Shown here: piece by piece, positions 1-64,000 of the stretch
How the letters are laid out: each line of letters starts with the position of its first letter
How positions within the stretch are numbered: the first letter of the stretch is position 1
Source: Microlunatus panaciterrae
GTDB taxonomy: Bacteria > Actinomycetota > Actinomycetes > Propionibacteriales > Propionibacteriaceae
Assembly: GCF_016907535.1 (NCBI RefSeq)
Contig: NZ_JAFBCF010000001.1
Coordinates: 2,666,001 to 2,730,000, forward strand
Direction: 5' to 3'
DNA: 64,000 bases
The notes under the pieces: model-generated
The model's input: the letters and a program-made list of their open reading frames with translations, nothing else
Told to the model about the DNA's origin: nothing
Databases searched by the model: none
Position numbers and translations under genes: made by a program

Positions 1-633
1 GTGCTCCTCGTGCGCCCGGCGCTCCTGGCCCTCGCTGTGCAGCCCCATCCAGACCCGTGCCCGGGCCGTCCGGCTGGCCAGTGCCTCGATCAGGGCGGCC
101 AGCGCCGCGTTCCGCGACGACCTGGCGATCACCCGGTGGAAGGCGATGTCCGCCTCGACGAAGTCCTCGGACTGGTGGCTCTCCCGCAGCAGTGGCTCGA
201 CGCTGTCCAGGATCGCCTGCGCCTCGACCAGGGCCTGGTCGCTGATGTGCAGCGCCGCGCGGGACGCCGACTCCGCCTCCAGGACCCGGCGGACGGCGTG
301 CAGGTGGGAGCGGTGCTCGGGCGTCTGCAGTTCCACCATGAAGCCCATCGGCGCCAGCAGCAGCCCGGCGTCGAGTGAGGTGACGTAGGTCCCGTCGCCC
401 TGCCGGGTCTCCAGAACGCCCATGATGCAGAGCGCCCGGACCCCCTCCCGGAGCGATCCCCGGGACACCTTGAGCCGGGCAGCAAGGTCCTTCTCGATCG
501 GAAGCCTCGAGCCGGCCGACAGCTCGCCGGCGACGATCATGTCCTTGATCCCGTTGAGGACGACGTCGGTCTGCGACTCGCGGTTGGCCACTGGCGCCGT
601 CTCGGTGACGGCGGTGTCGGATCCTGCATTCAT
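1..633 (-). CDS. GntR/FadR-family (FCD) transcriptional regulator, C-terminus cut off by window edge
   Basis: Reading down from an ATG at 633, the frame stays open to base 1, giving 211 codons with no stop, so the C-terminus lies outside the window. The N-terminal half is a winged-helix GntR domain, seen as a GELSAGSRLP...LAARLKVSRGSLREGVRAL pattern followed by a wing ending GDGTYV (about residues 20-75). The rest is an all-helical FCD-type ligand-binding domain with HAVRRVLEAESA and the FHRVIA stretch that in FCD proteins carries metal or ligand contacts. Such proteins usually repress neighbouring metabolic genes in response to a small acid. The ligand cannot be told from here. The start is supported by a -10 box at exactly leaderless distance. 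Confidence 0.85.
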   Translation of the reverse strand, partial: MNAGSDTAVTETAPVANRESQTDVVLNGIKDMIVAGELSAGSRLPIEKDLAARLKVSRGSLREGVRALCIMGVLETRQGDGTYVTSLDAGLLLAPMGFMVELQTPEHRSHLHAVRRVLEAESASRAALHISDQALVEAQAILDSVEPLLRESHQSEDFVEADIAFHRVIARSSRNAALAALIEALASRTARARVWMGLHSEGQERRAHEEH

Positions 634-639
634 CTGATC

Positions 640-645
640 ATTATG
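640..645 (-). promoter_or_regulatory. -10 box for leaderless GntR-family gene
   Basis: On the minus strand CATAAT (five of six matches to TATAAT) is followed by six bases and then the ATG at 633, so transcription should begin at or next to the start codon. The palindrome TGATCA (635-640) overlaps the start region and could be an autoregulatory half-site; that is inference. Confidence 0.5.
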
Positions 646-764
646 CGTGCTGGCGGATCGGAAGGGAATGCGGGAACCGGGAGCCTCGGCGGCGCCGTCG
701 AAGCCGCATCGCGATGCGACCGTCGGCGTTCGGCGCATCCCTCACCTCCGCCCGAAGGAACCAC

Positions 765-1448
765 ATGTCACACTCTCTGCCCCGGCCGCGCCTGTTCGCC
801 CTCCGAGCCCTCCTGCTCACCCTCGTCGTCGCCCTGGTCGGCGCCATCGGCGTCGGTACGGCACCGTCGGCACAGGCAGCCACCGTCAGCTGCACCATCA
901 GCTCCACCCGCACTGTGCGCTACGGCGACTCCGGCAGCTGTGTGCGGCTGCTGCAGCAGCGGCTGGGTGGCCTCGCAGCCGATGGCGCCTTCGGCCCCAA
1001 GACCCTGGCCCGGGTCAAGACGTTCCAGCGTTCCCACGGGCTCAGCCCGGACGGGGTTGTCGGTCCGTTGACGTGGCGGGCGCTGCGGGGCTCCGCTGTC
1101 ACCGCAGATTCGGGCGGTGCGCCCTCCTGCTCTGTCAGCTACCGCGGTCGGACGCTGCGGAACATGTGCGGCACCGCGGTCGCCTATGTCACCTTCTCCC
1201 ACAGCGGCACCCGCCGGGTGATGGCGATCGGGGCCGACGGTCGGGTCTACAACATCGTGTACTACCCCTCCACCGGCTACCTGTCGACCTGGCAGAGCCT
1301 CGGTGGCGTCGCCCGCGGTGGCGTGTACCTCTACACCAACGGTGGTCCCGACAACTTCCGCGTCCGCACCACGGGAACCGACGGGCGCTGGTACTGCCAG
1401 CACTACACCGGCCGCTGGTCCGGCTGGCAGCGCTGCCCGCGGGCCTGA
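765..1448 (+). CDS. Secreted peptidoglycan-binding domain protein
   Basis: A 227-residue protein. ATG 765 is chosen over the in-frame upstream start (714) because GAAGGA lies just before it and a clean Sec signal peptide follows: basic SHSLPRPRLFALRALL, a hydrophobic core, then a SAQA-A cleavage site. A PG_binding_1 domain follows (about residues 45-105: VRYGDSGSCVRLLQQRL, DGAFGPKTLARVKTFQ, DGVVGPLTW). The C-terminal half has aromatic, glycine-rich strands (STWQSLGGV, WYCQHYTGRWSGWQ) like short beta-propeller or lectin-type repeats and contains several cysteines. It probably binds cell wall outside the cell. No catalytic domain is visible. It is the only gene of its transcription unit that I can see. 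Confidence 0.8.
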   Translation: MSHSLPRPRLFALRALLLTLVVALVGAIGVGTAPSAQAATVSCTISSTRTVRYGDSGSCVRLLQQRLGGLAADGAFGPKTLARVKTFQRSHGLSPDGVVGPLTWRALRGSAVTADSGGAPSCSVSYRGRTLRNMCGTAVAYVTFSHSGTRRVMAIGADGRVYNIVYYPSTGYLSTWQSLGGVARGGVYLYTNGGPDNFRVRTTGTDGRWYCQHYTGRWSGWQRCPRA

Positions 1449-1492
1449 CGCCTGCGGCGTCTCACGCGTAGGTGGTTGCGGTGCGGCCCCGC

Positions 1493-1498
1493 TAGCCT
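1493..1498 (+). promoter_or_regulatory. -10 box for leaderless hadA-like gene
   Basis: TAGCCT is followed by six bases and then ATG 1505. The spacing favours ATG 1505 over the in-frame GTG at 1499 and suggests a leaderless transcript for the hadA-hadB-murB-treZ run. No convincing -35 box is visible. Confidence 0.55.
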
Positions 1499-1504
1499 GT
1501 GGCC

Positions 1505-1936
1505 ATGGCCATCTCAGCAGAGCACGTCGGGCGCAGCTATCCGCCCACGGCGCCCTATGTCGTGTCGGTTGCCAAGATCGCCGAGTTCGCCCGGGCCATC
1601 GGCGACGACAACCCGGCCTATCGTGGCGACCAGCCGATCGCGCCACCGACGTTCGTTGCGGTGATCTCGTCGGCTGCCTGGGAGGCGATGTTCGACGACC
1701 AGGAGTTGGGTCTGGCGCTCCGCCGCATCGTGCACGGAGACCAGCGGTTCAGCTATGAACGGCCGTTGCGGGCCGGTGACCGGGTGACGGCGACACTCAC
1801 CATCGACAAGGTCCGGGTGCGCGACACGGCCGACATCATCGGCTCCTCGGTGCGGGTGGAGACCGTGGAGGGCGAGCTGGTCTGCACCGCCGCCGCGACC
1901 TTCTTCCACAGCCATCAGGAGAGTGCCGATGAGTGA
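1505..1936 (+). CDS. hadA: HadA-like MaoC N-terminal (hot-dog) dehydratase subunit
   Basis: A 143-residue protein with the single hot-dog fold of the FAS1-like/UPF0336 dehydratase family: SYPPTAPYVVSVAKIAEFARAIGDDNPAYRG at the N-terminus and the RPLRAGDRVTATLTI strand further on. In mycobacteria HadA pairs with catalytic HadB to form the (3R)-hydroxyacyl-ACP dehydratase of type II fatty acid synthesis; HadA supplies the acyl channel. The same pairing is implied here because the hadB-like gene overlaps its 3' end by 8 nt. The symbol is given by family resemblance; the substrate in this non-mycobacterial setting is unproven. No hadC follows. Confidence 0.75.
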   Translation: MAISAEHVGRSYPPTAPYVVSVAKIAEFARAIGDDNPAYRGDQPIAPPTFVAVISSAAWEAMFDDQELGLALRRIVHGDQRFSYERPLRAGDRVTATLTIDKVRVRDTADIIGSSVRVETVEGELVCTAAATFFHSHQESADE

Positions 1937-2384
1937 GGTCAGCGATCTGGACGGTATCCACCAGGGCGGCGTCTCGGTCGGCACCGGGCTGCCGCCGCTG
2001 ACTGTGCGGTTCACCCGGGCCGACCTGGTCCGCTATGCCGGGGCGTCGACGGACTTCAACCCGATCCACTACTCGGAGCGCTTCGCGGCCAGGGTCGGGC
2101 TGCCGGGGGTGGTGGCGCATGGCATGCTGACGATGGCCTGCGCGCTGCGCGTGGTGACCGACTGGGTCGGTGACCCGTCCAGGGTCCGGTCCTACTTCGT
2201 CCGGTTCACCAAGCCTGTGGTGGTACCCGACGACGACCGTGGTGCGGAAGTGGTCTTCTCGGCCACCGTCACGGCGGTTGAGGGGTCGGTGGCGACGATC
2301 GCGATCGAGGCGATCTGCGACGGACAGAAGGTGCTTGGCGCAGCCAGGTGCGAAGTCGATCTTGATGGTGGAGCGAGCAGCTGA
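1929..2384 (+). CDS. hadB: HadB-like MaoC (R)-specific dehydratase/hydratase subunit
   Basis: A 151-residue MaoC-type hot-dog protein. The hydratase-2 signature is present: YAGASTDFNPIHYSERFA, with the catalytic Asp and His, then GLPGVVAHGMLTMA. It should remove water from (3R)-hydroxyacyl thioesters in fatty acid elongation, together with the HadA-like subunit. ATG 1929 sits inside the end of the preceding gene (8-nt overlap), indicating translational coupling. Its stop TGA shares one base with the murB start. In mycobacteria the homologous genes also lie just upstream of trpT-secE-nusG, so the position is conserved. Confidence 0.8.
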   Translation: MSEVSDLDGIHQGGVSVGTGLPPLTVRFTRADLVRYAGASTDFNPIHYSERFAARVGLPGVVAHGMLTMACALRVVTDWVGDPSRVRSYFVRFTKPVVVPDDDRGAEVVFSATVTAVEGSVATIAIEAICDGQKVLGAARCEVDLDGGASS

Positions 2385-3448
2385 TGGTGGCAACAGGGAT
2401 GGAAACCCGGCAGACGGCCGAACGGCAGGTCCGGCTGGCCGACTACACGACACTGCGGGTCGGGGGACCGGCCGGCAGGTTCGTCGTCGCCGACTCGGAG
2501 TCCGACCTGGTCGGCGTGGTGCGGGCGGCCGACGAGGCCCGCGAGCCGGTGCTGGTGCTGGGGGGCGGGTCGAACCTGCTGGTGGGGGATGAAGGCTTCG
2601 ACGGCACGGTGGTCGTGGTGGCCACCCGCGGCCGGACTGTCGACGTGTCCGACTGTTCGGGAGCGACCGTCACCCTGGCGGCGGGGGAGCCCTGGGACGA
2701 CTTCGTGGCCTTCGCGGTGGCCCAGGGCTGGCGCGGCGTCGAGGCCCTGTCGGGGATCCCGGGCCTGGTGGGCGCCTCACCGATCCAGAACGTCGGCGCC
2801 TACGGCAGTGAGGTCAGCCACACCATCGCGTCGGTCCGCACCCTGGACCGCCGTACCGGTCAGATCGCCACCTTGGCCGCCGCCGACTGCCGGTTCTCCT
2901 ACCGCAGCTCACGGTTCAAGGAGGAGCCGGACCGCTTCGTCGTCCTGCAGGTGACCTTCCAGCTGCCGCTCGGTGATCTGTCGGCTCCCATCCGCTACCC
3001 CGAGCTGGCCCGCGCTCTCGACGTTGCGGTGGGAGACCGGGTGCCGGCCACCGCCGTCCGTGAGGCGGTGCTGGCACTGCGCCGAGCCAAGGGCATGGTG
3101 CTCGACGACGCGGACCGCGACACCTGGAGCGCAGGCTCCTTCTTCACCAACCCGGTGCTCGACGAGGCCCGGGCCGAGCTGCTGCCGGCGGCTGCGCCCC
3201 GCTTCCCTCAGCCGGATGGCAGCGTGAAGACGAGCGCCGCCTGGCTGATCGAGCAGGCCGGTTTCGCCAAGGGCTACGGTTCCGGCCAGGCGCGGCTGTC
3301 GACCAAGCACACTCTGGCGCTGACCAACCGCGGGGAGGCCACTGCGGCCGAGCTGCTGGCGCTGGCGGCCGAGATCCGGGCCGGGGTCCAGGACCGGTTC
3401 GGCATCAGACTTGTGCCCGAGCCGCAGCTGGTGGGGTGCCGACTGTGA
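2384..3448 (+). CDS. murB: UDP-N-acetylenolpyruvoylglucosamine reductase MurB
   Basis: A 354-residue cytoplasmic flavoenzyme that reduces UDP-GlcNAc-enolpyruvate to UDP-MurNAc with NADPH, the second committed step of peptidoglycan precursor synthesis. The FAD-binding half shows [27 protein letters not shown] and [18 protein letters not shown]; the C-terminal half shows SAGSFFTNP, with the serine proton donor, and [16 protein letters not shown]. Length and motifs fit type I MurB. The start ATG 2384 overlaps the upstream stop by one base; an in-frame ATG at 2399 is a possible alternative. The 3' end overlaps the start of treZ, so the two are probably cotranscribed. Confidence 0.93.
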
Positions 3449-5220
3449 TCCCCGCCGAGCAGCTGACCGTCTGGGCACCGCGGGCGGAACGGGTCACTCT
3501 GCAGGCGGGAGAGCACCGGTTGGCCATGCAGCGGGACGAGGCCGGCTGGTGGTTTCCGGCGGCGCCGCTGCCGGCCGAGCTCGCTTCCGGCCCGATCGAC
3601 TACGGGTTCATCCTGGACGACGACGAGCGGGCGCTGCCCGACCCGAGGTCACGTCGTCAACCTCACGGCGTGCACGAGCTGTCACAGACGTTCGACCTCA
3701 CCGGCTACCCCTGGTCCGACACACTGTGGACCGGCAAGCAGCTGGCCGGCGGCGTGATCTACGAACTGCATGTCGGCACCTTCACCCCGGAGGGCACCCT
3801 CACCGCGGCCATCGAGCGGCTGGACCATCTGGCTGCCGTCGGTATCGACTTCGTCGAGCTGATGCCGGTGAACGCCTTCAACGGGACCCACAACTGGGGC
3901 TACGACGGCGTGCTCTGGTATGCCGTGCACGAGGGCTACGGCGGCCCGCTCGCCTATCAGCAGTTCGTCGACGCATGCCATCAACGCGGTCTCGGGGTGA
4001 TCCAGGACGTCGTCTACAACCACCTCGGCCCGAGCGGCAACTACCTGCCCCGGTTCGGCCCGTACCTCATTGAGGGGCAGCAGAACACCTGGGGTGACTC
4101 GGTCAACCTCGACGGCGAGGACTCCGACGAGGTACGCCGCTACATCATCGAGAACGCCATGATGTGGCTGCGGGACTTTCACGTCGACGGCCTGCGGCTG
4201 GACGCGGTGCATGCTCTGCAGGACAACCGGGCGACCCACATCCTCGAGGAGCTGGCGGTCGAGGTCGAGGCGCTGAGCGCATTCGTCGCTCGGCCGCTGA
4301 CGCTGATCGCCGAGTCCGACCTGAACAACCCGCGGCTGATCACGCCCAGGGAGGGCGGTGGCTACGGCCTGACCGCCCAGTGGAGCGACGACTTCCACCA
4401 TGCGTTGTACGTCAGCCTGACCGGCGACACCAGTGGCTATTACGCCGACTTCGACTCGCTGGCCGCGCTCGGCAAGGTGTACGAGAACGGCTTCTTCCAT
4501 GACGGCACCCGGTCCTCCTTCCGCGGCCGCACCCACGGCGACCGGATCGACACCCTGCGGACGCCGACCTGGCGGCTGGTGGTGTGCTCGGACAACCATG
4601 ACCAGATCGGCAACCGGGCGGCCGGGGACCGGCTCGCCAGCCGGCTCGACCGGCAGCAGCTGGGCCTGGCGGCGATGCTGACGGTGCTCAGCCCGTTCAC
4701 GCCGATGATCTTCATGGGCGAGGAGTGGGGTGCCTCGACGCCGTGGCAGTTCTTCACCTCCCACCCCGAACCGGAGCTCGCCGAGGCGGTCAGCAAGGGC
4801 CGGCTGGAGGAGTTCGAGCAGATGGACTGGGATCTGTCGGTCGTGCCGGACCCGCAGGACCCACAGACCTTCATGAACTCCAAGCTGAACTGGAGCGAGC
4901 CGTCGAAGGGGGCGCATGCCGAACTGCTGGCCCTCTACACCCGGCTGATCGAGCTGCGACGGACCTACCCGGACGTGGTGGACCCGCGGTTCGACCGGGC
5001 GGTGGCGCGCAGCGACGACGACCGGGGCTGGCTGCTGGTGGAGCGCGGGCAGATCGCGCTGGCCGCCAACTTCAGCGACCGGGCGACTGCGCTCGACCTG
5101 TCCGTCCCGGGAGAGGTCCTGCTGGCGGTGGGCACGGGCGAGGTGACAGCCGAGCGGGTCCGGCTGGGGCCGCACAGCGGGCTGGTGCTGCTGCTGAGCG
5201 ACGACGCCACCGCGCGGTGA
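3445..5220 (+). CDS. treZ: Malto-oligosyltrehalose trehalohydrolase TreZ
   Basis: A 591-residue GH13 enzyme that hydrolyses the alpha-1,4 bond next to the terminal trehalosyl unit made by TreY, releasing trehalose. The N-terminal beta domain ([12 protein letters not shown]) precedes the TIM barrel. The catalytic triad is visible as [10 protein letters not shown] (Asp about 253), LIAESDLN (Glu about 290) and [10 protein letters not shown] (Asp about 383). FMGEEWGAS is also typical. GTG 3445 is chosen because it forms a GTGA overlap with the murB stop and has GGGG upstream; GTG 3436 is the alternative. The partner treY is about 34 kb away on the other strand, and no treX glycogen-debranching gene is seen in the window. 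Confidence 0.92.
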
Positions 5221-5235
5221 GTCGGCGGCCGGCGG

Positions 5236-6726
5236 CTAGAGCCTGATCTCGCGCTTCAGGATCTTGCCGGTGGGACCCTTGGGAAGGGCGCCGAACTTGA
5301 CGATCCGCGGGTACTTGTAGGCGGCGATCCTGTCCTTCACCCAGTCCCGCAGCGCGTCCTCGGTGACCGTAGCGCCGTCCCTGAGGGTGACAAGGGCGGC
5401 GATCTCCTCACCGTGCTGCGGGTCGGGCACGCCGACGACCGCCGCCTCGGCCACCTCCGGATGGGTGTACAGAACCTCCTCGACCTCGCGCGGGTAGACG
5501 TTGAACCCGTTGCGGATGATCATGTCCTTCTTCCGGTCGACGATGAAGTAGTAGCCGTCGGCGTCGCGGGTGGCCAGATCCCCGGTATGGAACCAGCCGC
5601 CACGCATCACCTCGGCGGTGGCGTCGGGCCGGTTCCAATACCCCTTCATCACGTTCTCGCCGCGGATCACGATCTCCCCGATCTCGCCCTCGCCGACCTC
5701 GCGGTCGTTCTCGTCCCGCAGCCCGAACTCCACGCCACGGATGGGGGTGCCGATGGATCCGGGCTTGCTGTCGCGGTCGGGATGGTTGAACGAGGCCACC
5801 GGCGAGGTCTCGGACAGGCCGTAGCCCTCGATCAGCTTGAAGCCGAACGTCTGCTCCACTCCGCGCAGCACCTCGACCGGGAGCGAGGCACCGCCGGAGG
5901 CGGCGATCCGCAGGGTGCTGGTGTCGAAGCGCGCCGGGTCCTTGACCGCCAGCAGGCCCATGTACATCGTGGGCACGCCGAGGAAGACCGTCACCTTGTC
6001 ATCCTGGACGATCTGCAGCGCCTGCTCCCCGTCGAAGCGAGGCAGCAGCGTCAGGCAGGCGCCGCCGGCGATCGCGCTGTTGAGTCCGACCGTCTGTCCG
6101 AAGGAGTGGAACAGCGGCAGCCCGCCGAAGACCACATCACCGGGAGCCATCGGCAGCAACGTCTCCAGGGTGGTGCGGACATTGCTGCCGAGGTTGTGGT
6201 GGGTGAGCTCGGCGCCTTTCGGCTGTCCGGTGGTGCCGGAGGTGTACAGGATCACCGCTGTGTCCTCGGCGTCGCGGACCGCCACCTCCGGGCTCGGCTG
6301 GGTTCGGGCCAGCAGGGCATCCAGCTCGCCAGGGGTCACCACGATGACGTCGGTGCCGGTGCTGGTCGCCGCCTTGGTCGCCTCGTCGGCGAACAGGGTG
6401 AAGACCACAGCGACCCGGACCTCGGCGTCCGTCCAGGCGAAGGCGATCTCGCCCGCCTTCAGCAGCGGGTTCATCGGGACCACGATCGCGCCGAGCCGCA
6501 GCATGGCGTAGTAGGTGATCGGGAAGTAGGGCAGGTTCGGCATGATCAGCGCCACCCGGTCACCGGGCCGGACGCCGTGCTCGGTCAGGATGGTGGCGAA
6601 CCGGGCCGAGACGTCGTCCAGCGCACGGTAGCTCAGCACGGTCTCGCCCAGCTTGATCGCCGGCAGTTCGGGTTCGGTGACGGCCCGCTCGGTCAGGAAC
6701 GTGACGATGTTGGGGTTGGCGTCCAT
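5236..6726 (-). CDS. AMP-dependent acyl-CoA ligase (FadD-like)
   Basis: A 496-residue ANL-superfamily enzyme. The P-loop-like motif AVILYTSGTTGQPKGAEL is present, followed by IEGYGLSETSP, the hinge region GDLATRDADGYYFIVDRKKDMI and the C-terminal lysine motif near PKGPTGKILKREI. It activates a carboxylic acid to an acyl-adenylate and then an acyl-CoA, most likely a medium- or long-chain fatty acid; the substrate is not readable. It runs convergent with treZ, with only about 15 nt between their stops. ATG 6726 lies six bases after a TACAGT -10 box, so the mRNA is probably leaderless. Confidence 0.88.
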   Translation of the reverse strand: MDANPNIVTFLTERAVTEPELPAIKLGETVLSYRALDDVSARFATILTEHGVRPGDRVALIMPNLPYFPITYYAMLRLGAIVVPMNPLLKAGEIAFAWTDAEVRVAVVFTLFADEATKAATSTGTDVIVVTPGELDALLARTQPSPEVAVRDAEDTAVILYTSGTTGQPKGAELTHHNLGSNVRTTLETLLPMAPGDVVFGGLPLFHSFGQTVGLNSAIAGGACLTLLPRFDGEQALQIVQDDKVTVFLGVPTMYMGLLAVKDPARFDTSTLRIAASGGASLPVEVLRGVEQTFGFKLIEGYGLSETSPVASFNHPDRDSKPGSIGTPIRGVEFGLRDENDREVGEGEIGEIVIRGENVMKGYWNRPDATAEVMRGGWFHTGDLATRDADGYYFIVDRKKDMIIRNGFNVYPREVEEVLYTHPEVAEAAVVGVPDPQHGEEIAALVTLRDGATVTEDALRDWVKDRIAAYKYPRIVKFGALPKGPTGKILKREIRL

Positions 6727-6732
6727 GTCTGG

Positions 6733-6738
6733 ACTGTA
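6733..6738 (-). promoter_or_regulatory. -10 box for leaderless acyl-CoA ligase gene
   Basis: TACAGT on the minus strand is followed by six bases and then ATG 6726. No -35 consensus is visible. Confidence 0.55.
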
Positions 6739-6826
6739 GTTACTCGCCCCGCCGTGTGGGGCCGATCGCTGGGTTTTGGCGTCGTCTCGGGGCCGAACTC
6801 GCTCCTACCGCACGGCCGGCTGCCGA

Positions 6827-6832
6827 TAGACT
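6827..6832 (+). promoter_or_regulatory. Putative -10 box for aminotransferase gene
   Basis: TAGACT lies about 40 nt before ATG 6875. A start near 6839 would give a short leader that includes the GGAAG ribosome-binding site. The -35 region is weak. Confidence 0.35.
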
Positions 6833-6874
6833 CGGCCACGCCCGTACCCCGACGAACCGATGGAAGCCACTGCG

Positions 6875-8149
6875 ATGAGCCTGTCCGACCTGAGCCGTGA
6901 ACAACTCGCCGACCTGCAGTCCCAGCAGCGGGCCGCGTACGACGAGCTGGTCGGCAAGGGGCTCAAGCTGGATCTCACCCGCGGCAAGCCGTCGCCGGCA
7001 CAGCTGGACCTCTCCAACGCACTGCTCGCGCTGCCGGGCGAGGAGACCACCACTGATGCCGCCGGCACCGATGTCCGCAACTACGGCGGCACCCAGGGAC
7101 TGCCGGAGATCAGGGAGATCTTCTCGCCGCTGCTCAAGGTGCCGGTCGAGCAGCTGGTGGCCGGCGACAACGCCAGCCTGGCGATCATGCACGACACCAT
7201 CGTCTATGCGCTGCTGAAGGGCACCATCGACTCGGAGCGGCCGTGGGGGGGCGGCCCGGTCAAGTTCCTCTGCCCGACCCCGGGCTATGACCGACACTTC
7301 GCGCTGTGCGAGCAGTTCGGTATCGAGATGATCCCGGTCGACCTGGGCCCGGACGGCCCGGACCTGGAGGCGGTCACCCGGCTGGTGGCCGACGACGCCG
7401 ACATCAAGGGCATCTGGATCGTGCCGACGTATGCGAATCCGACCGGCGCCGTCTACTCCGAGGAGGTCACCCGGACGCTGGTCACCATGCCGACGGCGGC
7501 TCCGGACTTCCGGATGTTCTGGGACAACGCCTACGCGGTGCACCACCTGACCGATGAGGAGACGCCGGCCATCGACGTCCTCGCGCTCGCTGCCGAGGCG
7601 GGGTACCCGAATCGGGTGTTCGTGTTCGCCTCCACCTCGAAGATCACCTTCGCCGGTAGTGGGGTGTCGTTCTTCGGCAGCTCCCGGGCCAATGTCGACT
7701 GGTACCTCAAGCATCTCAGCAAGCGCACCATCGGCCCCGACAAGGTCAACCACCTGCGGCACGCCCGCTATCTGAAGAGCCCCGATGGTGTCCGAGAGCT
7801 GATGCGCAAGCACCGCGAGATCATCTCCCCGAAGTTCGCGCTGGTGGAGTCGATCCTGTCCGAGCGGCTGGGTGACCTCGAGGCGGCCAGCTGGACCCAC
7901 CCGCACGGGGGCTACTTCATCAGCCTGGACGTGATGGAGGGCACGGCGACGCGGGTGGTCGAGCTGGCCAAGCAGGCGGGCATCGTGATGACCGGGGCTG
8001 GGTCGGCCTTCCCGTACGGCCGGGACCCGCAGGACCGCAACATCCGGATCGCCCCCACCTTCCCGGCGCCGGCGGAGGTCTCGGCCGCGATCGACGGGCT
8101 GGCCACCTGTGTGCTGCTGGCAGCAACGGAGAAGCTGCTCGCTTGCTGA
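6875..8149 (+). CDS. Class Ic-type aspartate aminotransferase (Asp_aminotransf family)
   Basis: A 424-residue PLP enzyme that resembles the actinobacterial aspartate aminotransferase family related to MocR aminotransferase domains. Visible features are LDLTRGKPSPAQLDLSN at the N-terminus, RNYGGTQGLPEIREIF, IVPTYANPTGAVYS, FWDNAYAVHHL, and the PLP-binding lysine in FASTSKITFAGSGVSFF; the C-terminus has NIRIAPTFP with the substrate-binding Arg. It should interconvert aspartate/2-oxoglutarate and oxaloacetate/glutamate. ATG 6875 is preferred over ATG 6860 because GGAAG is correctly spaced before it. Its position just before trpT-secE is conserved in many actinobacteria. There is no DNA-binding domain, so it is not a MocR regulator. 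Confidence 0.88.
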   Translation: MSLSDLSREQLADLQSQQRAAYDELVGKGLKLDLTRGKPSPAQLDLSNALLALPGEETTTDAAGTDVRNYGGTQGLPEIREIFSPLLKVPVEQLVAGDNASLAIMHDTIVYALLKGTIDSERPWGGGPVKFLCPTPGYDRHFALCEQFGIEMIPVDLGPDGPDLEAVTRLVADDADIKGIWIVPTYANPTGAVYSEEVTRTLVTMPTAAPDFRMFWDNAYAVHHLTDEETPAIDVLALAAEAGYPNRVFVFASTSKITFAGSGVSFFGSSRANVDWYLKHLSKRTIGPDKVNHLRHARYLKSPDGVRELMRKHREIISPKFALVESILSERLGDLEAASWTHPHGGYFISLDVMEGTATRVVELAKQAGIVMTGAGSAFPYGRDPQDRNIRIAPTFPAPAEVSAAIDGLATCVLLAATEKLLAC

Positions 8150-8167
8150 CCGGTCGAGTCGGCTCGG

Positions 8168-8197
8168 TTCGACTCGTGCTGCATAGGTGGGTACACT
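8168..8197 (+). promoter_or_regulatory. Promoter for tRNA-Trp and secE-nusG
   Basis: TTCGAC (8168-8173), an 18-bp spacer and TACACT (8192-8197) form a plausible sigma-A-type promoter. The expected start near 8204 is about 60 nt before the tRNA. An inverted repeat with 6-bp arms (TGGTGG...CCACCA, 8206-8219) sits right at the start of the transcript. Confidence 0.55.
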
Positions 8198-8265
8198 CTT
8201 CCTCTTGGTGGAACCACCATTGTTTCCGTGTGCCCGCGAGGGATCGCGGGCGGCGGGATCACCGA

Positions 8266-8338
8266 AGGGCAATAGCTCAACTGGCAGAGCATCGGTCTCC
8301 AAAACCGAAGGTTGGGGGTTCAAGTCCCTCTTGCCCTG
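8266..8338 (+). tRNA. trpT: tRNA-Trp (anticodon CCA)
   Basis: A complete 73-nt cloverleaf. The acceptor stem AGGGCAA pairs with TTGCCCT, the D arm is TAGCTCAACTGGCAGAGCA, and the anticodon stem TCGGT/ACCGA closes the loop CTCCAAA with CCA at 8299-8301. The T arm contains the GTTCAAGTC-type sequence, and the discriminator base is G. The 3' CCA is not encoded. The position directly upstream of secE-nusG is characteristic of actinobacteria. Confidence 0.97.
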
Positions 8339-8446
8339 CGAAGCTGTTTGGTCGCCCCACCGCGGGCAGCGGCCATCCGGTTAGCAACGACTGGCTCGGT
8401 GAACCGGGCCGGCCGGACCACACCAGACGATCGAAGGAACCAGAGC

Positions 8447-8944
8447 GTGGCTGACGAGAGAGAAGAGGAGTCGCTCGACGAGCCGACTCTCTCTGCGGCC
8501 GACTCCGATCCCCGGTCGGACGATGGCCCTGACGCGGACGCAGCCGCCGCCGACGCCTCCGACGGCAGGGAGCGCGGCGCCGAGGCCCAGCCGTCGATGG
8601 ACGAGCAAGGCGCTGTCGAGGACCAGCTGGTCAGCGTCGGGGCTGCCCAGCGCCGGGCCGCCCGGGACCGTGAGGCCGGCAAGGAGCGCAGCGCGGCAGC
8701 CAAGGGCCGTGGCAAGAAGGACAAGGCGACCCCGAAGCAGCGGCAGGCCGCCAGGACGCAGCGCACCGGCCCGGTCAAGTTCGTCAACGAGGCGATCGGC
8801 GAGCTGCGCAAGGTCGTCTACCCCACCGGGCAGCAGCTGCTCAACTACTTCGTCGTGGTGCTGGTCTTCGTGCTGTTCATCATCGGGATCGTGAGCCTCC
8901 TCGACCTCGGCTTCGGCTGGGCGATCTTAAAGATTTTCAGCTAA
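8447..8944 (+). CDS. secE: Preprotein translocase subunit SecE
   Basis: A 165-residue protein whose last ~60 residues are the conserved SecE core: the amphipathic helix FVNEAIGELRKVVYPT and one transmembrane helix (LLNYFVVVLVFVLFIIGIV). It clamps SecY in the SecYEG channel. About 105 residues of charged, Ala/Asp/Glu/Lys-rich sequence precede the core, much longer than in most bacteria but common in actinobacteria. GTG 8447 is chosen because GAAGGA lies just upstream and because the frame further upstream runs into the tRNA. nusG follows directly, so the two are cotranscribed. Confidence 0.92.
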   Translation: MADEREEESLDEPTLSAADSDPRSDDGPDADAAAADASDGRERGAEAQPSMDEQGAVEDQLVSVGAAQRRAARDREAGKERSAAAKGRGKKDKATPKQRQAARTQRTGPVKFVNEAIGELRKVVYPTGQQLLNYFVVVLVFVLFIIGIVSLLDLGFGWAILKIFS

Positions 8945-8977
8945 GTGACCGACAACATGAGTGACGGAGATAACCAC

Positions 8978-9976
8978 GTGTCAGAAAACTTTTCAGCCCG
9001 CGATCCTCTGGTCGACCCAGAGCAGCTGGAAAGCACGCAGCCGCTGGGGGAGAGCGCCCCGGTGAGCCCGGCCTCCGGCGCGGGTTCTGCGGACAGTCCT
9101 GACTCGCCTTCCAGCCCCGCCTCGCCTGCCAGCCCCGCCTCGCCCGTCAGCCCCGCGTCACCCGTCAGCCCTGCGTCTCCGGCCAGTGCGGGGGAGGCGG
9201 ACTTCGAGGTCGACCTCGGCACCTATGAGGCCCCGGCCGACGAGGTCGACATCAACCTCGACTTCGGGCCCTCCACCCGCGAGGAGGAGGACGAGGACGG
9301 CATCGACCTCAACTTCGGCACCCTGGCGGAGCCCGAAGAGGAGGAAGAGGACGAGGGCGAGTCCGCCGCGGAGCATGACGTGCTCGAGGCTTTCCGGGCC
9401 GAGCTGCGATCCAAGGTCGGCGACTGGTACGTCGTGCACACCTACTCCGGGATGGAGAACCGGGTGCTGCAGAACCTCGAGAACCGGGTGTCGTCGCTGA
9501 ACATGGAGGACTACATCTACGAGGTGATCGTTCCCACCGAGGAGGTGACCGAGATCCGCAACGGTCAGCGCAAGCAGATCAAGCGGACCGTGCTTCCCGG
9601 CTACGTCCTGGTTCGGATGGACCTGACCGACGAGTCCTGGTCGACGGTGCGGCACACGCCCTCGGTGACCGGCTTCGTCGGACACTCGAACCAGCCGGTG
9701 CCACTCAGCCTCGACGAGGTCGAGAAGATGCTGGCCCCGTCGGTGCTCGCGGCAGCCGCCGCCACCGCCGAGGGTGCGCCGCGTCGGAAGAAGAAGGTCG
9801 AGGTTGCCGACTTCGCGGTGGGCGACTCCGTCATGGTGGTCGATGGCCCGTTCGCGGGTGTGCATGCGACCATCACCGAGATCAACGTGAACAGCCAGCG
9901 GCTCAAGGCGCTGGTGGAGATCCTGGGTCGGGAGACCCCGGTCGACCTGACGTTCCCCCAGATCCAGAAGGTCTAG
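8978..9976 (+). CDS. nusG: Transcription termination/antitermination factor NusG with long N-terminal extension
   Basis: GTG 8978 (GGAG eight bases upstream) gives 332 residues; in-frame GTG 8945 and ATG 8957 would add a few more. The conserved part starts near residue 146: the NGN domain ([20 protein letters not shown], then [16 protein letters not shown]), which binds the RNA polymerase clamp, and the C-terminal KOW domain ([17 protein letters not shown]), which contacts Rho or S10. Before that lie a Ser-Pro-Ala repeat tract (about residues 43-70) and a strongly acidic stretch with EEEDEDG and EEEEEDEGE. This disordered extension is unusually long and repetitive. Confidence 0.93.
9104..9186 (+). 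repeat. In-frame Ser-Pro-Ala/Val coding repeat in nusG
   Basis: A degenerate 9-12-nt tandem repeat built on agcccCGCCTCGCC-like units encodes alternating SPA and SPV triplets (about nine units). Units differ at third positions, so the protein pattern is kept while the DNA has drifted. Confidence 0.75.
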
Positions 9977-10060
9977 GCTCGTCAGGCGTTCACGCCATCA
10001 CCACCCATCCACCCGGTCGGGCCAGAGGGCGCGACCAACACCCAGCAAGGACCCACAGTT

Positions 10061-10489
10061 ATGCCTCCCAAGAAGAAAGTAGCGGCGCTCGTCAAGGTTG
10101 CCTTGAACGCCGGCTCCGCAACGCCCGCTCCGCCGGTCGGTACCGCCCTCGGTCCGCACGGCGTCAACATCATGGAGTTCTGCAAGGCGTACAACGCCGC
10201 GACCGAACCCATGCGCGGCAACGTCATCCCCGTCGAGATCACCATCTACGAGGACCGCACCTTCACCTTCATCACGAAGACGCCGCCGGCGGCTGAGCTG
10301 ATCAAGAAGGCAGCCGGTCTGCAGAAGGGTTCCGGCACCCCGCACAAGGACAAGGTCGGCAAGATCACCAAGGACCAGGTCCGCGAGATCGCCAGCACCA
10401 AGCTCCCAGACCTGAACGCCAACGACGTCGAGGCCGCGATGAAGATCGTCGAGGGCACCGCCCGCTCGATGGGCGTCACCGTCCAGTAA
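10061..10489 (+). CDS. rplK: Large ribosomal subunit protein uL11
   Basis: A 142-residue protein that forms the GTPase-associated centre with 23S rRNA and is the thiopeptide/RelA contact point. The N-terminal proline-rich linker ([24 protein letters not shown]) and C-terminal RNA-binding domain ([21 protein letters not shown]) are both clear. It starts at ATG 10061, 84 nt after nusG, and is followed by rplA in the usual order. Confidence 0.97.
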
Positions 10490-10603
10490 CCCCAGCTACG
10501 GCCCTGGAGGCCGGAGCAGACGAAACCCGTGGCAGGGCCGGCGCGGCCCGGACCACACCTGGTCGTGAGCCGAACGGCTCACACGAACACGAAGGAACCA
10601 GTC

Positions 10604-11305
10604 ATGAAGCGCAGCAAGGCTTACAACTCCGCCGCCGAGCAGCGGGATCCGGACCACCTCTACGCCCCGCTCGAGGCGCTCACCCTCGCCAAGTCCTCCG
10701 CCTCGGCGAAGTTCGACGAGACGGTGGACGTGTCCGTGCGGCTGGGCGTCGACCCCCGCAAGGCGGACCAGATGGTCCGTGGCACGGTCAACCTTCCCAA
10801 CGGCACCGGCAAGACGGCACGGGTCCTCGTCTTCGCCACCGGTGAGAAGGCAGAGGCCGCTCTGGCGGCCGGCGCCGACGAGGTCGGGTCCGACGAGCTG
10901 ATCGACAAGGTCAGCGGCGGCTACCTGGACTTTGACGCCGTCGTCGCCACCCCCGACCTGATGGGCAAGGTCGGCCGACTCGGCCGGGTGCTCGGCCCGC
11001 GTGGCCTGATGCCGAACCCCAAGACCGGCACGGTGACCGTCGACGTGGCGAAGGCGGTTACCGACATCAAGGGCGGCAAGATCGAGTTCCGGGTCGACCG
11101 GCACGCCAACCTGCATTTCATCGTCGGCAAGGCGTCGTTCTCGACCGAACAGCTGAGTGAGAACTACTTCTCCGCTCTGGAGGAGATCCTGCGGCTCAAG
11201 CCGAGCAGCTCGAAGGGCCGCTACCTGCGCAAGATCACCGTCTCCACCACCATGGGGCCTGGCGTGCAGGTGGACCCGCACCGGGTGAAGCCCGACACAG
11301 AGTGA
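10604..11305 (+). CDS. rplA: Large ribosomal subunit protein uL1
   Basis: A 233-residue L1-stalk protein that helps release deacylated tRNA from the E site and in many bacteria represses its own operon by binding m[18 protein letters not shown] begins at ATG 10604, ten bases after GAAGGA. The diagnostic [22 protein letters not shown] motif is present in the middle (shown here as [16 protein letters not shown]). The 114-nt gap after rplK carries no gene. A strong hairpin follows the stop. Confidence 0.97.
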
Positions 11306-11330
11306 GCTGAGCTCTCGCTCGAAGGCAACG

Positions 11331-11367
11331 ACGCGGACCGCGCACTCACCGAGTGCGCGGTCCGTGT
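11331..11367 (+). terminator. Hairpin terminator after rplA
   Basis: A 17-bp arm (11331-11347), the loop ACC and the complementary arm (11351-11367) form a very stable GC-rich stem. No T-run follows, as is common in actinobacterial terminators. It ends the secE-nusG-rplK-rplA unit. Confidence 0.8.
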
Positions 11368-11395
11368 CATCTGGCGGAGATGACAGACTGTCGCC

Positions 11396-12214
11396 GTGCT
11401 GGTCGTCTGCTGGGTCGCTGCCGTCGTCTCCTGCCTCGGGTACGGAGTCGGCTCGGTGCTGCAGTCGGTCGGTGCCCGTCGGGCGGCGCACGTCACCGGT
11501 GTCACCGGGGTGGCCTTGATCCTGCTGCAGGGACCGTACCTGCTCGGGCTGGCCGCCGACGGCCTCGCGTTCGTGGCCAATGTGGTCGCCCTGCAGCGGC
11601 TGCCGCTGTTTCTCGTCCAGGCGGTCCTGACCGCCAGCGTCGCGGTCACCGCCGTCGTCGCGGCGATCCGGGGCGAGGCGCTCAGCCGACGGGACTGGGC
11701 CTCCCTCGGAGTGCTCGGGGTGGGACTGGTGCTGCTGAGCCTCTCAGCGTCCACAGAGAGCGCCCTGCGGGTCTCCGGGCTGTCACAGTGGCTCATCTTC
11801 ACCAGCCTGTTGATCCCGGTGGTCCTGGGGATGGTCGGCGTGCGGCTCCGCGGCAAGCCCTCCTCCGACCTGTTGGCGTTGTCCTCCGGGCTCGCCTTCA
11901 CCGGGGTGGCCGTCGCCTCCCGCGGTATCAGCGGCCTGCCGCTGACCTGGCACCTGCTGCTCAACCCGTTGCTCTGGACGATCCTGGTCCAGGGCGCACT
12001 AGGAATGGTCTTCTTCGCCCTCGCGCTGCAGCGCGGAGCCGTGACGACGGTCACCGCCATCACCTTCGTCGTCGAGATGGTGATTCCGTCCATTCTGGGC
12101 GTGGTGCTGTTCGGGGACGGCGTGGCCCAGGGGCTGGTCGTGGTCGCTGTCGCCGGGTTCGCCCTGGCGGTCGCCGGAACGCTGGCGTTGGCCCGGTTCG
12201 CCGAGCCCGCCTAG
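11396..12214 (+). CDS. DMT-superfamily (EamA-like) integral membrane transporter
   Basis: A 272-residue, highly hydrophobic protein with about nine or ten predicted membrane helices, beginning LVVCWVAAVVSCLGYGVGSVLQ and ending with helices such as TAITFVVEMVIPSILGVVLF. The two-fold arrangement and the loop ALQRLPLFLVQAVLTAS followed by LSRRDWASLGVLGVGLVLL resemble EamA-type drug/metabolite transporters. The substrate is unknown. GTG 11396 lies seven bases after CAGACT, a weak leaderless arrangement. The last 216 nt overlap, on the opposite strand, the end of the acetyltransferase frame. Confidence 0.72.
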   Translation: MLVVCWVAAVVSCLGYGVGSVLQSVGARRAAHVTGVTGVALILLQGPYLLGLAADGLAFVANVVALQRLPLFLVQAVLTASVAVTAVVAAIRGEALSRRDWASLGVLGVGLVLLSLSASTESALRVSGLSQWLIFTSLLIPVVLGMVGVRLRGKPSSDLLALSSGLAFTGVAVASRGISGLPLTWHLLLNPLLWTILVQGALGMVFFALALQRGAVTTVTAITFVVEMVIPSILGVVLFGDGVAQGLVVVAVAGFALAVAGTLALARFAEPA

Positions 12215-12697
12215 CCTGGCCAGGGAGTCGCCGGTCAGCCGGAACACCGTCCAGTCGGTCATCGGCTCCGCCCCCAGCGAGCGGTAGAACGCGATCGACG
12301 GTGCGTTCCAGTCCAGCACCGACCATTCGAACCGGGCATAGCCGCGGCTGACAGCGATCCGCGCCAGCGACTGCAGCAGTGCCTTGCCCAACCCGGTGCC
12401 GCGGTACTCCGGACGTACGTAGAGGTCCTCGAGGTAGATCCCGTGCACGCCCTCCCAGGTGGAGAAGTTGAGGAAGTACAGCGCGAACCCGGCGACCTCA
12501 CCGCCGGCCTCCTCGACTACCAGGGCGTAGGCGGCCGGCTGCGGCCCGAAGAGCGCCTGTCTCAGCTGCTCCTCCGTCACCCGCACCTGGCTGCTGGAGC
12601 GCTCGTAGTCAGCCAGGTCGAGGATCAGCTGCCGGATGGTGCCCAGGTCATCCTCGGTGGGCGTACGGACGGCGGGGTGCAGGGCCGGCTCGGTCAC
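11999..12697 (-). CDS. GNAT-family N-acetyltransferase with odd C-terminal extension
   Basis: A 232-residue reading frame whose first ~160 residues are a clear GNAT domain: AVRTPTEDDLGTIRQLI, the acetyl-CoA loop RPEYRGTGLGKALLQ, and FYRSLGAEPMTDWTVFRLTG. It resembles diamine/thialysine-type acetyltransferases; the substrate is not certain. GTG 12697 is chosen because it lies seven bases after a TATCGT -10 box; GTG 12706 is in frame but overlaps that box. After RLTGDSLARLG the frame continues for about 70 polar residues (Gln, His, Asp, Gly rich) that are simply the reverse of the DMT gene. A single-base slip near 12215 would put a TAG stop right after the domain. Confidence 0.75.
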   Translation of the reverse strand: MTEPALHPAVRTPTEDDLGTIRQLILDLADYERSSSQVRVTEEQLRQALFGPQPAAYALVVEEAGGEVAGFALYFLNFSTWEGVHGIYLEDLYVRPEYRGTGLGKALLQSLARIAVSRGYARFEWSVLDWNAPSIAFYRSLGAEPMTDWTVFRLTGDSLARLGGLGEPGQRQRSGDRQGEPGDSDHDQPLGHAVPEQHHAQNGRNHHLDDEGDGGDRRHGSALQREGEEDHS

Positions 12698-12704
12698 GGT
12701 GGTC

Positions 12705-12710
12705 ACGATA
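12705..12710 (-). promoter_or_regulatory. -10 box for leaderless acetyltransferase gene
   Basis: TATCGT on the minus strand is followed by seven bases and then GTG 12697, again a leaderless spacing. Confidence 0.5.
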
Positions 12711-12720
12711 GGTGATGAGA

Positions 12721-12759
12721 CGACACTGCCCCCCGGCCGAGGGCCGGGGGGCAGTGTCG
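12721..12759 (-). terminator. Terminator hairpin after NlpC/P60 gene
   Basis: Perfect 18-bp arms (12721-12738 and 12742-12759) around a 3-nt loop lie 12 nt past the stop of the NlpC/P60 gene. It also separates that gene from the promoter of the acetyltransferase. Confidence 0.85.
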
Positions 12760-12771
12760 TGGCGCCTGAGG

Positions 12772-13734
12772 TCAGGCCGGACGGCGAGCGCCCATGTACG
12801 GCATGTACTTCATCTTCAGGTACTGCACCGGCGTACCCGGACGGGAGGCGTGGATGACCTTGCCGTTGCCGGCGTAGATCGCCACGTGGCGGATCCCGGA
12901 GTAGAAGAACACCAGGTCACCCGGTCGCAGGTGACTCTTGGAGACCCTCTTGCCGACCCGGAACTGGGCCTGCGAAGTGCGGGGCAGCTTGACGCCGGCG
13001 GCCTTCCAGGCACCGGAGGTCAGACCCGAGCAGTCCCAGCTGTTCGGGCCGGTGGCGCCGTAGCGATAGCTGTCACCCAGTTGCTTCTTGGCGAAGGCCA
13101 GCGCCTTCCTGCCCTTGGCGCTGGAGGCAACCTTCTTCTTCTTCGTGACGGTCGTCCTCTTCTTGGGCGAGGCCTTCTTCGCCTTGGCTGCTGCCTTGAC
13201 CGAGCCGCCGTGCTGCAGCACCTGCCACACGCTGCCGGTGGCCTTGCCCGTGCGGTGCCAGCGGTGTGCGCCCTGCAGGGACCTGACGGCGTTGCGCGTC
13301 ATCGAGCCGTAGTAGCCCGTGGCGGGGACGTGGAGTCCGGATGCGGTCAGCGCCCGCTGCAGCCGTTGCACCGAGGCACCGCGGCTTCCCACCGACAGGG
13401 TCGGCCGGGAACCGCGGGACAGCAGAGCCGCCCAGGTGTGGCTGTCCACCGAGCCGGTCGCGCTGAGATGCGACCGGCGCTGGAAGCTCTTCACCTTCGA
13501 CACGTCGGCCCGGGACAGGTAGCTGTTCATCCGGGGGTGGTAGCCGGCGGACCTGAGCAGGCACTCGACGGCCCGGGTCTGCCTGCCCTTGGTCCCGTGC
13601 CGGACCGTGTGGTAGCTGTTGAATGTCACAGTGCACTGCGCGGCGCTGGCGGCAGGCGGCGCTCCGATCATCACGGTGGCTGCCAGGGCGAAACTCGCCC
13701 CGGTCCCCACCAGCATCTTGAGAATTCTCCGCAT
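12772..13734 (-). CDS. Secreted NlpC/P60 endopeptidase with two peptidoglycan-binding domains
   Basis: A 320-residue exported cell-wall hydrolase. After a signal peptide (ending about residue 31, PPAASAA) come two PG_binding_1 domains (about residues 40-107 and 113-178). A Lys/Ala-rich linker (about 180-210) precedes the C-terminal NlpC/P60 domain. The catalytic Cys235 (WDCSGL), His283 (RHVAIYAG) and His295 (VIHASRPG) are all present, so it should cleave peptide stems of peptidoglycan. It starts at ATG 13734, after a leader of perhaps 90 nt, and ends at a strong hairpin. It resembles the 765-1448 protein in its PG-binding domain but not in the rest. Confidence 0.9.
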   Translation of the reverse strand: MRRILKMLVGTGASFALAATVMIGAPPAASAAQCTVTFNSYHTVRHGTKGRQTRAVECLLRSAGYHPRMNSYLSRADVSKVKSFQRRSHLSATGSVDSHTWAALLSRGSRPTLSVGSRGASVQRLQRALTASGLHVPATGYYGSMTRNAVRSLQGAHRWHRTGKATGSVWQVLQHGGSVKAAAKAKKASPKKRTTVTKKKKVASSAKGRKALAFAKKQLGDSYRYGATGPNSWDCSGLTSGAWKAAGVKLPRTSQAQFRVGKRVSKSHLRPGDLVFFYSGIRHVAIYAGNGKVIHASRPGTPVQYLKMKYMPYMGARRPA

Positions 13735-13793
13735 GTTCTGTCTCCCCTAAGCAGACGATGGTGGGCCCCGACGAAGTGCCCGTGAGTGGCTGC

Positions 13794-13825
13794 TTCCCAC
13801 AGCCGCGTGCGACGTTACCTTTTCG
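13794..13825 (-). promoter_or_regulatory. Possible promoter/leader region of NlpC/P60 gene
   Basis: The bases upstream of this gene are distinctly AT-richer (13815-13855). On the minus strand a TTTGCA...TATCTC pair with a 16-bp gap can be drawn there, and a GGCTG/CAGCC hairpin lies in the untranslated leader near 13795. The exact start is unsure. I looked for the c-di-AMP (ydaO) riboswitch that often controls such genes and could not see its core. Confidence 0.3.
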
Positions 13826-13949
13826 AGATAAAGTTCGCCAAGTTCATGCAAATGTGATCTGCGCCTCTTGACATCTGACAGGTTCCGCGCATGCAGGCTG
13901 AGAGGGGCCTGAAAACCGGCCTCCGGGCGACCCCGCCGCGGGTGACGAT

Positions 13950-13979
13950 TTGGCTGCCCGGGGAAGCTGCCGGTAGAGT
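13950..13979 (+). promoter_or_regulatory. Promoter for rplJ-rplL
   Basis: TTGGCT (13950-13955), an 18-bp spacer and TAGAGT (13974-13979) precede the L10 leader, giving a start near 13986. Confidence 0.55.
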
Positions 13980-13985
13980 CAGCTA

Positions 13986-14120
13986 TGCCGAAGACCGCTG
14001 GTTGGCCAGGTTCGCCTGGTCCGAAGTATCCGTCAGGATGGCCCGCGCAGGAGATCGAGTTGAGACGAACGTCGTGTTCGCCGCCGCCCCGTGTCGCCTG
14101 TGCGCCGGGGCTTTCTTCAT
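13986..14120 (+). ncRNA. Ribosomal L10 (rplJ) leader RNA
   Basis: The ~200-nt leader has the sequence pattern of the bacterial L10 leader: CCGAAGACCGCTGG near its start and CCCGCGCAGGAGA about 55 nt later, which form the L10-(L12)4 binding structure. It is followed by a small CGAAC/GTTCG hairpin and then a GCCCCG/CGGGGC hairpin (14086-14111) with TTTCTT behind it, resembling an attenuator. Excess L10-L12 complex is known to bind such leaders and lower rplJL expression. Confidence 0.65.
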
Positions 14121-14193
14121 GAGTACGGGTCCTTCCGGCGTGAGCGGTGCCACTGATCCCAGTGGTCAACTATCAGGAAGTGGAAGGAGACCC

Positions 14194-14835
14194 ATGGCGA
14201 GGCCGGACAAGGCAGCTGCGGTCGCCGAGTTGACGGAGAAGTTCTCCAACTCTGCGGGTGCTGTGCTGACCGAGTACCGCGGACTCACCGTGGCGGCGCT
14301 GAAGCAACTGCGTCGCTCACTCGGTGACGAAGCCACCTACGCCGTGTCGAAGAACACTCTGACCCAGATTGCCGCCCGCGACGCGGGCATCGATGGCCTG
14401 GACGAATTCCTGTCCGGTCCGACGGCGATCGCCTTCATCGACGGTGACCCGGTCACCGTTGCGAAGGGTCTGCGTGACTTCGCCAAGGCAAATCCGCTTC
14501 TGGTCATCAAGGGCGGGGTTCTGGACGGAAAGTTCCTGAGCTCGGACGAGGTCAGGAAACTGGCCGATCTCGAGTCGCGCGAGGTGCTCCTCGCCAAGCT
14601 CGCCGGCGGCATGCAGAACGCTCTGCAGAACGCCGTCTCGCTGTTCGCCGCACCGCTCTCGCAGGCTGCCCGTGTCATGGGCGCCCTGGAGACCGCGGCC
14701 GCAGCAGACCCTTCGCTCATCGCCGGTGCCGGCGTTGAGCAGCACCAGGAGCAGACCGAAGAAGCACCCGAGGCAGCACCCGTTGCCGAGGACACACACC
14801 CAGGCGACGCGGCTGACGCTGCGGAAGACAAGTAA
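14194..14835 (+). CDS. rplJ: Large ribosomal subunit protein uL10
   Basis: A 213-residue protein that anchors L7/L12 dimers on the 23S GTPase-associated region. [16 protein letters not shown], the RNA-binding [17 protein letters not shown] and the [15 protein letters not shown] segment are typical. ATG 14194 is preceded by GGAAGGAGA. The C-terminal helix that binds L12 is followed by a Glu/Ala/Pro-rich tail of about 35 residues. rplL starts 14 nt later. It probably represses itself through the leader just upstream. Confidence 0.97.
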
Positions 14836-14849
14836 GGAAGGACCGCCCC

Positions 14850-15242
14850 ATGGCGAAGCTCAGCACTGACGAGCTCCTTGACGCGTTCAAGGAAATGACC
14901 CTGATCGAGCTCAGTGAGTTCGTGAAGCAGTTCGAGGACGTCTTCGGCGTCACCGCGGCAGCTCCGGTTGCCGTGGCCGCCGCCCCGGCCGCCGGTGGCG
15001 CCGGTGGCGAGGCCGCAGAGGAAGAGGCCAGCGACGAGGTCGACGTCATCCTCGAGTCGGCCGGCGAGAAGAAGATCCAGGTCATCAAGGAGGTGCGTAC
15101 CCTCACCAGCCTCGGCCTCAAGGAGGCCAAGGAGCTGGTGGAGGCGGCGCCGAAGGCCGTCCTGGAGAAGGTCACCAAGGACGCGGCAGCCAAGGCCAAG
15201 GAGGCCCTCGAGGGCGCCGGCGCCTCGGTCACCGTCAAGTGA
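14850..15242 (+). CDS. rplL: Large ribosomal subunit protein bL12
   Basis: A 130-residue stalk protein that recruits translational GTPases. The N-terminal dimerisation domain ([20 protein letters not shown]), the Ala/Glu-rich hinge and the C-terminal globular domain ([20 protein letters not shown], then [13 protein letters not shown]) are all present. It starts 14 nt after rplJ behind AAGGAAGGA. A long hairpin follows about 60 nt after the stop. Confidence 0.97.
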
Positions 15243-15302
15243 CACCAGCCCTCGGCTGAGGGCAGGTGCTTGGGGCCGAGCCTTGAGTACCACACGCATG
15301 CT

Positions 15303-15345
15303 GCACAGCGGCGAGTCTCTGACCGAGACTCGCCGCTGTGCTTTT
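15303..15345 (+). terminator. Terminator/attenuator between rplL and rpoB
   Basis: Perfect 17-bp arms (15303-15319 and 15325-15341) enclose a 5-nt loop, and TTTT follows. In bacteria the rplL-rpoB junction often carries a partial terminator that sets the ratio of L12 to RNA polymerase. A separate promoter downstream supplies rpoB. Confidence 0.85.
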
Positions 15346-15499
15346 CCGGGTCCGCGCCCGGCACGCGGGTCGGGCGAGATTGGCGGAAATTCCCGCGATT
15401 CGGGCGGTTTCAGGGCCCCGGATCGGGCCGAGGGGGAGTATGCTCTTCGCCAAGCGACTGGCCTTGGCTGGGTCGTTTCAGTTCGTCCTGCGCGCTGGG

Positions 15500-15528
15500 T
15501 TTACAATCCGGCCGGGTGGCACTATATT
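15500..15528 (+). promoter_or_regulatory. Promoter of rpoB-rpoC
   Basis: TTTACA (15500-15505), a 17-bp spacer and TATATT (15523-15528) are close to the sigma-A consensus and the best -10/-35 pair in the window. The start near 15535 gives a leader of about 100 nt before the TTG start of rpoB. Confidence 0.75.
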
Positions 15529-15637
15529 GGGGGTTTGCCCACGCAAACTTGACGACCCGTTTCACTTGACACGGGCCGTTCAGCATGCACAGAAGCAATC
15601 GCACCGAACCGCCCGCGAGCCTCGGAAGGACCCACTG

Positions 15638-19123
<3,486 letters not shown>

Positions 19124-19180
19124 GTTCACGCTCAGTCGGCATAACAACTCAGTTTTGATACAAGGAGAAAGAGAAGCAAC

Positions 19181-22100
19181 GTGCTCGACGTGAACTTCTT
19201 CGACGAGATCCGCATCGGCCTGGCAACGGCAGACGAGATCCGTCACTGGTCCCACGGTGAAGTGAAAAAGCCGGAGACCATCAATTACCGCACGCTCAAG
19301 CCCGAGCGCGACGGCCTGTTCTGCGAGAAGATCTTCGGTCCCACCCGGGACTGGGAGTGCTACTGCGGCAAGTACAAGCGGGTGCGCTTCAAGGGCATCA
19401 TCTGCGAGCGCTGTGGCGTCGAGGTCACCCGCTCCAAGGTGCGCCGGGAGCGGATGGGCCACATTGAGCTGGCCGCTCCGGTCACCCACATCTGGTATTT
19501 CAAGGGTGTCCCGTCGCGACTCGGCTACCTGCTCGACATCGCCCCGAAGGACCTGGAGAAGGTCATCTACTTCGCGGCCTACATGATCACCGCCGTCGAC
19601 GACGAGGCGCGGCACCGCGACCTGTCCTCGCTCGAGGCGAAGATCGACGTCGAGCGCAAGCAGCTGGAGGGTCGTCGCGACAGCGACATCGAGACCCGGA
19701 TGAAGAAGCTGGAAGAGGACATGGCCGGCCTCGAGGCCGAGGGCGCCAAGGCCGACGCCAAGCGCAAGGTCCGCGAAGGTGCCGAGCGCGAGGTCAAGCA
19801 GCTGCGGGACCGGGCCCAGCGTGAGCTGGACCGACTGGACGCCGTGTGGAACCGCTTCAAGACGCTCAAGGTGCAGGACCTCGAAGGCGACGAGATCCTC
19901 TACCGGGAGATGAAGACCCGGTTCGGCAAGTACTTCGAGGGCTCGATGGGCGCCGACGCGATCCAGAAGCGGCTGCAGACGTTCGACCTGCAGGCCGAGG
20001 CGGAGTCGCTGCGTGAGACCATCCAGACCGGCAAGGGTCAGCGCAAGACCCGCGCTCTGAAGCGGCTCAAGGTGGTCTCGGCGTTCCTGACCACCAAGAA
20101 CTCGCCCGAGGGCATGGTGCTGGACTGCGTGCCGGTCATCCCGCCGGACCTGCGCCCGATGGTGCAGCTCGACGGTGGCCGATTCGCGACCTCGGACCTG
20201 AACGACCTGTACCGGCGCGTGATCAACCGCAACAACCGGCTCAAGCGACTCCTCGACCTGGGTGCGCCGGAGATCATCGTCAACAACGAGAAGCGGATGC
20301 TGCAGGAGGCTGTGGACTCGCTGTTCGACAACGGACGCCGTGGCCGTCCGGTCACCGGACCGGGCAACCGGCCGCTGAAGTCGATCTCAGACATGCTCAA
20401 GGGCAAGCAGGGTCGGTTCCGGCAGAACCTGCTCGGCAAGCGCGTCGACTACTCGGGCCGTTCGGTCATCGTCGTCGGCCCGCAGCTGAAGCTGCACCAG
20501 TGTGGCCTGCCGAAGGCGATGGCGCTGGAGCTGTTCAAGCCGTTCGTGATGAAGCGGCTGGACGACCTCAACCACGCTCAGAACATCAAGTCCGCCAAGC
20601 GGATGGTGGAGCGTCAGCGTCCCGTAGTGTGGGACGTGCTGGAGGAGGTCATCACCGAGCACCCGGTGCTGCTGAACCGGGCGCCGACGCTGCACCGGCT
20701 GGGCATCCAGGCGTTCGAGCCGCAGCTGATCGAGGGCAAGGCCATCCAGATCCACCCGCTCGTCTGCACGGCGTTCAACGCCGACTTCGACGGTGACCAG
20801 ATGGCGGTGCACCTGCCGCTTAGCGCGGAGGCCCAGGCGGAGGCCCGGATCCTGATGTTGTCGACCAACAACATCCTGAAGCCGGCCGACGGTCGCCCGG
20901 TGACCATGCCCACCCAGGACATGATCATCGGTCACTACTTCCTGACCATGCAGCGTGACGGTGCGATCGGCGAGGGCCGTGCCTTCGGCACCGTGTCCGA
21001 GGCACTGATGGCGTTCGACCGTGGTGAGCTGTCGGTGCAGGCCAAGATCAAGCTGCGGCTGACCGAGATCGCCCCGCCGAAGGGCAAGGAGCTCGCCCCC
21101 AACGGCTCCATCCTGCTCGAGACGACCCTGGGTCGGGCGCTGTTCAACGAGGCGCTGCCGGCGGACTACCCGTACGCCGACTACGAGGTGGGCAAGAAGC
21201 AGCTGGGCCAGATCGTCAACGATCTCGCCGAGCGTTACCCGAAGGTCGAGGTGGCCTTCTGCCTGGACGCGCTGAAGGATCTCGGTTTCCACTGGGCCAC
21301 CCGGTCCGGTGTCACCGTCTCCATCGGCGACGTCACCACCCCGGCTGACAAGCCGCAGATCCTGGCCGGCTATGAGGAGCGCGCAAGCAAGATCGACAAG
21401 CAGTACGAGCGCGGTCTGATCACCGAGGACGAGCGTCGCCAGGAGCTCATCGAGATCTGGACCGACGCCACGTCGCGGCTGGGTGCGGCGATGGAGGCCA
21501 ACTTCGAGAAGACCAACCCGATCTACATGATGGTGCACTCGGGTGCTCGCGGGAACATGGTGCAGATGCGCCAGATCGCCGCTATGCGTGGTCTCGTGGT
21601 GAACCCGAAGGGTGAGATCATCGCCCGGCCGATCAAGTCCAACTTCCGCGAAGGCCTGTCGGTGGGTGAGTACTTCATCTCCACCCACGGTGGCCGTAAG
21701 GGTCAGGCGGACACGGCGCTGCGAACGGCCGACTCCGGCTACCTGACGCGTCGTCTGGTGGACGTCTCGCAGGACGTGATCATCCGCGAGGAGGACTGCG
21801 GTACCGAGCGTGGGCTGACCAAGACGATCGCGCTGCAGGAGAACGGCAAGCTGGTGCTCGACGAGCATGTCGAGACGGCGGTGTACGCCCGTTCGCTGGC
21901 CACCGACGTACTGGACGCGAACGGCGAGACGCTGCTTCCGGCCGGTACCGACCTCGGCGACGTCAACATCGCCCGGCTGGTCAACGCCGGCGTCACGACG
22001 ATCAAGGTGCGCAGCGTCTTGACCTGTGAGGCCGTTACCGGGACCTGTGCGATGTGCTACGGCCGCTCGCTGGCCAGCGGCAAGCTGGTCGACGTCGGTG

Positions 22101-23035
22101 AGGCGGTCGGTATCGTCGCGGCGCAGTCGATCGGTGAGCCGGGTACCCAGCTCACGATGCGTACCTTCCACACCGGTGGTGTGGCCGGTGACGACATCAC
22201 ACAGGGTCTGCCGCGCGTGGTGGAGCTGTTCGAGGCACGGCAGCCCAAGGGCAAGTCGCCGATCTCGGAGAGCGCCGGACGGGTGCAGATCGAGGACAGC
22301 GACCGGTTGAAGAAGATCATCGTCACTCCGGACGACGGCTCCGAAGAGGTCGAGTTCACCGTCAGCCGGCGGGCCCGCCTGCTGGTCGAGGACGGCGACC
22401 ACGTCGACGTCGGTCAGCAGCTCACTCACGGTACGCCTGACCCGCAGGACGTGCTCCGGGTGCTGGGTGTCCGCAAGGTGCAGGAGCACCTGGTGGACGA
22501 GGTGCAGTCGGTGTACCGCACGCAGGGTGCGCCGATCCACGACAAGCACATCGAGATCATCATCAGGCAGATGCTGCGCCGGGTGACGGTGATCGAGTCG
22601 GGTGAGACGTCGCTGCTGGCGGGTGACCTGGTGGATCGTCTGACCTACGAGGCGCAGAACCGCAAGGTTGTCGCCGAGGGTGGCGCTCCCGCCTCCGGTC
22701 GTCCGGTCCTGATGGGCATCACCAAGGCCTCGCTGGCCACCGAGTCGTGGCTGTCGGCCGCCTCCTTCCAGGAGACGACCAAGGTCCTGACCGATGCGGC
22801 GATCCACGGCAAGTCCGACTCCCTGGTCGGTCTGAAGGAGAACGTCATCCTGGGCAAGCTGATCCCGGCCGGCACCGGCCTGGAGCGGTACCGCAACATC
22901 CGGGTGGAGCCGACGGCCGAGGCGAAGGCCCAGGCCTACTCGATGGTCGGGTACGACCCGTTCGACTACGACTTCGGTCAGGGTTCGGGCGAGGCTGTGC
23001 CGCTGGAGGAGTTCGACCTCGGCGACTTCCGCTGA
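19181..23035 (+). CDS. rpoC: DNA-directed RNA polymerase subunit beta'
   Basis: A 1284-residue subunit starting at GTG 19181 behind AAGGAGAAAGAG. The N-terminal zinc ribbon (CYCGKYKR...ICERCGV), the catalytic NADFDGDQM motif binding active-site magnesium (about residues 533-541), the bridge and trigger helix regions ([39 protein letters not shown]) and the second zinc site ([13 protein letters not shown]) are all intact. Length is normal for actinobacteria. A strong hairpin follows the stop. Confidence 0.98.
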
Positions 23036-23063
23036 GTCAGCAGTAACGCCCCGCAGGGGCGAT

Positions 23064-23099
23064 CGAAGGGGCGGGCCGAGCGATCGGTCCGCCCCTTCG
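23064..23099 (+). terminator. Terminator after rpoC
   Basis: 16-base arms (23064-23079 and 23084-23099; one G-T pair) around GCGA form a very stable stem 28 nt after the rpoC stop. A short T-containing stretch follows. Confidence 0.85.
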
Positions 23100-23236
23100 G
23101 TGTTTCGAGGCAGGCGGGGCAACTGTTGGCAACTGCTGGCCGCCGCGGGTCGGCGCTCCCTATCGTCGGGTGCGGGCCGCCGGACGGCTGCCCCTCCGGA
23201 CCGCCAAGTCCAACAGACCAGCAAGGGAGGCCGTCG

Positions 23237-24097
23237 GTGGCCAGGATCGGCGTGCAGGCGATGATGCTCAAGAAGCAGTTCGAGGAGCTGGGTGCGTTCG
23301 AGACCCTGCGCCGGGTGAGCGATCTCGGTTACCACGCGGTGGAGATCTCACAGATCCCGATGACGGCCGAGAATGTGGCCGAGATGCGCCGAGCCCGGGC
23401 TGAGCTGGGGATGGAGATCGCCTCCCTCTCGGCCGCCCTCGAGGTGCCGGCCGGACGGCCCGGGGAGTCGTTGACCAGCGGCTTCGACAAGATCGTCGAC
23501 GACTGCCGGGCCCTGGACTCGACCATGGTGCGGATGGGCATGCTGCCCTTCGACGCGATGGCCTCGCTCGACAAGGTGCTCGACTTCTGCGCCCGCAGCA
23601 ACGAGGTCGCCGAGCGGCTGGCCGAGCACGGGATCGGCCTGTACTACCACAACCACCACATCGAGTTCACCAGGTACGACGGCCGCTACCTGCTGGACAT
23701 CATCGCCGAGCGGGCCCCGCGGCTGGGTCTGGAGCTTGACGTGCACTGGATCCATCGCGGTGGCCTGGACCCGGTCCGGGTGCTCCAGCAGTACGCCGGC
23801 CGAGTCGGGCTGGTGCATCTCAAGGACTATCGGATCGGCCAGCTTCCGCCGGAGGCCTTCGATTCGCTGGCAAGAGGAGACTTCGACGCGTTCAGCAAGG
23901 CGTTCGCCGGCATCGTCCAGTTCGCCGAGGTGGGTGAGGGCAACCTCGACTTCAACACGATCATCGACACCAGCCTCGCCATCGGGGTGAGCTATCTGCT
24001 GGTCGAGCAGGACGACCAGTACGGCCGCGACTCGCTTGACTGCCTGGCCACCTCGCAGCAGAACCTGGTCAAGCTGGGCTACGGCGACCTGTTCTGA
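23237..24097 (+). CDS. Sugar phosphate isomerase/epimerase (xylose isomerase-like TIM barrel)
   Basis: A 286-residue AP-endonuclease-2/xylose-isomerase-like TIM barrel. GTG 23237 is chosen because AAGGGAGG ends six bases before it. The metal-site residues of this superfamily are visible in LYYHNHHIEFTRYDG, GLELDVHWIHRGG and GLVHLKDY, with a final Glu in LLVEQDD. Relatives include inosose dehydratases and ketose epimerases acting on inositol or rare sugars; the exact substrate cannot be read. A possible -10 (TATCGT) lies near 23162. The stop is one base from the stop of the LuxR-type regulator, so the two converge with no terminator between. Confidence 0.8.
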   Translation: MARIGVQAMMLKKQFEELGAFETLRRVSDLGYHAVEISQIPMTAENVAEMRRARAELGMEIASLSAALEVPAGRPGESLTSGFDKIVDDCRALDSTMVRMGMLPFDAMASLDKVLDFCARSNEVAERLAEHGIGLYYHNHHIEFTRYDGRYLLDIIAERAPRLGLELDVHWIHRGGLDPVRVLQQYAGRVGLVHLKDYRIGQLPPEAFDSLARGDFDAFSKAFAGIVQFAEVGEGNLDFNTIIDTSLAIGVSYLLVEQDDQYGRDSLDCLATSQQNLVKLGYGDLF

Positions 24098-24098
24098 G

Positions 24099-27053
24099 CT
24101 ATCCGAGCAGCCCCCGGCGGCGAGCGACGGCGGCGGCCTCGGTCCGGCTGCCGACGGCCAGCTTGGCCAGGATGTTGGAGACATGCACGCTGGCCGTCTT
24201 CGTGCTGATGAAGAGCCGCTCACCGATCTGCCGGTTGCTCCACCCTTCGGCGACCAGGGCGAGCACCTCCCGCTCGCGGCCGGTCAGCTGGTCCACGGCC
24301 GGCTGGCGACGCTCCAGTCGCCGCCCGCCGAGCCGGTCGAGCTCGGCCAGCAGGGGTGCGGCGCGCAGCCGCTCCGCGACGGTCGCCACCGACTCGACCG
24401 CCTGCCTGGCCGGCTCCGACTGCCCGGTGGCGCGCAGGACCGCGGCCAGCCGCAGTTCCGAACGTGCCCGTTCGAAGACGTGGGGGAAGGTCGTGAAGGC
24501 CGCCACCGCCTGCCGCCATGCCGACACCAGGTCCTCCTCATCCCATGGGCCGATGCCGGTGAGCCAACGCAACCTCAGCATCTCGGCCTGCAACCGTGCC
24601 AACCAGGCGGCACTCTCCGGTCCCCGCGGCCGTCGCCGTTCCCCCTGTTCGGCAGCCTCGAGGGCACCTGCCCGCAGGATCTCGGCACGCCTCACCAGGT
24701 CGGCCCGCCGGCTCGCCGGTTGCCGATCGCTGTGGTTCGCGAACTGTCCGATCATCAGCGCGCTCAGCCGGATCTTGGCCTGGAACTCGCCCTGCTGCCA
24801 GATGGTCTCGACATTGGCGACCACGTCGTCATGGACCGCCAAGGCGGCGTCGAGGTCGCCCGTGTCACCGTAGAGGTCGATCGCGGCGCCGCCACTGAAG
24901 ACGGCGATCATGCCGTCGCTGGTCCACCAGGGCCGGACCTCGGCCAGCAGCGCCAGCCCGGCGGGATCACCCCGGCCGGCCGCCACCAGCATCGCCACCG
25001 CGGACAGGTTGGCCTCCACCAGCACCGGCGGAGACCCGCCGGTGACCTCCACCAGCTGCTGCACCGCGTCCCAGTCGCCGCACAGATACGCGACCAGGCC
25101 AGCAAGCACCCGGGAGTCGAACCCGTACGGCGCATACGGCCGGCCGAGCTCGATGGCCCGCCGAGCGCCTCGGCTGTAGACGGCGAGTGCCTCGGTCAGC
25201 TCGCCCAGCTCGAGATGGATACCGCCCAGGTGATGCAGCGCCCTGAGCTCGGCAGGGTCACTGCGGGTGTGCGACTCCTCGATGATCTGTGCTAGCGCCC
25301 GCTTGGAGGCGGCGGCGTCACCGGTGCGTTGCTGCAGTCTGGCCAGCATGGTCGTGACCTCGGCGCCGACGTCCGCCAGCCCGAGCCGGGCCGCCATCGC
25401 CCGGGCCTCGTCGGCCCACCGGACCGCCTCCTCGTCGCGATGCCGATCGGCCAACGCCTGGGCGTGCACGCACACGAGGCGGCAGCGCAGCTCCGTCTCA
25501 GGGTCGGGCGGCACCAGCCGCAGCGCCTCGGTGGTGAGGGCCAGCGCATCGACCTTGAGGTCGCTCAGCAGAGCGGCGGTGGCCAGCGCGGTGAGCAGCA
25601 GGGCGCGCTGGCTCGCAGGCGCATCCGGCGCCAGTTGGGACAGCCGGTCCTGCACCAGACGGATCGCTGTGTGTGGCAGCCCGGCCATGGTGGCGGCGGC
25701 GCTCGCCCGGACAACGAGCCCGACCTGGTCCACGCCGTCGTCGCCCGGGCCGCCGCCCTGCGGGATCGGCGAACCGGCTGGCTCGGCCAGCAGCTCGAGA
25801 GCCCATTCGTAGTGACGCAACGCCTCGTCCGGCCCGCCCATGGCAGCGGCGTCATCACCGGCGCAGATGCTGGCAGACAGCGCCGTTTGCCGGTCATGCG
25901 CGGCACGGGCGTGCCGGGCGATCTCCGCCGCCGTGGCCGCGATGCCCGGCGACTGGAGGCTGCGTACATAGGCTGCGTGGATGCGGACCCGTTCGCCGGG
26001 CAGCAGGTCGGCGTAGATCGCCTCCCCGAGCAACGCGTGCCGGAAGGCGTAGCCGTCCTCACCGGTCGGCACCAGGACGTTCGAGTCGACCGCCGTGCGC
26101 AGGGCCGAGTCGAGCTCCGTCGCAGTCAGCCCGACCACCCCGGACAGCACGTCGTGCGCCACCCGCCGTCCGGAGGCGGACGCGGCCCGGACCACCTGCC
26201 GTGCGCCCTCCTCCAGCTGATCGACCCGCACCAGCAGCAGCCCGGCCAGGTCGGTCGGCAACTGCCCGGAGCCGAGCGCGGTCGCGGCCACCAGCTCCTC
26301 GGCGAAGAAGGCGTTGCCCTCGGCCCGCTCGACCACCGCCTGCACGTCGCCGGCCCTGAGCGGCGCCGGGTGCAGCGCGCGGACCAACGCACGTACGTCG
26401 GGATCCCGCAGCGGCTGGAGGTCGAGATGTTCCACGTTCGGCAGCCGGGACCACTGAGCCGCGGTGGCCCGCAGCGGGTGTCGTCGATGCAGGTCGTCAC
26501 TGCGGTAGGACACCACCAGCGACACCGGCCCGGCGAAGCCGCGGTGGAAGAGGAAGCTCAGCAGGTCCCGGCTGGACTGGTCGGCCCAGTGCAGATCCTC
26601 CAGAACCATCAGCACGGGTCGGTCGCCGCTCAGCCGAGTCAGCGCAGCGTGCACCGTCTCGAAGAGCTCGGTCCGGTCGGCGGAGTTGGTCGCTACCAGT
26701 GGATCGCCCAGACGATGCTGGCTCGGCAACAGCCGGCCCAGGGTGGGGAACGACGTCCCGAGGGTCTCGGCGGCCTCGGGAAAGCGTTCGGCCAGCCGGC
26801 CGAACGCCTCGATCACCGGCAGGTAGGGCAGCGGACTGCCGGCCAGGTCGAGGCACTGACCCACGCTGACCAGCCACCCCTGTTCGCGGGCCATACCGGT
26901 CAGCGCGGTCAACAGCCGGGTCTTCCCGATCCCGGCATCTCCGGAGAGCAGGACGACTCCCGGGCGCGGGCCGGGGCGGACGCCCGCCAGCCGAGCCAGC
27001 TGGTCGAGCTCCGCGGCACGTCCGATCAGCGGGACAGCAGCCACGTCGTGCAT
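24099..27053 (-). CDS. Large ATP-binding LuxR-family (LAL) transcriptional regulator
   Basis: A 984-residue regulator of the MalT/LAL type. The N-terminus has an AAA/NACHT-like ATPase with Walker A GDAGIGKT and Walker [13 protein letters not shown]. The middle is a long helical, TPR-like region that normally senses an inducer. The C-terminus is a LuxR helix-turn-helix ([22 protein letters not shown], then [16 protein letters not shown]). I prefer ATG 27053, with GGAG eight bases upstream, over GTG 27059. LAL proteins often activate sugar or antibiotic genes; the two flanking sugar isomerases are plausible targets, but that is inference. Confidence 0.88.
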
Positions 27054-27066
27054 CGACACGACTCCA

Positions 27067-27168
27067 TCATCGCCGATGGCACCGACAGCCGGCCGGGCGC
27101 GCAGCCATCAGCGTGACGACGTCCCGCCATGGCTGCGGCGTCAGCGGCGAGGTCGTGATCTCGGCCAT
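27067..27168 (-). CDS. 33-codon small ORF just upstream of the LAL regulator
   Basis: An ATG at 27168 opens a 33-codon frame ending TGA at 27067, 13 nt before the regulator start. The predicted peptide begins [20 protein letters not shown] and ends GCRCHRR. The [12 protein letters not shown] stretch recalls the start of GNAT acetyltransferases, so it may be the remnant of a truncated gene, or a leader peptide coupled to the regulator. I cannot tell these apart, and it may be chance. Confidence 0.3.
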
Positions 27169-27224
27169 GACCCCATCCTCGCGCAGACCGGGGCGGGGCC
27201 CAAGAGTCGTCCCGGCCCGTTGAG

Positions 27225-27230
27225 TAGTCT
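27225..27230 (+). promoter_or_regulatory. Putative -10 box for second isomerase gene
   Basis: TAGTCT lies about 58 nt before ATG 27288; a start near 27237 would leave a leader of about 50 nt with its own ribosome-binding site. No good -35 is visible. Confidence 0.3.
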
Positions 27231-27287
27231 CGAGGGTCCCGGGACGGCCTGTGGTCCCCGGTCGTCTTGAGGCGGGAAAGAGGACTG

Positions 27288-28058
27288 ATGAGCCTGCGTG
27301 ACCAGATCGGCCTGTGTTCGGTGACCTTCCGCCAGCTTCCGGCCGAGGAGGTGGTGCGGCTCGCAGCCGAGGCGGGGCTGCGCAGGATCGAATGGGGTGC
27401 CGACGTGCACGTCGCCGATCCGCAGCGGGCCGCGGCCGTTCGGTCACTGACGGAGCAGGCCGGGCTCACGGTAGCGGCGCTCGGCTCGTACTACCGGGTC
27501 GGCGAGGCCGAGGACGGCGCCTTCGCCCGGGTGCTGGAGACAGCCCTGGCCCTGGGTGCGCCACGCATCCGGGTCTGGGCCGGCAGCAGGGGCTCGGCTG
27601 AGAGCGACCAGGCGCACCGGTCCAGGGTCGTTGCGGACGGCCGACGGATCGGCGAGCTCGCCGCGGAGTCCGGCGTCGAGATCGCCTTCGAATACCACGG
27701 CAACACCCTCACCGACACCCAGGAGTCCGCGCTGGACCTGCTGCAGGGGATCGCCCATCCGGCCGTCGGCAGCTACTGGCAACCGCCGGTCGACTACCCC
27801 GACGACCGGGCCTTGGGCACCCTGGCGGCGGTACTTCCGTGGCTTCGCGCAGTGCACGTCTTCTCCTGGTGGCCCGGCAACCAGCGGCTGCCGCTGCAGG
27901 GCCGCGACGAGCTCTGGCGCCGGGTGACCAGGGTGCTGGCCGAGGCCGGGTTGTCGGTCGACCTGTTGCTGGAGTTCATCCCCGGGGACCGCCCGGCCGG
28001 CCTGGCCGATGAGACGCGTTGCCTCCAGGACCTGCTCCCCACGACGACCGACGGCTGA
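27288..28058 (+). CDS. Second sugar phosphate isomerase/epimerase-like TIM-barrel protein
   Basis: A 256-residue TIM-barrel protein. ATG 27288 follows GGAAAGAGGA. It begins DQIGLCSVTFRQLPAEEVVRLA and has LRRIEWGADVH and IAFEYHGNTLTDT. Compared with the first isomerase, the central metal-ligand motif is replaced by a SYWQPPVDY segment, and HVFSWWPGNQRLPL replaces the HLKD motif. It therefore belongs to a divergent subgroup that may bind metal differently or not at all. Substrate unknown. It diverges from the LAL regulator with about 230 bp between them and converges with the small kinase gene. Confidence 0.72.
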   Translation: MSLRDQIGLCSVTFRQLPAEEVVRLAAEAGLRRIEWGADVHVADPQRAAAVRSLTEQAGLTVAALGSYYRVGEAEDGAFARVLETALALGAPRIRVWAGSRGSAESDQAHRSRVVADGRRIGELAAESGVEIAFEYHGNTLTDTQESALDLLQGIAHPAVGSYWQPPVDYPDDRALGTLAAVLPWLRAVHVFSWWPGNQRLPLQGRDELWRRVTRVLAEAGLSVDLLLEFIPGDRPAGLADETRCLQDLLPTTTDG

Positions 28059-28077
28059 GCGGGCTGGTGAGGGCGGC

Positions 28078-28614
28078 TCACACCCGGGCACGCTCCAGGT
28101 TCGCCAGAATGTCGTCGACCGTCTCCTCCGGTGTCTGCGCGCTGGAGTCCAGCCAGTAGCCGATCCGGGCCGTCTCGCTGCGCAGGACGTTGTCAAGGGC
28201 GCCCGGGGAGAAGTGCACGTAGCCCGCCTTCACCCGCTGCTCCTCGCGCCACTCCAGTGCGGTGACGCTCGGGGAGAGCACCACCAGATAGCGGTCGGGA
28301 GTGTGGATCCGCCCGATGAAGCTGGCCAGGTCCCGGCCGATGATGACGTCCTGGACGATGGCGTCGAACCCGACAGCGGCGTAGGCGTCGGCGGCGTGGC
28401 TGGCCAGGTCGTACCGCAGCTGCAGCTGCGCCAGGGCGGCTGCCGTCGGCTGCGGGGTCATGTCGGCCCGACCGTTGATCACCATCTTGCGGAACATGTC
28501 GCCGCGGATGTGCACAGACCTGGGCAGCCGATGCGCCAGCAGCTCGGCCACGGTGGACTTGCCCGCGGCCATCGCCCCGGTGATGACGATGACTCTGCCC
28601 CGCTGGTCTGTCAC
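28078..28614 (-). CDS. Small P-loop kinase / AAA-family ATPase
   Basis: A 178-residue protein beginning VIVITGAMAAGKSTVAELLA, with a complete Walker A (GAMAAGKS/T). It continues with SVHIRGDMFRKMVING, like the acceptor-binding region of small-molecule kinases related to chloramphenicol phosphotransferase and the AAA_33/zeta group. FDAIVQDVIIG may hold the Walker B aspartate. GTG 28614 is chosen because it follows an AACAAT box by six bases and matches where homology-like sequence begins; the frame extends upstream to 28704 without a recognisable domain. The phosphorylated substrate is unknown. Confidence 0.7.
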   Translation of the reverse strand: MTDQRGRVIVITGAMAAGKSTVAELLAHRLPRSVHIRGDMFRKMVINGRADMTPQPTAAALAQLQLRYDLASHAADAYAAVGFDAIVQDVIIGRDLASFIGRIHTPDRYLVVLSPSVTALEWREEQRVKAGYVHFSPGALDNVLRSETARIGYWLDSSAQTPEETVDDILANLERARV

Positions 28615-28620
28615 CCGCCC

Positions 28621-28626
28621 ATTGTT
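28621..28626 (-). promoter_or_regulatory. Possible -10 box for leaderless kinase gene
   Basis: AACAAT on the minus strand is followed by six bases and then GTG 28614. It is a weak match, but the spacing equals that of the other leaderless genes. Confidence 0.3.
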
Positions 28627-28682
28627 GCCGGTCGCCGCACGGTGCAGTCGGCAGCCCCGGGCTGCCCAGGCCCATTTCACTC

Positions 28683-28711
28683 TTGCATTCCGCAGGTACG
28701 GCAAATAGAGT
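28683..28711 (+). promoter_or_regulatory. Promoter of leaderless HTH-TOBE/modABC operon
   Basis: TTGCAT (28683-28688), exactly 17 bp and TAGAGT (28706-28711) form a complete promoter. The ATG at 28718 begins six bases after the -10 box, so the first base of the mRNA should be the A of the start codon. Confidence 0.7.
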
Positions 28712-28717
28712 CGAAAT

Positions 28718-29119
28718 ATGCCGCATTATCGGATATCTCAGGCGGCTGCTCTGCTGGGTGTCAGCGACGACACCGTCCGCCGCTGGGTCGACTCCGGCCG
28801 GCTCGCGGCGACCAGCTCGGGTGGTCCGAGCCTGGTCGACGGCAGCGAGCTGGCCGCCTTGGCGCAGCAGATCGCGGTGGCCCCCGACCTCGGTGACACG
28901 GTGGCCGAGAGTGCCCGCAACCGGATGACCGGCCTGGTGACCAGGGTGGTCAAGGACACGGTGATGGCTCAGGTCGACCTGCAGTGCGGTCCGTTCCGGA
29001 TCGTCTCGCTGATGTCGGCCGAGGCCGCGACCGAGCTGGGTTTGGAGCCAGGCGTACTGGCCGTTGCCTCCGTCAAGTCGACCCATGTCGTGGTCGAGGT
29101 CCCAGGAGGGATCGGATGA
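28718..29119 (+). CDS. Helix-turn-helix plus TOBE (molbindin) protein, first gene of the mod operon
   Basis: A 133-residue two-domain protein. Residues about 1-45 are an excisionase/MerR-like helix-turn-helix (YRISQAAALLGVSDDTVRRW, VDSGRLAATSS). Residues about 67-130 are a TOBE/molbindin domain (RNRMTGLVTRVVKDTVMAQVDL, LGLEPGVLAVASVKSTHVVVEV) that binds molybdate or tungstate in ModE and Mop proteins. It is probably a molybdate-responsive regulator or a molybdate buffer. It starts at a leaderless ATG and its stop overlaps the modA start (ATGA), so it is cotranscribed with the transporter. Confidence 0.85.
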   Translation: MPHYRISQAAALLGVSDDTVRRWVDSGRLAATSSGGPSLVDGSELAALAQQIAVAPDLGDTVAESARNRMTGLVTRVVKDTVMAQVDLQCGPFRIVSLMSAEAATELGLEPGVLAVASVKSTHVVVEVPGGIG

Positions 29120-29898
29120 GGCTGCCCGGCCGGCTGGCCGCGTTGCTGGCCTCGGCTCTGCTGGCGGGCTGCGCCACCGGCGCTCAGCCGGCCGGGACCA
29201 GGAGCGACACCGGCCTGTCCGGGCCGGTCACCGTACTGGCCGCGGCGTCGCTGACGGAGGCGTTCAGCACCCTGGGTACCCGCTTCGAGACCGCCCATCC
29301 CGGGGTCGCCGTGAGGTTCAGCTTCGGATCGAGCGCCACCCTGGCGACCCAGATCCGCCAAGGCGCACCGGCCGATGTGTTCGCAGCCGCCAACCAGTCG
29401 ACGATGCAGTCGGTCACCGACGCCGGGCTGGCCGGGCCGAGCCACACGTTCGCCACCAATACGCTGCAGATCGCCGTGCCGGTGGGAAACCCCGGCCGGA
29501 TCACCGGTCTGGCCGACTTCGCCGACAGCGGCAGGAAGATCGCCATCTGCGCCCCGCAGGTCCCCTGCGGGGCGGCAGCGCGACAGCTGTTCCGGGCGGC
29601 CGGGGTCACTGCCGTGCCGGACACCCTGGAACAGGATGTCAAGGCGGCCCTGCAGAAGGTGGTGCTGAACGAGGTCGACGCAGCCCTGGTCTATCGCACC
29701 GATGTGGTGGCGGCGGCCGGCAAGGTGGACGGGATCGACGTCCCCGAAGCCGACCGGGTCGTCAACGACTACCCCGTCTGCATCCTGACGTCGTCGAGTC
29801 AGACGAAGACCGCAACGGCGTTCGTCGACTACGTCCTCTCAGCCGAGGGCAGGAAGGTGCTGGACGATGCCGGTTTCGGCCCACCCCCGGGCGGCTGA
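29116..29898 (+). CDS. modA: Molybdate ABC transporter substrate-binding lipoprotein ModA
   Basis: A 260-residue binding protein with a lipoprotein signal peptide (LLASALLAGC, lipidated Cys19). It contains the ModA landmarks VLAAASLTEAFSTLG, FSFGSSATLATQIRQGAPAD and VLNEVDAALVYRTDVVAA. It captures molybdate (or tungstate) outside the membrane and passes it to ModB. ATG 29116 overlaps the stop of the HTH-TOBE gene. The 3' end overlaps modB by 32 nt. Confidence 0.93.
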   Translation: MRLPGRLAALLASALLAGCATGAQPAGTRSDTGLSGPVTVLAAASLTEAFSTLGTRFETAHPGVAVRFSFGSSATLATQIRQGAPADVFAAANQSTMQSVTDAGLAGPSHTFATNTLQIAVPVGNPGRITGLADFADSGRKIAICAPQVPCGAAARQLFRAAGVTAVPDTLEQDVKAALQKVVLNEVDAALVYRTDVVAAAGKVDGIDVPEADRVVNDYPVCILTSSSQTKTATAFVDYVLSAEGRKVLDDAGFGPPPGG

Positions 29899-30682
29899 GC
29901 GCCAGGGCGCCGTCCCGGTGCTGTTGGCGCTGCCGGCCGTGCTCGGCTGCGCCTTCCTGGTGGTGCCGCTGCTGGGGCTGCTGATCAAGGCCCCGTGGGT
30001 GTCGGCGCCAGCGCTGCTGCGCAGCCCCGAGACGCTGCAGGCGCTGCGGCTCTCGCTGGTCACGGCGACGACGGCCACTGCGCTCTCGGTCGTGCTGGGC
30101 GTGCCGCTGGCCTGGCTGTTGGCCCGGCCCGCCGCTCGAGGGAGCGCGCTGCTGCGGGCCCTGGTCACGGTGCCGCTGGTGCTGCCGCCCGTCGTTGGCG
30201 GTGTAGCGCTGTTCACGGTGCTCGGCCGGTCCGGACTGGTCGGTCGACCGCTCTACCAGCTGACCGGCTTCGCCTTCCCGTTCACCCCGTACGCCGTGGT
30301 GCTGGCGCAGGTGTTCGTCGCCATGCCGTATCTGGTGCTGTCGGTGGAGGGGGCGCTGCGTGCCTCGGACCGACGGTTCGAGGAGGCGGCCGCAACCCTC
30401 GGTGCCCCGCCGCTGGTCGTGTTCAGGCGGGTCACGCTGCCTCTGGTCGGACCCGGGATCGTCGCCGGCGCCGTGCTGGCCTGGGCTCGCGCCCTGGGGG
30501 AGTTCGGCGCAACGATCACCTTCGCCGGCAACTTCCCCGGCACCACCCGGACGATGCCGCTCCAGGTCTATCTGGCCCTGGAGACCGACCCTGGTGCCGC
30601 GCTGCTGCTCTCCGTACTGCTGCTCGCGGTGTCCCTGCTGGTGCTGGTGCTGCTCCGCGACCGCTGGGTGACCCGCTGGTGA
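29867..30682 (+). CDS. modB: Molybdate ABC transporter permease ModB
   Basis: A 271-residue membrane protein with about six helices. It has the binding-protein-dependent transport signature EEAAATLGAPPLVVFRRVTLP, which contacts the ATPase. The pattern VTVPLVLPPVVGGVALF, then GEFGATITFAGNFPGTTRTMPL, is characteristic of ModB. ATG 29867 lies within the end of modA; modC overlaps its stop (GTGA), so translation of the three is coupled. Confidence 0.93.
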   Translation: MPVSAHPRAAERQGAVPVLLALPAVLGCAFLVVPLLGLLIKAPWVSAPALLRSPETLQALRLSLVTATTATALSVVLGVPLAWLLARPAARGSALLRALVTVPLVLPPVVGGVALFTVLGRSGLVGRPLYQLTGFAFPFTPYAVVLAQVFVAMPYLVLSVEGALRASDRRFEEAAATLGAPPLVVFRRVTLPLVGPGIVAGAVLAWARALGEFGATITFAGNFPGTTRTMPLQVYLALETDPGAALLLSVLLLAVSLLVLVLLRDRWVTRW

Positions 30683-31755
30683 GCGGGCTGTTGGCCGAGC
30701 TGGACATCCGGCGCGGCGACTTCTCCCTGCTGCTGGAGCTGGCCGTTCGCCCCGGCGAAGTGGTGGCGCTGCTCGGGCCGAACGGTGCCGGGAAGTCGAC
30801 GGCGCTGCGCGCACTGGCGGGCCTGGTGCCGGTGAGTCGGGGCCGGGTGACGATCGGCGGGCAGGCCGTCGAGGACACCGCGTCCGGACGGCGGCTGCCA
30901 CCGCACCGACGCTCGGTGGGCGTGGTGTTCCAGGACTACCTGCTGTTTCCGCACCTCAGCGTGGTGGACAACGTGGCCTTCGGACCGCGGACCCAGGGAA
31001 TGCGGAAGGACGCGGCCCGAGCGATGGCGCAGGAGTGGCTGCGCCGGGTCGGGGCGGCGGACATCGCGCTGGCCAGGGCTCGGCAGATCTCCGGGGGTCA
31101 GGCTCAGCGGGTGGCACTGGCCCGGGCACTGGCGACGCGTCCGCAGCTGCTGCTGCTCGATGAACCGCTGGCTGCACTGGATGCCCGGACCCGGCTGGGG
31201 ATCCGCGGTGAACTGCGCCGGCATCTGAGCACCTTCGAGGGCGCCGCCGTACTGGTCACCCACGATCCGATCGACGCCGCCGTGCTTGCCGACCGGCTGG
31301 TGGTGGTCGAGGACGGCCGCGTGGTCCAGCAGGGAACGCCGAGCGAGGTGGCCCGGCGACCCAGAACGGACTACGTCGCCCGACTGGTCGGTCTGAACCT
31401 GCTGCTCGGGCAGAGCTCCGGCCATCGGGTCACCCTGCCCGACGGCGGCAGCATCACCACCTCGACAGCACTCGACGGTGATGCCTTCACCGCCTTCCGG
31501 CCGGCCGCTGTGTCGCTCTTCACCAGCCGGCCCGACGGAAGCCCCCGCAACCTGTGGCAGGGCCGGATCGTCGGCCTGGAGCCACACGGCGAGGGGGTCC
31601 GCGTCGAGCTGACCGGCACCCCTGACGCGGGCTCGTCGCTGCTGGCCGAGGTTACCCAGGCCGCGGTCGCCGACCTCGATCTTCTGCCGGGCAAGGAGGT
31701 CTGGGCATCGGTCAAGGCCTCCGATGTGGAGAGCTACCCACTCTCCCACGGATGA
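30679..31755 (+). CDS. modC: Molybdate ABC transporter ATP-binding protein ModC
   Basis: A 358-residue ATPase that powers molybdate import. Walker A is LLGPNGAGKSTA, the ABC signature is QISGGQAQRVALARAL, and Walker B is LLLLDEPLAALD with the H-loop at VTHDP. The C-terminal ~100 residues form a TOBE-type regulatory domain (IVGLEPHGEGVRVELTGTP). GTG 30679 overlaps the modB stop. No clear terminator follows; a weak GC hairpin can be drawn just past the stop. Confidence 0.93.
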   Translation: MSGLLAELDIRRGDFSLLLELAVRPGEVVALLGPNGAGKSTALRALAGLVPVSRGRVTIGGQAVEDTASGRRLPPHRRSVGVVFQDYLLFPHLSVVDNVAFGPRTQGMRKDAARAMAQEWLRRVGAADIALARARQISGGQAQRVALARALATRPQLLLLDEPLAALDARTRLGIRGELRRHLSTFEGAAVLVTHDPIDAAVLADRLVVVEDGRVVQQGTPSEVARRPRTDYVARLVGLNLLLGQSSGHRVTLPDGGSITTSTALDGDAFTAFRPAAVSLFTSRPDGSPRNLWQGRIVGLEPHGEGVRVELTGTPDAGSSLLAEVTQAAVADLDLLPGKEVWASVKASDVESYPLSHG

Positions 31756-31806
31756 TCGGCCAAGGACGGACCCCGCCCGGGGCCGGTCAGACGGCACAGG
31801 CGAAGC

Positions 31807-32087
31807 TCAGCTCGGATCCGCCGGACGGTCGCCGGCGACGGTGGGCATCTGCTGGTCGTAGCCGTCGCTGAACACCATGTCCCGCTCGAGGAGGTCTGGT
31901 CCAGGTTGGTGAGGCTGTGGGCGTAGCCCGAGGTGGCGTAGACCTCACGACAGGTGGACTCCGGCAGCGCCAGCTGCGAGGTGGCGATCTTGTTCTGGGT
32001 ACACCGCGCCGCTGGATCAGTCGGCAGGTCGTAGTCCAGACCGCGATCATGGTTCTCAAGATCGTCTTCGCGGTGGTTGATGCGCAT
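31807..32087 (-). pseudogene. Remnant of an intradiol ring-cleavage dioxygenase-like gene
   Basis: The minus strand opens with an ATG at 32087 behind AAGGAAG and encodes the N-terminus DDLENHDRGLDYDLPT, which I recognise from secreted actinobacterial intradiol dioxygenase-like proteins. It then jumps straight to their C-terminal stretch QNKIATSQLALPESTC, EVYATSGYAHSLTNLDQT. About 200 middle residues, including the iron-binding core, are missing. Near 31880 the frame is lost; shifting by one base restores LERDMVFSDGYDQQMPTVAGD-like sequence up to a TGA at 31807. One lost C in the ACCTCC run would explain it. It thus carries both an internal deletion and a frameshift, and is not functional. Confidence 0.75.
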
Positions 32088-32520
32088 GCGCTGCACCTGA
32101 TCTTCCTTGTTTCCAGGGGATGTGGGAACAACACTGGGAGCGCCAACCCGGGATGACCGGCCCGATCGAGGGGACTCACATCCGCGGCATACGTCTTCAC
32201 AGCGGAGGCACAGCGGCGGCCCGCGGCAGCCCAGCGTCGGCGCGCCCGTCACGGCCGCCGGGCCGAGCTGGGGTGGGCGGGGCCGATGCCCGAAGAGTCC
32301 AGCGCGCCCCTGCCTCGCGGAGCTGGGCCACCGGCCCGTCTCGTCGCCGAGATCGGTCCGCGGGAGGTGGGTCTGCCCGCCCGATCGAGCAGCTGGAGGC
32401 GAAGATCCGGCCCCCAGCTGTTCGGCTGCAAGGAATCGACCACTCATCGGCCGGGCGCTGCCGCCCCTGCGCCTGACGCCACGCAGCGCCGGCTGACGAC
32501 TGGTCGTTTCCTCCCACCCC
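32088..32520. other. Intergenic stretch with no recognisable gene
   Basis: Open frames cross this stretch on both strands, but none has a recognisable motif, a ribosome-binding site or a natural amino-acid composition; their products are Arg, Pro, Ala and Ser rich. It lies directly upstream of the dioxygenase remnant and may be decayed DNA. I see no RNA gene or terminator. Confidence 0.5.
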
Positions 32521-32566
32521 CGCTGGAGATGCTCCGTGACGGCCGCTGGAGATGCGCCGTGACGGT
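32521..32566 (+). repeat. Two tandem copies of a 23-bp unit
   Basis: CGCTGGAGATG...CCGTGACGG occurs at 32521-32543 and again at 32544-32566, with two differences between copies. It directly abuts the dispersed 72-bp repeat. Confidence 0.8.
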
Positions 32567-32636
32567 TTCCCAAGTCGACTTGGGAATCCGTCACGAAGCC
32601 AGGGAAATCTGCCGCGCTGAGTGACAGGTTCCCTGG
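32565..32636 (+). repeat. Dispersed 72-bp palindromic repeat, copy 1
   Basis: This 72-bp element begins with the palindromic core CCCAAGTCGACTTGGG and ends with GTGACAGGTTCCCTGG. The reverse complement of 43557-43628 is also 72 bp and agrees at 58 of 72 positions by my alignment. Both copies are intergenic. Copy 1 has lost the internal symmetry seen in copy 2. Confidence 0.8.
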
Positions 32637-32889
32637 CTTCGTACGGTCGCGGTCACCCGATCCCGGTACGGCCGGTCGGCGCCGCGGGTCGGTGGATCGC
32701 CGGACCTTCTCCGGCCGGGGCCGAACTCCGCTCCGACGACTCCTCGACCGAGGTCTGCTCACCAGTCCTCCAGCGACCCGGCAGCCGACGAGGCCAGGCG
32801 GGGGCAGGACCACCTCAGCCCCCCGCGGGCACGGGGACTGGATGCCGGCGACGCGACCCCGCCAGACCTCAGCCAGCCGCGAGTGGCCG
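32637..32889. other. Intergenic stretch before MOSC gene, nothing recognised
   Basis: The MOSC frame stays open upstream into this region, but its leaderless promoter sits at 32890, so this DNA should not be translated with it. I see no other feature. Confidence 0.4.
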
Positions 32890-32895
32890 TACCCT
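32890..32895 (+). promoter_or_regulatory. -10 box for leaderless MOSC gene
   Basis: TACCCT is followed by seven bases and then GTG 32903. The -35 region (AGACCT or CAGACC) is poor. Confidence 0.5.
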
Positions 32896-32902
32896 TGCCG
32901 TC

Positions 32903-33571
32903 GTGGCACAACTCGACTCCGTCAACATCGGCGTACCGGTCGCCAACCCGTACAAGACGACCCGGACGACCGGCATCAACAAGCAGCCGCAGCCCGGACC
33001 GGTCGAGGTGCGGGCACCGGGGCCGAAGACCAGCGGCGCGGGTAGCGGGCTGATCGGCGACCACATCGGTGACACCAAGCACCACGGCGGCGACGACCAG
33101 GCGGTCTACGCCTTCGCCCGGGAGGACCTGGACAACTGGGAGCAGCGGCTGGGCCGCGACCTGCCCAACGGGTTCTTCGGTGAGAACCTCACCACCCGCG
33201 GCCTGGACGTCAACGGCGCCCTGCTCGGCGAGCGCTGGCGGATCGGGGACCAGGTCGAGCTGCAGGTGACGTTCGGCCGCATCCCGTGCTCCACCTTCCG
33301 CGGCTGGACGGGGGAGCGGGGCTGGCTGAAGACGTTCACCGCGGAGGCCCGGCCCGGCACCTACCTCCGGGTCGTCACGCCCGGCCTGATCCGCGCCGGC
33401 GACCCCGTCGAGGTGAGCTTCACCCCGGACCACGACGTGACGGTGTCGCTGGGCTTCCGGGCCGTCACCACCGCGCCCGACGAGCTGTCCCGGCTGCACG
33501 CAGCCGAGGAGTACCTCGACGAGGAGCTGCTGGCGATGGTGGCGCGGCGGGAGACCTTCCAGATCGGTTGA
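32903..33571 (+). CDS. MOSC-domain protein (YiiM-like)
   Basis: A 222-residue MOSC-domain protein, a family linked to molybdenum-cofactor sulfur transfer and to molybdenum enzymes acting on N-hydroxylated compounds. Visible landmarks are KHHGGDDQAVYAFAREDLDNWE, GFFGENLTTRGLDVNGALLGE and the conserved Cys of FGRIPCSTFRGW, the likely sulfur- or Moco-binding residue. The N-terminus fits a start at GTG 32903, set by the leaderless -10 box. It lies downstream of modABC, from which it is separated by pseudogene and repeat DNA, suggesting a molybdenum-related neighbourhood. Confidence 0.85.
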   Translation: MAQLDSVNIGVPVANPYKTTRTTGINKQPQPGPVEVRAPGPKTSGAGSGLIGDHIGDTKHHGGDDQAVYAFAREDLDNWEQRLGRDLPNGFFGENLTTRGLDVNGALLGERWRIGDQVELQVTFGRIPCSTFRGWTGERGWLKTFTAEARPGTYLRVVTPGLIRAGDPVEVSFTPDHDVTVSLGFRAVTTAPDELSRLHAAEEYLDEELLAMVARRETFQIG

Positions 33572-33624
33572 CCTCTTGGGCCGCCCGGTACGCTGGTGGC
33601 TGGGCTGAACGGCAGGTCCGCGTT

Positions 33625-33653
33625 TTGACCGTACGCGGACGACGAGATAGCCT
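33625..33653 (+). promoter_or_regulatory. Promoter of rpsL-rpsG-fusA operon
   Basis: TTGACC (33625-33630), exactly 17 bp and TAGCCT (33648-33653) give a start near 33660 and a leader of about 140 nt before rpsL. Confidence 0.75.
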
Positions 33654-33799
33654 TACTCCTTGTGTTCGGGCTTGCCCGACTCCTTGTGCGTGCCCCCTTT
33701 GTCTATACCAGATGTGGTGGTGTTCGCACGGCGGTTGAGCCGATGACTTCTCATCGCCTCGAGCGCGACCCATCCAAAGACAGAAAGAGATACGACGCG

Positions 33800-34171
33800 G
33801 TGCCCACAATTCAGCAGTTGGTCCGGAAGGGCCGCTCAGACAAGGTGAGCAAGAACAAGACCCCGGCGCTCAAGGGTTCGCCCCAGCGCCGTGGTGTGTG
33901 CACGCGGGTGTACACCACCACGCCCAAGAAGCCGAACTCAGCGCTGCGCAAGGTTGCTCGCGTTCGGTTGTCCAGCGGCATGGAGGTCACGGCCTACATC
34001 CCCGGCGTCGGTCACAACCTGCAGGAGCACTCGATGGTGCTCGTGCGTGGCGGTCGTGTGAAGGACCTGCCCGGCGTCCGCTACAAGATCATCCGCGGCT
34101 CGCTCGACACCCAGGGTGTCAAGAACCGCAAGCAGGCTCGCAGCCGTTACGGCGCGAAGAAGGAGAAGTAA
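33800..34171 (+). CDS. rpsL: Small ribosomal subunit protein uS12
   Basis: A 123-residue decoding-centre protein. GTG 33800 follows GAAAGAGA and gives the standard [11 protein letters not shown] start. [20 protein letters not shown] and [17 protein letters not shown] contain the lysines whose change gives streptomycin resistance; they are wild type. The stop TAA shares its last base with the ATG of rpsG. Confidence 0.97.
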
Positions 34172-34641
34172 TGCCTCGCAAGGGTCCCGCTCCGAAGCGG
34201 CCGGTCCTCGTTGACCCGGTCTACGGCTCCCCGCTGGTCAGCCAGTTGGTGAGCAAGGTGCTGCTCGACGGCAAGAAGACGATCGCCCAGGGCATCGTCT
34301 ACACCGCTCTTGAGGGCGCCCGCACCAAGACCGGTGTCGACCCGGTGCAGACGCTGAAGCGTGCACTGGACAACGTCAAGCCGGCGATCGAGGTCAAGAG
34401 CCGTCGCGTCGGTGGCGCCACCTACCAGGTGCCGATCGAGGTCAAGCCGAACCGTTCCACCACGCTGGCCATGCGCTGGCTGGTCAGCTTCTCCCGGCAG
34501 CGCCGCGAGAAGACCATGGCTGAGCGTCTGATGAACGAGATCCTGGACGCCTCCAACGGCCTGGGCGCCGCAGTGAAGCGTCGCGAGGACACCCACAAGA
34601 TGGCCGAAGCCAACAAGGCCTTTGCCCATTACCGCTGGTAA
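34171..34641 (+). CDS. rpsG: Small ribosomal subunit protein uS7
   Basis: A 156-residue 16S-binding protein that nucleates the 30S head. [40 protein letters not shown] and [13 protein letters not shown] are diagnostic. The start overlaps the rpsL stop by one base. About 100 nt without a gene separate it from fusA. Confidence 0.97.
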
Positions 34642-34743
34642 TCAATCAGCACCGCTGGCAACCCCAGCACCCAAAGACGCTGTCATCGTCCGGACGGACC
34701 TGGCAGCACCAGTACGCACAAGAATTAGAGGTTGAACGCTTCC

Positions 34744-36840
34744 GTGGCTGTCGAGATCAAGACTGACCTGGGCAAGGTTCGCAATATCGGGATCATGGCC
34801 CACATTGACGCGGGCAAGACCACCACGACCGAACGCATCCTGTTCTACACCGGCATCAACTACAAGATCGGTGAAGTGCACGACGGCGCAGCGACGATGG
34901 ACTGGATGGAGCAGGAGCAGGAGCGGGGGATCACCATCACCTCCGCGGCAACGACCTGCCACTGGAAAGACCACACCATCAACATCATCGACACCCCTGG
35001 CCACGTGGACTTCACGGTTGAGGTGGAGCGTTCGCTCCGCGTCCTCGACGGTGCCGTGGCCGTGTTCGACGGTGTCGCCGGCGTGGAGCCGCAGAGCCAG
35101 ACCGTTTGGCGTCAGGCCGACCGCTACGAGGTGCCGCGGATCTGCTTCGTCAACAAGCTGGACCGTACCGGCGCCAGCTTCGACTTCTGCGTCGAGACCA
35201 TCAAGAACCGGCTGAACGCCATCCCGGCCGTGCTGCAGCTGCCGATCGGGTCCGAGGCCGACTTCATCGGCGTCGTCGACCTGGTCCGGATGCGTGCACT
35301 GACCTGGCGCGGCGAGACCGCGATCGGCGAGGACTACACGATCGAGGACATCCCGGCCGACCTCAAGGCGAAGGCCGAGCAGGCGCACCATGACCTGATC
35401 GAGACGGTCGCCGAGCACGATGACGAGCTGATGGAGCTCTACATCGAGGGCGTGGAGCCGACCGTCGAGCAGCTCCAGCACGCGATCCGTCGTGCGGTGC
35501 TGTCCAGCTCGATCACCGCCGTGCTGTGTGGCACCGCGTTCAAGAACAAGGGCGTCCAGCCCCTGCTCGACGCGGTCATCCACTACCTGCCGTCGCCGCT
35601 CGACGTGCCCGCCATCAAGGGCTTCAAGCCCGGCGACGAGTCGGTCGAGATCGACCGTCACCCGACCGAGGACGACCCGTTCGCGGCGCTGGCGTTCAAG
35701 ATCGCCGCCGACCCGCACCTGGGCAAGCTGACCTACATCCGGCTCTACTCGGGCTTCCTGGAGACCGGCACGACCGTTCTGAACAGCACCAAGCAGCGCA
35801 AGGAACGGATCGGCAAGATCTACCAGATGCACGCCAACAAGCGTCAGGAGATCGCCCGCGTCGGCGCCGGTCAGATCGTCGCTGTGATGGGCCTGAAGGA
35901 CACCACCACCGGCGAGACCCTCTGCGACCAGGCCAACCCGGTCGTACTGGAGTCGATGGACTTCCCGGCGCCGGTGATCGAGCAGGCCATCGAGCCGAAG
36001 ACCAAGAGCGACCAGGAGAAGCTGGGCACAGCCATCCAGCGGTTGGCCGAAGAGGATCCGACCTTCCGCGTCCACACCGACGACGAGACCGGTCAGACCA
36101 TCATCGCGGGGATGGGCGAGCTGCACCTCGAGGTGCTGATCGACCGGATGAAGCGTGAGTTCAAGGTCGAGGCCAACATCGGCAAGCCGCAGGTCGCCTA
36201 CCGCGAGACCCTGCGCCGCAAGGTGGAGAAGGTCGAGTACACCCACAAGAAGCAGTCGGGTGGCTCGGGCCAGTACGCCCGGGTGATCATCGACATGGAG
36301 CCGCTGGAGCCGGGCTCGGGTTACGAGTTCGTCAACGGCGTCACCGGTGGCCGCATCCCGCGGGAGTACATCCCGGCAGTGGATGAGGGCATCCAGGAGG
36401 CCATGCAGTTCGGTGTGCTCGCCGGCTACCCGGTCGAGGACATCAAGGTGACGCTGCAGGACGGCGCCTACCACGACGTCGACTCGTCTGAGCTCGCCTT
36501 CAAGATCGCCGGCTCGATGGTCTTCAAGGAGGCCGCCCGGCGTGCCGACCCGGCTCTGCTGGAGCCGATGATGGCCGTCGAGGTGACCACCCCCGAGGAC
36601 TACCTGGGCACCGTGATCGGCGACCTCAACTCCCGCCGCGGCCAGATCCAGGCCATGAACGACCGGCACGGCAACAAGGTCGTGGACGCGCTCGTTCCGC
36701 TGTCGGAGATGTTCGGCTACGTCGGCGACCTCAGGTCCAAGACCTCCGGCCAGGCGTCGTACTCGATGGAGTTCCACTCCTACGCAGAGACCCCGAAGAA
36801 CGTCGCGGACGAGATCATCCAGAAGGCCCGCGGCGAGTGA
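34744..36840 (+). CDS. fusA: Elongation factor G
   Basis: A 698-residue translocation GTPase. GTG 34744 gives the start [18 protein letters not shown]. The G-domain motifs are [13 protein letters not shown] (P-loop), RGITITSAA (switch I), DTPGHVDF and NKLD. Domain IV has [15 protein letters not shown] and [18 protein letters not shown]. Length and order are normal. The ribosome-binding site is weak (AGAGG 12 bases upstream); an in-frame TTG at 34732 is less likely. tuf follows after about 170 nt with its own promoter. Confidence 0.96.
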
Positions 36841-36893
36841 GCGCGACGGTTGCGGCGCGGAACAGCCTCACCGGCTGCTCGGCCGCAACCAGT

Positions 36894-36922
36894 TTGACCC
36901 GTACGGATTCGTACACAAAACT
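36894..36922 (+). promoter_or_regulatory. Putative promoter of tuf
   Basis: TTGACC (36894-36899), a 17-bp spacer and AAAACT (36917-36922) could drive tuf separately from fusA. The spacer contains a small inverted repeat (GTACG...CGTAC, 36901-36914). Confidence 0.45.
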
Positions 36923-37012
36923 TAGGCCGAACCAAATCTCGGAACGACCGAAGTAGTCCAAACCCAAGTACGCCCCGCGAAAAGCGTGGCGACAATCCTA
37001 GAAGGAGCCCAA

Positions 37013-38206
<1,194 letters not shown>

Positions 38207-38236
38207 TCACCTCACACTGAGCTGGTTGCAGACTCT

Positions 38237-38272
38237 GGGCCCTGGTACCGCATCGCGGTGCCGGGGCCCTTT
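38237..38272 (+). terminator. Terminator after tuf
   Basis: Fifteen-base arms (38237-38251 and 38255-38269; two G-T pairs) enclose a 3-nt loop, and TTT follows. It lies between convergent tuf and the SDR gene and may act in both directions. Confidence 0.85.
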
Positions 38273-38307
38273 GCCGTTCCCGGGGCGCTGCCGGTTGGCT
38301 GGGAGGC

Positions 38308-39048
38308 TCAGCGCCCGCCGCTGACGTCCACGGTGGTGCCGGTCAGGTAGGAGGCACGGTCGGAGGCCAGGAACGCGATCGTGTCGGCGACCTCCTCGGC
38401 GGTGCCCGGACGCCCCATCGGCGGGGTGCTGCCGAGCCGTTCCAGTCGTCCCGGCGCGTGGATCTCGGTGTCGATCAACCCGGGACGAACGCCCACCACC
38501 CGGATGCCTTCGGCGCCCACCTCGGCGGCGAGACCGATCGTCAGCGCGTCGATGGCGGCCTTGCTGGCGGCGTAGTCCACATACTCCCCGGCACCACCGA
38601 GCACGGCCGCCCGGGAGGAGACGTTGACGATCACTCCGCCGCGGCCGCCGTGCATGCTCGACATCCGCCGGACGGCGTGGGCGGCGACCAGGAAGGCGCC
38701 GGTGACGTTGGTGGCGAACAGCTGGTTGACCCGATCCGCGTCGTAGTGCTCGACCCGCGACGCCGGCGGGACCACCCCGGCATTGTTGACCACGGCGTCG
38801 ATCTCGCCGAGTCCGGTGGCGGCCGCCGCGAACAGGGCAGCGATGTCGTCCTGGTCGGACACGTCGGCTCGGACGGTCAGAGCGCGGCGGCCGAGTGCGC
38901 GGCACTCCTCGGCGACCTGCTCGGCCGCATCCTGGCGGGCCCGATAGCTGATGGCGATGTCCCAGCCCTCGGCTGCCAGCGCGCGAGCGGTTGCGGCACC
39001 GATGCCGCGGCTGCCGCCGGTGATCAGGGCGACCTTGGAGAGTGCCAT
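38308..39048 (-). CDS. Short-chain dehydrogenase/reductase (SDR)
   Basis: A 246-residue classical SDR. ATG 39048 is chosen because GGAAGG lies eight bases upstream and VALITGGSRGIGAATARAL follows at once. The cofactor-binding TGGSRGIG, the VNNAGV motif and the catalytic Y-A-A-S-K tetrad residues (EYVDYAASKAAIDAL) are present. The C-terminus ends with TGTTVDVSGGR, the usual final strand. It is probably an NAD(P)-dependent 3-ketoacyl or sugar oxidoreductase; the substrate is unknown. It converges with tuf, and treY lies upstream on the same strand. Confidence 0.88.
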   Translation of the reverse strand: MALSKVALITGGSRGIGAATARALAAEGWDIAISYRARQDAAEQVAEECRALGRRALTVRADVSDQDDIAALFAAAATGLGEIDAVVNNAGVVPPASRVEHYDADRVNQLFATNVTGAFLVAAHAVRRMSSMHGGRGGVIVNVSSRAAVLGGAGEYVDYAASKAAIDALTIGLAAEVGAEGIRVVGVRPGLIDTEIHAPGRLERLGSTPPMGRPGTAEEVADTIAFLASDRASYLTGTTVDVSGGR

Positions 39049-39163
39049 GGGGCCAGCCTTCCACACCCTGAGAATCTGGAGCGCGTTGCACCCCGCCGCC
39101 GGAGGCCCCGCCTGGCTCGGCGGGCCCCGGCCAACGGCGTCCAGGTTTTCAGGGTGCCGGGCG

Positions 39164-41482
39164 TCAGCCGATGACCAGCAGAGCCACCGGGTAGTGGTCC
39201 AACAGCTCCGCCACGGCCACCTGCCCGGCCGGATAGGCCCGAGCGGTCAAGACATCGGTCATCGCCTGCTCGAGATCGAGCGTGGTGCCATCCCAGCCGC
39301 CCTGCTCGGACAGCCGGATCGGCAGTCGGGTGGCCAGCGTGACCGCACCTCCGCGGTCGTAAGCCAACAGGTGGTCGGCGGCGGGCCCGGTCGCGTAGAG
39401 CGGGCGGTAGCTGCCGAACAGCTCCGGCCGGTCCCGACGCAGCCGCAGCGCCTGCCGGGTCACCCACAGCTTCGCTGCGCCGGAGCCGTCGACGTAGGGC
39501 GCCTGATCCCGCCCCAGGCCGGCGAGCAGCCGTCGGCGTGCGGCGAAGTCCACCGGCCGGCGGTTGTCCGGGTCGACCAGCGAGTCGTCCCACAGCTCGG
39601 TGCCCTGGTAGACGTCGGGCACGCCCGGCATGGTCAGCTGGACCAGCTTCTGCCCGAGCGCGTTGGCCCAGCCGGGCTGCTCGATCAGGCTGAGCAGCCG
39701 CTGCAGCTCGTCGCGGACCAGCTCGTCGTCGTACAGCCGGTCGACCAGAGCATGGGCGACCCCCTCGAGCGGTTCGTTCGGGCTGGTCCAGGTGGTGCCG
39801 TCCTTGGCCTCGCGGATCGCCTTCTCGACGTAGGCATGGATCCGGTCCCGGTCGACCAGCCCGGCGCCGACGATCGTCTGGCGGATCAGGTACTCGAAGG
39901 CCGGGTTGAGCTCGGCGAACGCCGGATGCTCGGCGGTGAACCGGGCGAAGTCGTCGCCCGAGCCGAGATGGGCCGCGACCGCCGCCCACTCAGGCCCGAT
40001 CTCGCTCAACACCGCGAGCCGCGCCCGGACATCCTCGCCACGCTTGGTGTCGTGCGTCGACAGCGAGGTCATCGACTCGGGCTGGTCGGCCAGCCGCACC
40101 TGCTGGGCGGCATGGAACTCGGCCAACGACAGCCCGAAGTGGTCCGGGTCGCCGCCCACCTCGTTCAGCGCCAGGAACCGGGAGTAGCGGTAGTAGGCGG
40201 TGTCCTCGACCCCCTTGGCCGTCACCGCACCGGTGAACTGCTGGAACCGGCGAGCCAGCTCGTCCTGAGGGTCGTGCAGCCGCGGTCCCAGAGCGTCGAT
40301 GGTGGCGATGCGCTCGGCCACCTCCGGCTCGGCGCGCTCGACGACCCGCTGACGGGCCGTAGCGACGGCGCGGTCGAGGTACTCGACGCCCTCCGGCAGA
40401 TAGGAGCGGTAGACCTCGAAGGCGGTGGCGATCTCGACCAGGGCGTCCTGGACATGTTCGAGCTCCGGCACCAGCGCCGCCATCCGTCGACCCTCGGCCA
40501 CCAGCAGCTCGCTGGCGGCGAGCCGCTTGCCCAGCGCGGCATGGTCAGCGAAGCTGCGCCGGTCGCGGGTCAGGCGCTGGTAGAGCCCGGTAAAGGTGAC
40601 CTCGGCAGCGGGGTCGATGAAGATCCCGTTGACCTCACGCATCGCGTCGTAGCCGGTGCTGCCCTGGACCGGCCAGTCGGGCAGCTTCTCGCCGGGTTCC
40701 AGGATCTTCTCGACGGTGATCCAGGCCTGCGGCGCCAACGCGCGGAGCCGGGTCAGATAGTCGGCCGGGTCGACCAGGCCGTCGGGGTGGTCGACCCGCA
40801 GCCCGAGGACACCCTGCTGGACCCACTCGCGTACCCGGACGTGGGTCGCCTCGAACACAGCCGGGTCCTCCATCCGTACGCCGGCCAGACTGGTGACGGT
40901 GAAGAAGCGGCGGTAGCTGAGCTCGCTGTCGCCGCGGGAATGGTGCACCAGCTGGTAGTGCTGGCGGTCGTGCACCGCGTCGGCGGTGTCGCCGGGCTCG
41001 ACGGTGCCCGGGGCGACGGGGAAGCGGTGCTCGAAGTACCGCAGCTCGTCTCCGACCAGCTCCAGCGCGGCGTCGTCGCCCAGTACGGGCAGCAGGATGC
41101 GTCGGCTCCAGTCGATGTCGAACCAGTCGGCGTACGCCGAGTCCCGGCCGTGCTTCAGCACGTCCCACCAGGCCGGGTTCTCGGCCGGGACGGCCACCCC
41201 GAGGTGGTTGGGGACGATGTCGACGACCACGTCGAGCCCTGCCGCGCGGGCGGCGGCGAGCAGCGACCGCCACCCTTCCTCGCCACCCCTGGCAGGGTCG
41301 ATGGTCAGTGGGTCGACCGTGTCATAGCCATGGTCCGAACCGGTCGTCGAGGTCAGCAACGGCGACAGGTAGACCGCCCCGACACCGAGCTCAGCCAGGT
41401 AGTCGACGATCTCCGCGGCCTGCTGCAGCGTGAACGAGGGCCGGATCTGAAGGCGGTAGGTCGATGCGGGATGCCGAGTCAC
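39164..41482 (-). CDS. treY: Malto-oligosyltrehalose synthase TreY
   Basis: A 772-residue GH13 enzyme that isomerises the reducing-end glucose of maltodextrins to an alpha,alpha-1,1-linked trehalosyl unit, the substrate of TreZ. It begins STYRLQIRPSFTLQQAAEI, the standard TreY N-terminus. The catalytic nucleophile is in GLRVDHPDGLVDP (near residue 230), the acid/base in WITVEKIL, and the third acid in STHDTKRGEDVRAR. GTG 41482 follows a TAGGGT -10 box by six bases, so the mRNA is probably leaderless. Confidence 0.93.
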   Translation of the reverse strand: MTRHPASTYRLQIRPSFTLQQAAEIVDYLAELGVGAVYLSPLLTSTTGSDHGYDTVDPLTIDPARGGEEGWRSLLAAARAAGLDVVVDIVPNHLGVAVPAENPAWWDVLKHGRDSAYADWFDIDWSRRILLPVLGDDAALELVGDELRYFEHRFPVAPGTVEPGDTADAVHDRQHYQLVHHSRGDSELSYRRFFTVTSLAGVRMEDPAVFEATHVRVREWVQQGVLGLRVDHPDGLVDPADYLTRLRALAPQAWITVEKILEPGEKLPDWPVQGSTGYDAMREVNGIFIDPAAEVTFTGLYQRLTRDRRSFADHAALGKRLAASELLVAEGRRMAALVPELEHVQDALVEIATAFEVYRSYLPEGVEYLDRAVATARQRVVERAEPEVAERIATIDALGPRLHDPQDELARRFQQFTGAVTAKGVEDTAYYRYSRFLALNEVGGDPDHFGLSLAEFHAAQQVRLADQPESMTSLSTHDTKRGEDVRARLAVLSEIGPEWAAVAAHLGSGDDFARFTAEHPAFAELNPAFEYLIRQTIVGAGLVDRDRIHAYVEKAIREAKDGTTWTSPNEPLEGVAHALVDRLYDDELVRDELQRLLSLIEQPGWANALGQKLVQLTMPGVPDVYQGTELWDDSLVDPDNRRPVDFAARRRLLAGLGRDQAPYVDGSGAAKLWVTRQALRLRRDRPELFGSYRPLYATGPAADHLLAYDRGGAVTLATRLPIRLSEQGGWDGTTLDLEQAMTDVLTARAYPAGQVAVAELLDHYPVALLVIG

Positions 41483-41488
41483 ACCGTG

Positions 41489-41494
41489 ACCCTA
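41489..41494 (-). promoter_or_regulatory. -10 box for leaderless treY
   Basis: TAGGGT on the minus strand is followed by six bases and then GTG 41482. The same hexamer precedes the gamma-glutamyltransferase gene. Confidence 0.55.
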
Positions 41495-41600
41495 TCTCCT
41501 GCCGAACCTGCACCCTGAGCCCAGCCGCTCGCCCCTGTGACTGCTCGCCCCTGCGCCCGCCCGCACTCTGAGCCCGTCTCGCGCCCGGGGCCTGTCTCGC

Positions 41601-41690
41601 GCCCTGAGCCTGCCCGTGCCCTGAGCCTGCCCGTGCCCTGAGCCTGCCCGTGCCCTGAGCCTCTCTCGCGCCCTGAGCCTGTCGAAGGGC
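41601..41690. repeat. Tandem repeat array of a 17-bp unit related to a dispersed palindrome
   Basis: GCCCTGAGCCTGCCCGT is repeated exactly three times (41601-41651) and then twice more in variant form. The last copy reads CCCTGAGCCTGTCGAAGGG, an imperfect palindrome. Looser copies of CTCGCGCCC/CTGAGCC start near 41560. It fills the space between btuD and treY, both on the minus strand. Confidence 0.75.
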
Positions 41691-41702
41691 CGAGGCGACC
41701 GG

Positions 41703-42509
41703 TCAGGGTCTCAGCTGGAACGTACGGCTGCCCGGGTCGAAGTGGGTGACGGCGGTTTCGAAGACCCGGCCGATCTCGCCATTGGCGATCAGCTCATCGG
41801 CGGTACCGCTGGACAGCCTCGAACCGTCGATCAGCCAGAGCGCGTCACCCATCCGCAGCGCCAGCTCCACCTCGTGGGTGGACAGCACGACGGTGATGCC
41901 GCGGTCGGCCGCGATCGCCTGGAGCAGGGCCATCAGGTCGACGCGCGCCCCGACGTCGAGGAAGGCACTCGGTTCGTCCAGCAACAGCAGCTCCGGCTGC
42001 TGGACCAGCGCGCGCGCCAGCAGGATGCGCTGGCGCTGCCCGTCCGACATCTCGGAGAACCGCCGGTCCGCCAGAGCCTCGGCGTGCAGCCGCTGCAGGG
42101 TGTCGTCGACCAGCCGGTGCTCCGCCGGGCTCAACCGGCTGGAGAAGCCATGGTGCGGATGCCGGCCCAGTTCGGCCACCTCGCGGCCGGTGAGCAGACC
42201 CACCTCGACCCGGTCGGTCAGGACGACGGCGCTGCGGCGGGCCCGCTCCCTGGCCGGCAGGCCGTCCAGCTCATCACCGGCGAGGGTGACGGACCCGGCC
42301 AGCAGCGGCTGCAGCCCCATCAGGGATCGCAACAGCGTGGACTTGCCGGCGCCGTTCGGGCCCAGCACCGCCGTCACCGTTCCGGGTTCGGCACGGGCGT
42401 TGATGTCGGCCACAACAACGGTGTCGACTCCCCGCAGCGGCCAGCGGCGGGGCGAGCGGTAGCCGACCACCACATCGGTGAGTCGCAGCCCCGGGTCGGG
42501 AGTGCCCAT
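41703..42509 (-). CDS. btuD: ABC transporter ATP-binding protein, probable B12 importer (BtuD-like)
   Basis: A 268-residue ATPase of the iron-siderophore/B12 import family. Walker A LGPNGAGKSTLL, signature MSDGQRQRILLARAL (SDGQ in place of SGGQ) and Walker B LLLLDEPSAFLD with VLSTHEVELA are present. ATG 42509 shares one base with the permease stop, indicating coupling; the frame continues upstream of it without relevant sequence. The role as vitamin B12 importer comes from the cobalamin riboswitch in front of the operon; cobinamide is also possible. Confidence 0.82.
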   Translation of the reverse strand: MGTPDPGLRLTDVVVGYRSPRRWPLRGVDTVVVADINARAEPGTVTAVLGPNGAGKSTLLRSLMGLQPLLAGSVTLAGDELDGLPARERARRSAVVLTDRVEVGLLTGREVAELGRHPHHGFSSRLSPAEHRLVDDTLQRLHAEALADRRFSEMSDGQRQRILLARALVQQPELLLLDEPSAFLDVGARVDLMALLQAIAADRGITVVLSTHEVELALRMGDALWLIDGSRLSSGTADELIANGEIGRVFETAVTHFDPGSRTFQLRP

Positions 42510-43540
42510 CAGACCGCCCCCGCCGCGAGCCGCCGTGACCGCAGCAGCACCACCATCACGACCGGCGCCCCGAGCAGTGCGGTGACCACGTTCAGCGGAA
42601 GCACCGCATCGGTGCCGGGCAGCTGGGCGACCACCGAGCACAGCACCGACACGGTGATCCCCATCAGCACCGTCGCCGGCAGCAGCACCCGATGGTCCGA
42701 GGTGCCGATGCCCAGCCTGGCCAGGTGCGGGACGGCGATACCGAGGAAAGCGATCGGGCCGCAGTAGGCGGTCACGCTGCCGGCGATCAACGCCGTCGCC
42801 GTGACCGCCACCACCCGGACCAGCGACACGTTGACTCCCATCGTCTGGGCGTAGCGCTCACCCAGCAGCAGGGCGTTCAGTGAGCGGCTCAGCAGCAGGG
42901 CCGTGACGACACCGATCACCACAACCGGGCTGAGCACCAGCAGGTCGGTGCGGGTGACTCCGCCGTACGACCCCAGGCCCCAGAGCACGAAGCGCTGCAG
43001 CCGGGCCGGGTCGGCGAACGCCAGGAACAGCGACACGACCGCACCGATGGTCGAGGACAGCATCACGCCGAGGATCAACAAGGTGACCACCGAACGTACC
43101 CAGCGACCCAGCAGCAGGATCAGCAGCAGGACCGCCAACGATCCGACCGCGGCAGCGGCGACCACACTCAGCCGTCCGGCGCCGACAGCCGAGACGAAGG
43201 TGGTGGTCGCGGTGCCGGTGCCGAGGGTGACGACAGCGACGCCCAGGCTGGCGCCGGAGGACACCCCGAGGATGTACGGGTCGGCCAGCGGGTTGGCGAA
43301 CATCGTCTGCATCAACAGCCCGGCGACGGCGAGGCCGGCCCCGGCGAGTGCGGCCGTCGCCACCCGGGGCAGCCGGATCTGGTCCAGCAGGACGGTCCAG
43401 CCGGGCTGGCCGGCATCCCCGGAGCTCAGGTAGGACCACAGTGCGTGCACCGGGATGGTCACCGATCCGGTCGAGATCGCCACCACCACGGCGACGACCG
43501 CCAGCGCGCCGAGCGCCACCAGCACCACGGTCGACCTCAT
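42509..43540 (-). CDS. btuC: FecCD-family ABC permease, probable B12 importer (BtuC-like)
   Basis: A 343-residue membrane protein with about nine or ten helices of the FecCD/BtuCD class. RLPRVATAALAGAGLAVAGL, ANPLADPYILGVSSGASLG and the cytoplasmic coupling region GERYAQTMGVN are diagnostic, as is IAFLGIAVPHLARLGIGTSDHR. ATG 43540 is preferred because GGGG lies shortly upstream; GTG 43552 is in frame. A 72-bp palindromic repeat separates it from the binding-protein gene. Confidence 0.84.
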   Translation of the reverse strand: MRSTVVLVALGALAVVAVVVAISTGSVTIPVHALWSYLSSGDAGQPGWTVLLDQIRLPRVATAALAGAGLAVAGLLMQTMFANPLADPYILGVSSGASLGVAVVTLGTGTATTTFVSAVGAGRLSVVAAAAVGSLAVLLLILLLGRWVRSVVTLLILGVMLSSTIGAVVSLFLAFADPARLQRFVLWGLGSYGGVTRTDLLVLSPVVVIGVVTALLLSRSLNALLLGERYAQTMGVNVSLVRVVAVTATALIAGSVTAYCGPIAFLGIAVPHLARLGIGTSDHRVLLPATVLMGITVSVLCSVVAQLPGTDAVLPLNVVTALLGAPVVMVVLLRSRRLAAGAV

Positions 43541-43556
43541 CGGCGGCCCCACCGGG

Positions 43557-43628
43557 CCAGGGAAACTGTCACTGGACGCGGCAAATTTGCCGCGTCCAGT
43601 GACAGTTTCCCAAGTCGACTTGGGAAAC
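43557..43628 (-). repeat. Dispersed 72-bp palindromic repeat, copy 2, with a perfect 52-bp palindrome
   Basis: On the minus strand this matches copy 1 (32565-32636) at 58 of 72 positions with no gaps. Bases 43560-43611 form a perfect palindrome with 26-bp arms and no loop, centred on CAAATTTG. The core CCCAAGTCGACTTGGG (43609-43624) is itself a perfect 16-bp palindrome. The element lies between btuF and btuC, so the mRNA hairpin could shield the btuF transcript end or reduce permease expression. Confidence 0.85.
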
Positions 43629-43682
43629 CGACACCGACACCGGAACGGACACGGACACCGACACCGGCCCGGGGGAGCGCGG

Positions 43683-44915
43683 TCACCGCAGCTGCCGGTA
43701 GAAGGTGAAGGTGTGGTCGGGCATCAGGTCGGGATGCAGGATGGCGATCAGGTCGGTGATGGTGAGGTCCGGGCGCAGCACGCCCAGCTCGTAGAAGTTG
43801 TTGCCGCCGGACGCGTTCACCTGCAGGCTGGGGGCCCACACCTGACCGGACTTGAAGGCGGCGAACTCGGCGAACCGCGGCTCCTCGGCCAGCGCCTCCT
43901 TCTTGGTGGTCCAGTTGCTTGAGGTGAGCCAGACCGGGGCCGTCCGGGACTTGGCGAAGACCGTCTCCAGATCGGTCTGGATGCTGCCGGTCGAGGTGTC
44001 GTCGGCATAGGGCCAGCTGCCCCTGGCGTCGGTCAGCATCCGCCCCATGAAGCTGCCGCCGGCGGGTACCGACCAGACGCCCTGGTAGGGCTGGCTCACC
44101 ACCGCCTCGGTGGGTTTCGCGTCCTTGGCCAGCGCGACAGCCGCGTCGTAGTCGTGAGTGATCCTGCCGAACACCTCGGTGGCCTTGTCCTCGGTACCGG
44201 TGAGGGCGGCGAAGTACTTGATCCACTCGGCCCGACCGAGCGGGTCGTTCTCGAGGAACTCGGCATCGGCCAGGACCGGGATCTTCGCGTCCCGCACCGT
44301 CGCGTACGCCGGATCCTCGACCCCGCCGGTGACCAGCACGTCGGGCTTGGCCGCCACGATCTTCTCGGCGTCGGTCGTGCCGGCCGGCGCGAACTCGGTG
44401 ACCCCTGCCTCCGCCACCCGCTGCTGGGCGGCCTTGGAGGAGATGAACGCCTTGGACGAGACCCCGGTCAGGACGCCGAGCTTGCCGAGCGCCTCCAGTG
44501 AGGGGATGTGCGTGGTGGACGCCGAGAACAGGCTCTTCACCGGGGTGGTCAGGACAGTGGCCTTGGCGAGCTCCCCGGTCAATGCCGGGGCCTTCGCCCC
44601 GCACCGCACCAGGACGTAGCTCTCCGGCTTGCCGCCGACGACCGGCTGCTTGACGGTCAGCACCTGGTACGAGCGGTGGTAGCTCAGGGTGAAGTTCCGG
44701 GCGTACTGCAGTCTCTGCTTGGTGGGGTAGTAGTCGGTCTCGGCGTCGAAGTGGGTGATGCAGCCGTCGGCTCCGACGGCGGCCGGAGTCGGCCCACCGG
44801 CCGGTCCGGTACCGGTGCCGGTTCCGCAGCCGGCCAGCAGCAGCGCTGCCGAGGCGGCCAACGTGCCGATCAGCGTGGTCAACGAGGGTGACCTGTGGGT
44901 GGTGGTGTGGTTCAT
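43683..44915 (-). CDS. btuF: Periplasmic-type B12-binding lipoprotein (BtuF-like)
   Basis: A 410-residue substrate-binding lipoprotein of the iron-siderophore/B12 class. ATG 44915 follows GGGAG. The signal peptide ends in the lipobox LLLAGC (Cys30). The body has the two-lobed arrangement of this class: ATVLTTPVKSLFSASTTHIP, LGVLTGVS, EKIVAAKPDVLVTGG and, near the end, NNFYELGVLRPDLTITDL. It captures the corrinoid outside the cell. Expression should be shut off by adenosylcobalamin through the riboswitch upstream. Confidence 0.85.
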   Translation of the reverse strand: MNHTTTHRSPSLTTLIGTLAASAALLLAGCGTGTGTGPAGGPTPAAVGADGCITHFDAETDYYPTKQRLQYARNFTLSYHRSYQVLTVKQPVVGGKPESYVLVRCGAKAPALTGELAKATVLTTPVKSLFSASTTHIPSLEALGKLGVLTGVSSKAFISSKAAQQRVAEAGVTEFAPAGTTDAEKIVAAKPDVLVTGGVEDPAYATVRDAKIPVLADAEFLENDPLGRAEWIKYFAALTGTEDKATEVFGRITHDYDAAVALAKDAKPTEAVVSQPYQGVWSVPAGGSFMGRMLTDARGSWPYADDTSTGSIQTDLETVFAKSRTAPVWLTSSNWTTKKEALAEEPRFAEFAAFKSGQVWAPSLQVNASGGNNFYELGVLRPDLTITDLIAILHPDLMPDHTFTFYRQLR

Positions 44916-45069
44916 GTGTGCTCCCGGGCGCGGGCGCGCCCTGGTCGGGGCGCCTGGTCCGTCGACCGCGCGGTCAGGGCACCTGCTTCCAGCTGCCTGG
45001 GGCCTCACACGAGCACTCCTCGCAGAGTGCACCGGGTGGTCGTCCCTCGCGACCCCAGACGCACAGGTC
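44916..45069 (-). promoter_or_regulatory. Expression platform between riboswitch and btuF
   Basis: About 150 nt of leader. Near its end GCGCCC/GGGCGC and GGGCGC/GCGCCC pairings can be drawn next to the GGGAG ribosome-binding site of btuF, so ligand control may act by hiding that site rather than by termination. No T-run is seen. Confidence 0.4.
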
Positions 45070-45262
45070 GGCGACCCGTGCGCCAACGGCAGGTCTTCGG
45101 ACTCGTGGGCGGGGCCTTTCGGCCGGACCTACCGGCTGTCGCTTCCCAGGCCCACCCGTGTCGTCGACACGAGGACGCCCAGTGCTCTATGACAGCTGTC
45201 GTTCCCACTCACCGCTGCGGGGCAGCACCGGATTCACACCGGTTTCCCTTTCCGCTGGCCGG
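45070..45262 (-). promoter_or_regulatory. Cobalamin riboswitch
   Basis: The minus strand shows the conserved parts of the B12 aptamer in order: GGGAAACCGGTGTGAATCC, then GGTGCTGCCCCGC, and about 110 nt later the B12-box-type AGTCCGAAGACCTGCC. The element lies between the gamma-glutamyltransferase stop and btuF. This class binds adenosylcobalamin and lowers expression of downstream corrinoid transport genes. The boundaries are approximate. Confidence 0.9.
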
Positions 45263-45263
45263 A

Positions 45264-46658
45264 TCAGCCTATCGCAGGAATCACCACTCCACTGCGTCGC
45301 GGATCGGCCCCACCGCCCTCGACGCCGATGGCCGAGACGCCGCCGAAGTAGGGGTCGAGCCGTTCGGACACGAGCACCTCGTCACCCGCCAGCCGCAGTG
45401 CGTCGACGACCGCGTCGGAGAAGCCGGGTTCGAGCCGTACGGCCGCCGGCAGCGCATTCAACCGCGGCGCGTTGATGGCCTGCTGCGGGGCCGCGCCGGC
45501 CAGCACCCGCAGCACGCACTGCACCAACGCCGGCCGGATCCGTGACCCGCCGGCCGCTCCGGCCACGAGGATCAGGTTCCGGTCACCGTCGAGGGCGACC
45601 AGCGGCGACATCATCGAACCCATCCGGCTGCCCGGGTGCAACGCCTCCCGGATCAGCTCCCCCTCGCCCAGCATGGAGTTCAGGTGCACGCCGAAGCCGG
45701 GGACCCAGATGCCGGCGCCGAGGCCGAGGCTGGTGGTGACGGCGCAGGCGTTCCCGTCCTTGTCGACGGCCACCAGGTTGGTGGTCTCCGCCCGCCGAGC
45801 CGGGCCGCGCAGCGCCGCAGCCAGGGCGAGCGCCGCCGCCGGATCGTGCAGCGGGTCGGCCCTGACCCCGACCGCCGCCCGGGCCAGGGTGCCGAGGACG
45901 TCGTCGAGGTCGTCGCCGCGCGCCAGCACCGTACGGCCACGGATGTCCACCCCGGCCGGCTCGGACTCCCGCACCCGGTAGGCGGCCAGATCGGCCATCG
46001 ACAGCGCTCCGCCGTCGGCGACAGCAGCGACCGCCGCCGCGGCGAAGGCTCCGGTGTAGAACCCGGCAGGGTCGTCGGCCAGCAGCGCATAGGCCGCGGG
46101 ATGGTCCGGATGGTGCAGCAGGTCACCGGCCTGCAGGTTGGTGCCGTCCGGGCGCCGGTAGACCCGGGCGCCGTCGCCGGCGTGCATGGCCGACGTGATG
46201 TGCGGCAGGAGCGCCGCATGCTCGTACGGCAGCGGCGTGCCGTGCGCCGCCTGGTGTCCCGGCTCGACCACGTCGGCCCAGTCGAGGCGGCCCCAGCGCC
46301 GCCAGAGGTGATGGGCCCCGGCCGGGTTGCCCGGGACGGCGACGGTAGCGGCGCCGATGTCGTAGGGGATCGGCTGACCGCCCAGCGAGACCTCGATCGG
46401 CGTGCCCGGCCCGGCGGTCCGACCGTCCAGGCCCGGTACGGCGACGAAGAAGTCGACGCAGTGCACCCGCCTGGTGGCAGCCTCGTAGTAGACGGCGAAA
46501 CCGCCGCCGCCGAGGCCGGTGAAGATCGTCTCGGCGGCGCAGCTGACCAGCATCATCGCCACCGCGGCGTCGGCCGCGGAACCACCCCGCCACAGGATGT
46601 CCGCACCGGCCTGGGCCGTCGAGGGATGGGCTGCAGCCACTCCAGGTCCGACCTTCAC
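45264..46658 (-). CDS. Gamma-glutamyltransferase-family protein (Ntn hydrolase)
   Basis: A 464-residue member of the gamma-glutamyltranspeptidase family, which cuts itself before a Thr that then acts as nucleophile. The predicted site is Thr292 in AETTNLVAVDKDGNACAVTT. GLGGGGFAVYYE, NSMLGEGE and MSPLVALDGDR also fit. It is shorter than classical enzymes (usually over 530 residues) and I see no signal peptide, so a cytoplasmic role or an acylase activity is possible. GTG 46658 follows a TAGGGT -10 box by seven bases; upstream in-frame sequence is not credible. Confidence 0.82.
   Translation of the reverse strand: MKVGPGVAAAHPSTAQAGADILWRGGSAADAAVAMMLVSCAAETIFTGLGGGGFAVYYEAATRRVHCVDFFVAVPGLDGRTAGPGTPIEVSLGGQPIPYDIGAATVAVPGNPAGAHHLWRRWGRLDWADVVEPGHQAAHGTPLPYEHAALLPHITSAMHAGDGARVYRRPDGTNLQAGDLLHHPDHPAAYALLADDPAGFYTGAFAAAAVAAVADGGALSMADLAAYRVRESEPAGVDIRGRTVLARGDDLDDVLGTLARAAVGVRADPLHDPAAALALAAALRGPARRAETTNLVAVDKDGNACAVTTSLGLGAGIWVPGFGVHLNSMLGEGELIREALHPGSRMGSMMSPLVALDGDRNLILVAGAAGGSRIRPALVQCVLRVLAGAAPQQAINAPRLNALPAAVRLEPGFSDAVVDALRLAGDEVLVSERLDPYFGGVSAIGVEGGGADPRRSGVVIPAIG
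45266..45271 (-). promoter_or_regulatory. Putative -10 box of the riboswitch-btu operon, inside the upstream stop region
   Basis: TAGGCT on the minus strand overlaps the last codons and stop of the gamma-glutamyltransferase (ATA GGC TGA). A start about seven bases later would fall just before the aptamer. The -35 region is not convincing, so read-through from the upstream gene is an alternative. Confidence 0.4.
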
Positions 46659-46665
46659 GCGCCCA

Positions 46666-46671
46666 ACCCTA
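46666..46671 (-). promoter_or_regulatory. -10 box for leaderless gamma-glutamyltransferase gene
   Basis: TAGGGT on the minus strand is followed by seven bases and then GTG 46658. Confidence 0.55.
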
Positions 46672-47012
46672 TGCAGTTCACGTTCCGTGCAACAGCAGCG
46701 CGGCAGCCCAGGCCTCCGGGCGCTTGATCTGCACTGCGGGCGCCGGGACTTTCGTCCCGACTGTGAACCGTTTACCGGCCAAGCCCTAGCCCTGCCGCGA
46801 CCGTTCGTGCAAGATGAGGTGACGACGAGGCGTGGGAGGACACCGACATCGTCCTGCTGCCGTCGGTGCAGCACGCGCGCCGATGATCAGCAGAAGGCCG
46901 CTGCCGGAGATGATCACCACCTCGTCCTTTCCTGGTCCGCACGGCCCCCGAACGCTGCTCACCGGGCCCGTGGCCGGGAACCGAACAGCTCGAGACAGCA
47001 GTGGGAGGTTGG
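46672..47012. other. Divergent intergenic region upstream of narK
   Basis: The space between the gamma-glutamyltransferase and narK must hold the nar promoter. I see a hairpin with perfect 6-bp arms (46744-46759, CGGGAC/GTCCCG) but no clear -35/-10 pair and no good FNR-type TTGAT...ATCAA site. Short open frames in it (for example one ending DIVLLPSVQHARR) have no recognisable function. Confidence 0.4.
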
Positions 47013-48296
47013 ATGAGCGGGCAGTCAGGTGGTCCGGGCCGTGGGGGTCCGAGCGCAGGGACCGCGTCGACCCCAGCCAGGTCGATCCCTGCCAGGGCGT
47101 GGCAGATGCTCGTTCTGGCCACCCTCGGCTTCGCCATCAACTTCTGGGCCTGGGCGCTGCTCAGCCCGCTCGGTCCCAGGTTCAAGGAGCTTCTCCAGCT
47201 GTCCAGCTCCGAACAGGCGCTGCTGGTCGCGGTGCCGGTGATCGTCGGCTCGCTCGGTCGCATCCCAGTGGGAGCGCTGACGGACCGGTTCGGTGGTCGG
47301 GTGATGTTCCCGCTGGTCTCGGCCGCCACCATCGTCCCGGTGCTGTTTCTGGGGCTGTTCGGACAGGACTCGCTGGCGTTGTTGATCATCGGCGGCTTCT
47401 TCCTCGGCATCGGCGGTACGGCCTTCGCCGTCGGTGTCCCCTTTGTCAACGCCTGGTTCCCGCCGGAACGGCGTGGCCTGGCCGTCGGCGTCTTCGGCGC
47501 CGGCATGGGCGGCACCGCCATCAGCGCACTGACAACGGTCAAGCTGGTCGTCGGGCTGGGCCCGACCACGCCGTTCCTGATCACTGCCGTGGCGCTGGCG
47601 GTCTATGCCGTGGTGGCCTGGCTGCTGCTGCGGGATGCGCCGGGGCGGCGAGCACCGACCGAGTTGTTCCTCCGCCGGCTGGTGACCACCACCCGGCTGC
47701 CGATCACCTGGCAGGCGGCCATCCTCTACGCCGTCGCCTTCGGCGGCTACGTCGCGTTCTCGGTCTACCTGCCCGCCTACCTCAAGACCGCCTACGGACT
47801 GACCCAGGCCGACGCGTCGAACCGGATGGCCGGCTTCGTGCTCGTCGCAGTGCTGATGCGCCCGGTCGGCGGCTGGCTGTCGGACCGGCTCGGTTCGCTC
47901 CGGGTGCTGGCCGCGGTGTACGCCCTGGTCGCCGTGTTCGCCTTCGTCCAGTCCTTCACCCCGGCACTGTTCGTGCTCGGCACCATCGCGTTCCTGACCA
48001 TGGCGGCGGCGCTCGGCGCCGGCAGCGGAGCCACCTTCGCCCTGGTGGCCGAGGTCACGCCGCCGGCGAAGGTCGGATCGGTGACGGGAGTGGTCGGTGC
48101 CGCCGGTGGTCTGGGCGGTTTCGTGCCGCCACTGGTGATGGGCGCTGTCTACACCTGGACCGGCGGCTACGGGCTCGGGCTGGCGTTGCTGGCCATCGTC
48201 TCCGCCGCGACCCTGCTGTTCACCCTGACCGTGGTCCGATCCGGTAGTCGCCGGCGTGCCGCCGCCGCTACCGCCGTCGAGGAGCCGAGCCGATGA
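47013..48296 (+). CDS. narK: Nitrate/nitrite transporter NarK (MFS)
   Basis: A 427-residue major facilitator with about twelve helices. Typical NarK signatures are NFWAWALLSPLGPRFKE, the RIPVGALTDRFGGR loop, FVNAWFPPERRGLAVGVFGAG and MRPVGGWLSDRLGSLRVL, which contain the substrate arginines and the nitrate-signature glycines. It imports nitrate and/or exports nitrite for the reductase encoded just downstream. ATG 47013 follows GGGAGG closely; GTG 47001 is an alternative. The stop overlaps narG (ATGA). Confidence 0.92.
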   Translation: MSGQSGGPGRGGPSAGTASTPARSIPARAWQMLVLATLGFAINFWAWALLSPLGPRFKELLQLSSSEQALLVAVPVIVGSLGRIPVGALTDRFGGRVMFPLVSAATIVPVLFLGLFGQDSLALLIIGGFFLGIGGTAFAVGVPFVNAWFPPERRGLAVGVFGAGMGGTAISALTTVKLVVGLGPTTPFLITAVALAVYAVVAWLLLRDAPGRRAPTELFLRRLVTTTRLPITWQAAILYAVAFGGYVAFSVYLPAYLKTAYGLTQADASNRMAGFVLVAVLMRPVGGWLSDRLGSLRVLAAVYALVAVFAFVQSFTPALFVLGTIAFLTMAAALGAGSGATFALVAEVTPPAKVGSVTGVVGAAGGLGGFVPPLVMGAVYTWTGGYGLGLALLAIVSAATLLFTLTVVRSGSRRRAAAATAVEEPSR

Positions 48297-51200
48297 CCGT
48301 CGACGACAACCTGCGCCGGGAACGACCACCCGCCCAGCTCGACGGTCCGTTCACCCAGGCGTTGGTTCGCACCCGGCGATTCTTCACCCGGGCTCAGATC
48401 TCGGACGACTCCCGGACGATGTACAAGATCGGCGGCCGCCAGGCAGACGACTTCTACCGCGACCGGTGGAGCCACGACAAGGTGGTCAGGTCGACGCACG
48501 GCGTCAACTGCACCGGCTCCTGCTCCTGGAAGGTGTACGTCAAGGACGGCATCATCACCTGGGAGTCGCAGCAGACCGACTATCCGTCGGTCGGCCCCGA
48601 CAGTCCGGAGTATGAGCCGCGAGGCTGTCCGCGTGGCGCCGCCTTCTCCTGGTACACCTACTCTCCGACCCGGATCCGCTACCCCTACGTCCGTGGCGTG
48701 CTGCTGCAGATGTACCGCGAGGCGAAGAACCGGCTGGGCGACCCGGTCGCCGCCTGGGCCGACATCGTCGACGACCCGGTGCGGGCCCACAGCTACAAGG
48801 CGGCCCGCGGCAAGGGTGGTCTGGTCCGGGCGAGCTGGGACGAGGCCACCGAGATGGTCGCTGCCGCCCATGTGCACACGATCCAGAAGTGGGGCCCCGA
48901 CCGCGTCGCCGGCTTCTCCCCGATCCCCGCCATGTCGATGGTCTCGCACGCCTCCGGGGCCCGCTTCGTCAACCTCATCGGCGGGTCGATGCTCAGCTTC
49001 TACGACTGGTACGCCGACCTCCCGGTGGCCTCGCCGCAGGTGTTCGGTGACCAGACCGACGTACCCGAGTCCGGCGACTGGTGGAACGCCGGCTACCTGA
49101 TCATGTGGGGCTCCAACGTCCCGGTCACCCGTACCCCCGATGCGCATTGGATGACGGAGGCCCGTTACCGCGGGCAGAAGGTGGTCGTCGTCTCGCCGGA
49201 CTACGCCGACAACGTCAAGTTCGCCGACGAGTGGCTGCCGGCCAGGCCCGGCACCGATGCGGCCCTGGCGATGGCGATGGGCCATGTCGTGCTCAAGGAG
49301 TTCTTCGTCGACCGGTCGACGCCCTACTTCAGCGACTATGTGACCAAGTACACCGACCTGCCGCACCTGGTCTGCCTCAGCGATGACGGCGACGGTGGCT
49401 TCCGGCCGGGCAAGTTCCTCACCGCCGCCGACCTGCCGGACCATCAGCACGAGGAGAACGCCGCGTTCAAGACGGTCCTGGTCGATGCGCTCACCGACGG
49501 TCTGGTCGTGCCGAACGGGTCCCTCGGCCACCGGTACGGCGACGCCGGGGTGGGGAAGTGGAACCTCGAGCTCGGTCCGGTCGAGCCCCGGTTGTCGATG
49601 CTGGAGGGTGACCACGAGCCGGTGCTGGTCTCGCTGCCCCGCTTCGACGCACCCGACGGCGCCGCCCAGACTCTGGCCCGCGGTGTGCCTGCCCGGCGGA
49701 TCGGGGACCGGCTGGTGACCACCGTGTTCGATCTGCTGCTGGCGCAGTACGGCGTCGGCCGGGCCGGCCTGCCGGGTGACTGGACCGCCTCCTATGACGA
49801 CGCGTCCGCGCCCTACACCCCCGCGTGGCAGGAGCAGATCACCGGCGTGCCGGCCGCTGCCGCGGCCCGGATCGGTCGTGAGTTCGCCCGGAACGCCGAG
49901 CAGTCGCACGGCCGGTCCATGATCATCATGGGGGCCGGCACCAACCACTGGTTCCACTCCGACACGATCTACCGGGCCTTCCTGACCTTGATCAACCTGA
50001 CCGGTTGCCAGGGGGTCAACGGTGGTGGCTGGGCCCACTACGTCGGGCAGGAGAAGGTGCGACCGATCACCGGTTACACCCAGATGGCCAACGCGCTGGA
50101 CTGGACCCGGCCGCCGCGGAACATGATCCAGACCGCCTACTGGTACCTGCACACCGACCAGTTCCGCTACGACCAGTTCGGCGCCGACACGCTGTCGGCC
50201 ACTACCGGGCTCGGCCAGCTGGCCGGCAAGAGCACCGCCGACGTGATCGCCCAGAGCGCCCGGATGGGCTGGATGCCGTCCTACCCGACCTTCAACCGGA
50301 ACCCGCTCGAGCTGGCCGACCAGGCTGCGGCCGCCGGTCAGCCGGTCGCCGACTACGTCGTCGAGCAGCTGACCACAGGCAAGCTCGGCTTCGCCGGGGA
50401 GGACCCGGACGCTCCGGAGAACTTTCCCCGGGTGCTGTCCATCTGGCGCGCCAACCTGCTCGGCTCCTCGTCGAAGGGCAACGAGTACTTCCTCAAGCAC
50501 CTGCTCGGTGCCGACTCGTCCCTGCGTGCCACCGAGACCGCCGAGGGAGTGCGGCCCAGAGACGTGAAATGGCACCAGCAGGCGCCGGAGGGCAAGCTGG
50601 ACCTGCTGCTCACGCTCGACTTCCGGCAGACCAGCACCACCCTGTTCTCCGATGTCGTGCTGCCGGCAGCGACCTGGTACGAGAAGCACGACCTGAACAC
50701 CACCGACATGCACCCGTTCGTGCACTCGTTCAACCCGGCGATCCCGCCCCCGTGGCAGACCCGGACCGACTGGGACGCCTGGCAGACGATCGCCGCGAAG
50801 TTCTCGGAGCTGGCCGCCACCCATCTGGGGGTGCGCCGTGACGTGGTGGCGGTGCCGTTGACCCACGACACTCCCGACGCGATGGCCAACCCGCACGGGG
50901 TGGTCCGGGACTGGAAGGCGGGGGAGTGCGACCCCATCCCCGGCGTCACCATGCCGAAGCTGGTCGAGGTGGAGCGGGACTATGGAGCGGTCGGCGCCAA
51001 GATGAACGCTGTCGGGCCGCTGCTGGACAGTCTCGGCGCCACCACGAAGGGGATCACGTTCGACCTCGCCACGCCGCTGCGCTACCTCGCCCAGAAGAAC
51101 GGCGTGGTCCGCGGCGGCCCCGCTGACGGCCGCCCCTCACTGCAACGGGACGTGCACGTCTGCGAAGCCATCCTGGCGCTGTCGGGGACCACCAACGGGA

Positions 51201-52027
51201 TGCTCGCCACCCAGGGTTTCAAGACGTTGGAGGAGCGCACCGGCACCCGGCTGGCGGACCTGGCCGAGGAGCACGAGGGCAAGCAGGTCACCTTCGCCGA
51301 CACCCAGAACGCCCCCGTTCCGGTGATCACCTCGCCCGAGTGGTCCGGTTCGGAGTCCGGCGGCCGCCGTTACTCGCCGTTCACCATCAACGTCGAGCGA
51401 CTCAAGCCGTGGCACACCCTGACCGGCCGGATGCACTTCTATCTCGATCACGACTGGATGACCGAGCTGGGTGAGGGACTGCCGGTCTACCGACCTCCGC
51501 TCAACATGGCGGCGCTGTTCGACGAACCCGTGATCGGCGACGTCTCCGACGGGTCGTCCGGGCGGGTCGCCGGGGTGACGGTGCGCTACCTGACGCCGCA
51601 CAACAAGTGGTCGATCCACTCCGAATACCAGGACAACCTGTTCATGCTCTCGCTGTCCCGCGGTGGGCAGACCATCTGGATGAGCAATGCCGACGCCGAC
51701 AAGGTCGGCATCCACGACAACGACTGGGTGGAGGCCGTCAACCGCAACGGGGTGGTGGTGGCGCGGGCGATCGTGTCGCACCGGATGCCGGAAGGCACTG
51801 TGTACATGCACCACGCCCAGGACCGGCTGATCGACGTCCCGATCGCCGAGACCTCCGGCAGGCGCGGCGGGATCCACAACTCGCTGACCCGGTTGCTGAT
51901 CAAGCCGAGCCACCTGATCGGCGGCTATGCGCAGCTGTCGTTCGCGTTCAACTACCTCGGGCCGACCGGGAACCAACGGGACGAGGTGACGGTCATCCGT
52001 CGCCGTTCCCAGGAGGTGGAGTACTGA
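48293..52027 (+). CDS. narG: Respiratory nitrate reductase alpha subunit NarG
   Basis: A 1244-residue molybdo-bis-MGD catalytic subunit reducing nitrate to nitrite on the cytoplasmic face. The ligands of the FS0 [4Fe-4S] cluster are visible: His69, Cys73 and Cys77 in THGVNCTGSCSW and Cys112 in RGCPRG. The molybdenum-ligating Asp lies in FYDWYADLPVASP (residues 236-248). VTRTPDAHWMTEARY and TGCQGVNGGGWAHYVGQEK are further landmarks. The ATG overlaps the narK stop. Depends on molybdate import (modABC) and on Moco genes not present in this window. Confidence 0.97.
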   Translation: MTVDDNLRRERPPAQLDGPFTQALVRTRRFFTRAQISDDSRTMYKIGGRQADDFYRDRWSHDKVVRSTHGVNCTGSCSWKVYVKDGIITWESQQTDYPSVGPDSPEYEPRGCPRGAAFSWYTYSPTRIRYPYVRGVLLQMYREAKNRLGDPVAAWADIVDDPVRAHSYKAARGKGGLVRASWDEATEMVAAAHVHTIQKWGPDRVAGFSPIPAMSMVSHASGARFVNLIGGSMLSFYDWYADLPVASPQVFGDQTDVPESGDWWNAGYLIMWGSNVPVTRTPDAHWMTEARYRGQKVVVVSPDYADNVKFADEWLPARPGTDAALAMAMGHVVLKEFFVDRSTPYFSDYVTKYTDLPHLVCLSDDGDGGFRPGKFLTAADLPDHQHEENAAFKTVLVDALTDGLVVPNGSLGHRYGDAGVGKWNLELGPVEPRLSMLEGDHEPVLVSLPRFDAPDGAAQTLARGVPARRIGDRLVTTVFDLLLAQYGVGRAGLPGDWTASYDDASAPYTPAWQEQITGVPAAAAARIGREFARNAEQSHGRSMIIMGAGTNHWFHSDTIYRAFLTLINLTGCQGVNGGGWAHYVGQEKVRPITGYTQMANALDWTRPPRNMIQTAYWYLHTDQFRYDQFGADTLSATTGLGQLAGKSTADVIAQSARMGWMPSYPTFNRNPLELADQAAAAGQPVADYVVEQLTTGKLGFAGEDPDAPENFPRVLSIWRANLLGSSSKGNEYFLKHLLGADSSLRATETAEGVRPRDVKWHQQAPEGKLDLLLTLDFRQTSTTLFSDVVLPAATWYEKHDLNTTDMHPFVHSFNPAIPPPWQTRTDWDAWQTIAAKFSELAATHLGVRRDVVAVPLTHDTPDAMANPHGVVRDWKAGECDPIPGVTMPKLVEVERDYGAVGAKMNAVGPLLDSLGATTKGITFDLATPLRYLAQKNGVVRGGPADGRPSLQRDVHVCEAILALSGTTNGMLATQGFKTLEERTGTRLADLAEEHEGKQVTFADTQNAPVPVITSPEWSGSESGGRRYSPFTINVERLKPWHTLTGRMHFYLDHDWMTELGEGLPVYRPPLNMAALFDEPVIGDVSDGSSGRVAGVTVRYLTPHNKWSIHSEYQDNLFMLSLSRGGQTIWMSNADADKVGIHDNDWVEAVNRNGVVVARAIVSHRMPEGTVYMHHAQDRLIDVPIAETSGRRGGIHNSLTRLLIKPSHLIGGYAQLSFAFNYLGPTGNQRDEVTVIRRRSQEVEY

Positions 52028-52056
52028 TGACCGCAGCGACGACCAGGAAGGCCTGA
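52027..52056 (+). CDS. 9-codon mini-ORF bridging narG and narH
   Basis: The narG stop and this start form TGATGA. The frame reads MTAATTRKA and stops one base before the narH ATG at 52058. It contains the narH ribosome-binding site AGGAAGG. It could carry ribosomes across the gap to couple narG and narH translation; there is no evidence that the peptide itself matters. Confidence 0.3.
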   Translation: MTAATTRKA

Positions 52057-52057
52057 T

Positions 52058-53743
52058 ATGCGTGTGATGGCGCAGATGGCGATGGTGATGAACCTGGACA
52101 AGTGCATCGGGTGCCACACCTGCTCGGTGACCTGCAAACAGGCCTGGACCAACCGGTCCGGCACCGAGTACGTGTGGTTCAACAACGTCGAAACCCGGCC
52201 AGGGCAGGGCTACCCGCGTGGCTACGAGGACCAGGAGACCTGGAAGGGCGGCTGGGCCCTGAACCGTCGCGGCCGGCTCAGCCTGCGGGCCGGCGGCCGG
52301 TTCAAGAAGCTGCTGACGATCTTCTCCAACCCCAAGCTCCCGTCGATCCACGACTACTACGAGCCGTGGACCTACGACTACTCCACCCTGACCGATGCAC
52401 CGGCCCAGCAGCACACCCCGGTCGCACGTCCCAAGTCGTTGCTGACCGGCGAGAACATGAAGGTCTCCTGGTCGGCCAACTGGGATGACGATCTTGGTGG
52501 CTCGACCGACCACGGGCACCGCGATGTGATGCTGAAGAACCTCGGGGACAAGGTCAAGTTCGAGTTCGAGCAGACCTTCATGTTCTACCTGCCACGGATC
52601 TGCGAACACTGCCTGAACCCGTCGTGCGCGGCCTCGTGTCCCTCCGGTGCGATCTACAAGCGCACCGAGGACGGCATCGTGCTGGTCGACCAGGATCGGT
52701 GCCGGGGGTGGCGGATGTGCGTGTCCGGCTGCCCCTACAAGAAGATCTACTTCAACCACCGCACCGGCAAGGCGGAGAAGTGCACCTTCTGTTTCCCCCG
52801 GGTCGAGGTCGGCATCCCCACCGTGTGCTCGGAGACCTGCGTCGGGCGGCTCCGCTACATCGGGCTGATGCTGTACGACGCGGACCGGGTGCTCGACGCC
52901 GCCTCGGTGACGGAGCCTCACGACCTGTACCGCTCCCAGCGCGACGTCTTCCTCGACCCGAACGACCCGGCGGTGGTCCGGGCGGCCGAGCAGGCCGGGA
53001 TCCCCAGGGACTGGATCCAGGCGGCCCAGCGCTCCCCGGTCTGGGCGCTGATCAACACCTACGAGGTGGCGCTGCCGCTGCATCCGGAGTACCGGACGAT
53101 GCCGATGGTCTGGTACATCCCGCCGCTGTCACCGGTCGTCGACATCGTGCGTGACACCGGCCATGACGCCGAGGACAAGGGCAACCTGTTCGCCGCCATC
53201 GAGTCGCTGCGGATCCCGGTGGAGTATCTGGCCGAACTGTTCACCGCCGGGGACGTCGCCCCGGTCACCGGAGTGCTGCGCAAGCTGGCGGCGATGCGCT
53301 CCTATATGCGCGACATCTCGATGGGGGACGCGCCGGATGAGTCGATCGCCGCTGCGGTCGGGATGACCGGGTCTGCGCTGCAGGACATGTACCGACTGCT
53401 GGCGATCGCCAAGTACGACGAGCGGTACGTGATCCCGCCGGCACACGCCGAGCAGGCGCACTCGCTGGAGGAGCTGGCCACGGAGTGCTCACTGGACTAC
53501 GAGGGCGGCCCCGGGATGGGCGGGTCCGGGCCGTTCGGGGAAGGCTCCGGTGCTCCGGTGCCGATCGCGGTGGAGAACTTCCAGATGCTGCGGGACCGGC
53601 AGACCAGCGGCTCACTGACCGAGCCGGGGGACAAGCGGGGCCGGGTCAACCTGCTGAACTGGGACGGCAAGGGCCGGCCGGCGGGACTGTTCCCCCCGGG
53701 CGGGTCAGCAGAGGACGGCTCCAGCGGGGAGAAGGCCCCGTGA
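52058..53743 (+). CDS. narH: Respiratory nitrate reductase beta subunit NarH
   Basis: A 561-residue electron-transfer subunit carrying three [4Fe-4S] clusters and one [3Fe-4S] cluster. The cysteine groups are KCIGCHTCSVTCKQAW, CEHCLNPSCAASCPSGAI, CRGWRMCVSGCPYKK (the Trp in place of a Cys marks the [3Fe-4S] site) and CTFCFPRVEVGIPTVCSETC. It passes electrons from the haem subunit NarI to NarG. ATG 52058 is preceded by AGGAAGG. The stop overlaps narJ (GTGA). Confidence 0.97.
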   Translation: MRVMAQMAMVMNLDKCIGCHTCSVTCKQAWTNRSGTEYVWFNNVETRPGQGYPRGYEDQETWKGGWALNRRGRLSLRAGGRFKKLLTIFSNPKLPSIHDYYEPWTYDYSTLTDAPAQQHTPVARPKSLLTGENMKVSWSANWDDDLGGSTDHGHRDVMLKNLGDKVKFEFEQTFMFYLPRICEHCLNPSCAASCPSGAIYKRTEDGIVLVDQDRCRGWRMCVSGCPYKKIYFNHRTGKAEKCTFCFPRVEVGIPTVCSETCVGRLRYIGLMLYDADRVLDAASVTEPHDLYRSQRDVFLDPNDPAVVRAAEQAGIPRDWIQAAQRSPVWALINTYEVALPLHPEYRTMPMVWYIPPLSPVVDIVRDTGHDAEDKGNLFAAIESLRIPVEYLAELFTAGDVAPVTGVLRKLAAMRSYMRDISMGDAPDESIAAAVGMTGSALQDMYRLLAIAKYDERYVIPPAHAEQAHSLEELATECSLDYEGGPGMGGSGPFGEGSGAPVPIAVENFQMLRDRQTSGSLTEPGDKRGRVNLLNWDGKGRPAGLFPPGGSAEDGSSGEKAP

Positions 53744-54417
53744 TCGGCCGACACCCCGAACCCCGGCTGCGACCCGACCAGCTCACCATCGCCTGGCAGA
53801 GCGTGTCGCTGCTGCTGGACTATCCCGATCAACGGCTGCTGGAGCAGACGACGCTGATCCGCAACGCCAGCGCCGAGCTGCCCGACGAGGTCGGCCGGCC
53901 GCTGCGCGAGTTCCTGGACTACCTACAGAGCCGTCCGCCGGAGGAACTGGCGGCCGAGTACGTCCGCACCTTCGATCACCAGAAGAAGTGCTGTCTGTTC
54001 CTGACCTACTTCACCAGCGGCGACACCCGCAAGCGGGGGATCGCCCTGCTCCGGTTCAAGCAGACCTACCTGCGCTCCGGTCTGGTGCTCGGCCCCGACG
54101 AGCTGCCCGATCATCTGTCGGTGGTGCTGGAGTACGCGGCCACCACCGACCAGCGGCTGGGCTGGAAGCTGCTGCTGGACTACCGAGCCGGCTTCGAGCT
54201 GCTGCGGCTGGCGCTGGCGGAGGCGTCCTCGCCGTGGGCGCTGGTCGCCGACGCGCTTCGCGCCACCCTGCCGCCGTTGCGTGGTGACGACTGGGAGGCG
54301 GTGGTCCAGCTGGCCGAGCAGGGTCCACCGGAGGAGGATGTGGGGCTGGAGGCCTTCGCGCCGCCGGAGTACATGCCGGTCGGCAGCGACCAGTACGGCA
54401 GGGGAGGGTACCGATGA
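53740..54417 (+). CDS. narJ: Nitrate reductase assembly chaperone NarJ
   Basis: A 225-residue helical chaperone of the TorD/NarJ family that holds apo-NarGH until molybdenum cofactor is inserted and NarI is docked. YVRTFDHQKKCCLFLTYFTSGDTRKRG is the conserved family core (shown in part: TFDHQKKCCLFLTYF). GTG 53740 overlaps the narH stop and the stop overlaps narI (ATGA). The C-terminal tail is acidic. Confidence 0.92.
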   Translation: MIGRHPEPRLRPDQLTIAWQSVSLLLDYPDQRLLEQTTLIRNASAELPDEVGRPLREFLDYLQSRPPEELAAEYVRTFDHQKKCCLFLTYFTSGDTRKRGIALLRFKQTYLRSGLVLGPDELPDHLSVVLEYAATTDQRLGWKLLLDYRAGFELLRLALAEASSPWALVADALRATLPPLRGDDWEAVVQLAEQGPPEEDVGLEAFAPPEYMPVGSDQYGRGGYR

Positions 54418-55130
54418 GCGTCGTGCTCTGGGTGGTGATTCCCTACATCTGCCTGACCATCTTCGTGGTCGGACACATCTGGCGCTACCGCTACGACAAG
54501 TTCGGCTGGACCACCCGCTCGTCCCAGCTGTACGAGAACCGGCTGCTCCGGCTCGGCAGCCCGCTGTTCCACTTCGGCATCCTGGTCGTGGCCGTCGGCC
54601 ACTTCGCCGGCCTGGTGGTCCCGAAGAGCTGGACCGACGCCGCCGGGGTGCCGGAGGGCGCCTACCACGCGATGGCCGTCGGGATGGGCAGCGTCGCCGG
54701 GATCTGCACGGTGGCAGGGATGGCCATCCTGATCTACCGCCGGCGCACCGTCGGACCGGTGTTCTCGGCCACCACCAGAATGGACAAGCTGATGTACCTG
54801 GTGCTGGCGACGGTGATCCTGCTGGGTCTGGCCAACACCGCCATCGCCAACCTGTTCGGTCACTACGACTACCGCGAAGGGGTGTCGATCTGGTTCCGCG
54901 GGCTGTTCTGGTTCCAGCCGCAGCCCGAGCTGATGGCGGCCGCGCCGCTAGGATTCCAGGTGCACGCGATGGTGGCCATGCTGTTGTTCGCGCTGTGGCC
55001 GTTCACCCGGTTGGTGCATGTCTTCAGCGCTCCGCTCGGCTATGTCACCAGGCCTTACATCGTCTATCGAAGCCGGGACGACCGCCTTGGTGCCCGGACG
55101 CCGCCGCGCGGATGGGAGCGAACCCGATGA
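54414..55130 (+). CDS. narI: Respiratory nitrate reductase gamma subunit NarI (cytochrome b)
   Basis: A 238-residue membrane subunit with five helices and two b haems that oxidises menaquinol. Haem-ligand histidines are expected in LFHFGILVVAVGHFAGL (two) and in FQVHAMVAML and TRLVHVFSAP. HIWRYRYDKFGWTTRSSQ follows the first helix. It anchors NarGH to the membrane. The ATG overlaps narJ; the stop overlaps the cupin gene. Confidence 0.94.
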   Translation: MSVVLWVVIPYICLTIFVVGHIWRYRYDKFGWTTRSSQLYENRLLRLGSPLFHFGILVVAVGHFAGLVVPKSWTDAAGVPEGAYHAMAVGMGSVAGICTVAGMAILIYRRRTVGPVFSATTRMDKLMYLVLATVILLGLANTAIANLFGHYDYREGVSIWFRGLFWFQPQPELMAAAPLGFQVHAMVAMLLFALWPFTRLVHVFSAPLGYVTRPYIVYRSRDDRLGARTPPRGWERTR

Positions 55131-55471
55131 AGGAACACGCAGCAGACCACACAGCCGTTCCGCTCAGCGACCACGCTGTCGAACTGCTGGACGAGGCCGG
55201 CGGTTCGCCCGCCCAGCGGGCCGCCCGGACGCTGATCAGCGGCAGCGTGCAGCGGGTCACCATGATCGCGTTGCTGGCCGGCGCCGAGCTCGCCGAGCAT
55301 GCCTCGCCGTCCGGGGCGTCGTTGCAGGTGCTCCGCGGGGAGGCCAGCTTGCTGGCGGGGGATCGGGTGTGGCCGCTGCGGGCCGGTGAGCTGATCGCGA
55401 TTCCACCCCAGCGGCACAGCGTGCAGGCGCAGACCGATGCGGTACTGCTGCTCACGGTCGCCATCGACTGA
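55127..55471 (+). CDS. Small cupin-domain protein at the end of the nar operon
   Basis: A 114-residue protein whose second half is a cupin beta-barrel ([55 protein letters not shown]). Metal ligands of the family would include the His of AEHASP and the HSV histidine; not all usual ligands are clear. The ATG overlaps the narI stop, so it is translated with narGHJI. Cupins of this type are found in some nitrate-reductase clusters; whether it senses, protects or modifies something is unknown. Confidence 0.75.
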
Positions 55472-55562
55472 GCGGTCACCCACGACCATTAGGGCGGTGG
55501 GCGCTCGCGTGTTACGTTCGACGGACAGAGATCGCGCGTCTCGAGCCTGAATCCGGCTCGAT
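55472..55562. other. Intergenic end of nar operon
   Basis: A bulged GC-rich hairpin (GAGCG..CCCAC with GTGGGCGCTC, 55470-55506) follows the cupin stop and may terminate the nar operon; there is no T-run. Confidence 0.3.
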
Positions 55563-55591
55563 TTGGCATGGCGCACGAACTCTGACAGAAT
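55563..55591 (+). promoter_or_regulatory. Promoter of the S10 ribosomal operon
   Basis: TTGGCA (55563-55568), exactly 17 bp and CAGAAT (55586-55591) give a start near 55598, leaving a leader of about 250 nt before rpsJ. Confidence 0.65.
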
Positions 55592-55597
55592 CTTCGG

Positions 55598-55845
55598 GTT
55601 GCTCCGACGGAGTCGCCGGGGTGTGCCATGGGACTGTCAAGGTCCAGGCCGCCGCACCGCGAGACTTCCAGAAAGTCTGGCCTCAGGGTCGGACGCCACC
55701 CCTAGCACGCAGGAACTGCGGGCTCTGGCGTGTCCAGCAAGTACGACACGCCCGACCTCGGGGGTCGTACCAGGAGAGACACTCGGCTCCGGCCGGGAAC
55801 AGCAGGAATTTGCCGGTAGTAGCAGTACGAGCAGAAGGACTAACT
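55598..55845 (+). promoter_or_regulatory. S10 operon leader with two mutually exclusive hairpins
   Basis: No gene lies in this leader. Hairpin A pairs GGCGTGTC (55727-55734) with GACACGCC (55745-55752). Hairpin B pairs GTACGAC (55741-55747) with GTCGTAC (55764-55770) and contains an inner CCCGA/TCGGG stem. The two share bases 55745-55747 and cannot form together, as in a regulatory switch. S10 leaders are autoregulated by L4 in some bacteria; that this one is, is inference. Confidence 0.5.
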
Positions 55846-56154
55846 GTGGCGGGACAAAAGATCCGCATCAGGCTTAAGGCCTATGACCACGAGGTCATCG
55901 ACTCGTCGGCGCGCAAGATCGTCGACACGGTGACTCGTACGGGTGCGAAGGTTGCCGGCCCGGTGCCGCTGCCGACCGAGAAGAACGTGTTCTGCGTGAT
56001 CCGTTCTCCGCACAAGTACAAGGACAGCCGCGAGCACTTCGAGATGCGTACGCACAAGCGGCTCATCGACATCATCGACCCCACCCCGAAGACCGTCGAC
56101 TCGCTGATGCGGCTCGACCTCCCCGCGGGTGTCGACATCGAGATCAAGCTCTGA
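55846..56154 (+). CDS. rpsJ: Small ribosomal subunit protein uS10
   Basis: A 102-residue protein that is both part of the 30S head and NusE, the partner of NusG's KOW domain and NusB. GTG 55846 follows AGAAGGAC and gives [38 protein letters not shown] is diagnostic. First gene of the S10 operon. Confidence 0.97.
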
Positions 56155-56168
56155 GGGACGAACAGATC

Positions 56169-56825
56169 ATGAGCGAACGTAAAGTGAAGGGGCTGCTGGG
56201 CACCAAGCTCGGCATGACCCAACTCTGGGACGAGAACAACCGCATCGTGCCGGTCACCGTCGTCCAGGCCGGACCGTGCGTCGTGACGCAGGTCCGCACC
56301 CCCGACCGAGAGGGCTACAACGCGGTCCAGCTCGGCTTCGGCGCGATCAAGGCGAAGAAGGTCACCAAGCCGGCTGCCGGCCACTTCGAAGCTGCCGGGG
56401 TCACGCCACGCAAGCACCTGGTCGAGATCCGCACCTCTGACGCCTCGGAGTACACGCTCGGCCAGGAGCTGGCTGCTGACGTGTTCGCCGCCGCCGAGGT
56501 CATCGACGTCACCGGGGTCAGCAAGGGCAAGGGCACCGCCGGCGTCATGAAGCGGCACGGCTTCCACGGTCTGCGCGCCAGCCACGGTGTGCACCGCAAG
56601 CACCGCTCGCCCGGTTCCATCGGCGGCTGCGCCACCCCCGGTCGTGTTTTCAAGGGTCTGAAGATGGCCGGCCGGATGGGTGTCGACCGGGTCACCGTGC
56701 AGAACCTGACCGTGCACGCCGTCGACGCTGAGCGAGGGCTGATCCTGATCAAGGGCGCCATCCCTGGCAACAAGGGTGGCCTCGTGGTGCTGCGCAGCGC
56801 GGCCAAGAGAGGAGAGGTGGCATGA
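56169..56825 (+). CDS. rplC: Large ribosomal subunit protein uL3
   Basis: A 218-residue protein near the peptidyl-transferase centre. [18 protein letters not shown] and the internal loop [34 protein letters not shown] are clear. Its stop overlaps the rplD start (ATGA). Confidence 0.97.
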
Positions 56826-57547
56826 GCGAGAACCGCACCGTTGACGTGCTCGACCCGACGGGCAAGAAGAGCGGCACCGCCGATCTGCCTGCGGAGATCT
56901 TCGACGTCCAGACCAACATCCCCCTGATCCACCAGGTTGTGGTGGCCCAGCTGGCCGCAGCCCGACAGGGGACGCACTCCACCAAGACCCGCGCCGAGGT
57001 GCGTGGCGGTGGCGCCAAGCCTTACCGGCAGAAGGGCACCGGCCGCGCCCGGCAGGGTTCGCGTCGTGCTCCGCAGTGGGTCGGCGGTGGCGTTGTGCAC
57101 GGCCCGACCCCGCACGGCTACGCCCAGCGGACGCCCAAGAAGATGATCGCCGCTGCGCTCCGCGGGGCCCTGTCCGACCGGGCCCGTGACGGCCGCGTGC
57201 ATGTCATCTCCGACCTGGTGTCGGGGGACAACCCGTCGACCAAGGCAGCTCTTGCCGCGCTGGCCGCGGTGACCGACTCCGCCAAGCTGCTGGTCGTGCT
57301 GGGTCGAGACGAAGACCTCGCCTGGCTGAGCCTGCGCAACGCGGCTCACATCCACGCGCTGGCTGTCGACCAGATCAACGCCTACGACGTGCTCGTCGCC
57401 GACGACGTGGTCTTCACCTCGGTCGCGTTGGAGGCCTTCCTGGCCGGTCCGGCGAGCGGCAAGAGTGCCACCGCCGTCGCCCGTGAGAGCGAGGTCGAGC
57501 CGACCAATGCCGAGATCGCCACGGCCGCCGAGGAGGAGGACAAGTGA
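56822..57547 (+). CDS. rplD: Large ribosomal subunit protein uL4
   Basis: A 241-residue protein lining the peptide exit tunnel, and the known autoregulator of S10 operons in enterobacteria. The extended loop [20 protein letters not shown] and [18 protein letters not shown] are present. A Glu/Ala-rich tail of about 30 residues extends the C-terminus. Overlaps both neighbours by 4 nt. Confidence 0.97.
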
Positions 57548-57855
57548 GCAACACCCTGAAGATCCGCGATCACCGCGATGTCCTGCTCGCCCCTGTGGTG
57601 AGCGAGAAGAGCTACGGGTTGCTGGACGAGAACAAGTACACGTTCCTGGTGGCGCCCGGCGCCAACAAGACCGAGATCAAGATCGCCGTGGAGACGATCT
57701 TCAAGGTCAAGGTCACGAGCGTGAACACCATCAACCGGACTGGCAAGAAGCGTCGCACGCGCAGCGGTATGGGCAAGCGTCCCGATACCAAGCGCGCCAT
57801 CGTGAGCGTCGCCGAAGGCGAGCGCATTGACATCTTCTCCGGCCCGGTCGGCTGA
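57544..57855 (+). CDS. rplW: Large ribosomal subunit protein uL23
   Basis: A 103-residue protein at the tunnel exit, the docking site for trigger factor and [23 protein letters not shown] and [19 protein letters not shown] are typical. GTG 57544 overlaps the rplD stop. Confidence 0.96.
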
Positions 57856-57897
57856 CCGAGTCTTCGAGAACACAGATAGCGATAAGGACTAGACCTC

Positions 57898-58734
57898 ATG
57901 GGTATCCGTAAGTACAAGCCGACAAGCGCGGGCCGTCGTGGCTCGTCGGTTGCCGACTTCGTGGAGCTGACCCGGTCGACCCCGGAAAAGTCGTTGCTGC
58001 GTCCCAGCCCGAAGACGGGTGGTCGTAACAACACCGGACGGATCACGACCCGGCACATCGGCGGTGGACACAAGCAGTCCTACCGGTTGATCGACTTCAA
58101 GCGGTATGACAAGGACGGCGTTCCGGCGAAGGTCGCTCACATCGAGTACGACCCGAACCGGACCGCGCGGATCGCGCTGCTGCACTTCGCCGATGGCGAG
58201 AAGCGCTATATCATCGCGCCGCATGGCATGGGCCAGGGCGCGGTGGTCGAGGCCGGCGAGGCCGCCGACATCAAGCCGGGCAACAACCTCCCGCTGCGCA
58301 ACATCCCGGTCGGCACCGTCGTGCACGCCGTGGAGCTGCGTCCCGGGGGTGGTGCGAAGATCGGCCGTTCGGCCGGCGCGTCGGTGCAGCTGGTCGCCCG
58401 TGAGGGCAAGACCGCGACACTGCGGATGCCGTCCGGCGAGATGCGACTTGTTGATGTCCGTTGCCGCGCAACGGTGGGCGAGGTCGGCAATGCCGAGCAG
58501 TCCAACATCAACTGGGGCAAGGCCGGCCGCAACCGCTGGAAGGGCAAGCGCCCGACTGTCCGCGGTGTGGCCATGAACCCGATCGACCACCCCCATGGTG
58601 GCGGTGAGGGCAAGACCTCCGGCGGTCGTCACCCGGTTTCTCCGTGGGGCAAGGCTGAGGGTCGTACTCGAAACAAGAACAAGGCGAGCACTCGCCTGAT
58701 TGTCCGCCGTCGCAAGACCGGCAAGAAGCGCTGA
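57898..58734 (+). CDS. rplB: Large ribosomal subunit protein uL2
   Basis: A 278-residue protein needed for subunit joining and peptidyl transfer. [40 protein letters not shown] and the C-terminal [20 protein letters not shown], with the conserved His, are all present. Confidence 0.98.
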
Positions 58735-58751
58735 TTGGGAGCCAGGAAGTT

Positions 58752-59033
58752 ATGCCACGCAGCCTGAAGAAGGGTCCCTTCGTTGATGACCACCTCGCCA
58801 AGAAGGTGGAGGTTCAGAACGAAAAGGGAACGAAGAATGTGATCAAGACCTGGTCGCGTCGTTCGATGATCGTGCCCGACATGATCGGTCACACCATCGC
58901 GGTGCACGACGGTCGCAAGCATGTGCCGGTCTTCGTGACCGACTCCATGGTTGGCCACAAGCTGGGGGAGTTCGCCCCGACGCGGACTTTCCGTGGCCAT
59001 GAGAAGGACGACCGTAAGGCACGCCGCCGCTGA
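58752..59033 (+). CDS. rpsS: Small ribosomal subunit protein uS19
   Basis: A 93-residue 30S head protein: [57 protein letters not shown] precedes ATG 58752. Confidence 0.97.
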
Positions 59034-59068
59034 GGCGTCGCGAGACACAAGAGGAATCTGATTTCATC

Positions 59069-59503
59069 ATGAGCGAAAAGGACAAGACACGGCCCAGCCG
59101 CCGCGCTGCCCTGCTCGGGGAACGTCCCGGCTCGTACGCCATCGCGCGTCAGGTCCGGATGTCACCGACCAAGGTGCGTCGCGTGGTCGACCTGGTGCGC
59201 GGGATGGACGTCGCCGACGCCCTGAACACGCTTCAGTTCGCACCACAGGCGGCGAGCGAGCCGGTCTACAAGGTGCTCGCCAGCGCCGTGGCCAACGCCG
59301 AGACCACCGACGGCCTGAAAAGGGACGACCTGTTCGTCTCGCAGGCTTTCGTGGACGAGGGGATGACCATGCGTCGGATCCGGGCCCGCGCGAAGGGAAG
59401 CGCCAGCCGCATCCTGAAGCGTGCCAGCCACATCACGGTCGTCGTCGAACCGCGACCGGCACTGTCGGTCAACTCAAAGAACTCGTCTGAGAAGGGAGCC
59501 TGA
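59069..59503 (+). CDS. rplV: Large ribosomal subunit protein uL22
   Basis: A 144-residue tunnel-wall protein. [20 protein letters not shown] and the loop [20 protein letters not shown], the macrolide-sensitive hairpin, are intact. It has about 20 extra N-terminal residues. Confidence 0.97.
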
Positions 59504-59505
59504 GC

Positions 59506-60354
<849 letters not shown>

Positions 60355-60355
60355 G

Positions 60356-60775
60356 ATGTTGGTACCCCGCAGGGTCAAGTTCCGCAAGCAGCACCACCCG
60401 CGGCGGACGGGCAACGCCAAGGGCGGCACCAAGCTGGCCTTCGGCGAGTTCGGCATCCAGGCGCTGGAGGCCCACTACGTCACCAACCGCCAGATCGAGT
60501 CGGCGCGTATCGCGATGACCCGTCACATGAAGCGTGGTGGCAAGGTGTGGATCAACATCTACCCCGACCGCCCGCTGACCAAGAAGCCTGCCGAGACCCG
60601 GATGGGTTCCGGCAAGGGTTCCCCGGAGTGGTGGATCGCCAACATCAAGCCGGGACGGGTGATGTTCGAGGTGTCCGGTGTCGATGAGTCCGTGGCCCGT
60701 GAGGCGATGCGCCTGGCCATCCACAAGTTGCCGATGAAGTGCCGCTTCATCAGGCGCGAAGCAGGTGAGATCTGA
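60356..60775 (+). CDS. rplP: Large ribosomal subunit protein uL16
   Basis: A 139-residue protein positioning A-site tRNA. It starts at ATG 60356, two bases after the rpsC stop: [18 protein letters not shown], then [39 protein letters not shown]. Its stop shares one base with the rpmC ATG. Confidence 0.97.
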
Positions 60776-61014
60776 TGGCGAAGACCGCTACCGCCGGTGA
60801 GCTGCGTGGCCTGAGCCGCGTCGAGCTCAACACCAAGGTGACCGAGCTGAAGGAAGAGCTGTTCACGCTGCGGTTCCAGGCCGCTACCGGTCAGCTGGAG
60901 TCGCACGGACGGCTGCGCGAGGTCCGCAAGGACATCGCCCGGATCTACACCGTGCTCCAGGAGCGCAACCTCGGCATCGTCGAGGATCCGGACGCAGACG
61001 AGAGCAAGGCATGA
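60775..61014 (+). CDS. rpmC: Large ribosomal subunit protein uL29
   Basis: A 79-residue tunnel-exit protein: [40 protein letters not shown]. It overlaps rplP by one base and rpsQ by four. Confidence 0.95.
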
Positions 61015-61334
61015 CACCCGAGATGAGCGAGAACATGAGCGAAGAAGTCACGACCTCGGTCCTCTCGACCGAGCACGATGCCAGCCGCGGTCGCCGCAAG
61101 GTGCGTGAGGGCCTGGTCGTCAGCGACAAGATGGACAAGACCATCGTTGTCGCGGTCGAGGACCGGGTGAAGCACAAGCTGTACGGCAAGGTGCTGCGGA
61201 CCACGTCCAAGCTCAAGGCGCACGACGAGCAGAACTCGGCCGGGATCGGTGACCGGGTAGTGATCATGGAGACCCGTCCGCTGTCGGCGACGAAGCGCTG
61301 GCGGTTGGTCCAGGTCGTCGAGAAGGCCAAGTAA
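61011..61334 (+). CDS. rpsQ: Small ribosomal subunit protein uS17
   Basis: A 107-residue protein from ATG 61011 (ATGA overlap with rpmC); ATG 61023 or 61035 would shorten the N-terminus. The core is [20 protein letters not shown] and [20 protein letters not shown]. About 25 acidic residues precede the core. Confidence 0.95.
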
Positions 61335-61408
61335 CACAAACCCATTAGTTCCGCCAGGCTCGGGTTCGGTTGAGTCCGAGAACCAGTGAGACAACCAGGA
61401 GATAACAG

Positions 61409-61777
61409 ATGATCCAGCAGGAGTCGCGGCTCAAGGTCGCCGACAACACTGGTGCCAAGGAGATCTTGTGCATCCGTGTCCTCGGCGGCTCCGGTCGCCG
61501 CTACGCCGGCATCGGCGACGTCATCGTCGCCACCGTGAAGGATGCAATCCCCGGTGGCAACGTGAAGAAGGGCGACGTCGTCAAGGCCGTCATTGTCCGC
61601 ACCGTCAAGGAGCGCCGTCGCGCTGACGGTTCGTACATCAAGTTCGACGAGAACGCAGCCGTCATCCTCCGAGACGCCGGCGAGCCCCGTGGGACCCGCA
61701 TCTTCGGCCCGGTGGGCCGGGAGCTGCGCGAGAAGAAGTTCATGCGCATCGTTTCGCTGGCACCGGAGGTGATCTGA
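61409..61777 (+). CDS. rplN: Large ribosomal subunit protein uL14
   Basis: A 122-residue protein at the subunit interface: [60 protein letters not shown]. The 74-nt gap after rpsQ, with a small CTCGG/CCGAG hairpin, marks the usual S10/spc boundary. Confidence 0.97.
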
Positions 61778-62179
61778 ATGGCAGGCTCCACCAGGGGACA
61801 GGTCAAGCTGCACGTCGTCAAGGGTGACAAGGTCAAGGTCATCGCGGGCAAGGACAAGGGCCTGGTCGGTGAGGTCATCGCTGTACACCCGGCGAGCCAC
61901 AAGGTGACCGTGCAGGGCGTCAACATTGTGAAGCGCCATCTGCGGGACACGTCAGCGCAGCCCCAGGGCCGGTCCACCACCAAGGGTGGGATCGTCTCCT
62001 CGGAGGCCCCGATCCACGTCTCGAACGTGCAGCTGGTGGTCAAGGACGGCGAAGGCAACGAGGTGGCCACCCGGGTCGGTTACGACCGGGTCGAGGTGAC
62101 CAAGCGGCGCCCCGACGGCTCGGAGTACAAGGCCTTCCGCTCGGTGCGGATCGCCCGCAAGACCGGAGAGGAAATCTGA
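61778..62179 (+). CDS. rplX: Large ribosomal subunit protein uL24
   Basis: A 133-residue assembly-initiator protein with a KOW motif ([19 protein letters not shown]). It is longer than the ~105 residues common elsewhere. The ATG follows the rplN stop directly (no gap); its stop shares one base with rplE. Confidence 0.95.
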
Positions 62180-62748
62180 TGAGCACCGCTTCCGCAGAGA
62201 AGGTTCTGCCGCGGCTCAAGCAGCGCTACCGCGACGAGATCGTCGCCGCGCTGCGGGACGAGTTCAAGCACGCCAACGTGATGCAGGTGCCCGGCCTGGT
62301 CAAGATCGTGGTCAACATGGGTGTCGGTGAGGCAGCCCGCGACTCGAAGCTGATCGACGGTGCCGTCAAGGACCTGGCCACCATCACCGGCCAGAAGCCG
62401 CAGGTCACCAAGGCCCGCAAGTCCATCGCCCAGTTCAAGCTGCGTGAGGGAATGCCGATCGGGGCCCATGTCACGCTGCGCGGTGACCGGATGTGGGAGT
62501 TCGCCGACCGGCTGCTCACCTTGGCCCTGCCGCGTATCCGTGACTTCCGTGGCCTGTCGTCGAAGCAGTTCGACGGTCGTGGCAACTACACGTTCGGTCT
62601 CAACGAGCAGGTCATGTTCCACGAGATCGACCAGGACAGGATCGACCGCGTCCGCGGCATGGACATCACGTTCGTGACGTCCGCGACGAACGACGACGAG
62701 GGGCGGGCGCTGCTGAAGCACCTCGGCTTCCCGTTCAAGGAGAACTGA
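62179..62748 (+). CDS. rplE: Large ribosomal subunit protein uL5
   Basis: A 189-residue 5S-rRNA-binding protein: [60 protein letters not shown]. One-base overlap with rplX. Confidence 0.97.
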
Positions 62749-62749
62749 T

Positions 62750-62935
62750 ATGGCGAAGACAGCGCTGAAGGTCAAGCAGGCTCGCAAGCCGAAGTTCGGT
62801 GTCCGGGGTTACAGCCGGTGCCAGAAGTGTGGCCGCCCCAAGGCCGTGTTCCGCAAGTTCGGCCTGTGCCGGATCTGCCTGCGCGACATGGCTCACAAGG
62901 GCGAGCTCCCCGGCGTCACCAAGTCCTCCTGGTAA
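62750..62935 (+). CDS. rpsN: Small ribosomal subunit protein uS14, zinc-binding (C+) form
   Basis: A 61-residue S14 with the zinc ligands CQKCGRPK and CRICLRDM, i.e. the short type-Z form. Actinobacteria often carry a second, zinc-free S14 elsewhere under Zur control. It starts one base after the rplE stop. Confidence 0.96.
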
Positions 62936-63013
62936 CCAGGACCCATCACTTAATACACGCTGCAGGTCCAGGCACCGCCTGGAAACCACGGTGAGAAAGA
63001 GGCTAAACCGGCC

Positions 63014-63421
63014 ATGACCATGACCGATCCCATTGCAGACATGCTGACCCGTCTGCGCAACGCCAACCAGGCGTACCACGATGTCGCCACGATGCCGCAC
63101 AGCAAGATCAAGGTCGGCATCGCGGACATCCTCGCAGCCGAGGGCTACATCGCCGGCTACGAGGTCAACGAGCCCAAGGAGGGCGAGGTCGGCAAGACCT
63201 TGTCCATCACCTTGAAGTACGGCCAGAACCGAGAGCGTTCGATCGCCGGTGTGCGCCGCATCTCCAAGCCCGGCCTGCGGGTGTACGCGAAGTCGACCGG
63301 CCTGCCCAAGGTTCTGGGTGGGCTCGGCATCGCGATCATCTCCACCTCCCAGGGCCTGCTGACCGACCGGCAGGCACATTCCAACAGCGTTGGCGGGGAA
63401 GTCCTCGCCTACGTCTGGTAA
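63014..63421 (+). CDS. rpsH: Small ribosomal subunit protein uS8
   Basis: A 135-residue protein: [20 protein letters not shown] and the C-terminal [22 protein letters not shown] 63014 follows a GAGAAAGAGG-type site; an in-frame ATG lies two codons downstream. Confidence 0.96.
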
Positions 63422-63448
63422 GCGGACGAGACAGAAAGGAACGAAGAG

Positions 63449-63991
63449 ATGTCACGCATTGGCAGACTTCCGATCCCGGTCCCGTCCGGTGTGGAGGTCA
63501 CCCTCGATGGCCGTCAGGTCTCGGTGAAGGGTCCGAAGGGCACGCTGCAGCATCAGGTTGCTGAGCCCCTGTCGGTCAGCCGCGCCGAGAGCGGCGAGAT
63601 CCAGATCGCCCGGCCCGACGACGAGCGGCTCAGCCGGTCGCTGCACGGGCTGACCCGTACCCTGGTCGCGAACATGGTGACCGGTGTGACCGAGGGCTAC
63701 GAGAAGAAGCTCGAGATCGTCGGCGTGGGTTACCGCGTCGTGTCCAAGGGGCCGACGGAGCTGGAGTTTGCGCTCGGTTACAGCCACCCGGTCACGGTGA
63801 AGGCGCCTGAGGGCATCACCTTCACTGTGGAGGCCCCGACCCGGCTGTCGGTCCAGGGGATCGACAAGCAGCAGGTGGGCGAGGTGGCTGCGAACATTCG
63901 TAAGCTGCGCAAGCCCGAGCCCTACAAGGGCAAGGGTGTCAGGTACGCGGGCGAGCAGGTCCGCCGCAAGGTCGGAAAGGCTGGTAAGTAA
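63449..63991 (+). CDS. rplF: Large ribosomal subunit protein uL6
   Basis: A 180-residue protein below the GTPase centre: [66 protein letters not shown] precedes ATG 63449. Confidence 0.97.
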
Positions 63992-63993
63992 CG

Positions 63994-64000
63994 ATGGCTG
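63994..64000 (+). CDS. rplR: Start of next spc-operon gene, by order uL18
   Basis: ATG GCT G follows the rplF stop by two bases and runs off the window. Only gene order (rplF then rplR) supports the name. Confidence 0.55.

Follow-up and report, generated by a model that had tools for sequence, protein, structure and literature searches.

The window analysed here, that is, the whole stretch of 64,000 nucleotides, comprises positions 2666001–2730000 of a contig of the Microlunatus panaciterrae genome (4.07 Mb). It contains the start of the str operon (rpsL), the end of tuf at 38206 and, 17.6 kb farther on, rpsJ, which is the first gene of the S10 operon, in agreement with the sequence-only reading of this DNA that had placed an S10 operon leader there. 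The two genes after rpsJ we take to be rplC (L3) and rplD (L4), as their translations were recognised as such. The features of interest, in window coordinates, are the following:

33800–34168, forward strand: rpsL (ribosomal protein S12), start of the str operon, by a protein match whose end is the end given.
55563–55591, forward strand: predicted promoter TTGGCA-17-CAGAAT, with TG ahead of the second hexamer (promoter prediction).
55596–55621, forward strand: block at the predicted transcription start, GGGTTGCTCCGACGGAGTCGCCGGGG, conserved in Propionibacteriales (leader alignment).
55727–55752, forward strand: hairpin A, GGCGTGTC / GACACGCC, 8 Watson-Crick pairs, loop of 10; present, not conserved (folding, pair counts).
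55741–55770, forward strand: hairpin B, GTACGAC / GTCGTAC, 7 pairs plus an inner CCCG/CGGG stem (folding, pair counts).
55744–55768, forward strand: 25-nt conserved leader element, here CGACACGCCCGACCTCGGGGGTCGT (from leaders chosen by S10 similarity).
55753–55767, forward strand: alternative hairpin CGACC / GGTCG, element positions 10–14 with 20–24; exclusive with B, compatible with A (folding, pair counts).
55833–55839, forward strand: Shine-Dalgarno sequence AGAAGGA of rpsJ (sequence inspection).
55846–56154, forward strand: rpsJ (ribosomal protein S10), GTG start, gene 1 of the S10 operon (translation and S10 protein similarity).
56169–56825, forward strand: rplC (ribosomal protein L3; translation recognised).
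56822–57547, forward strand: rplD (ribosomal protein L4, a candidate ligand; translation recognised).

A single promoter-like site turned up upstream of rpsJ (55563–55591), from which transcription would be expected to start near 55598. Together with the positions of the Shine-Dalgarno sequence and of the GTG codon, this makes the leader length of about 250 nt proposed earlier plausible. No terminator-like site occurred in 55450–55860 (0 found), and an intrinsic attenuator in the rpsJ leader was thus rejected; the aligned first 36 nt did not yield a consensus fold at the transcription start. The rpsJ promoter and the first transcribed bases (TCTGNCANGAT...NGGTTGCTCCGRCGG, window 55580–55621) are strongly conserved in Propionibacteriales, as seen among loci L002–L172, and this conservation is separate from that of the 25-nt element.

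The stretch of about 17.6 kb between tuf and rpsJ (38207–55480) is occupied by non-ribosomal genes, while tuf lies at most 350 nt away in 44 of 158 leaders of relatives. Within this gap there is what we take to be a cluster for nitrate reductase, running from 48293 to about 55130, and, on the reverse strand, a Cobalamin riboswitch (45071–45291; Rfam RF00174, 76 bits), behind which the minus-strand genes resemble those for a substrate-binding protein and an ABC transporter.

Hairpins A and B had been proposed as the two states of a regulatory switch. Both were found as described, one of 8 bp and the other of 7 bp with its inner stem, and they can never coexist, as 55741–55752 is common to both. 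Their occurrence is only mildly unusual with respect to chance, and the excess is small: of 1000 dinucleotide shuffles of the 248-nt leader, 72 contained a hairpin of 8 bp and 67 contained two mutually exclusive hairpins with 7 bp or more each. The folding of the whole leader gave z = −1.45, with 18 of 200 shuffles equally stable. The hairpins folded singly gave z values of −3.89 (A) and −3.31 (B), but they had been chosen for stability beforehand. The minimum-energy fold of the full leader included B and not A, and an isolated 44-nt piece favoured A with a short hairpin on its 3′ side (−20.9 kcal/mol).

The comparison with relatives spoke against the switch as drawn. The seven outer pairs of B were all intact in only one of 120 protein-chosen leaders, which was that of M. 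panaciterrae itself. Over 197 sites, the outer pairs were formed at the level of the shuffles (0/25, 36 versus 35.1; −1/26, 57 versus 58.1; −2/27, 55 versus 52.2). The covariation check suggested for the rpsJ leader gave no firm support. The inner pair 9/18 of B was C-T in 82 of the 197 sites and in all 18 distinct variants from outside the class, and the CGAC/GTCG core is the sole part of B common in relatives. The full arm of A was found at 3 of 197 sites, against an expectation of 1.3. Helices that join upstream sequence to the 5′ half of the element by 7 pairs or more were in weak excess (11.2% of sites versus 4.2% of shuffles), and the A/G column of the element failed to track the upstream arm, since leaders with A would pair better with G substituted (4.79 versus 4.44). 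The A/B switch as drawn was rejected on these pair counts, shuffles and relatives; hairpins A and B in this form are a local feature of the M. panaciterrae genome.

What is conserved is the 25-nt element that both hairpins overlap. Its class consensus is CGACACRCCCGACCNCGKGGGTCGG, from which the M. panaciterrae copy differs in one position, the last base. The element was present, with up to 5 mismatches, in 129 of 158 rpsJ leaders selected by S10 protein similarity alone: 96 leaders had no mismatch, 22 had one, 7 had two, 2 had three, and one each had four and five, while 29 gave no match. Thus, 127 of 158 differed at no more than 3 positions. Searched on the reverse strand, these 158 leaders gave no element at up to 4 mismatches. 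These leaders belong mostly to the class Actinomycetes, with a few records titled as other groups; the window itself recurs in three records (L001, L089 and L194), of which L089 was not counted among the 158. Degenerate elements were seen in two Propionibacteriaceae rpsJ leaders, those of Tessaracoccus massiliensis (L042) and of an uncultured bin (L049), with 6 and 5 mismatches, respectively. Three records titled Melainabacteria, Acidimicrobiales and Rubrivirga (L031, L033 and L043) carry S10 genes 94–97% identical to that of M. panaciterrae and are probably mis-binned metagenome contigs.

The strictness of the element was estimated from 120 protein-chosen sites, for which at most 4 substitutions were required and which were deduplicated, with the M. 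panaciterrae window included. Of its 25 columns, 13 were invariant, and conservation fell at both edges, the adjoining columns reaching no more than 1.16 bits. Columns of the spacer and of the 5′ part are among the strictest, a pattern other than that of two equal half-sites. Invariance is quoted from these sites because part of the larger set of 197 had been picked by an exact degenerate pattern; the latter set required at least 60 nt of upstream sequence and was reduced from 216 by removing flanks more than 85% identical. The conservation of the sequence is beyond doubt, which cannot be said of its pairing.

In a class sample of 148 genomes, the exact degenerate pattern matched in 96 genomes (reversed control, 0), and 135 matched when up to 3 mismatches were allowed (reversed control, 7). 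The 13 genomes with no match include 5 (G266, G302, G322, G346 and G353) of the 132 genomes with an S10 gene hit. Named carriers include Microlunatus, Aeromicrobium, Nocardioides, Phytoactinopolyspora and Cutibacterium, and also Streptomyces, Kitasatospora, Micromonospora, Asanoa and Paractinoplanes.

Three explanations of the conserved sequence were discarded. A conserved small peptide is at odds with the variable columns 7, 15, 18 and 22, which do not fall on any single codon position (an argument drawn from the columns only). Mimicry of rRNA by sequence was rejected, as the best scores of the element against the 16S and 23S rRNA of M. panaciterrae were within the shuffled range, none above the shuffles. 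A known RNA family was also rejected: there was no Rfam match in 20 related loci, nor any Rfam 15 match in the rpsJ leader, where a permissive threshold gave only a lncRNA with an E value of 8.5.

The presence of the element depends on the position of rpsJ relative to tuf. When tuf was not found within 350 nt, the element was present in 114 of 114 leaders (tuf was farther off in 22, was not within 1500 nt in 84, and less than 1500 nt of upstream sequence was available in 8). With tuf within 350 nt, it was present in 15 of 44. In all the 29 leaders without it, the end of tuf is 85–302 nt upstream of rpsJ, and therefore in those 29 the S10 operon comes directly behind the str operon.

The exact pattern occurred 110 times in the class sample. 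At 83 of these loci, which were fetched, the next gene was that of S12 in 55 and that of S10 in 28, and the element was in the orientation of the gene in 83 of 83. Another 26 matches are within 260 nt of rpsJ, and the remaining one is on G341:C33. As is usual for ribosomal leaders, the element thus consistently precedes genes for ribosomal proteins and points the same way as they do, at 83 of 83 loci and in 129 of 158 leaders. The matches away from rpsJ are mostly 4–5.6 kb upstream of it, and farther in Streptomyces-like genomes; this 4–5.6 kb class occurs alone in at least 37 genomes and along with an rpsJ copy in at least 20, while 25 class genomes have, among the matches listed, an rpsJ-linked match alone. 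Many class genomes thus have two copies, one before rpsJ and one before rpsL, the rpsL copies having been counted over the class sample and not individually in the 29 genomes lacking the rpsJ element. In M. panaciterrae the element is in the rpsJ leader only, and the rpsL leader is devoid of it. Taken together, these positions put the element at the start of the unit leading into the S10 operon, before rpsJ itself or, if the str and S10 operons are joined, before rpsL, and often at the start of a separate str operon too. As a side observation, the Streptomyces-like rpsL promoters (L178–L182) have in common TTTTGACC, about 17 nt and TAGGTA, and the M. panaciterrae rpsL leader (33625–33650) contains a similar TTTTGACC and no element.

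Concerning its place within the leaders, the element is about 30 to 230 nt ahead of the start codon. In 56 Propionibacteriales leaders (56 of 66 aligned rows) it is 114–236 nt downstream of the conserved start block. A TTGAC/TA promoter pattern was found 53–199 nt upstream of the element in 38 of 50 S12 sites, and upstream of it in only 24 of 147 S10 sites, so most S10 promoters outside Propionibacteriales were not located; between element and gene, this pattern was absent from all 197 sites. Wherever promoters were located, the element is downstream of the predicted promoter.

Outside the class Actinomycetes the element changes. Of the 198 genomes sampled over the phylum, 181 are outside the class; 8 of these matched at 3 mismatches, the same number as the reversed control, and two of the outside-class matches (G157 and G201), 4.6–4.7 kb upstream of rpsJ, sit before rpsL. 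A variant pattern, CGRAACGCCCGRCYNCGTGRGYCGG, precedes rpsL in 25 of 34 loci examined, at 20–193 nt from the gene, these 25 belonging to three families (f17, f32 and f48); at the other 9 loci (L310 and L328–L335) it was not before rpsL. The variant pattern is noisy at 3 mismatches; of the outside-class matches listed with 2 mismatches or fewer, 24 of 25 are among the confirmed rpsL loci. The rpsL site may perhaps be older than the rpsJ site, because it is rpsL that the outside-class variant precedes.

Two pairings compete for the 3′ bases of the element. One is the B core, CGAC (1–4) with GTCG (21–24), and the other is the alternative hairpin, which in most relatives extends to CCGACC (9–14) with GGTCGG (20–25). 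The earlier claim of competing pairings did not stand for A and full-length B, while something of it survives in the B core, intact in 101 of 120 sites, and its rival, intact in 88. The inner stem of B was intact in 73, and both the B core and the five inner pairs of the alternative hairpin were broken in 19. In class sites, the varying pairs were at shuffle level. In the 18 distinct outside-class variants, the six pairs of the alternative hairpin were kept in 17, 17, 18, 17, 12 and 16, C-G at pair 14/20 being replaced by A-T and T-A, and the B core kept pairs 1/24, 2/23, 3/22 and 4/21 in 18, 16, 18 and 2.

Over 65 distinct 25-mers, outside-class ones included, the two-sided changes numbered 7 in hairpin 9–14/20–25 versus 4.5 in shuffles (58 of 500 reaching that value) and 6 in the B core versus 3.5 (42 of 500). 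For B core cells paired, the observed value was reached by 3 of 500 shuffles, a control weakened by related rows. No convincing pair emerged from mutual information computed over the ungapped alignment. By ensemble folding in context, the probability of the B core exceeded 0.5 in 8% of the 147 S10 sites and in 2% of the 50 S12 sites, and that of the alternative hairpin in 23% and 30%, respectively; in M. panaciterrae the B core reached 0.98. Two competing pairings inside the element are therefore possible, without firm covariation for either.

The explanation that seems to us to account best for these results, and which we hold with some confidence, is that the element is a leader RNA signal, recognised mainly by its sequence, which controls the transcription unit that holds the S10 operon, with a ribosomal protein as the putative ligand. 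Such a leader signal would probably let the cell control its output of ribosomal proteins. The element would act as RNA, an interpretation favoured over DNA because of its position after promoters or start blocks and its constant orientation relative to the gene. A ribosomal protein of the unit, most likely one from the S10 operon, would bind it when in excess over rRNA, and binding would lower expression throughout that unit; leaders of this kind usually serve for feedback by a ribosomal protein. The S10 operon is preferred as the source of the ligand because every examined rpsJ leader not close behind tuf has the element, while the str operon may lack it. L4 would be the first candidate, by precedent only. 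The effect could bear on transcription, by pausing in the leader or by early and possibly Rho-dependent termination, or on mRNA stability. Either seems likelier than direct covering of the ribosome site because some 30 to 230 nt separate the element from the start codon.

The second copy that many genomes keep before rpsL is not accounted for by an S10-operon ligand alone. A broader reading, which we advance tentatively, is that the str and S10 operons of Actinomycetes are both governed by one sequence-specific RNA signal, read by the same regulator, and that a variant form of it governs the str-S10 cluster in other classes of the phylum. The signal would then keep its place at the start of the transcription unit, whether the operons separate or fuse. 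If true, this would amount to a master control over the expression of translation genes, of a previously undescribed kind.

Among other explanations, the one that survives best, unlikely as it seems, is that the element is not concerned with feedback and is a loading site for an elongation or antitermination complex, of Nus or NusG type, for the long str-S10 unit. A short, sequence-strict, distance-tolerant element, in a single orientation at the head of the unit, would suit such a role, and S10 itself is NusE. However, 109 of the 110 exact-pattern matches of the class sample are at rpsJ or rpsL, no other operon was seen with the element, and the element shows no evident resemblance to boxA.

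A transcription factor site in DNA, lying within the transcribed leader and recognised as the inverted repeat CCGACC-5-GGTCGG, is considered improbable. A conserved, in part near-palindromic sequence without firm covariation is what such a site would look like, but the element was never inverted relative to the gene in the 83 fetched loci, and at up to 4 mismatches the reverse strand of the 158 leaders was empty. Moreover, it lies 53–236 nt downstream of the predicted promoters or start blocks that were located, and the distribution of its strictest columns, over spacer and 5′ part, is not that of equal half-sites.

We give equally little credit to S7 of the str operon as the ligand acting on both operons. 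The element does precede rpsL in 55 of the 83 fetched class loci and in 25 outside-class loci. S7 regulates the str operon in E. coli, and control of the str operon by S7 is described in PMC2965389. Against this, M. panaciterrae keeps the element in the S10 operon and lacks it in the str operon, and the 25 class genomes with an rpsJ-linked match alone, among the matches listed, have the same implication.

Finally, it is very improbable that the element works by the exchange of hairpins A and B, real and exclusive though they are, or by a related exchange between the two pairings of its 3′ end, since the excess of upstream helices, the retention of B-core pairs 1/24, 2/23 and 3/22 outside the class and the paired cells of the B core are outweighed by the lack of conservation of A and full-length B, an A/G column that ignores the upstream arm, the loss of pair 4/21 in 16 of 18 outside-class variants and the appearance of such an exclusive pair in 67 of 1000 shuffles.

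Returning to the preferred reading of a leader RNA bound by a ribosomal protein, its closest precedent is the S10 operon of E. coli, which, according to the sections of PMC10931766 on this operon, is controlled by L4 through a structured leader with a terminator. The likeness consists of a long leader before rpsJ with the whole S10 operon downstream. In contrast, the M. panaciterrae leader has no terminator-like site and no Rfam match, its element is short and strict in sequence and, in many genomes, stands before rpsL as well. This bears out the earlier remark that no known site was recognised in this leader: there is an element of control type there, unlike that of E. coli.

Candidate ribosomal leaders in the rpsJ 5′ UTR have likewise been proposed in Firmicutes/Clostridia (the S10 r-leader; PMC7247131) and in Peptostreptococcaceae (the rpsJ motif; PMC11109978). 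As far as their descriptions in these articles go, both are structural motifs from another phylum, and it is by those descriptions that they are set apart here. Leader control before rpsL-rpsG-fusA-tuf was treated by Naville and Gautheret (2010, PMC2965389), whose rpsL leaders with premature terminators are, in the portion concerned, terminator/antiterminator structures without any shared feature, from Listeria, Xanthomonas, Pseudomonas, Rickettsia and streptococci, whereas here a single sequence element is found in Actinomycetota. In the same phylum, ribosomal protein leaders are represented by the actinobacterial L31 and L17 r-leaders (PMC7247131) and by the control of mycobacterial rpsO by S15 (PMC8470358); these concern other genes, and covariation or a pseudoknot is reported in the relevant parts of those papers.

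Among the 20 leaders of Eckert and Weinberg, the pertinent text of PMC7247131 names no S10 or S12 leader in Actinobacteria. The element was not found in the openly licensed papers searched, supplements aside; the text string GACACGCCCGACC retrieved 0 papers, and the portions consulted of PMC8914203, PMC8269248 and PMC5784534 contain nothing on it. The balance of ribosomal proteins in actinobacteria is almost unknown, as stated for the phylum in the part of PMC8470358 dealing with it. A near-invariant 25-nt site before two large translation operons makes this question directly testable, in a class that includes the antibiotic producers of the genus Streptomyces. Unlike most described ribosomal leaders, the element has no pairing firmly backed by covariation, and both candidate stems are broken at 19 of 120 sites. 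As a ribosomal leader it would thus stand out by its sequence rather more than by a covarying structure, and surveys that rely on structure can overlook leaders of this type.
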